From contig NC_060019.1 of NCBI RefSeq assembly GCF_021134715.1, positions 1,860,001 through 1,924,000 on the forward strand: 64,000 nt of DNA, written 5' to 3'. Source of the stretch: Daphnia pulex (Eukaryota; Arthropoda; Branchiopoda; Diplostraca; Daphniidae). A model generated the notes under the pieces. The model did no database searches and was not told the origin of the DNA. It saw only the letters and a program-made list of their open reading frames with translations. This document shows, piece by piece, positions 1 to 64,000 of this stretch (its first letter is position 1; each line of letters starts with the position of its first letter). The position numbers and the translations under genes were made by a program.

Positions 1-3000
1 CATGTCATTTATCGTAGGAGTGAAACTTAAAATGTTCAGCTTATCCTCAGGAGCTCCTTACATATGAAACAATTAATTGAGATGCCATTATAGAGGAATC
101 TAATGTCTTTTGACTTCATGATGTCAAACATCTTGCTTGAGTCATGATTCAGATATAAAGGACAGTCCGATGATGATAATTGAGACATTACACTGAAGTT
201 AAGAAGCTTGCCAAAGAGATTCTCTTTAGTCTTGTCTGCTAAAGTTAGAGGAGGTGAATTGTGATTGAAGATCTGCATTTCATGACTCTATTGTTTCAAG
301 AAAGAGACTATTTGTTTCAATTCAGTCTTTGAGCTAAGGGTGATGCTGCTGACATTTGACTATAAAGAACCCTCTTTTTGCTTAGTGTCAATCTTGATGA
401 CTGCAGCAAATTTGATCAGAATTTTTGGTATAGCTTTTTGGTATAGCTAAGTTAACCTACGAAAAAAAATAAGTAGTATTGTATTTTTTAAATATATTAT
501 TTAAATATAAAATATCTCAAGTACGTACACTAATCATCAGAAGGAGGACGGAAATTTTTACGGACGATCGGCCTTATTTACTGTAGCCTAAGCAGTTGAT
601 ATGGAAGGAAAAAGTAAGCTTTAATAAAGAAGCAGTCCCTAAATGGCAATAGTCACCTCCTGAAGTGATCGTAAAGATTCCAGTCAGAGATTTGAAATCT
701 ATCCTATCCCAAATTGTTGAATCTCCTACACTTTCTTAGACACTAATTACGGAGTTTAACGTAATACCAAACGTTTGATTGTATGGAAACACCGCCTAGA
801 GAAAATGGCAGGCGATTGGATTTGCGATTGGCACGAGAAGGATTTTTTTCACAAAATGGAGCAGATATACATGTTCTACTCGTGAACAGGAATTTTTCAA
901 ATTCAACTCAGAGAGCACAAAAACATCGGTGAAAAAAACGAATGGAAAACACCATTATCACTTCTTTTCGTAGTTTCTCCGATCACAGCCCTGCTGTAGA
1001 GACTCGACATCCCGTTTTTGTTCAGCAGTTGTTGCAAATTGCCTTCTGCCTTGGCCCGTCTGTGCACATTTTTTTTCTCGTCAGTCATTCAAAATATCCT
1101 GGTAATATATTTTCAGATAACTTGTGTTATGTAGTATAGATGTACTAATTCGGTTTTCATGTTTTTCTATTCCAATCAATCCTTAGTTAATGTCGAGCTT
1201 AAATTGTGGATTGAACTGATTGAATAACGTTTGTTATCAGTGCCCTTGTTCAGTTTCTTCTGGATTCCGTCTGTATGAATTCCTAGAGTCAAAATAAAAT
1301 TCAAGGCAACTTATGTGTTTATTCAACTGACTTAACCAATTGAATTTAAAAATTCCTAAAGGCAGAATTTAAATAAAAAGATGATTTCTGGTGCCTAATG
1401 TGAAGTTCCATTTTGGATCGTTAGCCCTTTATCTGCCGTTGGGACAAATTGGATGAATCAGCCAAAAATTTCTAAAGACTGTCGGAAAAAATCCTGACAG
1501 GCTTATGTACTATAGGGAATCCTTCCTGGAACAATGTTTACGTGGCGTCTAGCGTCGGAAATTTTTTTTGGTTCCAGGCTGAAAATGGTTCTTTATAGAG
1601 CCGTTTTTTAATGTCCTAATTACGTCTGTAACCCTGTAATAAAGCTTCCTTCACTCATGCTGCAAAAATTTCTCTACGGGGAAATGGTTGCAATGGTCCT
1701 CAAACATCGGGATGTGAAAAGTGGTAAAGTGCCTTGTCGTGTTTGCGTTTCCATAAAGTGTCATTAGATTCACTTCCAGATTCAGCTATGAATAAATATT
1801 TATAATTTTGTGTGATTTATAATTTCATTCCGTTTTATTTTTTATTTAGTTCCCATCTATTAGGTTGGAACTACTAAGACCAAGGAGGTATAAAAAACAA
1901 CCATTTGCCACAGTCGGGAAGATTTTCCAGAATTTTCAGTCTACAAAGGCTGCTAGGTTCCAAAATCGCTGCCTTCAGTTGTTAAACATGTCATTCAGGC
2001 TGTAAATTGGGAGAAATAATATCTCTTTCCCAAGATTGACATGAAAAAACCAAACTACAAAATCAACTTTAGTGCAGTTAAAGGTAAGTATCATAAACCT
2101 ATATTTCATTTAATTGAAGTACATAACTGCAAATATATATTTATTCATTTTTCTTTGTGAATTTAGACGGAGATTTTTTTACCCACGTCCTTGTACTTGC
2201 TGGGCCTCCAAAAACGTGTCCGCCACGACCTCTTTTTGACGAATAAACAACGGTAAATTCTAGATAGTTGTCGTCAGTGTTTTATGGATGGCACATTCAG
2301 AGTGGTACCAAATGAATTCGCTCAAGTGTGAAAGTGTTTTCGATCAAAGGCTTTCCTGAAAGACAAAAGCGGGGAGATTATTCAAGTCTCTCTTGCCTTT
2401 TTTAAGTAAAGAGACGAATAAAAGAGCCTTACTTTATATGTAAAGGTTTTGAGGCGAAAAAAAAATTGTTCCTCAGTATTTATCTTGAAGACATTTTTTC
2501 TGATTTTGAGAAAGCGGTATTTAAGAAGGTAAAGAAGTGTATTCCTGAAGTACATCATTTTGGACGTTCCTTTAATTGGAAACAGGCTTGATTACGTAAG
2601 GCAAGATCAATTTTGGTTTCGGCTCAGAGTATCTGAATATATATGTAGGCCTATATAATATAACTTACTAAGTTATATTACACCACATTTTACCATTTCT
2701 TCGCAAACGGGCTCAACTCCCAACAGTAGAGCGGAAAGAAGAAATTCCATAGATTAACCAAAATCCGCAATTTACGCTTATGAACAAACCCGATACTTAT
2801 TACTTGTCTATTCCCCATTAAATTTTCACATTTTTATAGAGCTCAATGGAAAACATGTCATCATTTATTTAAATTTTCATCGAAAAGTTAAATGAATAGC
2901 AGGCATCTGTTGTCCAGGTAAAAGGTAAGTTATATTTAATAGTTTTATGCGACTTTTGATCCCCAATTCAAAATGACAATTTTTGAAAATCTATTTTTTA

Positions 3001-4226
3001 AATCAAATTGAAATGTTGAGAAAAGGAAACTAATCCTTTGGCTGATCCCTGTCTTTTAACCATTGTAAAGGAAAAGGAAATGCCACTACGAAAGTTGAGT
3101 TAAGCTACCCATTATTTATTATTCTTTCTTTTGGGTTATAGTAGTATAAACAAAGGAATTTTATACAGAAAAGCATATTGAAGTAATCAGAGTTATACAA
3201 TATAAATAACTGAAATAAAAACAAACGAAATATTCACAGGTGTCCTTAGAAATAAATTTTTTATTGAAAAATTGGGGCTTCAGCCTATAACGCTAGTGTA
3301 TAAACAAACGTAAACAACCAGAAAAAATGGCAGCCCCCAAAACAATTGAACGACACGCAAAACCGCGAAGTGAATTGCCCCTATAGCGACGAAAACAAGG
3401 GAAGAGAACGACGGAGAAAACGACGGAAGTTGTACTTTTTTATAAAAGGCAACGTCGTATAAACAAAGCTTAAGGCAAATTTAAACGCACTTCAATTTGA
3501 TTTAAGCATTGTTTTAACTTGGCAACTTCGCCACTTTCCTCTTAGAGAATGAGTAGTGTAGTGTAGTTGGTCTTGAATCTTTGGTCCAGCAAGTACGCAT
3601 TTTATGTCGTTCCTAATAGAGTCCAATCTAACTTCATTCCAAGCAGTTTCCAAGCGATGAAATTTGTACAGAATTGACCAGTATTTTATGGGGTTCAGAA
3701 CAATTTGATGGAAAGGTTAAAAAAATAATTAGATTGAGTTTGGGTTTATCCCAAATGAAAATGTCATGAATGAGGGAATTCTTCAATCTGTGAATTTCTA
3801 TAAAGTAATTGCTCGCAATTATCCGGTATTCATAAGTTCTCTTCCTGCGATAAACAAATATTTTAGTTTATTAAATCTTTGCTTGAAAAAGTTTACTTTT
3901 TCTATAATAAGATAAAAATAGACAAATCCAGGGCTTTTATTTGGAACAACATAGATTAATAATCTAGATTAATAGGATACGAATGAGTACGCAGTAGTCA
4001 GGATTTGACTCAAAGCTGTCCGTAGGTAATGAGCGATATCACTACTACTGGCACAGCACTACCAGTAGATTTATTAAACGAAAAACTTGAGAAAAACTAC
4101 TCAGAACAAATTGAAACCACTTAGAGCATCCCTGGTTCAGGGACAAAAGTAATGTAAGTATTACTTTGATAAGAAATAAATTAACAAATAATTATAGAAT
4201 TACCAAATCAAGATCAATACCAATAT
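1..4226. other. AT-rich stretch without a supportable gene
   Basis: I see only short open frames without family signatures or convincing splice structure. The longest small frames (80 codons or fewer) do not resemble anything I recognise. The stretch was searched on the minus strand for the missing C-terminal HECT half of the gene at 4227-5557, and no such sequence was seen. Confidence 0.6.
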
Positions 4227-5557
4227 TTACTCAAAACAGCTCTTAACAAGCTCTTTGCTGAGCTCCCTTGCTGAGGGAGCGGTTCCCGCTGTGAGGAGTA
4301 GAGTTAAGATAAGATGTTAATCACCGTTGGTGGTAACCTAAAAACTCAGTAAAACTTACAAGTCCACGTTTCAGCCATTTGGTTTTTCAACTTTTCGTTG
4401 TTCTCGTTTGCGCTTGTCCCTGGGCGTGGTCTTACGCTTTCCTCACCATTGATAACTGGACTGTAGAAGACTGTATGGATGTTATTCCAAACGTCATCCG
4501 CCTGTGATCCACCAACACCTGAAGAAAAAATAATCATATTACCATATGAAATCAAGAAAGTCTTTTAAATGTTAACACTTTCTTACTGGTTTTTGTTACT
4601 GCTTCGAAAATGGTCTCGTTGTAGTCAGCGACTTTATTGTTGACAACAATTTTCAGTAGATGATTGACTGCTCCTTGTCCTCGCTCAAGATTCATTTCAA
4701 CCTGAGAATGAAGTATGGAATGAAAGTTTAGTAACTTGACCAATTGAGAATGATTGGTTATAACTTTACCATGTTTTGAGCTTCAAGTAAGTTTCCTTCT
4801 AAATCGTCAAAGTCGTCTCTTCTTACACGTCCATAGTCACGAACAATAAGATATTTTTCAACTGACAGAACCAGCGCATGAGGTTCAATTTCGATATGTC
4901 CACCAAAATATTGTTTAAGATTGCTGGTAGAGGGATCTCTCTTTAGTTGTACTTTAATGACCGCTGGCGATCCAGATGCACTTTGTGCTCCACACGTAGG
5001 GAATTTTTCCATTATTTCAATGGCCGTTCCCAACTTAGAGATCAAACTCTCCATGTTTTGAGCAGCCAACAACAGTGTTTCTTCATTCCCCGGTGTATAA
5101 CCGAGATATTCCTGCAAGGCAAAATATTTAAAATACATTATTATGAATTATTGCACTTTTTATAAAATATGTTTACCGTAAGAAAAAGACGAAGTCGATC
5201 ATTGCGATACTCTCTCTCTTCCGTGAGGTACCTCAAAAACCCTTGTACTATTCCTCTGCTCAAGATCTCGAGAGCAGAGACATTACTGGCATTGACGATA
5301 TCACGAATTCGTGCCAACGCACCATCAGGTTTCAAAGAATTCGGGATGAGCCTTTGCAGATGAATTGCGTAATCCAATCGAGGATCGCTTTTGGAATTCA
5401 AATCGATGTTAATATCTCGCATTGTTGTCACATTGTGACTCAGTTTGCAAAAGTCTGCTGTTTCACTTCGAAACTCCAAATGCTGTTTTTTTGCGTTTTT
5501 TGATGATTGACTCTTCCTTTTCTTGGAAGGCGATGGGGTATGCGACGATTTATCCAT
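4227..5557 (-). CDS. TRIP12-like E3 ubiquitin ligase fragment (no HECT domain)
   Basis: Spliced minus-strand gene. Exons run 5557-5177, 5111-4770, 4701-4587, 4518-4360 and possibly 4288-4227, all with GT/AG borders and matching phases, giving about 352 residues. It matches the region of TRIP12-type HECT ligases just before the catalytic domain. The clearest matches are the blocks VEKYLIVRDYGRVR and IHTVFYSPV, with a residue order typical of the family. The N-terminus is Lys/Ser rich (SPSKKRKSQSSK), like a nuclear localisation segment. Full TRIP12 proteins are around 2000 residues and end in a HECT domain with a catalytic Cys. Here the frame closes at TAA 4229-4227 and no HECT sequence follows. 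This could be a truncated paralog, a pseudogene, or a gene whose last exons lie elsewhere. The first four exons are firm; the fifth is weak. Confidence 0.6.
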
Positions 5558-7049
5558 TGTAAATAAACTGCAAAATTTAAAAATTGCAAGTTAATTAGAA
5601 TTTAAGAATTCACAAAAAAAGTTTTTTAAGACACACAAAAAAGAAAAATGGGCATTTCTGGAATTCACCCAGTCAATGGAACGATGAGAGGGTGACATGA
5701 TCTTTCCATTGGGAAAAAAAAAAAGTTTCCATATTGTTCCAGGGTGACACCGAGTCCAGCTGAGGACACCCACAATAGAAGCCCTCGCCTTTTTGGGTTT
5801 GGATGGGTGAGGGGATATAGAAATAAAATATCTGGCAATGACTTTTATGGCAATCTTCCCTGTGACTTATCCAGGGGCACGCGTATATATATACATATAC
5901 ACTCCCCCCTTCAAACTGGTGTAGTAGTGCAGCCACGGCCCATTTCCAACTCGAAAAAAAGAAAAAAGCAACTTCCACTGGAGCGCATCCGGCTCTTTTC
6001 TATGTCTAGTTCCTGCTCGCCACCATTTCCCAGTGTATGTGTCTATAACAATAATGTACAGCAGCAGCAGCCCAGGCAAACAGGCCGGGCTAGAGAAAAA
6101 GAAATAAAACACGACGACTGTGCCAAACCAACGGGGCTGGTTAAAAAGAAAAACAATCATGAAACATCACATCATCCATCCATCCATAAATTATTATATC
6201 CCAAAGGTTGTTGGGTTGTTTCTTTCTTTCTTTTGTTGTTGTGTTTTCCAGGGTGGGCTCTCCCCCAGTGTTTTTTTTTCTTCTTTCGTGATTACTTGAT
6301 TTGCTTCATGATTCGCATTTGATTGGACCATGGGGGCCTCCCAGCTATAAACTAGGCAATACATGTAAGAGCATTGTTATTACAAGTCTCAAAACTTGAG
6401 TCCCTCCAAGAATAAGCCCGATCCTTTCGTCGGCTTCCTTAAATATAGCAAGCTATATGGTAAGCTTAAGCTTTCTTGGTTAGGTCGACAAGGGGTAAAC
6501 CTTTGTCGGATGGCGTCAACTCACGCCTTTTTCAACGAGCAGAAAACAAAATTGACCAAGTGTTTTCCTTTGGACAATCAATGAATCAATATGAACATGA
6601 CATGAGAGTAGAGAAAAGAAACATTAACGACTTACATACACGGGTGAATGACAATATTAGGGGAGATAAAATTATTGCGTCCAGTTCACTGGAAAATGAA
6701 CACGCGTGTGTTGACGAATCCGCGGCGAGCGCACGATAATCCGCGGTGGCTCGGCAGATTCTCATGAATACTTTGTTGAATTTGCCGATGAAGCAGAAGG
6801 AAATTCCGGAAAGTTCGGCAGACGTCGGCGAAAAATGTCGTTTTCGAAAAAAAAAATACCAGCTGTTTTTTTTATGAGATAGTCGCAATGTTGACCATTC
6901 TCGAAGACGACGCTTGGAATGCCCCATAACTTGTCAATGGATTTTGGATCAAAAAGTGGTTTCTAACAACCAAAGCAGCTTATAGGTTTTTCAACGTCGT
7001 TGCTAACACATCGGTAGTTTTCTGCCATTTCTGAGGCAAATGAACGGCT
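5558..7049. other. Intergenic, low complexity
   Basis: The stretch holds homopolymer runs, a short CAG-type repeat near 6060 and scattered open frames on both strands. None has a recognisable protein family or believable exon structure. The last few hundred bases may be decayed upstream sequence of the LINE remnant that follows, but I cannot show it. Confidence 0.45.
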
Positions 7050-7885
7050 ATGAGCGGCTAGACAGTCTCGGTCCAGGTGGCCAAAAACTAGCTGGATGAG
7101 TGATGCCCCTCCAAATCGCGGTGCATTCCAAAACAATAAGAGGCTTTTTGCAAAGTGGCCTTGGAATTCCCTCTGGTAGGAAATCCGTTCTCACCACACT
7201 TGTCTACAAGAAAGGATCCACTGACAACTATGGCAACTAGGTCACCAGTTGCAGGGAACGGCTGTTTCCGGAACATAAGGGTTTCCTTATTGGGGTCCAC
7301 AGTATCCTAGAGCATACCATGCTTCTAGAGTTTGCTATCGAGGAAGCAAAGCTGAAGAAGAAGTACCTGGACATCTGCTGGCTGGACCTGGCCAACGCTT
7401 TTGACTCGCCCTTCCTGATGACTTGCTCCACCCACCAGAGCCTACCAATCCCACCTGTCCTCCACGACATCCTATCGAACATCTACAAGGAAAACACGTC
7501 CCAATTCGTCGTCAGCAAGGCGCTATTTCTGGTCAAGCCCATATCAGGCGTCCACCAAGTAGATAACCTAAACTCAATCAACTTTAATCTCGCCGCCAAG
7601 CCACTCATCCGAAGCCCTTAAGGATTGTCAAACTCTGGCTTCTTGCTCTTCAACACGCTTTACAAAGCCATCACCTATGCTGAAGATGTTTCACTAGTTG
7701 GATCCAGCCCACGTAAAATTCAGCCCACTCTGGATGCATTGCTGATAGTGGCCTCAAAACTTGGCATCCGTTTCATCGGAACCAAGTAGGCCTATTCTTT
7801 TCTATCTCTTATCAGCGCTGAACCTCTCTTCACACAGTGGCGCTATCCTACTTATGTGTAACTGCTACTCGGGGACAGCTTACTA
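7050..7885 (+). mobile_element. LINE (non-LTR) reverse transcriptase remnant, 5' part
   Basis: Degenerate reverse transcriptase of a non-LTR retrotransposon on the plus strand. One readable block (7319-7621) contains CWLDLANAFDS, the catalytic Asp box of LINE reverse transcriptases, followed by a GVHQVD box (the usual G-x-x-Q-G-D box with Gly changed to Val). After a stop at 7619-7621 the same frame continues with AITYAEDVSLVG, which corresponds to the YADD catalytic box with the first Asp changed to Glu. Upstream, across frame breaks, LTTLVYKKGSTD matches the usual N-terminal RT block. Stops and frameshifts make it non-functional. The 3' half of what looks like the same element type resumes at 10915. 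Confidence 0.75.
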
Positions 7886-7969
7886 ACCAATTGAATGAAA
7901 CTACTTTGATATTCTTCTACCTTTTTTTTTACTCGCCTTTCTAATTATATTAGACACCCCTATCCAGTG

Positions 7970-8215
7970 AATAGCTTACTTAAAATAAACTGAACCACTA
8001 ACAATTCTTTTCTGCTTTTATTACCCCCACCCCACCCCCTACTAAAAATTTTTGACCCCTTAAAATACGGCATTCATTTCAGGAGTTTCTCTATACTAAC
8101 CGTAAGGGAGTGAATCCTACTGAAATGGTTCGGCACCTTCGTAGCAGTGGCTACTAGCTGATTACCAACCTACTAAAACATTTTCAACCCACTAAATATC
8201 ATAAACTTGCTGCTT
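7970..8215. repeat. Left cluster of short CTACTAA/ACTGAA motifs
   Basis: Repeated short motifs of the CTACTAA and ACTGAA kind (CTACTAAAA, CTACTGAAA, CACTAAC) recur in this stretch. They are the same family as the denser cluster at 10440-10870. The two clusters flank the broken gene at 8220-9769, an arrangement common in subterminal regions of DNA transposons. I could not define element ends or a target duplication. Confidence 0.35.
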
Positions 8216-8219
8216 TTAA

Positions 8220-9769
8220 TTATTTATTTAGGTTGTCACGTATACAAGATAACATTTCAAAGTGCAAGTTTAAAACCAATAGTAAACTGAATATGTGGAT
8301 AATATCGAAGTATTCAAAAGTTACTTTGCGGATTAGACGACATTGCCATGGTAAAGGGCCATAACTTGGGATGGTTAGTGGAGGATTGTCTGAAAAAAAA
8401 ATCAATATAAATTGCATTTCTAGATTAGTAATTTATGTATCAATTATGATTGAAAATTAAAGAAATATTACTTAGGCGTTCACCATCACCTTTCGAGTTT
8501 TGGCCTGAAGCTTCATCATGTTCGGTTGATGTTGTGATCCCTGATTTATCAACATCCTTTTCTTGGTCAGAGCTTTCTTCTCCTGAAGAATCACAGATTC
8601 GTTTTTGGCTGCCTGAGCCTGATGGTGATGCCTCACAAGTGCTGGGCTTGCTTTGTTGTTCAAATGGTACACCAGTTGTAAACAATTTCGCTGTGAAGTG
8701 AAAAGTGTGAAAAGGTTGAGAGACACTCGGGTTGGTCTGAGTACTTGTAGCAAATCCTCCTCGTAATGGAATGCTTTCAGTGTCATCCAGAATACTAGAA
8801 TTGGGTGACATATGACTGTCATCGTAAAGTGGTTGTGAATGCAATTGCTGCGAATCCATACTGGGATAATTCATATCCTGACCTATATTATAGATAATGA
8901 AAATTTAGTATGAAATTACTGACAATAGCAATTAAAACTACTTACTTACTAAATATTAGGTGAGCTGGTTTGGAATTGGTCTTCATGTCGTGGCACATGT
9001 CGGTGTAAGAGTGACTCTTTCACAGTCATATTCTGATGTTCGGTTTGGGGTCTTATACCAAACTTTGTTCTGTACCTACTAGTGATTCAGTATATTGAGA
9101 TTGGCCTGAAATGTAAAAAAGCTTTATTAGCTACAATGGAAAATGATTAGTTTTTAACAACTTACTGTCATACATTTACTGCGTCCCATCATCAGCTTCA
9201 ACTAACTTCAACACCAATTTTGCAATTAAATTTTTGGCCCTGTCTGGAATTACATAGGTTTCTGTCATAAGAAACTCGTCACCGAATCTTCATCGAATAT
9301 ACAGTCATGCGTGAAAGTTTCTTGAACAGGCAAATGGCTCTCTATGTTTTAAGTTTAATTTGACGGAAGGGATACTACGGTGCCTACCGTACCCCCGATA
9401 TTTTACGCCCTTTTCTCTTTTTCTTTATATTCTTCTCTTCCTTTACCTACGAAAGAAAAAGAGAAAAAGGCGCAAAATACTGGGGGTACGGTAGGCACCG
9501 TAGTATCCCTTCCGTCAAATTAAACTTAAAACATAGAGAGCCATTTGCCTGTTCAAGAAACTTTCACGCATGACTGTATATATTTCTACTTGATCAACTC
9601 GCAAAACCTCCAGTCCCAGTAAATGAATTTTACTCTCTGACTCAACTTTTTGAAGAAACATATGTTTAACCACCCACAAATCAGGCTCTGTCAATGAGTC
9701 TCTACTTGGAATATCTACGATTGCTTTCATTCTCGCACCATTTTCAACATTGTATGAAACATCCATCAT
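8220..9769 (-). pseudogene. Broken multi-exon gene of unknown function
   Basis: I do not recognise the family. Visible coding parts on the minus strand are: 9769 to about 9577 (starts MMDVSYNVENG), interrupted by the MITE at 9302-9576; a continuation at about 9290-9187 (contains TETYVIPDRAKNLIAKL); a small exon ending near 9067 (SQYTESLVGTEQSL); an acidic Ser-rich exon at about 8869-8472; and a last exon at 8389-8220. The last two exons join in phase through a GTAATA donor and a pyrimidine-rich CAG acceptor. The acidic exon is also preceded by an in-frame acceptor. At least one in-frame stop beside the MITE and one frame mismatch between early exons indicate that the copy is decayed. Placement inside a LINE remnant suggests that it arrived as part of a mobile segment. 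Confidence 0.4.
9302..9576. mobile_element. Palindromic Tc1/mariner-like MITE
   Basis: A 275-bp foldback element. The two arms (9302-9426 and 9451-9576) are near-perfect reverse complements, with a spacer of about 24 bp. The termini read CAGTCATGCGTGAAAG and its complement, flanked on both sides by TA (9300-9301 and 9577-9578). CAGT termini with a TA target duplication are the hallmarks of Tc1/mariner elements. It has no coding capacity. It sits inside the coding frame of the gene at 8220-9769 and disrupts it. Arm similarity is high, with only a few mismatches near the centre, so it is either young or maintained by conversion. Transcription through it would give a hairpin RNA of about 125 bp. 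Confidence 0.75.
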
Positions 9770-10439
9770 GCAAAATTTTACGTATTAGAAACGACAGAGC
9801 TGTAGACTTTACATTTTTTTCAAGCATGACAAAATTAAAAAATTAAACAAATTTCAGGCACGGAATTGCGAAGTCACAGCAAATTTTTCGGTCATTCCCT
9901 AAACACATTGCAATACATTCAATATAATTATTGCTTATTTTTCATAAAAATTCACTTAATTCATTCAAAACAGAAATTTATGCATATATTTAAATTATTT
10001 AAAATGTAATATCAAATTAAACTTCTTATTTATATTTTAAAATAATTGTGTTAAATTGAACTAGGCCTACTTAATGGTAACTCATCCCAGAGATTCTCAG
10101 CGTAGACGCCAATGTTTTGTTAAGGACTATGAAAACACTCATCTCCTTTATTTATTGGATTTGTCAAATCGATTAACTGGGGACACATTTGACACTTAAC
10201 TTCGGTATACATTTAGCAGCCATTTTCGTCTAAACAATAAATCACTAATTGATAGTAGATGAGGTTGCACTATAGCTCACTAATAAAACAAATCAGCGGG
10301 TAGCTCGGAGCAAAGTCATGCCATTATGCTAACGAATGCTACTTATTCCTTGTACCCTACTTAAACTGCAATGATGTGAAAACATACTTACAATTTTGTA
10401 TATGACTAACCCTACAACTGATGACTTTTTTCCGTCAAA

Positions 10440-10870
10440 CTGCTAACCCTTCCTACTGAACTTTCTGAACTAGTGATCAAAGGTACTGAATTTTTCACAG
10501 TACTTATAACAAAAGTACTAAATTTTTGTAAACTACTAGCTATAACCTACAGTGATTTTATTATTGATTAGTTTTTAAAATCAAACTACTAACCCTACCT
10601 GAACATACTGAATTTTTCAGACTACTAACTAAATCTTTATAAACTGCTGGACCGACCTACTGAACAGAACTATGCCTGCTAACAGTTTCACTATGAATAA
10701 AGTAAAAAGTAGGCAAATGAATGGTTAGTTGAGAAATTGTACTTAAGCAAGTACAGTAAAATACTGAATTGCGTTTCAGTACCATAATCGACCATATTGA
10801 AGGGTACTGAAACTGTTAGGGGTGTGTAGGTACTGGAAATCGGTAAAATAAGCAGTTTAACGCGGCTGTG
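10440..10870. repeat. Right cluster of TACTGAA/CTACTAAC motifs
   Basis: At least six copies of TACTGAA lie within about 390 bp, with several CTACTAAC, AAGTACTAAA and complementary TTCAGTA copies between them. Spacing is irregular. The pattern resembles the subterminal transposase-binding repeats of some DNA transposons. It mirrors the sparser cluster at 7970-8215, on the other side of the broken gene. Confidence 0.4.
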
Positions 10871-10914
10871 CAGTCATAGTGTCTCTTTACGATGCATCGA
10901 AGCACGATAGAGCG

Positions 10915-12235
10915 AGTGCTACCTTAGTGTCCCGATGGGCACCCGACTAATTTTCTGTCCTGATACGATGGTCGCGGACTCAGATATTTCCCAATGGCAG
11001 AAGCATGAAGTTTTCCGCGCGCATTTTCTGCCTTCACTTTCGCACCACTTGGCAACTGGACGTGTGCTTCGTGGTTTCGTTAAGGAACTTGAAACCCGAT
11101 GTGCTTAATTCCTTCTACAAACCTCCCACACAAGGCTCAGACCGCCTTCCTTTTTCATGAGCACACAGCGTGCAAATTTGGAGCGTCTCAGTTAAAGGAT
11201 GCCGACATTTGGATCGTTTTCAGAGTTATCCAACTTCTTGATAGCCCCAATCTGGTTTTCTAACTTGGCTTGTTCCCGTTGCCGGCAAGCCACTTCAACC
11301 ACTTACTAGCTCCCGACTACCTTTCTGGGTCCACTCAGAAAAGAAGCCACCTCCAGAGTGGTCACCACGACGCGCTTCTACAAGGTTGGCATCAACACTT
11401 TATCGCGAGCAAGAAAAGTAACACGCCAACTGGAAGCCAGGATCGATGTATCCAGCGATGAATCTCAACCTAAAATGACAGACGACGTCTCCTGTGTTTC
11501 TGCAAAAGCTGTCAGGGGTCTCCGAACTGTCATCAGGAAGCGCTAGACCATTTCTCTCACCAATGCCCAGAATTAGGGCCGATTGGCAAGAGGACTTATG
11601 CTGGACAACTCGAACGACATTGCTAGGCTTACTTCTTGTCACAGCAGCCTCTCCTTTGACGATTGGATCCTTATCCACAAGAGCCGTCTCGGCATTCTAC
11701 CTCTCTTTGGCACTCCTGGCCTGGCCAATCAAATGCCACAGATACAAAGAGGATGTGGAGACTTCCTCTTACGTCACCAGCCATTATTGCAACAACCTTC
11801 CGGCCATCGGCTGCCGGCATGAGTTGGTGCTGGGTGAAATAGTCAAAACCATCACACTATTCGGTCATGAGGCTCGAGTCAACAGAGTTTACGAGAATTC
11901 CATCCTCAGGCCGGACATAAGTACCTCTTCTACACCGAATATCATCAATCTCAACATTAACTTCGATGCTCATGAATCACTCCACGCTGGATATGCCAGG
12001 AAGATAGAAAAATAAAACTGCCTAGGTGTCTCGCTTATTTTTGTCATCAGAGCACTTGGATTCTGGTTGTCGTCTAACGACGAAGTATGCGTCGCATATG
12101 CAGAAGCATACGAGTTCTCTGCACCTCGTGCTTCATATTGCTGGCCACTAGACTATATGAAAAGGCCAGTATGTCCCCCGTTCTAAAGTGAAGGCCAGGA
12201 AAGCGTAGCTTTGGCTGTCATCCACCAGGAACGCG
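10915..12235 (+). mobile_element. LINE remnant, 3' (C-terminal) part
   Basis: This is the C-terminal half of a non-LTR retrotransposon polyprotein, broken by frameshifts. Readable blocks in order, in different frames, are: SLSHHLATGRVLRGF (about 11030), ANLERLSLKDADIW (about 11180), LSFDDWILIHKSRLGILPLF (about 11650), a Cys/His-rich stretch (about 11760-11820) and ILRPDISTSSTPNIINLNIN (about 11910). Such Asp-rich C-terminal blocks follow the RT domain in LINEs of the kind seen at 7050-7885. The RT remnant stops at about 7885 and this part starts at about 10915, so the simplest reading is one old copy split by a ~3 kb insertion. Two separate copies remain possible. Confidence 0.65.
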
Positions 12236-15200
12236 AGGGAGAGTAATAAAAAATGGCAACTAGGCAGGGTGGGAAACTGGTCAAAATTACACTTTACTAG
12301 ATTAGGAATAACTCGGCCAATCTAATCCGGAATGTAAATTCCTTTTGGATTGGTATTGAGGGATGGCCGAGCAAACTTTTGGGAGAATTTTTTTAGTTTT
12401 TTTTAAGGTTAGCATTTTTCCAAAAAGCGATACCAAAGACCCCCCAAAATTGTTAAAATTTGAAAAAAACCCAAATTTTAACATTAAATATCTCCCGAAA
12501 GGAAAGGAATATTTAAATTCCGCAAAAACAGGTGAATCTGGAGTAGAAATCTGGATATGCCTGAATTATTTCTGATTTTTGGGTCCTATAGCGGAATGGG
12601 AAAAAAAGTGGGGCATGGATTTGGTGCGCTTGAGTGGTGGATTGCTTGTTAAATTTATTGGCAAAAGGATTTTTTTTGCGCAACCAGGGAAAAAGTTATA
12701 GCGAAATGAAAATCAGATTTTTCATTTTGCCATATTTTAGGATTTTTTCGCGTTTTCATTTTTTTTAAAGATTTTAAAGACTAGTGCTTATTTCTCTATT
12801 TATTTTTGAAAAAGGACGTCTTATTCAGTTTTAAACGATCTTTTTAATTTTTTTTGTTTTTTTTTTACAAAATTTTACAAAATTATTTAGTTATTTAATT
12901 TTTTAATGTTCAGAGTGTGTCTTACAAAAGTAGACCTGAACAGATTCGCTTCTGGATTTTATTTATTTTTGCACTAAAAAAAGAGGACATTCCATTTGGC
13001 GAGAGTTAAATTCTCCATAATGCCGATTTAATTGTTTGAAATCTCCCTATTTTGATGTAAAATATTGGCTACTGCGGCAATTTTCTCTCACCCCTTTACC
13101 ATGTTTCCCCTTTTTGACCAATGAATCAAGAACGCCTGGGGTAGTCAAAGCCAAAAAGGGGAGACTGTGTAATTGATTTATTATTTACTTACCAAACTTG
13201 AACGAAATCCGAGTTTTGGTCGCGCATCGGATTTGTCAAATCCGCGCGGATTTACCCTTTGGGGGAAATAAACTCAAATACGTACCTAAAAAGGTACTTT
13301 TTTAAGCCAGCACTTTCGCCAACTTAGAGGGAAGACTTTGCTTAAATTTTAAGGATTTTCAGGTTGGAATTGGACTTTGATGAAAGTTTAAGAAATTTCC
13401 TAAGTTTAGTTCAAAAATAGCCTAAGTTTAGTCTAAGTCTAAAACGAAGGAATTCGAACCCCGCTTTGCCTTTTTGCCGAAATGTCATCTTTTGTTACCT
13501 GTAAGTGGCTGATGTACGTCTCATTCAAACAAAAACACTTCAAGGTAATAGGTGGAAGCAGTTATGTTGATAGATTTTTTTTCAATGAGCCCATGGAATT
13601 AGTTATAGTTGATACGTGATAGTGGATAATCAGAGAGTAGACATCACCTTGCTTTGTCATTGACCTTATAATTCCATTGACAGTCTTTCCAATGCCATTG
13701 ATAGTATAATTTCATTGGTTTGAATTCTATATTTCTATTCTTTAAATAGTAGTAGGTGGTTGTAGGTAGATAAACAGAGAAAATGGTGTCAAGATTCCAA
13801 CGTAGACGTAAAAAACAAAATAAAAAGGGGAATAAGACGTGGCTAGACGCAAGCCGTGTAAATTTTTGCAGCTATAATTGCCTTAATAAACAATCTGAAT
13901 TAAAACAAATTTAATTTTGAACTTACAGGTGTTTATGTCTGAAATAAGCGTTTATAATGCAGCGTTTTAAAGAGTCTGTACGCTGATTGGCCCTTTTGGA
14001 CACAAAATTGATTTTCAGACCTGGCAACGCAGGATGTTGAACTGCTCCATATGTTGCAATACTGTTTCCCCTCATTTTGCTCTTCCTTTTCTGCCCCCCG
14101 CCCTTTCTAATGCCCCCTCTTTGTTCTAGAAATCTCAAGAATCGATCTTGGCTCCGCCGAGGTAGGTCAAATATTTTTGCTCTCTCGCCCTCTCTTGTCA
14201 GAAGTCGCCTCGCCCGCATCACGGCAGGTTGCACTGCTCTTTCTCTCAGTTTCTCTATCCCTCTTAATTATTTACTCCTGTTACTACTTATTCAAACTGT
14301 ATTCTCTCTTCATGACAAGATAGAAACGGAGTCGTTATTTCTCGACATTTTGGTTAACAAATATTTTGATTAACAAATATTATAATCATACAAATTATAC
14401 AAATGTTAAAAATTACGGGAACATGGAAACATGGACAAATACCTTGGTTTGCAGCGTGGCTGGCACCAAAATTGAAGCCAGCGGAAAGAATGTTGAGATG
14501 GGTTTGAATCGTATTCCCCCAGCAATTGGACGATTTCTTGTCCTCAAATTTTTCAGGAAACAAGTACTACGTAGCAAAAGCCAATTTGCTTTGTAATTTG
14601 TTTTGTTTCCAATTTATTTTGTAAACCATTAGACTGGCGAGCGGCTGATCTTTATGATCATGCAAACGTACAACATTTTGTCTACCATAACCCTCGCTGT
14701 AATACGCAATTCCAAACACAGTTTTTCACACTCGTCTATAAAAAAACATCGCCTCGTCACTCCATTGGCGCCTATGGTTGCTACGGTCGTACGTGGCAAT
14801 TACCCCAGAAAGAATAAATTTGACACAACCAGATTGTAGTTTCATCGGCTGCTCCTGCACCTCCCCATAAAAAATTATACGCGGAGATTGCCGTTCGCGA
14901 ACGAAATCGTCAATGTGGATTACTTTCACTAACATCTTTGAGAAATTGCTGGTATAAAAATCTGTTTGGGGAAAAAACTCATTATTAAAAATAATTGAAG
15001 TAAAAAATTAAAGATTACAGCGGAAAACAATTCTTTCTGCAATCGAATACAAATTTAACAGAACGTCTTAAAATTGCAGCACTTCAGCTGTCGATGAACT
15101 CCTTGAAGACAAGTGCCAAGTGTACGTAAGAGAAAATTAATAATATGAAATGACAGACAGATCTTGTTTAGATTACCACAATTTGTCAGTTGAGCGTTGC

Positions 15201-15620
15201 CAGGTCGTAAATGGTATTGTAATATAATGATAAGGAATGCAATAGATCATGCCATAATCCGTAAATTATTAACATTTTCCTATTAAATTCTGCCAATTGC
15301 TCGCATTGTATTAGTTCTTTTACTAAACTAAATTGCTCTCATATATGAGAGCTTGTTCTACTAGGGTTGTGGGTGACAGACATTGGCTGCAAAGTTAGAT
15401 GACTAATGTTGTATGCATTTACTGCTTCATCTGCCATTATCAATAGTAGTGTGTGGACGTCACGATTATCTTTTTGCCATTATTATTTGTTTTTAAATTT
15501 CAGAATCAATTTTCTTTATTTCATCCATGCTAAGATTTTCTGTATATGAAAACGATGTATACGACCCATCTTCATTCATCTTCATTCGGCATCTAAATAA
15601 ACAAAAGAATATATAATTCA
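12236..15620. other. AT-rich, repeat-derived sequence without a gene
   Basis: Long poly-T and poly-A tracts are frequent between 12380 and 12900. Small open frames at 13923-14596 are overlapping frames on opposite strands, without splice support or family signatures. No RNA gene or intact mobile element could be recognised. Confidence 0.5.
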
Positions 15621-15624
15621 TCAT

Positions 15625-15966
15625 TCAATCGAAAAAGTATTTTCTACTGACCCGCAACAAATCTTGATAGGATGGATGATCCTTTTCCATCTGATCCACA
15701 TACCGATCCATCATATGAACATCCACATGCTCAGATCTCAATTCTTCATTCATTGAAGTATTGCATGTTGTTGGCATCGTGGATTTACCGACACTTCGAA
15801 GAGTGTACCGTGTTTGCTTCGGTAGTGTCTGTGGAGGGTAGCTGGTCGATTCGGCAAAAAAATGGATTTGCCGAATTGGATTTTCCGAATCGACATAATG
15901 CCGAAATTGTATTGTCGATTCGGCAAAACTTGCCGAATTCTTCCCTCTTAACCATTTCAGTTGCAT
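15625..15966 (-). CDS. Weak hypothetical ORF overlapping the TTCGGCAA repeat cluster
   Basis: A 113-codon frame with no recognised domain. The N-terminal third is encoded by the inverted-motif cluster at 15845-15942, so part of the frame may be a by-product of the repeat. The C-terminal part (HMMDRYVDQMEKDHPSYQDLL) looks more protein-like, with a reasonable mix of charged residues. There is no promoter, splice or neighbour evidence. Confidence 0.15.
   Translation of the reverse strand: MQLKWLRGKNSASFAESTIQFRHYVDSENPIRQIHFFAESTSYPPQTLPKQTRYTLRSVGKSTMPTTCNTSMNEELRSEHVDVHMMDRYVDQMEKDHPSYQDLLRVSRKYFFD
15845..15942. repeat. Cluster of TTCGGCAA / TTGCCGAA inverted motifs
   Basis: Within about 100 bp the core TTCGGCAA occurs twice and its complement TTGCCGAA twice, with the related TTCCGAATCGAC and ATGCCGAAA between them. 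The outer copies GTCGATTCGG (15845) and CCGAATCGAC (ending 15894) form one large interrupted palindrome, and GTCGATTCGGCAAAA recurs near 15913. The GC-containing motif stands out from the AT-rich surroundings. Confidence 0.6.
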
Positions 15967-16404
15967 GGGACGGATTAATCAAGTTTTGGGACTAGGAGAC
16001 TAGACTAGGAGAAGTACAAATCGTTAACTTGTACTGTAATTCACGTAACACATACAACACATACAACAATAGATTTTTCGTGTAAATGCCCGTAGTACAA
16101 CACGTTAATTTTAAGACGTTCCTTGGACTTACAGGTGTGCGGATGATGCTCAATGCCAATTTTTCTCCAGATTGTGAAACGAGGGCTTTGCAGGGATTTC
16201 TCTTAGGGCGAAAATTACACCGCCACATGACTGTTCCAGTTTTTCTGACATTCCAAATCCCTAGCCCTCTGTTACTGTCATCTACCAACATTGGTTTGCG
16301 ACTAATAGAAAAAAAATTGAAGTATATGTTTAAAAAAAATAGCTATTACCACTTTCCTGCTTCAGGCTCAACATGCCATTGTCTTGGGCGACCACCACAA
16401 TCCT

Positions 16405-16486
16405 GATTGCTCATCAGTCGCTGGTTAGCGACCTCGAGCAATCGTTAAATTGTTGTACAAGTCCCTCGACCTGGATCTATACGGTG
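16405..16486. repeat. Left inverted terminal repeat of the DIRS element
   Basis: The 39-bp core 16448-16486 is the reverse complement of 22059-22097 with a two-base mismatch. Outside the core, 16413-16432 aligns more loosely with 22118-22137. The outer part also forms its own nested hairpin: GATTGCTC (16405-16412) pairs with GAGCAATC (16436-16443), and inside it GTCGCT (16417-16422) pairs with AGCGAC (16427-16432) around a GGTT loop. Confidence 0.8.
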
Positions 16487-16520
16487 ACTTTGAAGCACAA
16501 ATCATGAATAAACCAAGTAG

Positions 16521-17839
16521 TCATTTACGTAGAGCGCTAGCCACCGAAGCGCCCATTTTAGTGCGTCGGTAAAAGCGGGTAAAGGTTGACTCCAAATTCC
16601 AGTTTCCAGCCGCCAGAATCGCTTCTGTCGGCACCCCAGAATTAGCCGCATTCGAAGCGGAAGCGCCTCTCGTCTAATTGGCCGAATAGATCGACGTGTC
16701 AACGCCCGCGTCATTCAAAACAAGCTTGAGCCACCACGCCACTGTTGAGGCCCCTACTGAATTATAAGAAGGTCTTAGCCCGATGAACAGCGATCTTGGC
16801 CCGTCTTTTTTACGCCGTTGATCCGCTGCTGAGACGAAGTCCCTCAAAGTTTCGACCGTGCATGCTAGCGAAGTGGGCATTAATTTATCTATGGTAATAA
16901 CTTGAAGGGAGGAGTTCCGCTGGGATTTTTTAGGTTTCTGAAGAGCAAATCTTGCCTGATTATTTAAGAAAATCACCGAATCTCGGTCGATGCTGGCAAG
17001 CTCCGACACCCTACAAAGCGAAGAAAGAGCCAGCAACATGGCTAACTTCATCAAGAGGTTCTTGAAAGTAAAATCACTATTTGGACCTAGGGAAATCAAG
17101 AATTCTATTACTGAATCCACCTCCCAGAAACGTGAATATTTAGGGGCGGGGGTTTCCTGTTGTACACCCCTCGCATCAATTTCACTACCAGTGGGTGCTT
17201 GCCCAAATCGAAGCCGTCCAACTTGCCCAAAGTTGACGACAGCATAGAGCGATTGACGTTTATCGTTCTGTACGCTTTTCCGGCACTAACCAGCGACGAA
17301 AGAAAATCTAGTACCTTCGCTATAGGAGGCGACATGGGATTGGTCTCCTCTCGAACACACCAATCACCCCAATTACTCCACGCGGACTGGTAGGCAGTTG
17401 ATGTGGTGTTGCGCGACCCTCCCATGAGGAGTTCGACCACTCGGCTCGAAAGGCCGCTGCTTTCGAATTGTCTCCGGACAATCTCCAGGCGACCAACAGG
17501 AGCGATTCCGACAGCGGGTGTGGTTGGCCTGCTGGGCCCAGCAACAACTGTTCTCTCGGGAGAACTATGGTCGGCTCGCACGCTAGCTCTAGTAGCAGCG
17601 GGAACCAGGTCTGCGCTGGCCAAAAGGGGGTCACCAACGTGAGCTCCGCTCGGTCTCTCAACGCTTTCATCAGACATCTCTGAATCAGGCAAAATGGGGG
17701 AAATGCGTAGCCTAATACGCCCGCCCAGCCCAGGCTGAAGGCGTCTACCGCCATTTTGTCCGGTTGCTGGCCCCAACTGACGAACTGGTCCAGCTGTCTG
17801 TTCCAGGCCGATGCGAACAAGTCTACCCTTAGGCTCCAA
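16521..17839 (-). pseudogene. Tyrosine recombinase of the DIRS element (inactivated)
   Basis: The N-terminal SAM-like region lies at 17839-17108, including YQSAWSNWGDWC. A 1-nt shift near 17130 follows, then the catalytic region, with SSLCRVSELASI providing the first catalytic Arg. At 16674-16676 a TAG stop interrupts the frame. The residue before the stop is Asn where DIRS recombinases carry the catalytic His of the His-x-x-Arg box; the Arg follows right after the stop (TRGAS). The same frame then runs on to the catalytic Tyr context (TRFYRRTK) and ends at 16521-16523. Both the missing His and the stop abolish strand exchange. The N-terminal frame overlaps the end of the RNase H frame, as is usual in this family. 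Confidence 0.85.
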
Positions 17840-18245
17840 CGAGCTCTCAGGTGACTGAAGACGGACGGGTTGAGTTTCCAGTCGCTCGAGTCCTGGCCTG
17901 CTCTTGATAGGCGATCGGCAACAACATTTTGCGTCCCCGGCAGATATTCAGCGTTAATTGTGATTGAGCGTCGCTCACACCACGCCGTTATCTCCTGGCT
18001 AATCCTACACAGCCTCTGTGACCTGGAGCCTCCCGAATTATTAACATAATGGACTGCCGTTGCGTTATCCATCATGAGCCTCACCGATACCTGAGACGCC
18101 ATGCTTATAAATGATTTTAATGTGAATAAGGCCGCCATCAGCTCCAGCTCGTTTATAAGGCGCAAACGATCTTGATCCGCCCATGGCCCTTTGGCACTGG
18201 CGTCATTCAAGGAGGCGCCCCACCCCGAAAGAGAGGCGTCAGAAA
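17320..18245 (-). pseudogene. RNase H and DIRS C-terminal domain
   Basis: The RNase H catalytic residues are all visible in order: Asp in FSDASLSGWGA (18245-18215), Glu in INELELMAALF, Asp in RLMMDNATAVHYV and Asp in NVVADRLSR. Downstream comes the block VDLFASAWNRQLDQFVSW, which is typical of DIRS elements (the region often annotated as a methyltransferase-like domain), ending near HPLSESLLLVAWRLSG. The domain is open over most of its length, but it is separated from the reverse transcriptase by an extra T in a 7-T run (plus strand A run near 18245). Confidence 0.8.
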
Positions 18246-19127
18246 AAAATGATTAAATCGGGATCACACACAGAAAATGGCCTGCCATTGGACTCACGCA
18301 CGTTGTTTGACCACCAATCCAACTCAGCCCTCGACTCTTCATCCAGCTGGATTTTTGTGGATAAATTTCCACCTGCCCTTGCTGATTGCGTGATGTAAAG
18401 CCGCTGGATGTTTCGATAGTGCCCCTGGGCAAACGGAATAGCTTGGATCGCCCAAGCTAAATTCCCTAGAATTTTCGCCACCTCCCTTAATGAGATGTCG
18501 ATGGTTGAGCGGGCTTTGCGACAAATCTCAATGATTTGCTCTATTTTCTTGGGGAGGAGAGAGACGGATAACTCCTTGGAGTTTTCCAAAAGTCCCAGAA
18601 ATTCTCTTTCCTGCGCGGCCACGCCCACAGATTTCTCCCAGTTAATCAAAACCCACATTTCTCTAATATTTCTACTACAAGTATGAAATCGCGCTCTGCC
18701 CCCTCCTTGGTTTGGTTAAGGATGAGAAAATCATCCAATTAGATTACAATTCGGATCCCTTCCTTCTTAGCGAGGCCACTACGGGTTTAAGGATCTTTGT
18801 GAAGGTCCAGGGGGCGGATGATAAACCGAAACAAAGGCACGAAAATTGGAAAAGTGACCCTTCCCACATAAATTGGAAAATTTTCTATCGTCCGAATGGA
18901 TGGGAATGGTAAGGTAGGCGTCCTGAAGGTCTATTTTCGTAAAATAATCCCCTTTCCTTACCATTCCCTTCATTACGCTGACGCCCTCCATTTTGAAATG
19001 TAATTTTTCTACAAACTGATTTAACCCTTTTAAATTAACTATTGGTCTAAAACCAAAAGAACTTTTTGGGATATGTCCTTTAGCTTCTTCGAGCGGGATT
19101 CTCTCCACCGCCCCTTTTTCTAGCAAC

Positions 19128-19614
19128 TGTAAGGATTCTGAGATGCGCCTTTCTATTTTTGATCTGGGTCAAAGTTGATCCAAGTGCCTTTCTCTTTTGT
19201 GACCTGTTGTGACCTACCAATTTCCCTTTCTCTTGACCTATTATTTCTCACTTTCCCTTTACTTGTTTTTGGTATAAAACCCAACGCAGAGTCTCATTCT
19301 TTAGCTCAGTCTTTCTGGCTCATTCTGTAGTTCAAGTTGACTCTGGTTATGTAGACGAGATGAGGCCCCAGTCAGTATACTCTGGGATGCTATTCCTAGT
19401 CTATGTAGCTATTGGAAACTTACTATGTTCTATACCTTTTTCTTCATTAAATGTATTGATTATTATTTGTATGTCGGCTTGAAGAGCCTAAGTACCATGT
19501 TGGCTGATCAACTTTCATGTAAGAACAATACAAACTAATTACTTTCAACAAAGGATCTTTTAGTTGACGATTGAGTGGAAAAAGCCACACGGCCTATCCG
19601 CTTGATTCGTTACA
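19128..19614 (+). repeat. 5' LTR of the TRIM-like element
   Basis: 487-bp direct repeat beginning TGTAAGGATTC and ending GATTCGTTACA. It holds a TATA box (GGTATAAAACCC near 19270) in plus orientation and an AT-rich downstream part suitable for 3' end formation. Confidence 0.93.
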
Positions 19615-20022
19615 CTGGTGGCAGCGATTACCGAACTCAAAGCTACGAGGAGATTGGAGAACCTTGGCCAACCGCCCACCTACGACGAAGGACGGCCATA
19701 CACTCAACATCTTCAAGCATCACGACCATCCCAGGAAGAACAATCGAAGAGGATCCGCTCAGAACTGACAATTCATTTTAGAGTAGACTGTATGAGTAAT
19801 ATTCCAGTTGAATTAAGAATTAAGAAACGTGAACCAAGTTATTGACTAATATTGACTAATTCAAGAACTATTGATGGGAGCGAGAAAGAAAAAATTCTCG
19901 CCAGCCATGATTAAAGAAGACAATTAAATTTTAATGCATAAATGTGTATCTCACTGTCAGTTCTGTGCAGTTTTATGTCTCTTTATAGGTTGCGGGACGC
20001 AACCTGTCGGGAGGGTGAGTGA
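19615..20022 (+). other. Internal region of the TRIM-like element
   Basis: 408 bp between the LTRs. It carries a candidate primer-binding site at its left end and a polypurine tract at its right end. A 75-codon frame at 19618-19845 has no recognisable Gag or protease motif and is probably non-functional, or a remnant of a leader/Gag region. Confidence 0.8.
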
Positions 20023-20509
20023 TGTAAGGATTCTGAGATGCGCCTTTCTATTTTTGATCTGGGTCAAAGTTGATCCAAGTGCCTTTCTCTTTTGTGACCT
20101 GTTGTGACCTACCAATTTCCCTTTCTCTTGACCTATTATTTCTCACTTTCCCTTTACTTGTTTTTGGTATAAAACCCAACGCAGAGTCTCATTCTTTAGC
20201 TCAGTCTTTCTGGCTCATTCTGTAGTTCAAGTTGACTCTGGTTATGTAGACGAGATGAGGCCCCAGTCAGTATACTCTGGGATGCTATTCCTAGTCTATG
20301 TAGCTATTGGAAACTTACTATGTTCTATACCTTTTTCTTCATTAAATGTATTGATTATTATTTGTATGTCGGCTTGAAGAGCCTAAGTACCATGTTGGCT
20401 GATCAACTTTCATGTAAGAACAATACAAACTAATTACTTTCAACAAAGGATCTTTTAGTTGACGATTGAGTGGAAAAAGCCACACGGCCTATCCGCTTGA
20501 TTCGTTACA
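20023..20509 (+). repeat. 3' LTR of the TRIM-like element
   Basis: 487-bp copy of 19128-19614 with no difference found by eye. It is followed directly by the target duplication CAAC at 20510-20513. Confidence 0.93.
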
Positions 20510-20699
20510 CAACGAATCGACTTCCGCCTGACAAATCGCTGCTAGTTCTGGGCTAAAGGACATATTCCTCCCCGGGCGATCTTGAAACGGAATCCCGGTA
20601 AAAGGAATTCTAACCCCAACTGAAATGGCGTTTAAAATCCAATCATCAGCCGTCAGAGACGGCCAAAAGGACGAAAAATGGCGTACTCTTCCCCCAACC

Positions 20700-21938
20700 T
20701 TAATGTCTACCACAGGTTGGCGCACATACAATGGCGAAGCAAGTAATTTTGGAGAGACTAACCTTGAATTCCTGTTGAACGAGCCTTGCCTGGCACCTCG
20801 TTTGTTGAAGCTGCCGTGCAGATTGAAGCCGGAACCGGATCCCGATCTCCCGCCCTTCACGGCACGCGATGCGCCGGCACTCTTGCTGTGTCTACCAGAT
20901 GTGGAAGCGGACGGTTGTCCTCCTGGGCGTCCCAAGGCCTTCAGTTTCTGGTCATCAGAAGCGTCCTTAACCATGCCTCTGAGAAAGGTACGGCCGAAGA
21001 GAAGGGCACACTCCTTTGGCTTGAACCGGGTGGATTCCGCCAACAGCGACTCAAAACGCGGGTCCGTCAGTCGCAAGATGTTTTCTCGCCTCTGGATGGT
21101 GATATTATGGGACGCGTTGCCCCAAAGCTGCAAGGCTGATTCGGCCGCGCTAACCATAAGGGGGTCGACCACACCACACGTACAGAAGCGGTTTGGCGAT
21201 GCCTAAGATCTTGTATTGGTCCGCGGACAGGGACTTCTCTTTCGCCTCCGCTTTGCTGGCATCTCCTCCTCTTACTTCTTTTAGTCTTCGAGCCATGGAT
21301 GGGTCCAGTTTTGGAACTTGAAGGTCAAAGGAGCTCTTCCCAAAGGTGGGAACAAAATTCTCTCTTAGCTGTTTCGACTCCGTTGGCTTCTGAAGAGTAG
21401 TCATCCAGGTCCTGAGCTGTTTCGAGCGAAATTTGTCCAGCTGGAAACTCTTCGGGAGAAGTGGCTCCTGTTCAGTAGGCAGAGGGATATTAACTGCATC
21501 ATCTGCCTCGTGATCCGACTCGGCATCTCCAGGGGGCTCCGGATCCTCTCGCTGGCCACGACCGCGGATTGTTGAACGGCTTCGAGTACTGTCCGCTGAA
21601 CGGCTGCGACGGCTAGGGTTGCGACTCGCCGAACGGCTGCGGCTGCGACTCACCGAACGGCTGCGGTTCCGGAAGTGACTGCGGATACTCTCGATGCCTG
21701 CTGAATCTCCTCTGCCACGTGTCGGTGAAACGCTGCGCGAGCCGCTACGGCTCCTGCTTCGACTTTGGCGTCTTCCTCGGCGGTCCAAATCACGCTCTTC
21801 AGCTCTTCCTCTCTCTTGGGGGTAGCTACGCAGGCTGCGACGACGAAGGGTGGCTGCCTTCGAATCAGAATCAGAATCTGAACTCGAAGAGCTATAGGAA
21901 GACGAACTTGACGAACTTGAAGAACTAGACGACGACAT
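20700..21938 (-). pseudogene. Gag-like protein of the DIRS element with an SR-type domain
   Basis: The likely start is ATG 21938-21936, followed by a poly-Ser run. Next come a long Arg-Ser region (RSRSRSGSRSVSPT, SRSVSRSRSRSASRN) and an acidic hinge (DAESDHEADDAVNIPL). The conserved Gag region has blocks RTWMTTLQKPT and PKLDPSMARRLKEVRGGDASK. After a 1-nt shift near 21175 the frame continues with ALQLWGNASHNITIQRR and SLLAESTRFKPKECALLFGR, then a Gly/Arg/Ser-rich tail that probably binds RNA. The upstream in-frame ATG at 22127 lies inside the terminal repeat and is less likely to be used. The Arg-Ser region resembles splicing-factor RS domains. Confidence 0.75.
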
Positions 21939-22058
21939 GTTGTCACTATGAAAGCTGAAAAAGGTCTGAAGGGGCGTTGGTCCCATATGGCCTGAGGTGG
22001 TCTTCCCTTTTTTGTTCTTTTGTTTCTTTGAAAAATCAGCTGATGAATACAAGGTCAA

Positions 22059-22137
22059 CACCGTATAGATCCAGGTCGAGCCACTTGTACAACAATTCAA
22101 GGCGGTAGGCACTGGGTCAATAACCACCGGCTGATTA
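22059..22137. repeat. Right inverted terminal repeat of the DIRS element
   Basis: Reverse complement of the left terminal repeat. The best-matching core is 22059-22097, and a looser match extends to about 22137. It lies at the 5' end of the minus-strand genes. Confidence 0.8.
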
Positions 22138-23549
22138 CCGCATTATTATTAACCAATCATCCGCAACTTTGAATGTGAATGTTGGATGGGGGGTAGTAGA
22201 GTGGGGAGGATGAGGATCGGTGTACACGCCGTTGTATCAATAGCGCATCACATAACCCACACACTTGGGTCTACTTTTCTGCTTGCGGATTGTGATCCCT
22301 CGGAAACCCAAATCCAAAACCGATCCGAGGGTAGGACTCCATCCTAGTCTTTGTTGGAAATCCTCTGCGGTGGTTTTTCTCGAAAGGGGAAAACGGTTTT
22401 TGAAGGGGTCGGGTTTGGATTTGAAGGGGTGGGGAAACGACTTGAAATGGCCGCTGAAATGTAGGAATTGATTCAAAAGCGGGTTGACTTTGAATCAATT
22501 TATACAACGAATGAAAAATATAACCCTGGCAAAATTAATACAACTTATAGTTAAGAATGTTATCAATCGTGTTATGAAGAAAAAAAAATTATTCCAGAAG
22601 GTGCGTTGAAAAAAACATTTTTTCCAACACACCCACCAGATCATTCAAATGAGTTTATTCTAGTTAAAATTAATGTTTTTTTAATTTAAAAAAAATTAGC
22701 TTTATGTGCATTGCTCTATCAAATAACAATATGTAAAAATTTAAAAAAAAATTGCTATAATGAATAGCCTTCATTTGTAAAAAGAAAAACGCACAAAATT
22801 AAAAAAGTTAATGGAAACTGAAAAAACGTTTTTTCAAAATTTCATAACTTTTTCCCTAATTAATTTAAAAAAAAACCTTTGAGCGACCATATCGGATGGT
22901 GCTCTTTTACACACACACCAAATTTGAAAAAAATCCGAGAGATCGCGGCGGTGACGATTAGGTGAATACCCTTGGAATGACCTAATGCTGTCTCAGTAAA
23001 AAAGAAGAACATTGGAATAAAAACGGATTTACTAACCATAGATGAATTAACCCACGAAAGTTCATCTTACTACCACAAAGGATCGCCTTTGAGGCAAAAC
23101 GGATTTGTTTTTTAAGTCATGTCAAAGAAATAAGGGCTGCGACGCACAGTTGGAATGATTGAACCAACCATTTTCACACGGTTTACACCTAATTATAGTT
23201 GGATGTCCACTAAGGCTGAATTGTAACCAGTTTCATCCAAGCTCTCCTTGTAAAAAAGTGATCCTATACAAACAAATTAAAAAATAGGAATAAAACCAAG
23301 ACTAATCCGACATTTTCTCATTTGACTTTTAAAAATCCCGCTTGCTTACTCGTGATACATGAGTCCCCCGCTAGATGTAGTCAGCCTGATCGTTATCATC
23401 GCTACTATCTCTGAAACAGCCGTAGAGACTGACACCAAATTGCTTGTGGCATAATTTTAAAGTTCAACTAGGACAAATTCAACAGCTTTAATAGATGATA
23501 GCTGCTCTGATTCAAACTTGGAGAGTTTGGTTTTAAATCGGCCACCGTC
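22138..23549. other. Intergenic, AT-rich
   Basis: Overlapping open frames on both strands at 22237-22507 come from a locally GC-richer patch and have no family signature. The rest is poly-A/T rich. The last ~100 bp should hold the promoter and 5' leader of the first protease homolog; no clear TATA box was recognised. Confidence 0.5.
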
Positions 23550-24624
23550 ATGAAACTGGGGACTGCCATTTCCATTTTTCTCTGCTGTCTTCTCCATAAC
23601 GCTTTAGCAGGTACGCAAACATCTCAATTTAAATGTTTTTTTTTTATTTATTTTAATGTTTATTTCGTAATTTTACAGGAGAAAATGTGATAAATGACCA
23701 AGAGCGAATTTTAGGAGGAACTAAAGCTAGAGAAGGAGAATTCCCATTTGTCGTTTCCATCACGACAAACGGTGAGCACCTCTGCGCCGGATTCATTTAC
23801 AATCAGCGATTTATCGTCACGACAGTCACATGCGTCCAAAAGTAAAAAGAAAATCTAAATATTACAATTAATTCCCGGATAAATATTTGTCAATATCCAA
23901 CAGTTTGTCACCGTCGCAAGTTTCAGTTGTTGTAGGACAATTGTCTCTCATCTCCAGCACCGAGCCGTACGAGCGTCGATATCAAGTCGTCAGCATTATT
24001 CCACACGAGAACTATGACGCGAATCTCGGCTTGAATAATCTGGCAGTCATCGAGGTCGGTACATAGAGATCAATCATTATCGCACAGCTGTCAAAATTTC
24101 GACTTTTGGTATACACAGACATCTTCGTCAATGGCATTCACTGCGGGCCATGTCGACTTCATCTGCTACAACGAAGATAACACGACTTTTCCAGAAGCTA
24201 CTGTCATGGGCTGGGGTGCTACTCAGGTATATAATCATGCACAAAGAAAACAAACGGCAGAGTATGTGTGGAATCCTACACAAAGATGGGATTGCTTTCT
24301 CTATTCGTTTCTATATAGGAAGGAGGATTGCCTTCGATTGATTTACTGAAAGCCAGCGTTACTATATCGACCGAGTGCGTTATCTACGGTAGCGAAGAGT
24401 ATCAACCCAACTACATGATCTGCGCAGGTAGTGATACTGCCAGTCCTTGTCACTACGACGAAGGGTCGCCGCTAGTTCAAGACAATATCGTCGTCGGAGT
24501 TGCATCGAGAAATACAGGATGCAAAGAGCTATTCTTGCCGACACTTTATACTCGACTGTCCTCTTATTATGCGTGGTTGAACCGGAATGCTGGCCAACAA
24601 CCGCCAGCTTGCAGTGCAGCCTAA
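23550..24624 (+). CDS. Secreted serine protease homolog 1 (inactive S1 fold)
   Basis: Exons 23550-23610, 23679-23841, 23904-24054, 24119-24226 and 24319-24624; 262 residues with consistent phases. A signal peptide (MKLGTAISIFLCCLLHNALA) precedes a degenerate activation site (ERILGG, residues about 28-33). The chymotrypsin scaffold is intact: GEHLCAGFIY...TC for the first disulfide, MGWGA, MICAG and CHYDEGSPLV. The catalytic triad is lost: His57 is Thr (TTVTC), Asp102 is Asn (LNNLAV) and Ser195 is Glu (YDEGSP). It is therefore a pseudoprotease, presumably extracellular or in the gut lumen. Unlike its neighbours it has no intron between the MICAG and CHYDEG blocks. A polyadenylation signal lies at 24679-24684. 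First of five tandem paralogs. Confidence 0.92.
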
Positions 24625-24678
24625 ATTTAAAAAAATAATAATAAATAAATAAGACTGTTTTGTAACTATTCAAATGTA

Positions 24679-24684
24679 AATAAA
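24679..24684 (+). promoter_or_regulatory. Polyadenylation signal of protease homolog 1
   Basis: AATAAA, 55 bases after the stop codon of the gene at 23550-24624. Confidence 0.6.
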
Positions 24685-24957
24685 GCAATATGAATTTAAG
24701 TCTACTAGATAAACTGGTTTTACCGAACCCTTAACAGGCTTTTATTGACTTAGATAATATCATAAATTCTTTGACGTCTACAGTACGTATACGAGCAATG
24801 GAGGTGAAAATATCAAAAAATAAAAAACAAGTTAAGCAACGGGCACGATAATGGGTTGGACAACGCGATAATCTTGTCGACGGGAACGAATGCTGACTTT
24901 TTAAGAAATAAAAAAAACCCGAACGAATTTTTAAGGTCGCTTTGTAACAGCAGTAGA

Positions 24958-26171
24958 ATGAAGTTTGTTATTGTGATAGCCTTCATTTTCATAGGATCAG
25001 CCTTGGGTAATAGTTTACGTATAGACATGCTTTAATCAATCGTTAATCTGATTTGACTTTTGATTTGACTGGGGCCTCTACTGCAATAATTGCAGCCATT
25101 TACCAAGGCGATGACGCTTTACTTGGGGAATTCCCATACACGGTTTCTCTGACTCACTTTGACGAGCACATCTGCGGCGGATTCGTCTACAGTAACTATT
25201 TCGTCCTCACAGCGGCCTCCTGCTTGATCGGGTAACAAAACCAAATTGTTTTTAATTTGTCTAAGACGGTAGGTTTGCTGGACTATTTTTACTTTTTCCC
25301 TCTATCGCTTGAAAAAAAAATTCCCTTTTCCCTTAATAATCATAATATGGAGCAAGCAAGATTAGGATTTTATCAGTTGACTTTGAATCATGTCAAACAA
25401 AGCAACGGACAACATTATTGGGGAAAATAATTTTATTTCATTTGTACCTGTTAAAAAAAAGGAGATCGGAATGGGATGTAGCGGTGGTCGTCGCCCAATA
25501 TTCACTAATCCTGCAGGATCCGGAGGAGAACCGCATTCAGGCGCGTACCTTCTACATCAATCCAGAGTACAATGAAACGTACCGCACCAACGATCTAGCG
25601 CTCATCAAGTTGAATCAACCAATAACTTACGGGCTCTACGTCAACTTCAGTTATTACGACGAAGTGAATGACACCTATACTTCCGCCGAGGTCATGGGCT
25701 GGGGTGCAATTATGGTAAACCTGTCAAATCGAGTTTGCATAACAAAACAAAAAATACACAATCGAATTATTATTATGAGCAGGATGGCGGACCCCCATCT
25801 ACGAAATTACGAAAAGCCATTGTGAGTCTTCCGGCCGATTGTCAGTCTTACGGAATTGAAGAGTTCGTACTCAACACAATGATCTGCGCTGGCATCCATG
25901 GTACACCAACTTTTGCAGTGATCCATTTAGATAATAGAGAGTTTTTATTTTCGGAGATTTAGGACAGGACAGATCGAGTCCGTGCGAATTTGATCAAGGA
26001 TCGCCTCTGGTTCAGGGTGACTACGTCGTTGGAATTGCATCTAAAAATCGCGGATGCGGCGGAAATTTTGCTCCGACCATCTATACTCGACTGGCCGCTT
26101 TTTACCCATGGATATCTAACGTTGCCGGAAAACAACCGATTCCATCATTGATGGATATGGGAGACTATTAA
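24958..26171 (+). CDS. Secreted serine protease homolog 2 (inactive S1 fold)
   Basis: Exons 24958-25006, 25096-25231, 25465-25714, 25783-25900 and 25963-26171; 253 residues. A signal peptide (MKFVIVIAFIFIGSALG) leads into a divergent N-terminus with no Arg-Ile-x-Gly-Gly activation site. His57 is Ser (TAASC), Asp102 is kept (TNDLALIKL) and Ser195 is Gln (FDQGSPLVQ), so it cannot hydrolyse peptides by the serine mechanism. The disulfide cysteines are all present. The exon carrying DLALIKL also carries the MGWGA block, which in the other four copies is a separate exon, indicating loss of one intron in this copy. The fourth donor and fifth acceptor are the least certain junctions. The C-terminus has a short extra tail (SLMDMGDY). 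Confidence 0.88.
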
Positions 26172-26611
26172 AAAACGATAAGCGTTCCTGTACATTGTAA
26201 ACATAAAAGCCCCTATATCATACGTATTTGAGTCCCATAACACGCATGAATTTCAATGTTATATTGCAATCGAATGTCTTTTTGGAGGGAGGATTCTAAT
26301 ACACAAAAATGCAAGTCTTTAGCGTATTTTTTTGTATCGATGAAACACCCACCCAAAAAAAAATGTTCCAGGTCATTCCAAACACGAAACCTTATCTGGC
26401 GTCAATCAATATCAATTACCCCCCGCCGCTATCAATTTATCCCCGCCAGTGTAGACGACTCTCTTGCACGACGTTATCTCATTTCAAACTGCCCTATGTG
26501 AATGTCTTGACAACATCTGACGAGACTGTTTACACGCTGCCGAGATCTAACGTGGCAACAGTGTTTTCGTTCCATTTTAGTCTAAACGAGAGTATCCAAC
26601 TAATTGACAGG
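26172..26611 (+). other. Intergenic gap between protease homologs 2 and 3
   Basis: The open frames here (26256-26722) have no protein signature and run into the next gene's leader and first exon. This is the likely promoter and 5' leader of the third protease homolog. Confidence 0.5.
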
Positions 26612-27757
26612 ATGAAGTGTCTAACGTTCTTGATTGTCACGGTCATCGCCTTCGCTGCGACAGGTACGTCTATCTGGTATTTAATTTTAAGAAACTCGAA
26701 TTCGACGTCCCATGTAAGCTAATAGTGTTTATACCCCCCAGGAGTATCGGGTAATGGGCGAATGACTAACGGCGCTCAGGCATCAGCCGGTGATTTCCCG
26801 TACATGGTCTCGGTTACAACTGGCGGAGAACACATTTGCGGAGGATTCATCTACAATCGAGATTGGGTCGTAACATCTGCTTCTTGCGTTTACCTGTAAA
26901 ATTGGATTCGAGCCGGTGAAATGATTAAATAAATAGCCTACAGCGTAAATTATTAATGACAGGTATTTGCCGAGTCAGATACGAATCACTGTGGCACAAC
27001 TGTCACTAATCAACGAGGATCCTGAAGAGAAAGTCTATCCCATCTACTTAATATCCGTGTTCGAAGGTTACGATTACTCGTCCGGCTTACATGATATCGC
27101 TATGCTGCAGGTCTCATATTGTGAAATCATTAACAGATTATATAACGTGAGAAGAATTTTAAAATGTTCTTACTTGATTGGCGTTTCCCTTAGACGTCTT
27201 CACCCATCGAATTTAGCACCAACGTCAACTTTATCCCGTACAACGAGGCGACAGAAGCTCCTTCCGACATTGGCACCTTCATTGGATGGGGAGCCACTTT
27301 TGTAATTAAAAATAATTAAAATTCATTTTTATTTTTAAAATTAAAATGTTCATAATTACAGGACGGTGGTTTAGCCACCGCCAGGCTGCGCTCCATTCAA
27401 GTTTCATTCGGATCAGACTGCAGAGATTACGGCGCGGATCAGTTTTATCCAGCTTACATGATCTGCGCTGGAGGCTGTAAGTTAAAAAAGAAATAAATAA
27501 ACTTTAATTGTAGCATTAAGTAATGTGATTTTTTGAATAATACAGCCGCAGTAGATACTGGAAGCCCCTGCCAATACGACGAAGGTTCGCCTTTAGTGCA
27601 AAACATCAGTGGAACAGTGGGCGTGGTTGGAATCATGTCCAAGAATGCCGGTTGTGGAACCAATTTCCAACCAACCATTTACACCAGAATGTCTCCCTAT
27701 TATCCTTGGTTCAATAAGCTTGCCGGAGAACAGCCTACATTGAAGAAACTTTATTAA
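26612..27757 (+). CDS. Secreted serine protease homolog 3 (inactive S1 fold)
   Basis: Exons 26612-26663, 26742-26895, 26963-27110, 27194-27301, 27362-27476 and 27546-27757; 262 residues, with the full six-exon structure shared by copies 3 to 5. The signal peptide is MKCLTFLIVTVIAFAATG. Scaffold blocks are GEHICGGFIY, HDIAMLQ, FIGWGA, MICAG, CQYDEGSPLVQ and TIYTRMSPYYPWF. His57 is Ser (TSASC), Asp102 is kept and Ser195 is Glu (YDEGSP). The activation site is degenerate (GRMTNG), so classic zymogen cleavage is doubtful. A polyadenylation signal AATAAA lies at 27807-27812. Confidence 0.92.
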
Positions 27758-27806
27758 CATTTTTTTTTATTCTACGAAGAGTATTGGACCCCTACGACAT
27801 TTATCA

Positions 27807-27812
27807 AATAAA
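27807..27812 (+). promoter_or_regulatory. Polyadenylation signal of protease homolog 3
   Basis: AATAAA, about 50 bases after the stop codon of the gene at 26612-27757. Confidence 0.6.
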
Positions 27813-28415
27813 TACATGCGCTATGACTTATGAATCATCTAATATATAGTACGAAAATGCGTCGTTGAGTTCTTTAATGGTAAAAGCGATATCCTTAAAC
27901 AATAAACACATAATATTGGATGGCACCTCTTAATTTCTTAACAATTTAATTTGAACTGATATCTAATAAATTGATAAGAATGCATACGGACATGGATTCT
28001 GACATTTAAGAACGAATCACCGAAGCTTTGTGGTTTACCGTGTCCACTCGATAAGGCAATCACAATTTATCTACACTTTTGACGTGTTAAAACGCATTCC
28101 ACAACAGTTGCAATGCTTCGCCTTGCAGAGGATTAAACACATTTTTCTTGATCCAAGGGAAATTTCCAAATGATTTCGTCATCTAACATCAGAGTAAAAC
28201 CGACATCAAATCCTGATCGTGGAGTCGCATAAATCCAGGTCACGTCATCAACGTTCACGTGCTATCAGTTATTTACTTTCGTATAGCAACGCTATCGCCT
28301 ATTGGGTTTTTGAATTTCACATCCTAACGGGTCTAAGACAAATCTCTGTGATGTCGGGAACTCAACAAAAGCTCGTCTGCAATTGTTGGCCAGTCAAAGA
28401 GAAGCAAGTATCGCA
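27813..28415 (+). other. Upstream region of protease homolog 4
   Basis: The region contains AAATCCAGGTCACGTCATC near 28230, shared almost word for word with the region upstream of homolog 5 (near 30150), as are the TATCAGTTxTTTAC stretch and the GTTGGxCAGTCAAAG leader segment. These shared blocks mark a duplicated promoter and leader. No gene is seen in the gap. Confidence 0.6.
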
Positions 28416-29533
28416 ATGAAGCTCACAGCACTATTGACCGCTCTCGCCTTCGTCGCCCTAACCTCAGGTATTTACTAGAGAATCTTATATTTAAGAAATG
28501 TGAAACTCTAAATTTACAGTTGTGATTAGGGGCACCAAGTGAAGATCGCATTTACGGTGGTGCTACAACAACAACCGCCATACCTTATTTGGTTTCGATA
28601 GTAGTGAATGAACAGCACATCTGCGGCGGATGGATTTACAATAATGACTGGATTGTCACAACTGCCGCTTGCGTTGCCGAGTAACTCACTTTTAAACAAA
28701 ATAATTTTTGTTATTTACAAAGCCTTTAATGTAATTGTATTTGAAAAAGTTACGAACCCAGTCAGTTGAGTGTCATCGCTGCTCAGGTATCCTTGCTTCA
28801 GCCGGACACAGACGAAGTTTCGGTTAATGTTTTCAAGATTTTCCGCTACAGCACCTACGACCCTTTAACTAAGTCGGACGATATCGCTATGCTGCAGGTA
28901 AAAAACTTTAATTTTAAATATCAAGTTTAAATTAAAGTTTTCACAATTTTTACCAACGCAATAGCTCGCTACACCTCTGACTTTTGGTGCTAACGTCAAT
29001 TTTGTTCGTTACGAAGAAGCAGTTGAAGATGGCACCACTGACGCCGTTTTTGCAGGATGGGGTGGCACCTTAGTAGGGCTAATTCATCTAGAAAACAAAA
29101 CGATTTTAAATGATAATAATTGAACTAATTCTTAGGAAGGCAATCTACCATCTACAAAACTGCGCACCATGACCGTGACTTTTCCTGGTGACTGCTCAAC
29201 TTATGCGGCTGATGAATACAAGCAAAATTACATGCTGTGCGCTGGCACCGGTAACTGCTGTCTTACTTTGCTTGTTGTTGTTGTTGTTTTTTTTTCAATT
29301 AATTGCATTTTTCTTTTTCTTTGTTGACACTAGACACTGACACTGCCTCTCCTTGTGAATACGACGAAGGATCCCCATTGGTTCAAACTATCGATGGTGT
29401 AGAATATGCTGTGGGTATCATGTCAAAGAATCTGGGTTGCGGACTTGCCCCCGTGCCATCAACGATCTACACCCGCCTTTCCGCTTACTACGCCTGGTTC
29501 AACACGATCGCTGGACTCCAACCCCCACTTTAA
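28416..29533 (+). CDS. Secreted serine protease homolog 4 (inactive S1 fold)
   Basis: Exons 28416-28467, 28530-28680, 28750-28897, 28965-29072, 29136-29250 and 29334-29533; 257 residues. The signal peptide is MKLTALLTALAFVALTSG. The activation-site region reads DRIYGG. His57 is Ala (TTAACV), Asp102 is kept (DDIAMLQ) and Ser195 is Glu (YDEGSPLVQ). Disulfide cysteines are conserved (HICGGW...AAC, GDC...MLCAG, SPCEYDEG...LGC). It is very close to homolog 5 in protein, intron positions and upstream DNA, so the two are the youngest pair of the array. Confidence 0.93.
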
Positions 29534-30340
29534 ACAAAAAACAGATTTTCAGTTAGCATTTTTTTTTTTAATAATTGGAAAAATCAATAAGACGTGCTGT
29601 CCATCCCAAAACAAGAAAAATACACACGTAACAAAATCTAAACCAATGTTTTATCGACTGATCAAGTCAAGGGGTTTGTCTTTTAATCCAATCAAAGGGA
29701 TTCGTGTGAGCTGTTTATAACTAAGGTTGATATATGGGAAGCTTAGGAAGAGTTCATAATGGCACCTAAAGAAAATAGTACCAAGACAAGGTTTAACTTA
29801 CTTATTGGCTCGGAAACAGTCTTGATGAAAGAACGTTGATAAACACCTAGCCTTAGTTTCACAACTGCTGGTGCTATCAATGCACATAACATCTTGGCTT
29901 AATTCTTCATTGTGTAAAAATCGATTCTTCCCAAAATTTCATCACCTGTGGCAATAAAATGAAAACATTATGGATAAGAATCGGATTTTAGTTTTGAACA
30001 TAACACTACGGAATTTTACAATATTAAATCTAAAAAGAACTTAAGAAAACGGGCAGAATAACAGAAAACGTTTCCACACACTTTCTTTTGAATCATACCC
30101 GGAACATAATTAAAGCTACGACGTCGATTGGTAGTTTGAAAGTCGGAAAAATCCAGGTCACGTCATCGTTGAATTATCAGTTGTTTACGTTCAGGCATAG
30201 GCTACAAGGTGGTAGGTTCAGGTGATAGCATCAAGATTTAAATCCCATATCTGTTGGCGTCATGAAATCTTGCGTACGCCAAACTCAACAAAAACCCATC
30301 GGCAATCGTTGGTCAGTCAAAGTGAAAGAAAAGTACCGCA
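29534..30340 (+). other. Gap between protease homologs 4 and 5
   Basis: The last ~230 bases are a diverged copy of the sequence upstream of homolog 4 (shared AATCCAGGTCACGTCATC and the leader before the ATG). The first part is AT-rich, with no gene seen. Confidence 0.55.
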
Positions 30341-31459
30341 ATGAACCTTACAGCATTATTAACCGCTCTCGCACTCGTCGCCCTAACTTCAGGTATTTAC
30401 TATTAAATTATAAAATGTTCAAAAAAATGTAAAGGAAAATTTGTGAATTCGAATATTAGGAGCGCCAAGTGAGGACCGCATTTACAATGGGGTTGCATCT
30501 ACGACAGCTATACCTTATTTAGTATCGATCGTGGCGAATGAACAGCACATTTGCGGCGGGTGGATTTACAACACCAACTGGGTAGTCACGGTTGCGTCTT
30601 GCCTGGTCGAGTAAATAATTAAACTGAAAAAAAAAATTGTCATCAACATTTACCTAATACTTTCCATTTTGATTCTTTTGAACAGTTACGAACCTAGTCA
30701 GTTGACAGTCATCGTTGCTCAGACGAGCTTGATTCAGCTGGACGCAGATGAAGAATCGATTAATGTTTTCAAGATCATTTCCCATGAGGCATACAACCCA
30801 GTAACCAAGTTGAACGATATCGCCATGCTACAGGTAACTGCGTTTTAAAGAATCCCGTTTTTTTTTTCTCTTAGCTTGTTTATCTCACAATCCTACAGTT
30901 GGCCAAGCCCATCACTTATGGTGCCAACGTCGGTTACCTTCCCTACGAAGAGGCAGAAGAAGTTGCTGGCATACCTACTACGTTTGCTGGATGGGGTGGT
31001 ACTTCAGTAAGTAACCTAAAATTAATAATAACAAATCATTTTTAAAATTCTGAATATAACTGGCCTGCTAGGAAGGAAACTTACCATCGACAAAACTTCG
31101 CACAATCGCAAGTGTGACCGTTCCTGCTGACTGCACAATTTCGTATCCCGCAGACGAATTTTCTTCGAATTACATGCTGTGCGCTGGCTCCAGTAAGTTT
31201 TCCTATTGTTGAATGTTTTGCATTAGAAATTGTAAGTAGTAGTTGCTGATTATTTTTCTTCGTGACAGCCACCGACACTGCATCTCCGTGCCATTTCGAC
31301 GAGGGATCGCCACTGGTTCAAACAATCGGTGGTGCACAATATGCTGTAGGAATCATGTCCAAGAATAAGGGTTGTAAAGCTGGTGCCGAGCCTACAGTCT
31401 ACACCCGCCTCACCGCATACTATGCTTGGCTCAAGTCATACGGTGGTAACCAGCAATAA
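30341..31459 (+). CDS. Secreted serine protease homolog 5 (inactive S1 fold)
   Basis: Exons 30341-30392, 30460-30610, 30686-30833, 30899-31006, 31072-31192 and 31269-31459; 256 residues. The signal peptide is MNLTALLTALALVALTSG. The activation-site region reads DRIYNG. His57 is Ser (TVASC), Asp102 is kept (NDIAMLQ) and Ser195 is Glu (FDEGSPLVQ). It has the same exon structure as copies 3 and 4 and ends the array. A polyadenylation signal AATAAA lies at 31492-31497. Confidence 0.93.
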
Positions 31460-31491
31460 TGTGTTTTCAAATGTCTTGCATCAAAATCAAT

Positions 31492-31497
31492 AATAAA
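31492..31497 (+). promoter_or_regulatory. Polyadenylation signal of protease homolog 5
   Basis: AATAAA, about 33 bases after the stop codon of the gene at 30341-31459. Confidence 0.6.
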
Positions 31498-32434
31498 TAC
31501 ACATAGACATTGTTCAAGATTTCAAAAATTACAGCGCGAAACTAGTTAAAAAAAAGGTTGTAGGTATCAGAAAGAAAAGAGGAGATATATAAAAGGGGAT
31601 TTCTTTAAAATGTACTCGAGAGTCGAGTTGACTGATGCCCTTTGTGTGGGTTTAAATAATAAACTACAGCCTATTCGCTAACGCATGGTAACCAAACGAC
31701 TTATTATTGATAATTAGCTGCCCTATTTCATAACAAAAAAGAATGCTTTAACAAAGGGTGTAGGGAACGGTGCTGATTAAATAAATGGTTGATAACAAAC
31801 AACGATACAATACTGTTGCATACCGTATGTTATCATGTTCCATTACGTCCTTTAATATAGAGATCGCTTGTCAAATTTTAACTCTTTTGCGTTCGAAAAT
31901 TAAAACATTTCGACGAAGACTTCATCACGAACTCGTTAACGGAACTAACCTCTAGCGCCCATTGAAACTAGAAAAAAAGTACACGCCCACACGAACCGCG
32001 CCAAAAGCAATGGGATCCTGTTTCTAACACATGTTGCGTCATAAATTTAGAATGCCGCAATACACACCGCAATCTAGAATATTTGTAAACAGAGATCAAG
32101 AGTTTCATCATTTTAGTTACTGATCAACAACCTGTCATTTGGTATTTAACGATTAAGGACGACATGGGCAAAAGTACATATGAAAGAAAACAAAATATTT
32201 AAGGGCTTACTAACCAAGTCATCGCAACACGCAACTGATACCTTTTGATTAGGATAAATGTAATTTAAAATCTCAAGAATCACACAATTGGACTAATTCC
32301 CTGAGTAGACCTTATCAATGACTAAATTCTACCATTGACAATTTCCGTACTAACTGAACGTTGTCGTTTATTCGACATTTAATAGTTGGACAGGAAAGTG
32401 ACAGCCGGTCTATCTAAAAATCTAAAAACCTTAA
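31498..32434. other. Convergent intergenic region
   Basis: It lies between the plus-strand protease homologs and the minus-strand xylose isomerase, so it holds only 3' sequences. It is AT-rich and I see no gene or repeat in it. Confidence 0.55.
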
Positions 32435-34395
32435 TTACAAATAACGATTAAAGATTGCCTCACAATGTTCCTGTTGTCCCGAAATCATTTCCGGTTCTCC
32501 GTGCTGATGGATAAACTCCTCACACTCTTCCAAATCAGTCAGTCCATTGGATATTTTAAGGCCAAATCCCGATTCGAAAGAAATGTACCGCGCCTAAAAT
32601 AATAAAGCGTGTTTTTTTAATAGCTACCGTATCCCCTTCTCGCAAATAGTTTATCAATTGCACGGTATTGAAATTTTCTTGTCCATACAAAGAATACCTT
32701 CAAGTGTCTAGCCATAATTCCATCTTCCACGATTTTTGATGCATTACGTAGTCCACGAGCGAACGAATCCATGGCTGCGATGTGAGCTATGAATAAATCT
32801 TTAGTATTAGTCGACTCTCGGCGCACTTTGGCATCGAAATTCAATCCTCCAGGCTGAACGCCGCCCTATACATAGTCACAGAGCGAATATCTTAGGCTAT
32901 TTCTTTGGTGCATTCAATTATGCTGGAGCACAAAAAACAAACCTGTCGAATCACTTGGAGCATCACAGCTGTGCAGGCTCGAATATCCATGGGGAACTGA
33001 TCCGTATCCCAACCGAGATCCGGTGATCCTGTGTTGGCATCGATGGATCCCAAAATCCCGAACCTTCATTCAAAGATTGAATCACAAAAAAAAAGTTGTT
33101 ATTCAACACACATTATTGTTTGTTATTAATATTACTTACGCGGAAGCCATAATGACGTCATGCTCGTATCCATGCCCAGCCAGAGTGGTGTGATTGGGTT
33201 CAATGTTCAATTTGAAATCATTTTGGAGATTGAACTGACGCAAAAATGACATGACAGTTTGAGCGTCGTAGTCGTACTGATGTCGAGTAGGTTCTTTGGG
33301 TTTCGGCTCGATAAGTAGCTGTCCTTCAAAACCAATCTTCTTCTTGTAAACTATCACGGTACAATTTTTCAATTATATGATGCGGAATTTGGACGATCAA
33401 TAAAAAGAACTTACCTAGTGCCATACGTAGGAAATTTGCCATGTTGGACATTTCTAAGTTTAGATCCGTGTTGAGAAGTGAACTGTTTGATAAATTTCAC
33501 TTGCACTAAGTAAAATGTTTTATTGTTAGAGGCTGATAATTGATAGATTACCTGTAACCTTCACGGCCACCCCAAAAGACGAAATTCTTGGCGCCCAATT
33601 TTTGGCCTATTTCCAAACCTTTCTTGACTTGAGCTGCTGCATATGCGAAAACATGCGCATTAGGGTTGGTAGCCGCTCCGTTGGAATAGCTATTGAAAAC
33701 AAAGCACGATTAGCTTTTTGATTGACTGATGGTTAAAATAAAATAACATACCGTGGATGAGCAAAGAGGTTGCAGGTATTCCACAATAATTGAACGCCAG
33801 TTTGACGCTGTAAATTCAAAGCCAAGTCAGACATCTCATCAAGGTTTCTATTCGTCTCTTCCAGTGTCTGACCCTCAGGTGAAATATCTCGATCGTGGAA
33901 TGTCCAATATTTGACGCCTATATAGCCATTAAGGAATAGTATTCAAAATGTGAAAATGTATCAAAGCCATTATTACCTAGTTTTGTGAAAAATTCGAATG
34001 CTGCTTCTAGACGGCGTTTGTAGTTTTCTATAGTTTCTGTGCCGTCGTCCCAATTTCGCTTAATAGTTGCTTGGCCGAACGGATCAGCTCCTACAACAAA
34101 GAATGAGATTAAATGGGCACCATTATTGTTCAGAACAAAAATATCTATTTGAAATTGCTTTACCTGTTCCTCTGAAAGAATGCCAAAAACAGACTGAGAA
34201 TCGAAGCCATTCTTCCATCGAGCGGCCCAAAATGATTTCAGTTGCATTGTAGAATTTGAAGCACAGCGTTTCATCGACGTCCGCATCCGGATTAAAAACT
34301 ATTTGAGGGGCATCTGTTATTCAATTTCAATTAATAATTACTGTATAATGGAAAAAATGTAAGAAGCCAATGGAATTACCATTAAAGAAGCTCAT
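32435..34395 (-). CDS. Xylose isomerase
   Basis: Interconverts D-xylose and D-xylulose (the family also acts on glucose and fructose) using two divalent metals. Ten exons: 34395-34380, 34313-34164, 34090-33977, 33917-33752, 33689-33552, 33482-33415, 33350-33140, 33063-32943, 32865-32698 and 32593-32435; 436 residues, the usual length. Active-site blocks are all present in order: [26 protein letters not shown] (catalytic His-Asp), [25 protein letters not shown] (metal Glu and Lys), [29 protein letters not shown] and LNFDAKVRR. The first coding exon is only 16 nt. No signal peptide is seen, so it is presumably cytosolic. The gene is intact, with animal-type introns, so it is not a bacterial contaminant. 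Xylose isomerase is rare among animals. Confidence 0.95.
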
Positions 34396-34959
34396 TTTGT
34401 AAAAAAAAAACAAAGCCTATTGTTACAGACCTAATTAATATGGGTGCGTTGGCCGTCTATCAAGCAACTATTCGAAACTTACTGAATTCCAAACGCTTGT
34501 ATTTCCTACTTGGCACCGCCCCAGTCCGATGCTTGAATCTTGGTCCTTGAAATTATGATGGGCACGAGCTATCATGATATTAGAAGGTAACTGGAAGCAC
34601 TAGATGTATATACCTGTAAAAAGAGAATGTTCTGTGTGGAAAATACCAACTGTGCATTTATCTATTTGATAATTCCAAAACCTGTGAAAAATACTGAAAT
34701 GCTGTAAATACCTATTTGGGGTTTTTTTCATGTCATTTACACTACTCATTTATTGCCTGCTGCCCCGTAACGTAATTAACTGTATATACAGATTATTACT
34801 AATGGATTTAAATTTTAGATAGACAATAATTTTATTTAAAACCGAAACAATGTAAGCCACGGGAACTACGGTTTCACAAACTGAAATTTGAAATTAATGT
34901 TAATGGAGGGAACAATCATAAGCCTGACCATGGCCTGACAAAGATCTCTGCGAATGGGA
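34396..34959. other. Gap between xylose isomerase and the next minus-strand gene
   Basis: AT-rich with no gene seen. It contains the 5' flank of the xylose isomerase and the 3' end of the upstream neighbour. Confidence 0.5.
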
Positions 34960-35841
34960 TTAAGCTTGTCTTTGAGAAATTTCAGGAAGGCAACACAGTA
35001 AGTACATCATACCACTTTTTCTGTTTTCTCCAGCAATAAAAGAAAAAAACTTCTCATCTTTAAACAGGACATGAAGGATTTCAAATAGCAATGCTGTAGA
35101 AACAACAGATTAATTGATGAGATATACTGAAAAAACATATTTATCTTAATTAACCTTTGGTATTTTTTTTATGGGATGAACTGAGAAAATCCTGGATGAA
35201 AAAGATCAGAATCTGGCTGGCAGCTACATCAACTTCAGTGAAGTATCTATGCAATAAAGGTGCCCATCGACGAAAGGTGACAGAACTCAGCAAGGAATAT
35301 TCTGAAACACAAAAAACTAAAATCAAAACTACTGGTGTTGAAAGCCACAAAAAAGCTGTACCTTTGCTCATCCTGAAGACCTCCGTGCTTATGTCAAAAG
35401 AGCTGAGCATCACTGCAGAAACCAAGGCAGGAAGAAGAGAAACCTTGGATTTGGAAACTTCAATCTAAAATTCATTAAATATTTGAGAGAATAAATTTAA
35501 TAGGGAACAGACTTGAAGAGCATTTCAGATACCTCAATCCATGTGCAGACTGCATCAATCGTTGTTGATTCAGTGGTTTCTTCCATCAAGTAGTAAATCA
35601 ACTTCTTTCCAAAATGCAGTTGTTCTTCCAGACATTCACTATTAGGTTTCTGGATGGAATCAAATGCTTTACGCAACTCAGACAACATTGCTCGTATCTT
35701 CAAAAAACGTTTGTCTTCTTTTATTATAGCTACTACTTCTTCAATCGAGGTCTCCAAGTAATCTTGTCTCTCACACAATTCGGCTAGCATTCCAATCACA
35801 TTAGCAGCTTCGGCAGCTTGATCAATTTCAGAACAATTCAT
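34960..35841 (-). CDS. Unknown protein, paralog 1 of a pair
   Basis: Exons 35841-35533, 35464-35362, 35301-35155 and 35093-34960; 230 residues, phases consistent. I do not recognise the family. It is predicted to be helical, soluble and without a signal peptide. Aligned with the neighbour at 36374-37283 it shares LRKAF, a helix ending in CTWIE, a second exon starting IE, FRRWAPLLHRY...VDVAASQILIFF in exon 3 and LLFEILHVLFKDEKFFSF in exon 4. Intron positions and phases are the same, so the two arose by tandem duplication. Both frames are intact over four exons, which argues for function. Confidence 0.8.
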
Positions 35842-36373
35842 TATTTTTGTTTGTGTAATCTTATCACGAGGGCACGAGGCAACTGACTGTAGTTAAGAGT
35901 TGGGGAAAGTAAAACCGGTGAAGTGAAAAAAAGTGTCTGCTTTAGCGAGATACCCTTGGGCAAAAAACTTGGGGTAAAGGGTAACTTGATTTGATAGGTT
36001 TAACCGTTTAAGCGGCAATTCCCGAAAATAGAGTTTCATTCTGGTTTTAACGTGGAAATACAAATACTTGTTTTGTTGGTATTTACTAATGGAAAATGGA
36101 GCACCAAATCCCATAATAATATTGAATTTTAGTTTAACTTGAAATTTTAAGCGTGAACAACTTAAAAAGTTGAGTTCGAAAATTAACGTCGAGTAATTTA
36201 TTAGCGTAGGAAATTAGGTATTCAACTTACATATGAAAGAAATTATTTTTTATGGGGGAGTAGCAGGCTTTTTTAGTTAAATTATTTCAAAAACTGACTT
36301 TTAGTTTTAGGAAAACACTTTTGCAATTCAAGTTCGAACAAATTTCGACAAGGAAAGAAATGTACAATGCCTT
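35842..36373. other. Gap between the two unknown paralogs
   Basis: It holds the promoter of paralog 1 and the 3' end of paralog 2. A short frame at 35893-36114 has no signature. AT-rich. Confidence 0.45.
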
Positions 36374-37283
36374 TTAAACCTCCGGAAATCGCTGTGCGTT
36401 GAGAAGTAGACAGAAAACGACGGTATCGGGCATATTGTCAAGCGACTTTGATTTGATCCAATCGTTTCTATCTTCCACATACGATAAAAAGTTTGTGTTC
36501 TCATAGAGTACACCTAAGATGTGAAATAGCATCCCTAGAAAATCAAGAACACACAAAATAGTTAGATTAAAAACCACAATTAAACAAGGTAAGTAATTGA
36601 ACCTCTATGGTATTTCAGAGTAGCAGCGTAATCCTGTGCAACAAAGAGGAGAATCTGACTGGCTTCGACGCTATGGTCAGTGGTGTAGCGATGGAGTATC
36701 TGAGCCCAATGACGGAAAACGCTTTCGTTTAGATGGACAAGATTTGATCCTTAAGAGAAATGAAAACAAGTTCATTCAACTGGAAGCTATAATCCAATAA
36801 CAAACCATGTAAAAATGTATTACCTTTGCAGTTAATGGAGCAGTGGATGACAGCAGAAAATAAGGCTCGTATGAATGGAAACTTGTAGAGCTCACCTCTG
36901 GGCACCAACTTAGCATACTCAATCTATTCACACATTTTTTAAAGGAGAAATAATCATGCAAGCACAAGTGTCTAAGTATTTTAAGACGGGCTTACCTCGA
37001 TCCACTTGCAAATGTCATCGGTCGTTGCTTCCAAATAACTGACTGCTTCCAAATAGTTGACCAAACTCACTTGAAAATTTAAATGTTCTTCCCAGTCTCG
37101 TACTGGCCGCTTTTTCATCAAATTGAATGCTTTGCGTAGTTCACACAACTGAAATAGTTGGACCATGAAAGGAAAGAACATGATCCTGCGAAATATTTCT
37201 TGTAAGATTTTTGCTTTCTCTTCATTTTTTTCCAACCGATAAGCCACCTCAGACAATCCATCTTTTTTTGTTGGCGATGCCAT
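36374..37283 (-). CDS. Unknown protein, paralog 2 of a pair
   Basis: Exons 37283-36996, 36923-36824, 36749-36603 and 36534-36374; 231 residues. It has the same gene structure as 34960-35841. Signature blocks are LCELRKAFNLM, CKWIE|IEYAKL across the first intron, SVFRHWAQILHRY...VEASQILLFVAQDYAA and MLFHILGVLYENTNFLSY. There is no signal peptide, membrane helix or known motif. It is read away from the membrane-protein gene at 37842, sharing a 558-bp divergent intergenic region. Function unknown. Confidence 0.8.
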
Positions 37284-37841
37284 GACAGAAATTTTTAGAC
37301 GTGGCAGTTGTTAGGTTACAAGAAAAGCACTCTTGACCGGCACGAGTTCGAAGGACGACTGAAGGTCGCGTTAGTTCAAGGTTTCAATTTTTCAAAGTTT
37401 CGAAGTCACCGACGCCTCCGCTTGGTGGCGTTTCGATTCCTTGGGGCAATTGTAATTTACTCATGATTAATGATAAATTTTGATGAAAAAATAGCTATTC
37501 TGATTTTATTTTTCAATATTAGTCGAACTTTAATTCAATAAAATTTAATTTTTGTGCGCTATTGCTGAGACGTGTTTCCGTGTGGCGCCAACTGGTCTGA
37601 TCTGCCGCCATTTTCGATTCTTCCTGCTTCCAGTGAGAAGCATTCATTGACGCCGTCGTCCGTCGAGTCGTTTCGTTTCTCCTATTCTTTGTGATCGACT
37701 GTGCATAATTTAAAAACAGGCAACTTCAGTTTTCCAACAAAACATTCCGTGAAGTTTTTAGTGAACTGCAGCAAGAAACTCTTTGATCACTCGGTGGTGC
37801 CGTTCGTGTTGATTCAAATTGAAGTATATTTGGCTTCAAAT
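37284..37841. promoter_or_regulatory. Divergent intergenic region (probable shared promoter)
   Basis: It separates the start codons of a minus-strand gene (37283) and a plus-strand gene (37842). The block CGTGTTTCCGTGTGGCGCC with GCCATTTTCGATT (37570-37615) has a diverged counterpart at about 38980-39025, upstream of the second membrane-protein gene. The GAAGGACGACTGAAGGT block near 37350 has a counterpart near 38800. A plus-strand frame from ATG 37701 runs in frame into the first exon and could add 47 residues to the next protein. Confidence 0.5.
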
Positions 37842-38482
37842 ATGGTGGCACTCGTGATTAAAGAACATCCAGTACCGGCATCCAGTACCGAGAAGATCAT
37901 CCCGTCGTCGTCGGATCGTAAATTTCTCTTCTTTTTGCTGGCGCTAGGCAATTTAACCATGGCGACATTCATTTTTTCTGCACGGGTAAATCAATGTATA
38001 GCTTATCATTATTACTTAAATTTTTACTAGCCACGTATTTAGCCCCTATCCAGGAATATGAAATATGTGGTTGATTTGCCGTTTGAGAAGTTCGAGGTCT
38101 TAGACCCATACGAATTGCGTTGCGGATTCATGCTGATTATTTTGGCAGTTGTTTTGTGTGCAGAAAACATTGAAAAGTAAGTTATCATTGATTTGATTCA
38201 TTTATGCACAAACTGTTGATAGACTGAATATTATTCGTTGCACTTTATATTAGAAGGGAAATGGCTCCAGCAATTGCTATGGCACAGACTTTCGTAATTG
38301 TGCATGCACTACTTCTCATCCTGTCCTGCTCATTTTCGATTTTGGATGTTCATGGTCGCGAAACAACAAATTCCGATGAGCTTCTCAGCAATCAGTTCAC
38401 ATTTTATGTCGGAATGATTGTTTTTGGAGGGTTAGTCATTGTTTTTCAAGCGATCAGTGCTCTTTTTGTGTACAAGTATTGA
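37842..38482 (+). CDS. Four-helix membrane protein, paralog A
   Basis: Exons 37842-37985, 38043-38176 and 38254-38482; 168 residues. There are four hydrophobic helices: FLFFLLALGNLTMATFIFSA, CGFMLIILAVVLC, TFVIVHALLLILSCSFSIL and FYVGMIVFGGLVIVFQAISA. The family is not recognised; the layout resembles small tetraspan (MARVEL-like) proteins but no motif proves it. The acceptor used for exon 2 is the TTTAG at 38038-38042; the nearby CCAG acceptor would give an immediate stop. An alternative in-frame start lies at 37701. The exon structure matches paralog B (39411-40163). Confidence 0.72.
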
Positions 38483-39410
38483 GGACCTATTTTCTTTTTT
38501 CCAGCTTAATTCTTTACTCTCCCTCCCCCACTCTGATCTTAAAACTTTGGTTTCGCTTCACCTTCCTATTGCCATATTATCCTATCTCTCCCTAGTATCA
38601 CTTCAAAATTGTTCTGTGATTACTTTCACTGTCGTTTTGAAATTGAATCTTCGTAATACAAAGCAGAATTTGATTAAACGAAAGTCTATATTATTTTTCC
38701 TTCTGATTCAAAGTTAGCTCAATTCAGCTCTTTTTAGAATAACCTTGCCATCATGACTTAAACGTAACGAATCGAAACGTGCAGCAAGTACAAAGTTGAA
38801 GGACGAGTGAAGGTTGTACTCGAGCGTCTTGAGCCTTGACTTAGTGCTCCTTGTGGTGATTGCCATTTTTACATTATATTTTCCTTGTTAAACCCGTGAT
38901 ACGTTTGCATTCTCGTGAGAAGTAGTAAGATCAGTAAGATAGACGTCAATCAAAATAGCGGACTGTCTTTTGAGTGAAACGTGTTGCCGTGTGGCCGCTG
39001 GTGCAATCTTCCGACATTTTCCATTGAGGAGTTTTCATGGACTATTTCGCTATCGTGTCGATTCGTTCCTCCACGTTTTTATATCAGCCGATTGGGTTAT
39101 TCGACACAAAGCTTTAATTCAATGACGTAATCATCGTTGACCTTGTATTTTAAAATTCGGCGAAACAGTTAACCTCGTTAACCTTGTATACGTTGAAATT
39201 CGGAGAAAGATTTATGGGTTTTTTTTCGGCTAACAAAACGTTTTGCGACGTTTTCAGCAAGGTCCAAGATCCATTCGTACCACTATTTTCAGTGTGGTCA
39301 CAATCTCTTTCATAGTCAGACGTCCAGCTGTTAAAGAGTTGCCAAGAGAGTTGCCCCTTAATTCAAATTCAATTCAAAGTAGAATGCGAGGTAGAATGTT
39401 GGTATCTGAT
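38483..39410. other. Gap between the two membrane-protein paralogs
   Basis: It contains diverged copies of the sequence upstream of paralog A (matching stretches near 38800 and 38980-39025), so it is a duplicated promoter and leader. The frames here are not protein-like. An upstream in-frame extension of paralog B (from 39243) is possible. Confidence 0.5.
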
Positions 39411-40163
39411 ATGGAAGCACAACCAGTACTACGGGTTGAACGGAAGAAGGAGACGCCACGATCTGACCATACCAAGCTATTAACTCTTTTTTCGCTGCTC
39501 AATGTATTTGTAGGGTTGTACTTTCTTTTTTTCAAGGTAAATTATTCTTATAATCATGTCAACATCGCGCTTGAATTCTTATATTAATCACTGTCACGCC
39601 TTGGCTCACTGTTACAGAATGGGTTTAACTTGTTGGTTTTACCTGGTAAAGAGATCACGATCATGGATGTCGTAGATTCGAGCGACCATTTGTGTGGAGT
39701 TTTGCTCATTGCCATCGGATTCCTTTGTTGGGCCCAAAGAAAGTAAGTCATCAACTCATCATATCTATATTTGCATTATTATTTCATTTTTCTAATTGCC
39801 ATTACATATACTTGAAGCTATATAATAGAACCTGTCCAGCAAGGAGTTTTTATTGCTCTGGCAAATGTGGCAGTTGGATTTGCAATATTAGTCGTCTTCA
39901 TCCATTCGGCGTCCATTGCCACTCATCAGACCTACAAGAATGCCTTTATTTGTCGCGGCGTCTATCAAACTGATGCAACAATCATCTTTGAGGTTGAAGG
40001 TTCTAAATATAGTAAGGATGTTTATTGTGGATATCTCAACCAATTGTATTTGTTTGATTCTGTAATGATCGCTTGTGGGCTGGCTGCTGTTGTTTTAGAA
40101 GGCATGGCTGCAATGCATCTGTACTATAGCATTGCACTATTCTCCAACCCCTCACGCTCATAA
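39411..40163 (+). CDS. Four-helix membrane protein, paralog B
   Basis: Exons 39411-39536, 39618-39742 and 39818-40163; 198 residues. Helices: LLTLFSLLNVFVGLYFLFF, CGVLLIAIGFLCW, VFIALANVAVGFAILVVF and SVMIACGLAAVVLEGMAA. A loop of about 50 residues between helices 3 and 4 carries two Cys (FICRGVY and VYCGYL) that could pair outside the cell. Intron positions and phases are the same as in paralog A, but the sequences are far apart, so the duplication is old or fast-evolving. No recognised family. Confidence 0.72.
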
Positions 40164-42660
40164 TGTTCGTTTCCCTTGTCATCTCTTAATTACGACACGG
40201 AAATCTAGATCTACTTTCAAAGTCCCTTTTTTTAAGTAAAATACTTTGGGTGATGAAACACAGTTAACTTGATCTATATTTCAATGGTTTTCTTTTCATC
40301 ATTTTCTGAATTACACTGGCCTTTTAATAATAAAAACTGATTAAAACCACCACATCAAAAGTCTTACCGGACATCCTTCCGCGTTACTAGTACTTCCGTT
40401 TCTTTCATGACTCTTTGTCGGAGCCAACTTTCCTTATCCAGTATGACGTGTCATTGACTAATAATCCCTGTTGTAAAATTTTAATTCCAACAGGATTTTT
40501 TAAAAAAGAAAATGCCATCCTTTCCCTTTAAATGCCCGTCACGTTCCTTCCATTTTCTGACTTTCATTATTCCAGCAGCCAGTTGGAAAAGAAAAAAAAG
40601 ATGATTAGGTAATTTAATGTCGACAGACTTTTCAAATTATTTCGCAAAAAGACAGGCTCTTAATCTCACGTCATTCAAATCTAACCAACATTTCTATCTT
40701 AATTAAGTTCCAGGAGAAATTGAGAAATTGAAAATGTATTCCACCTTTTTTTTTAGTTACAAAAGTTCCCTTTCAGGCGTATACCGGCAGGCGCGTATAC
40801 ATTACGCAGTTCAAAAACCTCCATTGAAACGCAAATCGATTCAAACATTGAAAACCTCCGGGTAAAACTTTTGAGCCGACTCTGCTGTGATGTGAATAAT
40901 AGAGAAAAGTAAAAAATACAAATGATCAAAGTGCTCCTGTACGTACCCTACATATTCTACGGTCACATTTAAGTTTTGTAAAAAAAAGAGCTTTTTACGT
41001 GCGGTGAAAGAAACAGCCCCCGCATAATAGAAACGCCATTGAAAATGAATAACAAAAAAAGTAGGCCAATGAGGCCATTGAATTTCTCATAATGGTCAGT
41101 TAAATTTCAAAATGTTTTACCAGAGTTAAACGAGTTAAATGGTGGTGGCTACTTATTACCACGGAAACGAAGCCAATCATCTTGTTTTCTTTAAATTGGG
41201 TCATTCGTCTACACATTCGTTAGTCTAAACTTTATAGTCAAGTAGAGTTGAATGAGCTTGTTGGTAGAGGGCTAGCTCTCAATTGAAGAGTGTATACATT
41301 GTTGATAATAATATCATGTCGTCACGATAATTTGGTCAATTTTCCTGGTTCCAATTCCGCATATGTTTTATACACACACGTCCGACTATAACGGGCGCGA
41401 GGGTCTTGAATTAATAACAAGTTATACCGAAGTTATATCGCCCCATCAATCTTAACTCGTATCGTGAATAAATGACAGACATCGCTCATTAGTGAAAGTT
41501 GCGTCAATATCTTCCCGGCAATGTGCTGTCATCTAATATTCATCGAGAAAAAAAGAAAGTTCCGCTCTCTCATATACACAAACAGCCATAACTATTGCTG
41601 GAGGGGGGCTGGAACTGCTACACTGTCACACATCTCCAGCAGTCGCCCACTCACAGTGTGTGTGTAGGCCGGCATATAACAATAAAGGCGTATAGACAAC
41701 TAAACTTTATCCATCCGGCATTCACTTTTAATGATGAACACTTTTCTCTCTTATACATGTCTAAGAAATATATTGGACAGCACAAAAACCGGGCGGCCGC
41801 TATTCCATCCGGCGGATCGATATAGATCTTACCCTCGTCTCTCCCAACAATCGATGGGCGGAGTGTCGTAAATAATTTTCGAACCCCCCGCCATAAAAAG
41901 TAGATAGTATGTACATCCACACACAAGTTGTCAAATGAAAATCAAGAAAATTTGTCTGTATACAAGAGAAATTTCACGTTTATTTTCGTCACGACTTTAT
42001 GTCGACCGTCACAAACGTTGTGGCGGTCGGGAAACTTTTTTTGTACAACCCCGTCATACACACACACATATGGAAGAAGAAACAACATTTTGTTCAAATA
42101 ATTTTTTTAAGAAAAAAAAAGAAGGAGGGGGGAAAACGTGAACATGAAACTTTGTTGTCCAATTTTCATCAATGTCTTGCTCTGGCCGGCCCCTGGGCAG
42201 CAGCAGCCAAATAAGAAGTTACACGGAATTTATTTTGTTCAAAAACAAAAACAAAAAAAGGAACTTTTTGACGGTTTTTGGTGTGTACGTGTGTGTCCGG
42301 AGGGTGTTTTACGTAATATTGATTTCATCACGGGGAAAAAATAAAAATGGTTATTGGCCGCAACGACGAATGTGTCACAACCACGAAAGAAGAAAAACGG
42401 AACCGGAATAAGATGAAAAATCAATTTCTCACAAGAAAGAAGAAATATTAAATTGACGATTTTTCACGATCACGCAAGGTGCTTCACAGGGGTGCTATAA
42501 GAAATTCACACGTCCACCTTTCCTTTCGCCCCCTCGCCCAGCCCAGTGAAAAGATGACGTCATGTAAAATTCAGTCACAACCATTAAGGGCCATCAATAA
42601 TAATTCCCCTCGCATCACAAAGGTGGAACGATCAATAAAATAATTCAAACGATGAAATAA
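40164..42660. other. Convergent intergenic region, 2.5 kb
   Basis: It lies between the plus-strand membrane protein and the minus-strand CUB gene. Open frames at 41595-42424 occur on both strands in low-complexity, lysine-rich sequence and have no signature. I see no RNA gene or mobile element. Confidence 0.5.
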
Positions 42661-45600
42661 TCATTCAACAGCTGAGGAGGAGGAGGTGATGGACGTCTTG
42701 ACTTCCCTCCACTTGCGGACGTGAGAGGAGACGCTGGCCAGTGAAATCATGACGCTGAACCCGAAACTCACCACCAACACCATGACCCACGGGTAGTAAT
42801 AATCCTGGTAGTAGCTGCTGTTCCTGCTCGTGCACGACTCCTCGTCCAGTAAGGAGCCAAAGAGGCTCTGCTGGGGGCAGTTGATCCGGCCGTCGCAGAC
42901 GAGACTCTCAGGGATTGACCAGTTACTGTCCGGACACGGGAATAATGACAAGATGCTGCTGCTGCCGTTGGCACCTGCTCCGGCTGCTGCTCCTATTTGT
43001 CCCTCATCGACGGCTGAAGATGATTCAGGAGCGCTACTGCTGAAGAGGACGTTCCACTTGAGCAGGAAACGAGCCCTGGGATTATTGGCCGTCTCCAGTT
43101 GGACGTGCAGGTAGCGCAGGCCGAATGGACTAATGAACTCGGCGTTCATGGAACAAAATTGGCCCGTCCTGTTGTCCATGGCCACCGCCTGGCGGAGACG
43201 TCGTCGCTGCTGCTGCTGGCCATGTTGGTGTTGATGGTGTCGGCTACTGTCGTTTTGACGGCCGTGGTAGCCCAGCGACACGTGACAATTATCGGCCGAA
43301 TCTCCCAGTTGGTCGGTATTGATTTTCAGGAGGATCCGATCGTTGTCCGGCACCTCAATCAGCCAGGTGCAAGATTGATTACTCCGCCAGGGAAGGAGAT
43401 GAGTGCTGCTGGCGCTGCTGGGATCGGCCGTCCAGCGGATCATTCCGCCCTGATCGTCCTCGATCGGGTTACCGCATCCGCTGTCCTCGATCCAGCTGTA
43501 ATCGATCTGGAAGCGGTAAATGTCGGGATCCTTGTACGACTGGTCGTAGATGTGTTTCAAATCCAGCTGGACGTCCAGCCGATTCGAAGCACTCTCCACC
43601 ACGATCGGCTCCTGGCTGTTGCTGGACTGGCAGAAACAGTGGAGCAGGTCGCGATCGGACACCAGGAGCCAGTCAAAGTCCTGGCGATCCGAATCCATCC
43701 TGGAACACTCGTCGTCGTCTCTTCCGGGCTCACACTGGCGGATCGGGTCGAACACCATCTGCCGGATGACGATGCGGATGCGGTAATCGTCACCGCCGTC
43801 AGGAGCCTGGAACCGGTAGCGACACTTGAGCTGCCTGTGGCGCATCAGAAGGAGCCGATCGCCGATCAAGTCGATCGTCCCGTTGGAATCCTCCAGGATC
43901 CTGTCGCACAAAGTCTCGGCCACCGCCGCAACTTCTTCCGGCAGGAGCATGTAGAACAGACTGAAATCCATCTCCGATCCAGTCATGGATCCTCGCAGAC
44001 TGGTGAACCTCAACTGGACGCGATCGCGGACCAGGAGCGTCGGAGTGGACGTCTGCAGCTGCTGCTGGCCGGCCGACGACGACGAGTTGGACTCGCAGAT
44101 GGTCATCTGCTCGGCCGGATCGGACGACGTCCGGTGCAGTTGCAAGCGATGGAAGCAAGTGGCGTTGTTGTGACTGGTCGTCGTCCAGCTGCTGGACAAC
44201 TTGTTATTGCTTTTCGAATGGATTTCCAGCCAAATGCGGGCGGACGTGAGCGTCCAGGTGCAATCGACGTGGCGAGGGAACCAGTGACGCGGTGACACGA
44301 CGGATCCCTGCTGATAAAACTGTCCGCCTCCGCCCACGGCCGTGATGGAATGATAACACGGAGAGATGATGCTGTGATGATCCGACCGCTTCCGCCGTTG
44401 GTGGCTCACACTCAACCGGAATCCCTGATGGAAGAACCCCGACGGTGAAGTGATCAGTTCCACCATGACTTGACCACTCTGAGCAATGATCTGTAATTAT
44501 TTCAATATTTAATTCAATTAAATTGAATTTAATTAAGTTTAATTCAATTAAGTTTAATTTTCAAAAATCGATTATTGATTTTTTTACCTTTGGAAAATTT
44601 CCGCGCCCGCAAAATTTGGCCACCTGTTGGTACTGCTGGTGTCCGGCTAATTTCTCGTGAATGATCAATCGATCGGCGTGGTGGCTGCAGTGCTGCTGCT
44701 GGTGCGGATGATGGAGTCCCAGGTCGTAGCGATCGCCCGGCTGACCGCCCAGGACGACCTGCCAGTCGTCACGGTCGAAAAGGACGCGATAGCGGCAGGT
44801 GACGTTGCGCGGATAGGCGCTGACCGGATAGAGCGGCGACGACAATCGGCAAACGTTCGGGCAGTTGCGGATCAGAACGTCGCACTGGTGGCCGCCTCCG
44901 CCGTCGGAATCCGGCGTCAGGCTGTTGGCTCTCAGCATCTCCGGGTAGCGCTTCCGCAGCGCTTCCGCCGACAGGACGTCGAAATAGGCGTTAAAGTGGT
45001 CCGGCTCCGAAACGGGATGGGCGTAAAGGGTCAAACTCTTGGCCCGGGTCAGATAAGTTTGCGAATCTCCGCTCAGCCGCCCGCAAAAAGTTCCGGAAGA
45101 ACTTTCCTGATCGTCCATTTCTTCGACAAACTATTACACAACAACAACAACAACATCCGGTCGTCATGTAATCAAAAAAAGTGATGAGGTAATCATTTCG
45201 ATTGTGCTGCTGGGCAGGATATGAGATCCTTACTTTCAAGTGGCCGGTGGGGCAACTTTGATTGAGGAATGATCGGCCCATTTGGAAGGAGCTGAAGGCG
45301 ATTTCGATCCACCAGTGCTGCTGCTGGTCGCCACCGCCAGCAGGAGGCCGGTTGGGCAAGCGGAAGAAGCAAGGGCCGGCCCCGAAGCGATGCTGGAAAC
45401 GCACCCGCGGCCACAGGGTCACGTTGCAACCTGACGTAATCATCATGGCGATGGATAGAGTTATTTTTCGTGAGTATGTCTTACACCTTTTTCTCACGAC
45501 AACAAAAAAATAAGGATCGCCCGGCGTCCCGTCCACCGAAAATTCGACGTGACGGGTCGTGGGGGCGTTGTTCGGGACGGACAATATTGGACGACGTGTT

Positions 45601-46278
45601 AAGTGCTTCCAAATGTCGACTGCTGCTGGGGGGGAACATCTTCAAGTTTCTAAAAAGGATCCTGACAATTGAGAGAAAGTGCGGGACGCCCAGTCAAGCC
45701 CAGCCCAGCACAAACAACTATATAGCTGGAAGAGAGCTCCTAATCAGTGACAGGCCCTCCAGGGGGGAATGGATCGGTTGAAAAGGGGCGAAACAAAATC
45801 CGATTGGGAATATAACAAATTCCAAATGCAATTGGCGGAGCTAAAATAACAACAAACAAGCTGGGAAACTTGCTACTTTTCGAGAAAACATTTAAAGATC
45901 TATTAGGATTTGATCAAAGTTATAGACGCTGGGAAGGAAAGAGGGAGAAAATAGCGCCTGGAGCAATTGTCGCCCAAACGACTTGGCCGGATAACTATCT
46001 TTTTGTTGTTGTTGTGTTGTCGTGATCCGGCAAAAGCCATAAACAATGGCCATTGGGTGTGATGCCGGGGGCCGATATCATCTCACAGTGACGGGAAAAT
46101 TTTCTTCTTATACTGTTTTATTTTTATTTCTCTCTCCGCCCAGCATGTACATGTTACATATAAATATAATCTTAAATGTATTAGGATGTTGACAGTAGAA
46201 GTAGTAGGTACCTTTGACGTCGTGTAATTGCAGAATGACGTTGATGAGACAGTAGAAATAAAAGAAGACGTGCTCCAT
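42661..46278 (-). CDS. CUB/LDLa single-pass transmembrane protein
   Basis: Exons 46278-46212 (start and signal peptide MEHVFFYFYCLINVILQLHDV), 45430-45234, 45130-44588 and 44490-42661; 878 residues, all phases consistent. The ectodomain has CUB-type modules: FCGRLSGDSQTYLTRAKSLTL; then NCPNVCRLSSPLYPVSAYPR to KFCGRGNFPK; then further CUB-like stretches around CTWTLTSARIWLEI and CTWLIEVPDNDRILL. An LDL-receptor class A-like repeat follows (FPCPDSNWSIPESLVCDG...CPQ). A membrane helix (WVMVLVVSFGFSVMISLASV) and a short cytoplasmic tail of about 20 residues close the protein. A His/Gln-rich insert (HHQHQHGQQQQRRR) sits in the last CUB-like module. The arrangement recalls the suppressor-of-lurcher type of CUB receptor auxiliary proteins, but that assignment is tentative. 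Confidence 0.82.
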
Positions 46279-47280
46279 TTTTCTTATATTTCCGACCGCC
46301 TCCGGCTATCCGTCGGCGAAAGAAATAAAAAAAAAACACAACACAATTCCGGCGACTGACGAAAAAACCGGGGGGAAACTGTGCACGGATGAACTGACGA
46401 TGTACAACTGAGAATGAACCCCCCAAAAGCGGAATTTTCTTCCCATCTACTTCTCCGCTGCTGCTGGGCGGCGCATGCGCCTTCCGGATTTTTTCCATTT
46501 GCCATTCCGTCATCTCTCAACCATTAAAAAAGAAGGGACGACCTTCGTCTTGTGGTCTATCCAAAAGTCTCTCCTTCGATCCATTATGTTTATATTTACG
46601 TCCGGCTCCTCGTTTTATGTTAAGAAAGCAGGTCACGTTCTTTTCCAGCGTCAAATCGGTCCCCTATTCAGGAGCTCCGGAATAGAAAGAACAAATTCGA
46701 CCCGTGTGCTCCTATTGTGTGTGTTGTGTGTGTGCCATGTTTTGTTTTATATCTACGTGATGCCATAGCCAGATGGATTGGTCTAAAATTTATAGACTTT
46801 TATGTCTGTGTCTTGTGTGTACATTGAAAAGGAGTGGATGGAGTACGAGTCACGCGCCGGAAGAATATCTCTTTTACGGGGGTTGTTATTTTATAGAGAG
46901 AACTGTGCAGGTTCTCCTTTTAAAATATATGTACAGAGAAAGAAAAAACAAAAAAACAATGTACATATACACAAATAACGGGAATAACAGTGTGTGCCGG
47001 GTTGGGGTGAAATTCCGTGTGTGCGGATGCGACATTCAAAAAAGCGATCCAATAAATCGCCATAAAAAGAAAAAGAAGAACAAGAAATTCGACATGAAAG
47101 GAGATCAGTTTCACTCCTCCCGGAATTGAGAAGGGGAGAGAAAAATTGGTTTTACAATGAACAACACGAGCGTCGGATCAAAAATCCCGGCGGCGGATGG
47201 AGAAGAGAAAAACACACACACACGAAATTTGTTTTCTTTTGATGTGTGAGCGGATGAAATCAAAAGTTCTGGTTGACGGA
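46279..47280. other. Gap between the CUB gene and the Dscam-like gene
   Basis: It should hold the CUB gene promoter and the 3' UTR of the Dscam-like gene. There are short TG runs near 46720 and small frames without signature; no gene seen. Confidence 0.5.
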
Positions 47281-50200
47281 TCAAGGATTGTAACTCCAAG
47301 ATCCATCCGGACGTCTGGCGTTGACGTTGGAGGTGGAACTGCGGCTGTGCTTCCTGACGGCTCGTCCGACGCTGTTCCTTCCGGACGACACAGGTGGATG
47401 CTGGTGGACGTGATGGATGGGCGTGTTCTTGGGGTAGATGGTCTCCGCTTCGCCGTAGAGGCAGTCGCCGGCCGGCTCGCACGACGGCCGGTACGGCGGC
47501 ACCGGCGATCGATTCAGGTGGCGGTAGACGTGGGCCGGATGCGGAGGCGGAGGAGCTTGCGACATGCAAGGCAACGTCGGATGGTGCCCGTACAAAACGC
47601 CGTTGACGTCCGCCTCGATGCTGTTGGGCGAGTGGCTGTCATCCGGACGGCCTCTGGACACCACCGACGGGGCCGACATGAGCGACCGGCACGTATCCAT
47701 CCCGCTGATGGGCTTCAACGTGAACGTGGCGTACGGAGTGATGTCGCCGTCGTCGTCATCATCGTCGTCGTCTATTCCGGGCAAATAAATTTTTAGGCGC
47801 CAAAATTCAAAAAAATTTAAATAAAGGCGGGAAAATTCAAATTGACAAAATGTACCGAAATCGATTTGCTTCCGCAAGGAGTAAATGCTTCCGTTGACTC
47901 CGTTGGCTCTTGGCAACGACCGGCCGTGCTGCTGCGGCTGGTACTGATGGTTGTTGTCGTCGACCGGCTGGTTGTCCAGCTGCTCGGCCACCGTCCTCAA
48001 CGAGTACTCGCTCTTGGCCGACATTCCGGCAGCTGCGACGGCCGAGGCCGCGTTGGCCTGATACTCTTTCCGCTTGTGGACGACGTAGGTGATGGCGGCC
48101 AGCGAGAAGAGCAGCATCGTCCCCGAAATCGACATGGATGCGATGACAATCAACGATTCGTAACTGATGGACTGGCCGGCAGATGCCAACATCGGCAAGA
48201 CCTCGAAGGCCGTCCCGTTGTACTCGACTGCGTGTGAAATTGAAACTTTAAAAATCGAATCGATATTTTTTTTTTATCTTTTCTTTGTTTAACCTTTTTT
48301 GCCGGACATCCGCCGGACGGTGTAAGAGGCGTGGTGGACTCCGGAGTCGCTAGAGGCCGTCAATTTCAGATGGTACGTTTCGTCCTCGATAAAATCGCTG
48401 ACTTTCAACATGGGCTGCTCGTCCGGATTGAGATTAGACGCCAGAGTGTTCCAGCTCCCGTGCGAGTGATCCGCCGAAGGACTGGACAACACCGGCCCTT
48501 CTTTCTCCACTTGGAAGGAATTGATCCGGCAGCCACCGGTCGGCCAGTGATCCAAATGGAGGAATAGGGTGGCCGGCATAGCGGCAGAGAAACCGAATAG
48601 ACTCGACAATTCCGGCCAGTTGGCTGGACCCGATCCGCGGGTCATGGCTCTCAGTAAAGGACTTTTCTGGCCCAGGCCGATTTGGTTTCTAGCCTGGACT
48701 TGGAGCTCGTACTGGGTGCCGCAAAGGAGTCCGTCCAGCACGGTGCCATCCTCGCTTCCGTCGACGGATTTCTCTTGGACGGCCGAGCCGGAGAATGCCG
48801 GCCGATAAAGAACAATGTACTCCAAGACGGCCAAAAGGGTTCCCAACCGGCTGTTGCTGCTGGACGGTTTGTTCCACCACAACCGGATGGAAGAAGTCGA
48901 CGTCGGAGTCACCGACAATTGAGGGACTTCCGGCGGACGGAGTAGATGCACAGTGAAGACCACAGCGTCCCGTCCGTGTTGGTTGCGGACCGTGCAGGCG
49001 TAGTCGCCTTCCGTGTTCCTGTCCACATCCAGCAGCTGGATGGCGCCATCTTTATCCCAGCGGTAATTCAAATGCGGATTGCTGCTGAGCGGCTGGCCGG
49101 CAAAGGTCCAACTTTTCTCCACCGGATTTGTTCCAGCCGTGGGACACGGTAAAGTAATTTTGTCCGTCCGATGTTCTTCTTCGATCCAAATCGTCCTGGA
49201 GAATTCCAATATCTTGGCGCCATCTGATTGGTTGGGGATTAATTAGTTTATTTTTGGTTTGGCGGGAAATTTGAATTTTTGAATTTAAATTGTTACTTTT
49301 AGCCGCCGGAGAAATAGTTAAAGTTCTAGACGGGCGACTTTCTCCAGCTCGACCTTTGGCAGTGACGCTGATCTCGTACGGACGATTCTCCACGAGCTGG
49401 CCAATCTGGTGTTCCAAAGCGTTGTCCGATTCGTGATGCATGAACCTTTTCTGTGTTCATCAAAAGTTTTAGACACATTTTCCCAATTTGAAATTCAGAA
49501 ATTGAATCTCAAATATAATCTCACCACATCCTGAGTGACGGTGTCTTTGATTTGGATCACGTAGTGCGCAATCCGGCCGCTAGGGGGTGTCGAACGACGC
49601 CAAGTCACCAGGATCGAAGAGCTGGACAGGCTAACAGCTTTCACTTCATGGACGGCCACAGGAACTTGAAAAAATCAAATAATTTCAAATTAAAACGAAC
49701 GAAATTCGTTTTCAAATAAATTGTTCTTACCCGTTTCATCCGTTTGGCAGACGACCGGAACACTCAGAGGGCCACTTCCGGCTCGATTGAGTGCCGCTAT
49801 TTGGATGCTGTAATTCTGGTAGGCCTGCAATCCGTAGAGGACGGAATCCAGGACGTTCGGACCGACCCTCTTCGATTCCGGGCGGAGGAAAGATGAAACC
49901 TCGTCGGCTAAAACGATCCGATGCCGGTTGTTGCTGGAAAACACTTTGTAGAAAATCCGGAAGCCCTGCAGGTGGCCGTGGTATTTGGCCACGGTCGGAT
50001 GGGCCCAGGTCAGCTGGATGGCGTCGGCCGACAGAGTGACGCAATGTAAATTAACCGGAGAGGATGAAGGAGGAGCTTCCGGTGTGGTCAGGGACACCGG
50101 CGGATCAGATTCCGGGCCAGCACCCATTCGATTCAAGGCTCGGACGGTCACAGCGTAAACTGTGGCCGGCCGGAGGTCTTCCACCGTCACCTGGACACGA

Positions 50201-53200
50201 CGGACAGGTCTGAAATCCGTCGTCGTGTAGGCCACACTCCGCTGGACGATTTGGCCGTTTCCATTGGTCTCCAGGCAAGTGACGGTGAACGTAACCAAAC
50301 GGCCGTTCCAAGTTTCTTCACTGGGCGGCTGTCAAAAACGACAAATTAAAAAAATTGATTTAATAATCGAAATCAATTAAAGTTAATTGATTTAGAAAAA
50401 TAATTACCAGCCAAGAAACGAGTGCTGAGCGGGAAGATTTCGATTCCGCTTGCACGTGCCGCACTGGACCCGAAGGAACTTCTTCGTGAGTTTGGAACTG
50501 AAGCGGAGCGGAAGGCGGGCCGATTCCGGCCGAGTTGATGGCATTGACCTGGACCTCGTAGACGGTGAACGGATGGAGATGAGGGAGAGTGACGAGACTC
50601 CGCCCCCTGGCCTCGATCGTTTGATTGAACGTCCAGCCGATCGTTCCCGGCCGGGTGAGTTGGACCCGATATTCCAGCAATGGATCGATATCCTCGTCCA
50701 GCCACTGCAATTCGGCCGACCGGCTCTGGACGGACGTCAGCTGAAGTTGGCCAGGAGCCCTGGGAAGTTCTTCAATAAAGACAAAACACACAAAGTTGAA
50801 TTCTGGATGACTGGCAGTTTGCACGACGGCATTGACATTAGATTTACCCTGGACAATCAAGCGGATGTCGGTGGCGTCACTACCGTAAAGATTGGCCGCT
50901 TGACAGACGTACATTCCGCCATCATCCGCCTCGACCCGACTGATGTTCAGGTCGAGGAAATCCCGGCCGTCCGACGCCACACTGGAGAGCTGGAAACGAT
51001 CCATTTGCTGATGGGATTCGATGAGCTGATCGAACCGCTTCCAGTGGACGGTCATGGGCGGATCGCCGGAAGCTTCACACCGGAGAACAGCTTCCGATCC
51101 GGTTGGGAAAATGGCGCCACTTGTGTGAATCCGCACTTTGGCAGCCGCTGGATTGCGAATCAAAATTGATGGTAAATGGCGGAAATAGAAATGTGAAAAT
51201 ACACATCCGGCGGATTACCGTTGACGCTGATGCGGATTGTTTTAGACACGGCGTTGCCGATATTGTTGCCGGCCCTGCACTGGAAAAGTCCCTCGTCATT
51301 TTTGGCCATCTTGGAAAAACGGATGGATCCATCGGCTAATAATCCGATCTTGCTGGATGAATGGACGGGAATGTTGTTTTCACCTTAAACCAAAAAATTC
51401 AAATCAAATCAAAATCTTTTTGGCGGGAATGGATTTCAATTCACCTTCAATCCGGAACCAGCGGACGATGGGCGTCGGCATTCCGTGCACTTGACAGGGG
51501 ATGGAAGCCGGATAGTTTTCCAGCAGGGCGATATCTTGCGGCTCAACGATCCATTTGGGTGGAACTAATAAATGAATTGAATGAAATTTCCATTTGGGAA
51601 CAAATTTTTGGGGTAGACGGACCTTGAACGAGAAGAGTGGCGCTGTGACTGGCCGCTTTGGCCAGATTCCGGGCCGTGCAGGTGTAGATGCCACTGTGTT
51701 CTCCGCGGAGTTTCTTGAAAATGAGCAAACTGTGGAATTCGCCCGTCTGCATCTCGACGTTGAGATTATTGGCGATGGGCCGCCCATCTTTGGTCCAGCT
51801 GACTTTAATAGGCAAATCGCCGGAAGAGATGGAACAAGTCACTTGTGTACGTCCACTGTCCTGAACTTGGATGGGGAAACCAAACGGCTCAATCACCGGA
51901 GGCCCTGGAACCATTAAAAGATAATCATGAATTTGGTTTCAAAATGAATAATTAATTAATAAGGTTAATACGGATGATTTCGACGTAAAGGGCTTTCTTG
52001 GCCATGGATGAGCCGGAACCTTTGACCAGACAAGTGTACTCTCCATTATCGACACCTTGTTCCATAGTGGAGATCCTTAATGTTCCATTAGTAAACGGCT
52101 TGTACTTGGCGTCCGTATCTCTGATCAGCTGGCGGATTAAAACAATTCCGGTGAATTGAAACATTCCAAAGAATAATTAATTAAATTAAAAACTCACCTG
52201 ACCACCTCTTAGCCACGAAATGGATTGGACAGGATAGCCGGCAAACGGGCAATCAAGGTAATAATCCTGTCCGGCCACCGCCGTCTTGTTACCAGCCCAC
52301 CGGATGGCCGGAACTCCGTAAACGTTCAATCTGGCGCAGTGCTGCTCTTGAGAAGCCGCTATCGTGTCCAAATGATCCATCTGTCCGGCTCCAAGGGCCG
52401 GATAAATAATGGAACAGCAATAAAGTCCGCCGTCCTCCACTTCGGACGAACTAATGTTGAGATAACTCCGGATAATTCCGTTGTTGTCCAGCAGATGCGA
52501 CGATATCGAAACTCTGCTGAAGTCGAAAAGTTGGTTAAAGATGAAACTCACAAAAGTCGGAATTTCGTTTCTATTTTTTACCGTCCGGATGTGTAGGGAA
52601 TCGTCAAGGAATCGACAGTCCAGGCGATAGATGGCGGTGAAGGGCTGAAATTGCTGGCCAGAGAGCATTGCAGATAAGCCGGCCGGCCCGGATAGACCAT
52701 CTGTTCGTTGAAAACATCCGTCAGTCGAGACGGGGCCGTGTCGCGAACAATCAGCTCGGCGCTGGCCTGTACTTGCTGGTAACTGCCGGCCAGGGCTTGG
52801 GCGGTGACGGATTGCTGCTGGACCTGCCCACTCGTGTCCACCCGTACGAAGCACTGGTACATTCCGGAATCGGTCACAGCTGCCCGATTCACTCGCAAGA
52901 CGTTGGCCTGGGGCAGATAAAACCGCCCGCCATCTACTGCGATGTCCAATCCGTTTCGCGTCCAGCGGATGGACGGCGTCGTTAATCCAGGAGATAACAA
53001 TCCGGACACGTTGCATGTCAGCTCGGCCGGCTGATTGACCCCGACAACCTTTTAGAGAGCGGAGAACAACCCGGATGAGAAGAAAATAAAGAAAAGAAAT
53101 TTCATTATTCACATAGTGAAATGTTGATGAGCCGGCCCGGAGGGTCCGCTTCCCATCCACTTAAGAATAGAATAGTAAAAAAGGAGGGCAGGGGGAGATG

Positions 53201-56200
53201 GCCGGCCCTCCAGGAAATAACTGAAGAGATCAAAACACTTGGACAACGTCCCTCGACTTAATTGGAAGAAGCTCCTTTATACAGTGCGGATGGGAAAAAA
53301 GAGATTTGATTTTTTTACTCCGAGCTGGATCGATTCCAGGGCTTTCTGTTCGGTCGTCGGGGTGTCTTTGCAATTAGACAATGACTATCTCCTTTTGCCT
53401 TCTCTTTATTTGGAGGGTGCCATGAAATGTGAGAATGGAATAAGTCAGCGCTGGATCGTCGTGTGTAGTCTCGACGTGACCAATCGGAAATTCCGGCCAG
53501 GAGCGAGATATCAAAGCGCTTTGGATGAGGGGAAAAGAAGAAGAAGAAAAAGGGGAAATTTGTCCTCTCAACTTACTTGACGTTGGGGTTCCAGTCGAGC
53601 GCGCAGGGGTCCGTGGACGTTCAACTGGAATTCCGATTCCATCTGGCCTTGACTGTTGGCCGCCTGGCATCGATAGCGGCCGGCATCGTCGCCGGCGGGC
53701 TGGCCGATGCGGAACCAGTCGCCCCCCGTCGTTATCCGCCTTCCATCCGTCACCAGAGCCACGGCCGCTCCATTTGAAGGATTCACTTTAAACCACCTAT
53801 AAAGAAAATCAAATTGAAATGGAAAATGAAATTAAAATATGTCGAGGATCACATCAGACGCCCGAGAGCCAAGGAATAGGAAAAAAGGAAATGGATACCC
53901 CCCTCTTTTTGGGGCGGAAGGGAAATGGATCTCTAGCCGGAAAATTCATTATTTCGGAGAGATGATGGCGCAGCAGATGTCAAATTGGAGTGGATCTAAC
54001 TGGGAATTCACACACACACACACAGCCCTCCTCCCAGCCCGCCCGCCTATTATTACTAGACATACAATAAAGAATGAAATGGGGACACGCAAAATACATA
54101 CAAGGAGCCGAGAGAGAGAGAGAGAGTGAGACGGAACGACAGCGGCAGCCGCCGCCCGCTTAAATTATCGATCGATCCTGTCAGCAGGAGGAGCTTCTTC
54201 TTCCCTTTTTTGCTTGGCTGCTGTCGGCGAGAGTCTAAAGTTTTCGCTCGTCTCTTCTCATCATCATCGCAGAGGAAGAAATAAAAGGAGCCCGCGTCTC
54301 TCAGTGTGTGTGTGTGTGGTGGTATTATGTACACCGGCGATGAAGGGGCCCCAGAAGATAAATAAAAATGTCTCCTAAATAATGCCGAGGAATTATGTCA
54401 GAAATCCTGACGATGATGAAGAATTGAAGGATTTTCAGACAAAAGTTCCGAGACTCCGGCTCTTTTTATAATTTCCAGGCAAAACAATTGACAGTTGAAA
54501 AATTTCCCTGGATTATTATTTAAAAAATAAAATAGGGGCTCCTGAGGTCGCGGGGCGACGATCCAATCACACATACACACACACACGGCTCCTATATTTG
54601 TTGAAGAAGTTGTAACCGGGAAAGCGCCAGCACACGTTGGCAATCTTGGCCAATCAAACTCCTTTTTTTTTTCCTTCTTCTTTTATTCTTTTGTATTTGG
54701 CTCCTTATCTGCTCCTTACTCTTCCACGAACCCAAAAGTCGCTCCTTTTCTCCCCAGGATCAGGATCCAGTCACACACACACACACACACAAGAAAAATA
54801 ACACGGTGGCAGACAAAATCTGGCCATCATTTTCTTTCTTTTAACCGGAGAGAGGAGGAGTCACAGGAGCAGCAGCTCCCGGTAAAATATTACATCCGGC
54901 ACGGATTTGTATCGAATATCTGTTTTCAATAAAAATTTCTTTCTTTCCATCCATCGAGGAGAGATCAAAGGCGCACGGATGGAAATAGGAGCTAGAGAAA
55001 GCTCGTCATCACCATGACGACCGCTCCTGTGTATACATTTCAGCCCAGGATGCATGGAGGAGGAGGTTCTTCCATCCCTTTTTTTCTCTCTTTGTGTTGT
55101 GTGCTGTGTGCGAGTGTGGCCGTGCCGGAGTTCAATCGATGGATCATTTCCATTTGCTCACACACACACACGCGGACGGACGTGTCTGTGTAACTTGCAC
55201 ACACACACACACACCCGTCCGAGCTGCAATTGACATCATCTATTGACATTGCTCACACGGAAGGAAGAAAAATAAATAATAAAAAGTTCAGCGTGTCTGT
55301 GTGTGTGTGTGAAATGGATATTTATACACGCAGTATAGATATGGATATATATAGACCATTCCGGACGGAAAAAAATGATTTAGATTTGCCCATCTTTTTG
55401 AGAGTTAGAAGTACCCCGCTGTCGCCATGGCAACACCAGCAAATCTTTCTGTTATAAAATGGAATCAATTATGAAGAGGAGTTGAGAGAGAGAGAAGAAT
55501 AAATTCCCGAATACAAGTTGCCCGTCTATTGTTGAAAAGGAAGAATGACAACAACAACAACAAAAAGACGGTGCGGAGGGGTTTTCGCCTACGGGCAAAT
55601 GTTGTTGCGCGTGTAAAAGACTTTTTGGAGGTTCTCTCTCGAGAGAGAGGAGTGCGGAAACAATGGGGGCGGAGAAAGTTGAACAAAAGGTTCCGCCCGG
55701 AATAGAATGCGGGGAATATATAGAAAACCTTTCAATACATGTTGGAATCCAGCAGCAGCCGAAGCAGCAGCAGGCCCCCAAATACTAATTTGGTCCCTGG
55801 GCAGGGTCGTCTGTTGCTGCTCACTTTTTTTCTCCTTCAAGGAAGGAAAAAGTTTTGAGGGCCAGCAGCAGACAATAAAATAACAAAAAAAGGCCTCCGG
55901 AGTTATATCCGGGCCGGAATAAAAAATAAAAAAAAGTTTCTCTTCCTCCCCTAGTTTTTAATCTCCCACGGGCTTGTTTGTGTTATACGTATACGTGAAA
56001 AGAAAAAGTTAGTCGAGAGATGAGTGACATTTAATGTGTGCGGTTGCCTGCACACATTAACTTTGATACTCTAATACAAAAGTTATATAATATGTATATG
56101 ATTCGCAACTTTATTATTATTATTATTATTTGGGGGCCAAAAATTCGAAATGGATAGTTATTGTAGCCCCCGGACTGGCAATCGTTTCCGGTCCGTCACC

Positions 56201-58353
56201 TCCGGCCGGACGCGCAATGGATACATCTCTCCCTGGATGCGCCCGTAAAGGCTAAAATAGGAGTCGCCCAGGCAGCATATCAAAATCAATCGATGGAATA
56301 GAATATACTATAGAAAAAAGAAGAAGAGCGCGTCAACTGTGTGCGGATGGACTCGTTTGTTTGCTGGCTGATGCTGGGCGGGTCGATACTTTTTCGGAGG
56401 GGAGGGCTCCTGATTCTATTTGGCTCCTGTCTGCTCTTTTCTCCAGCTCGACTGACTAATCAAAAAGGACAGCACATACAACACACATCCAGCACCTCCT
56501 CTCCTCTACCAACGGACGCTCTTATCTCATTGATCCAGCAAAAATGGAAGAGCTCCGGAATTTTCTTTTTTGGCGCGATATTCAAAAAAGAAGAAGAAGA
56601 ATTGATAAGAATAAAGTCCGTGACCGGATGGAACTACCTGATTTTGGCTGGCGGATAGGCCAGGACGGTGCAGGTCATGTAGACGTCGTCCTGGGCCAGA
56701 CGGACGTGTCGAATCCTCAGCGAAGTTGTCGACGGCCGGTGGACAAAAGCCACGAGCTGCGGAGCCATTGGCAGTTGCTGAGACTGCTGCTGCTGTTGGT
56801 GAGTGAAAACGATGCGGGCCGGAGGGCTGGAATAATTATTGACCGCCTTCTGGGCGAGGTTGAGTCGGTGACGGGCGAAGCAGCGGTACGACATCAGAGT
56901 GTCTTCCAGTGTGACGTCAGACACGTGTAAATGTCCGCCAATGACCGCGTACTTGGAACCGGCTGCGCCAAAAAGAACCAAAAAGCACAAAAAAAGCAAA
57001 TCAATTCCGGATGAAAACATCATCCCTTTAGAAACAAACAGGATGAGAAGGGGTCGGAAGATTATCCGGGTAGTAAAAAGAGGATCATTTCAAAAGAAAA
57101 TGGCGGACATTTCCAGGTATAAAAAAAGAAATAAAAACAAGGAAAAAAGGAAACGAAAATGAAATTGAGTGCCGGAAGAATTGAGGAGGATCAAACGGGA
57201 GCAATGGACAATGATGGGGCCGGCGGGGGGAATTCGTTTTGGGGGTTCCCGTAAGTCCAGCAAGTTCCGCATCCGGAATGAATAATAATAAGGAGCGAAC
57301 GACGAATAGATGTAAACTTACGCTGGGGGATGCTGTGGGAATCGACCAGGTGTTGGTTGTTGGGACCCGAACTTGCCGTCCAGTGCGTCACTTCGACGGC
57401 CCACGCTTGCTCCACGGGCAACATGACCAGGCAGGGGAGGACGGCTGGGTTGCCCGGCAAGGTGTAAGCGTCGCTGGCGTACACCTGCAGGGCTCCAATT
57501 ACAGCTGCGCGGACAGCAGAGCAGAAACGGACAAATTGAAATTCGACACTTATCACTTACACACAGAGGTCAAATGGATATAAAAGACGGACGTCATTTA
57601 TACCTGAGCGGATGATGATTGGAGGACTCAGGAGCGCCCCGGTGGCCGTGCTGGCCAGGCACCTGTACTCGGCCGAATGGACATCTTGACAAATTCAAAT
57701 TCAATTAAAAATTAATTATAAACATCTGTTTTATCTTAAGATGTTTAAATCCGCCTACCTGGCCGGTAGGCATCGCTGCGATAAGCCGGAAAATGTAAAG
57801 TCCCGTTGCTCAGAACGTGCCTATTTTTCGGTTTTAATCCGCCGGAAGAAAAAGAAAAATTAAAATTCTTTAGAGCCGGATATAAAGAGAAAATCGATGG
57901 TGGCCCTTTTTCTTCTTCTTTGATGGTCAATGGACACTTGCCTGAGGCGGTGGATATATTCAATTACCTGATGCCCGGAATGGAGACGACGGGCTGTCGA
58001 TTGGCGTCCAGCCAAGTCAAAGCGATTCCGTCCGTCGCCGGTTGACTGCCGCCGCCGCCGCTGCTGCTGTCACTATTATCAGCAACTAGTCCGCCGCCGT
58101 CTATCCCCGGCTGCTGATGGATGGCCGGCCTATTATTGGCCGGGCTGAGTGATGACGGACGTCTGATACGGCCGGTTATGTCACCGGTCGACTGCTGCTG
58201 CTGCAACGTCCAGTCGCAATCGATGCTCACGGCCGACGAGTTGGTAAACTCGACTATCCGAATTCCGGCGGAGCCACCAGTCACGCTGTCCGCTCTCTCC
58301 CATCCAGCGCCCCAGGAGCCGCCGGCGGCGAATGCCAGCAGCAACGCTGTCAT
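47281..58353 (-). CDS. Dscam-like cell adhesion receptor (9 Ig-4 FN3-Ig-2 FN3-TM)
   Basis: Homophilic adhesion receptor of the Dscam family, at the plasma membrane. Twenty exons: 58353-57968, 57820-57759, 57684-57604, 57504-57322, 56962-56638, 53796-53577, 53048-52582, 52516-52198, 52128-51972, 51904-51623, 51564-51445, 51383-51219, 51147-50848, 50769-50408, 50328-49731, 49664-49525, 49450-49297, 49223-48294, 48227-47856 and 47771-47281. These give 2037 residues with every phase matching. A signal peptide (MTALLLAFAAGGSWG) is followed by Ig1 to Ig9, four FN3 (from ELPRAPGQL), Ig10 (ITLPCPTAG...GDYACTVRN), two FN3 (PPEVPQLSV; GPANWPELSS), a membrane helix (IVIASMSISGTMLLFSLAAITYVV) and a cytoplasmic tail with an Asp run and the Dscam-typical ITPYATF. 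Only single copies of the Ig2, Ig3 and Ig7 exons are present, so this is a non-hypervariable Dscam-L type gene. Exon 13 has a poor polypyrimidine tract. Confidence 0.93.
53797..56637 (-). other. Large repeat-rich intron 5 of the Dscam-like gene
   Basis: This is the largest intron (2.8 kb). It contains numerous short (CA)n and (TG)n runs (around 54010, 54305, 54575, 54775, 55155, 55200 and 55300), a GA run near 54112 and a TTA run near 56110. In Dscam1 an intron in this region carries arrays of alternative Ig exons. I found no repeated Cys/Trp-containing exon-like frames here, so no array is supported. Confidence 0.65.
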
Positions 58354-58399
58354 ATATTACACCCAAAAAAAAAGGAAGAATAGGAGAAGATAAATATCA

Positions 58400-58580
58400 C
58401 CAAATACCAACCGCTAAAAAATCAATAACTCCGACAACAGCAGCAGCAGCAGCATCAACAACTACAACAACAAACAACCACCAAATAATTCTTTTTTTTT
58501 TCTTTTCTAATTCCATTAAAGAAAATTTCGATGCGCCTCACGTCGTCCGGGTGTCTACAAAGTGTCAGGAGTCGCAAATA
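58400..58580. repeat. Duplicated block, copy 1
   Basis: It begins CACCAAATACCAACCGCTAA and contains AATCAATAACTCCGA, a CAG/CAA repeat and CATTAAAGAAAATTTCGATG, followed by CGCCTCAC. The same landmarks in the same order occur at 59378-59550. Confidence 0.75.
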
Positions 58581-59377
58581 ATAAAAAAAAGGTTTATCGA
58601 TCCCTATAAAAGTAATGAGACTAATAAATAATGCACAAATTGCACACTGCGTCATATCTCATATGTAATATAAATAATGATTTGACTGCGTATAATAAAA
58701 ATAGTGACACTGATAAAACCTGAAGAAATATAATAAATCCCTGGTCCTCAATGCATTGAATAAACCTGTGCGTATAGTTCTGAGTGTTTAAGTTTCCTCC
58801 ATCACCAACGAGAACCACTAAGGGACTTGTTCACATGGATGATGTTGGACAAGAAACCTCTGAGAAGCCTGAAATGATGCCTTTGTCATTTTCTTCCAAG
58901 TTTAAGGCCTCAGCCAAAAAAGAAAGCTATCTCTGTCTATGTTCTGTGTCTCAGCCCCCAGCTTTTAACACTACCAAATAATTCACGTTCAGGTTTACGA
59001 AATCAAGACAAATATACCTGCAAAATAGTAAAATAGCAGTTGTGAAGTGCATTTCCTTACAAGTTTTATCGATTATTTCTAGTTTCTCACACTCTCAGAG
59101 ATACACCAATTAAAGGCGTTTCACTTCCATGTGTCGTTCGCAAAATTGTAGTCTGCAATCTGGGATTTGCATAATTTGCCAGATTGTGAAAATGACTCGA
59201 AAGTTTTTTTTATTGAATTTGTTTTTAAAAAACAGAAAAATTCAATCAATATGATTGGTTAAAATAAAAAATAAATCAAATCAAATCAAACTAAATAAAT
59301 CGAATATAACCAAATGGTAAGATAAAACTGGATACCGGCAAAAGTAGATTTGCAACGGTAATAAATATCACTATTTC

Positions 59378-59550
59378 ACCAAATACCAACCGCTAAGAAA
59401 ATCAATAACTCCGAAAACAACAACAACCAACAACCACAACCTAAAGAAATGTGTTGTTCTAATTTCATTAAAGAAAATTTCGATGCGCCTCACACCGTCA
59501 GGACGTCAGGATGTTACACACAAAGTGGTGGGAGTCACGCAATGAAAAAA
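59378..59550. repeat. Duplicated block, copy 2
   Basis: Diverged direct copy of 58400-58580, with a shorter CAA-type repeat in place of the CAG repeat and the same ATTTCGATGCGCCTCAC landmark. Confidence 0.75.
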
Positions 59551-59830
59551 ATGGCAAAAGGTCTCCGCAAAATATCGATCGGCCATCCGCTGCGCTCGTT
59601 TGATTGTTTCGAATGTTGACTGTTGTTGCCGTTGCTGTTGTTGTTGTGATGTTTGTCAATGTTCATTTTGTCTAAGTGCCACACATCAAGGGCGGGACGA
59701 GGAGGAGGCCGCCTCTCTCCTCTCTGTATATATAGACATCCGCAGGATATAGGATTCCGCGCGGCGGTAGCTCATTAAGGAGTCGAGCGCAACACACCGT
59801 CGTATATTACGCCGGGACGTCTGATTTCGC

Positions 59831-62800
59831 TTGAAAAGTCGACAACTTTCTTCTTGTATTCAAAACTCAAACTATTACTTTACTAGTCCATTAAGAGAAT
59901 CATCATCCCTTTGCAAGTCCCTTTGCTGGTGCGGATTGTATATGTCTCAAATTCATTCCGGCGAGGAAGGTTTGACTCCCGACCGATTGACTGTGCCAGA
60001 GGCCCCGACCGAATCAAAAAAGAAAAAGAATCGATCGATTTTATTTTTTTTTCTTTCTCTTCTACTCCCGGCCCCCCCTTGAAATGATTGGATGCTGTCA
60101 ATATTGCCTTTTTCGCCCGAAACCTTCCCCCCCCCCTTTTTCCCCTCCTTCAAACCGTCCCCTCCACACATAAAAGGAGAAACCTCTCCCTTTATATTCT
60201 CCCTCTCTATCGCCTCTCTATAAAGTCTCTGACCGCTCAACTGTATGTGCCTCGTCGCTTATATTCGCGATCGTTTTTCCCGCGTCGCTTTTGATTCAAA
60301 CGTCGTCACCTTTTTGAAATCAAATGGCTTTCCCTTTTATTTTATTAAATAATACCTTTAACTTTGAATCGATCGACAATTGAATCTATGGCCTTATTTG
60401 TTATATCATTCGGTTGAAGTTGATTTCGTGGAGTGAACAACAGCACGTTCAATAGATAATGGGCGAGGTACGGAGGTGAGCAGTACGTGCCGACTCGCAT
60501 TACAGACGACACCCACACTACTAACACACCGGAAGTGAGCTAGATGGAATCAAATATTTAAGAATACAAAAAAGCGACAACATTGAAATTTTACACCGCC
60601 GATCCATTCAACTTTCGGGTGATGTGCTGTGCGTGTCTGAGCACTCGAGAATGCCCTTTTGTCACTGCTGCCACCATAGACAGACAGCATCAGTGTGTGC
60701 ACTTAACCTTTTGTCTGTTATTATTGAGCGGAGTAGACTATACGCAAGAGATTGAATTGAAACGAACAAACTAAACCGGAAGCCCCTTTTTGAAAATTTA
60801 CAAGAGAAACCCAGCACGTCACATCACACAAACTCCATTTTCTTTCTCTCTATTTAACTCGTCGACTCAGCGCGCAGCCAGAAAATCAAGGTGGCTTGAT
60901 TAAAAAACACTGTGGACACACTCTCTCTCTCTCTATAGACACACAGCACTCTTTCTTGATGATACCAGCAGCACACCACCCCTGAACTGCAATTATACGG
61001 ATTCAAATGATTGTTGGACTCTCTCTCCCTCCCGGGGTTCCTTGATAATAATACGTTCTATATTTGTACAGGGTTGGCAATTTCGAATTCCAACATGTCT
61101 ATACACACAAATATCGATCGATTTGCAGAAGAATCTGCAAAGCCGACAGAAATAAAACAAAAGATGATGAAGAAGAAGTTTTCAAATATTATAATCTGTG
61201 GCTTTTTCAGACATTTTTTATTTTTGCCGTGGCTATATGTATAAGCTATACGACCGATAGATCTGATTGAATAATAATGGGCCCGCGAGGGGGCGGCCGG
61301 AGCGCGCTTCGCCGGATATGCAATCTGCGACGCCCACCAGATAGAAAGAAGAAGAAGAGATCAAAAGGCCAAGACAGAAGAAGAAGAAGAAGAAGAAGAA
61401 GAAAAAAAAACGAAGCAATATGTTAGAAACGACGATAGAAGAAGAAAAAAGCTGAGACAGACCGGAGATGAGTTGCAAACAAGAAAAAAAAGTAGAAGAA
61501 GAAGAAATCATTATTTATACGTAATCTACTTCTGATCTCAATCAACTCGCCGTCTCCCAAGCGCTCGCACAGTTATTTTCTATATTACATCTACGTATAT
61601 AACATTGATTATAATTGATTTGTTAACGAACCAGCGATGACGGCCACCAGTGACATCGAGGCTCCTTGTATTCTCTTCTTCTTTTGCCTTTGAATGGCAA
61701 TTCGTATATAGTCCTGTAGCTATAGGTTATTCAATGAAACAATAGACAACGTTAGTGTTAATTGCATCAACAAATCAATATTAAAGAAATACGAAAAAGA
61801 GTGGCTCATTTTCTCATTGTTTCTTCGCGGGGGATGGGGATGGGTCTGGTGTTGATTGGATAGTTGATTGATTGATTAAACGGACCAGAGGGGGGTGGGG
61901 GGCAGCAAGAAGACGGACGAGGTCCCCGCCTGCTGGATTATTAGCGCCGCCTATAGTCCTATACCCTATCTCCACAGCATTTTTATACATCAGCACTATA
62001 TGTAGCTTAGAAAAGCGGAAGTAATATCGGAGCTGTGAGAAAGATTCTCGCTCCAACGCCTCCCGACGACCGGAACAGACTCTCTCCCGCGTTCGCCCAG
62101 CACCATCCCCCTCCAAAAAGGAGCAACGTCCAGGATCAAATAGTTTTTTTTTGCCCAGGAGCGGATGGCAAACAAAAACAAATCGATGTGTGCTGCTGTT
62201 GTCTGTAGTGCTGTACACACACAACGGACATTTTCACGCGTCTGGCCATTTGGTCGTCACGCGCAAATTCACGTAGAAGAAGAAGAAGAAGGGGGGGGGC
62301 CGAACTCCTGTGAGAACTGGGCCAAATGGGAAACACATTCGATAGAAACTTGGCTTATATCCTCTCTGGCGGAGGAGAAAGAGCTATAGACAAGAAAATA
62401 GGAGGAAGGAGAGGCTTTTTGGGTCGACTTCCTTTGATAATCGGACCCGAAATGACGTCCGAGTGTGCACACACTATTTACCCGGGCAGAGAGAGCTAGA
62501 GAAAAGTAAAGAATAAAGTAAAGAAGGGCTGGCTATAGTTTCTTCTTTTTCTTCTCTGTCCAGATGTATAAGCTTGTAAGCTGTCAATCAATCAATCAAT
62601 CAACGGGAGTTACACATTCGGGCAAGGAGCCAGCAGCAGGAGCTGCCTGCAAAGAAAAAAAAGGAGCATTTCACGTTCTAAACGGCCGAGTCCATTTGAT
62701 CCAATCAAGTCCCATCTATGTTGTGTTGTATAGTAGGCTATATAGGGTGGGGGGGGGGTCTTCCCTTTCAAGCTGCTGGCCTTTATTACGCACTTGGAGT

Positions 62801-64000
62801 CTAAATGGACGGGCGCATGTGGATAGGACGTGCTGCTCCTTTTCTATCCTCGACTCAAAAGAGTCCCTCAATCTGCAGAAAATAATTCCGTGTTGCAATT
62901 ATTTTTAAAACCCCCAAAAAATCCTCCCGGGAGAAAACTTTGCCTTTCTGTGAGTTGTCATTCCGGAATTTATTTGAACAAAATACAACAAATAAAAATA
63001 AAATGGTGGTGAGAGATATGCATATCCGCAGGATTTATAATGAGATAGAGAATGGGATCCTATATAGCTGTATCATATAGCCAGTTGGCTCTATAATGTA
63101 ATCAATTGTGAAACTGTCACACAGCACACAGCGCAGCAGCAGCAGCACTGGCTATTATATTAGAGCTCGTTGGTTATTCCATCATGAATCAAAGTGGAGT
63201 TCCCTGTCCGGGAATACATCCATCCCACCCTCTCTAATAACCCTGCCCTCCGGGGACACAATCAATCAATTACAAATTGAAATCCTTATTCTCTCTTTCT
63301 TTTATTCTATTTCTTTTATTTCTTATTCTGTCTTATATTGTTTGTTTCTTACCTGCGGTTATTAATTCCCGGAGAGATGAACGACCAAATGATTTGCACG
63401 CACAACTTCACTCTCTTGTTATTGTTGTATACCCCCCCACTCACGAATCTATAGGACAAACACACACACATATACAACGGCGGGCTGTGCACACGTCGTT
63501 GTGCGACGCGATCCCGTCGACGACTGAATCAGGATCTGACCGGCGGCGTCCCTTTTCTATTTTCTCCCGCGCGCTCCCTACTACTTAAAAAAAAAACGAC
63601 TGCGATGGGACTTAAAGAAGGTGATATACACAGCAGCAGTTGGACCCGGGCGATTGATGCGCATCGTTATATTCCGCCATCCTATATCCTCCTTTCTTTC
63701 TATAGGCTACATCCTAGACTGCTGCAGGAGCCCATGCAGCAGCTATATAGCTCCTTATTCCAATTGTTGGTGTGTTGTTGATTTCTCCCCCGGAGCGACT
63801 GTGCTACTGCTATACACACTGTAAGGACTTTGCCCGTTTTCCTTTTATCTTCTCACGAAGGCAACGTGAGGAAAAAACATGTCTGCACACATATAAATAA
63901 AGAATAATGCGCCGAAACAGCACACAGCAAGGAACAGCTAAATATAAGGAAAAGGACCAAGAAAAAATCCACTAAATGAAACAGCCACCAGGGTCTAATT
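59831..64000. other. Simple-repeat-rich sequence without a supportable gene
   Basis: Simple repeats are frequent: GAA runs at 61370-61410 and 61490-61505, CT runs near 60920, GAA near 62276 and poly-G or poly-C runs near 60130, 62290 and 62745. The frames seen on both strands are low-complexity and overlap each other. It probably belongs to the upstream regulatory region of the Dscam-like gene or to non-coding first exons, but nothing in the sequence proves this. Confidence 0.45.
61370..61505 (+). repeat. Purine-rich GAA microsatellite cluster
   Basis: About nine consecutive AGA/GAA units followed by an A run, with further interrupted GAA units up to 61505, all purines on the plus strand. 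Confidence 0.8.

Follow-up and report, generated by a model that had tools for sequence, protein, structure and literature searches.

Dead proteases are common among arthropods. Clip-domain serine protease homologs (SPHs, in which an S1 domain is present but one or more triad residues are replaced), among them PmMasSPH-1/2, PPAF-II and the CLIPA proteins, are secreted and possess a cleavable activation site; as described in the accessible part of PMC4372372 they carry a clip domain and retain His and Asp, with Gly in place of the catalytic Ser. Secreted single-domain SPHs without a clip domain are common in Tenebrio molitor, where 125 of 269 S1 sequences are SPHs; in the sections of that survey available to us the usual occupants of position 195 are G, T, N, L, V and I, Glu is among the residues found in one to four sequences, and His57 is most often replaced by Gln (PMC11172050). 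The scabies mite SMIPP-S, a group defined by shared descent with the mite group 3 allergen proteases, are secreted pseudoproteases present in many copies and derived from gut proteases, and the portion of PMC7815109 consulted reports that they interfere with complement.

The window analyzed here is a 64,000-nucleotide stretch of the Daphnia pulex genome (contig NC_060019.1, positions 1,860,001 to 1,924,000). Positions 23550–31459 of the window contain five intact tandem genes, A to E, each encoding a single-domain S1 (chymotrypsin-fold) protein with a hydrophobic N-terminus (Table 1; signal peptides were assessed by eye). All introns in the spliced models are GT-AG and there are no internal stops. 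All five proteins match the Pfam Trypsin family (PF00089) over the full domain and above the Pfam cut-off, with E values from 1.7e-33 to 7.8e-42, and among solved structures the profile built from the five matches crayfish trypsin 2f91 best (E 1.1e-43), bearing out the fold that a preliminary description of this DNA had assigned to every copy. The residues it had reported at positions 57 and 195 recur in the spliced models; Asp102 is present in four of the five, gene A having Asn. Mature protein A has eight cysteines and each of the others has six. As had also been claimed, no clip domain was found in the window genes: just 17 to 30 residues, signal peptide counted, precede residue 16, too few to form one.

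Table 1. Genes and catalytic-box replacements in the tandem array (window positions).
Feature	Position	Strand	Exons	57/102/195	Remarks
Gene A, S1 pseudoprotease	23550..24624	+	23550-23610, 23679-23841, 23904-24054, 24119-24226, 24319-24624	T/N/E	lacks last intron
Gene A box CHYDEGSP	24448..24471	+			
Gene B	24958..26171	+	24958-25006, 25096-25231, 25462-25714, 25783-25900, 25963-26171	S/D/Q	no Arg before residue 16; one fewer intron
Gene B box CEFDQGSP	25983..26006	+			
Gene C	26612..27757	+	26612-26663, 26742-26895, 26963-27110, 27194-27301, 27362-27476, 27546-27757	S/D/E	
Gene C box CQYDEGSP	27569..27592	+			
Gene D	28416..29533	+	28416-28467, 28530-28680, 28750-28897, 28965-29072, 29136-29250, 29334-29533	A/D/E	
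Gene D box CEYDEGSP	29354..29377	+			
Gene E	30341..31459	+	30341-30392, 30460-30610, 30686-30833, 30899-31006, 31072-31192, 31269-31459	S/D/E	
Gene E box CHFDEGSP	31289..31312	+			

We modelled 25 further copies elsewhere in the same genome (133.19 Mb on 13 contigs), several with uncertain first exons, giving a family of at least 30. The box C-x-[YFL]-D-[EQD]-G-x-P occurs in 26 of the 30 copies, 23 of these having E195. An active S1A triad of His57, Asp102 and Ser195 was not found: His57 is absent from all 30 models and Ser195 from all but one, while Asp102 is present in 22 of the 26 box-bearing copies. By their replaced triad residues within an S1 domain the proteins are SPHs. Replacement extends to the oxyanion Gly193, Gly197 and Gly216, whereas the proteins retain their fold, their S1 cysteines and the Arg15-Ile16/Asp194 activation pair, and we regard the family as almost certainly catalytically dead. 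The reading we favor, with a probability of roughly 0.55, is that the five genes belong to a Daphnia-expanded family of secreted, single-domain, non-clip SPHs whose S1 region has been plugged or rebuilt and which would act by binding.

The family differs from each of its closest counterparts. Compared with clip-domain SPHs it lacks both the clip domain and His57, and residue 195 is Glu, Gln or Asp; compared with the Tenebrio SPHs, Ser57 and Glu195 run through the whole clade. The SMIPP-S, similar to the family by description, are parasite proteins acting on a host. The hepatopancreas trypsin 2f91 shares the fold, cysteines and activation pair, but its active site (H57/D102/S195, D189, G193, W215, G216, G226) is unlike that of the Daphnia proteins, and its identity to the 26 box-bearing copies has a median of 32% and a maximum of 37%. 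No description of the family, and no occurrence of the strings YDEGSP, DEGSPLVQ, FDEGSP or YDQGSP, was found in the literature searched, a search whose scope took in few subscription papers and no supplements. What sets the family apart is a single coherent replacement of the catalytic box across about 26 paralogs, under purifying selection and with the activation switch kept, and it offers a clean case, in a standard laboratory animal, of what a protease fold does once catalysis is lost.

In phylogenetic analysis the 30 copies separate with 100/100 support from eight other S1 proteins, namely crayfish trypsin and seven S1 loci of the same genome (an eighth locus, L007, was left out as a partial model); two of these outgroups, L001 and L006, also lack Ser195. 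One clade uniformly devoid of His57 agrees with the earlier proposal that inactivation predates the expansion, and relatives with an intact His/Ser pair, sought among the 30 copies as evidence against it, were not found there. The 26 box-bearing copies are not monophyletic in the best tree, and the AU test does not reject a tree constrained to their monophyly (p 0.163). All 26 combine E/Q/D195 with K/R215, and neither is present in the four copies at 6.61 Mb; this pairing may trace to one ancestral event.

The derived residues of the box-bearing copies form a consistent set. Pro190, Lys/Arg215, a Tyr, Phe or Leu at 193 and a residue other than Gly at 216 are present in 26/26, with Ser197 in 23 and Asn216 in 21. 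Among ancestral features, Asp194 is kept in all 26 and Arg15 (the residue preceding 16) in 25, and each of the cysteine columns 42-58, 168-182 and 191-220, which we take to pair as S1 disulfides, has Cys in 25 or 26 copies. Six triad-bearing S1 proteins have 39 invariant columns in common; the 26 copies retain 23 of them, including GWG, G19, D194, G196, P198, S214 and the cysteines, and have lost ten. Five of the ten (57, 193, 195, 197 and 216) belong to the active site; that the other five lie outside it, loss thus reaching beyond the site, counts against the favored reading. Residue 57 is Ser in 18 copies, Thr, Lys and Glu in two each, and Ala and Phe in one each; it and position 192 vary freely, with ranks 108 and 149 of 228. 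Because position 57 drifts rather than being fixed, the constraint sits at 190, 193–198 and 214–216, and the conserved replacement motif of the preliminary description does not extend to 57.

The fixed positions are mostly interior, and together with the freedom at 57 and 192 this is what a single ancestral re-packing of the dead pocket would leave if it were kept for the sake of the fold, the site itself having no role. By itself such a scar leaves the retention and expansion of about 26 copies unexplained, and as the whole account we consider it doubtful, if still a serious contender; it is compatible with the binding reading if other surfaces do the binding. Conversely, P190, Y193-D194-E195-G196-S197-P198 and K215-N216 might constitute a site that arose anew within the chymotrypsin fold, for a specific ligand or a new chemistry, common to about 26 Daphnia paralogs. 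Zymogen cleavage, inherited from the active ancestor, would turn it on, so that a protease's activation switch would have outlived its catalysis. This seems unlikely.

Selection on the family is evident at two levels. First, of the 25 closest pairs 22 gave an estimable dN/dS, which ranges from 0.128 to 0.369, and therefore the genes are not decaying. Second, in the 26 box-bearing copies the ratio of amino-acid to synonymous changes is 13:33 at columns 190, 193, 195, 197 and 215 (picked after the alignment was inspected) versus 1669:1128 outside the motif; change at the derived columns is thus much rarer than elsewhere, a difference beyond chance. We have very little doubt that selection keeps the family. 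The suggestion that the altered site has a selected role thus stands as far as selection on the proteins is concerned. Three copies are broken (C3 1.6866, 1.6875 and 6.19 Mb) and the box-bearing copy at 7.8588 Mb has a frame break in its model, from which it appears that some family members are dispensable. These four copies might be taken to mean that the genes are decaying pseudogenes of digestive trypsins, an explanation to which we give next to no credence and which is contradicted by the open frames of 28 of the 30 models, by the dN/dS values and by the derived residues held through synonymous turnover.

How such proteins might work can be sketched from the residues kept and replaced. A trypsin-like enzyme would cut after Arg15, and the freed N-terminus would insert beside Asp194 and thereby order the loops at the surface, just as it does in an active protease. 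Pro190, Tyr/Phe193, Glu/Gln195, Ser197, Lys/Arg215 and Asn216 would fill or re-wire the S1 and oxyanion region. A Glu195-Lys215 salt bridge is perhaps the means of plugging, a tentative detail that we would put somewhat below even odds. The mature protein would then serve as a binding protein in the gut lumen or haemolymph, its partner determined by the outer surface, which varies between paralogs. The activation switch is likely still in use, but it cannot be universal because gene B lacks the activation Arg. The proteins probably bind something instead of cutting, and a binding or adaptor role is slightly favored.

The retained cleavage site in 25 of 26 copies would also suit immune cofactors, that is, haemolymph homologs that, once cleaved, aid prophenoloxidase activation or bind microbes in the manner of clip-domain SPHs, and roles of this kind are on record for arthropod SPHs (PMC4372372, in the part accessible). 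The family has neither the clip domain nor the His57 retained in the SPHs described there, and a term search of the D. pulex immune-gene survey PMC2685406 indicates that SPHs and clip proteins are not treated in its main text. We therefore consider this role quite unlikely for the family, and prefer the broader binding reading.

A more specific form of binding would make the proteins gut decoys, sequestering protease inhibitors from cyanobacteria or pathogens and thereby protecting the digestive enzymes that are active. The docking site of canonical inhibitors comprises the S1 pocket and the oxyanion region. Since this docking region is altered, at positions 193, 215 and 216 in every box-bearing copy, we down-weight the decoy idea and judge it improbable, even though the family is secreted, multicopy and fold-preserving, the available text of PMC2678069 gives more than 200 S1 loci in D. 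pulex, and that of PMC2873468 shows cyanobacterial inhibitors acting on Daphnia trypsins and chymotrypsins. For annotation, there is a risk that work on Daphnia and cyanobacterial protease inhibitors includes family members among the digestive trypsins, though they are not expected to cut. Ser197 was also considered as a displaced nucleophile and rejected as unlikely, there being no His at 57 and a bulky residue at 193.

The gene models of the five tandem S1 pseudoproteases, A to E, were built by hand with GT-AG introns and are free of stop codons. Genes C, D and E each consist of six exons, separated by introns of phases 1,2,0,0,1; compared with these, the last intron is missing from A and a middle one from B. 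A custom spliced aligner recovered the exons of E from protein D, except for the last few residues. Alignment to crayfish trypsin (2f91), from which we took the chymotrypsin numbering, gave T, S, S, A and S at position 57 of A to E and E, Q, E, E and E at position 195, precisely the residues named in the preliminary description. Position 102 is N, D, D, D and D, position 193 is Y, F, Y, Y and F, position 215 is R, K, K, K and K, and all five carry N216 and T226. DUF1986 appeared as a secondary Pfam match in D, A and E, with only D passing the family cut-off (27.5 vs 25.2 bits).

Using D, A and two further members as queries, a search of the same genome (133,188,837 bases, 13 contigs) revealed family clusters on contig C3 near 1.68, 1.72, 1.88 (the window, C3:1860001-1924000), 6.61, 7.86, 12.30 and 12.33 Mb, with further clusters near 1.24 and 1.60-1.61 Mb of C12; counts are lower bounds. 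We modelled 28 copies outside the window and retained 25, dropping those at C3 1.6866, 1.6875 and 6.19 Mb as broken. The family thus has at least 30 members including the window genes: 26 carry the box C-x-[YFL]-D-[EQD]-G-x-P and four, at 6.61 Mb, have other boxes. In two of the searches the best family exons scored 138 and 222 bits and the top non-family match (C6:3784280-3785020 or part of it, 29-31% identity) 32 and 43 bits, although the scores of short family exons drop to the level of non-family matches. Gene A has a near-identical copy about 165 kb away at C3:1718539-1719489 (L040, L042; dN 0.006, dS 0.044), a pair that by its similarity is a recent duplication or gene conversion. Adjacent broken copies at C3:1686650 and 1687500 (L016, L025) resemble C and D, as would be expected had a segment of the window array been duplicated to that site and then decayed.

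By sequence, the family has lost the catalytic triad and altered its oxyanion and S1 residues while retaining the fold and the activation pair. His57 is absent from all 30 models, and Ser195 occurs in one (C3:6612045), together with Ser57 and Asn102. Among the 26 box copies we found S18, T2, K2, E2, A1 and F1 at position 57, P26 at 190, Y22, F3 and L1 at 193, E23, Q2 and D1 at 195, S23 at 197, K22 and R4 at 215, N21 at 216, and T14, S10 and G2 at 226. When 228 columns were ranked by entropy, 190 was invariant, followed by 215 (40th), 195 (44th), 197 (46th), 193 (52nd), 216 (67th) and 57 (108th). The Ser195 side is thus conserved, whereas position 57 is not. Of 39 columns invariant across six triad-bearing S1 proteins, the 26 keep 23, are mixed at six and have lost ten (57, 193, 195, 197, 216 and five elsewhere). 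G19 and D194 are present in every box copy, Arg before residue 16 in 25 (the exception is B) and Asp102 in 22; all 30 mature proteins are acidic (net charge -6 to -17). The four diverged relatives at C3:6609500-6615600 (L065, L069, L070), two retaining G193-D194 with Ala195 and two having F193-E194 with Ser or Asn195, may be intermediates on the way to losing catalysis.

In an IQ-TREE phylogeny (WAG+F+R4, 38 sequences, 231 columns) a split with 100/100 support divides the 30 from eight outgroups, of which crayfish trypsin is the closest. Branching within the family is poorly supported: the best tree sets A next to the 6.612 and 6.615 Mb copies and does not unite the 26 in one clade, but the AU test did not reject such a clade (p 0.163). 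The tree excludes an unsampled active relative inside the family only in part, because its outgroups cover a small part of the genome's S1 set (184 exon-level matches). A separate S1 homolog (L001, C6:3784286-3785014) retains His57 and Asp102 with Gly195, the pattern usual for arthropod SPHs (serine protease homologs).

Codon comparisons demonstrate purifying selection on the family genes. The preliminary description had proposed dN/dS across copies, and NG86 estimates from 28 models with open frames were 0.128-0.369 in the 22 of the 25 listed closest pairs that allowed an estimate of dS (0.267 for D and E, 0.128 for A against its copy at 1.719 Mb). Most splits are old, as 337 of the 378 pairs have a dS that is saturated or exceeds 2. 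By parsimony in 25 of the 26 copies, amino-acid to synonymous changes were 13:33 at 190, 193, 195, 197 and 215, compared with 1669:1128 in all columns but the nine of the motif (Fisher p 2.6e-5, a guide only because the columns were selected once the alignment had been seen).

As a mechanism, we propose that cleavage would occur after Arg15, that the loops would become ordered through Ile16-Asp194, that the S1 region would be plugged or rebuilt, and that the protein would act by binding. E, Q or D195 accompanies K or R215 in all 26 box copies and both are absent from the four 6.61 Mb copies, a co-occurrence that hints at a salt bridge, the independent events being too few for a test. The variability of 57 and 192 next to fixed interior positions favours, though not decisively, an internal plug over an exposed site for a common ligand.

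SPHs are frequent in arthropods, and PMC11172050 counts 125 of 269 S1 sequences in Tenebrio as such. Clip SPHs, as described in PMC4372372, retain His and Asp and replace Ser with Gly. The window genes have neither of the two clip-SPH features tested, a clip domain or His and Asp kept with Gly for Ser, which bears out the absence of a clip domain noted previously, and the most fitting name for them is a non-clip SPH family. Their proteins may work like the scabies mite inactivated serine protease paralogues (SMIPP-S). For D. pulex, section 8 of PMC2678069 gives more than 200 S1 loci and treats five enzymes that were detected, each carrying the triad; it makes no mention of inactive members. 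Pseudoproteases as such are already known; the novelty lies in the size and coherence of this group.

Of the neighbouring features tabulated here, two ORFs tested within the retroelement-like stretch (17108-17944 and 17320-18249) had no match in Pfam.

Features neighbouring the pseudoprotease array (window positions)
Feature	Position	Strand	Basis
Retroelement-like long overlapping ORFs	16674-22142	minus	reads like a retroelement
Xylose isomerase-like gene, part	33918-34295	minus	PDB 1a0c, E 2.1e-6; adjoins the array
Dscam-like gene	48289-53048	minus	Ig and fibronectin type III exons, DSCAM C-terminal domain match
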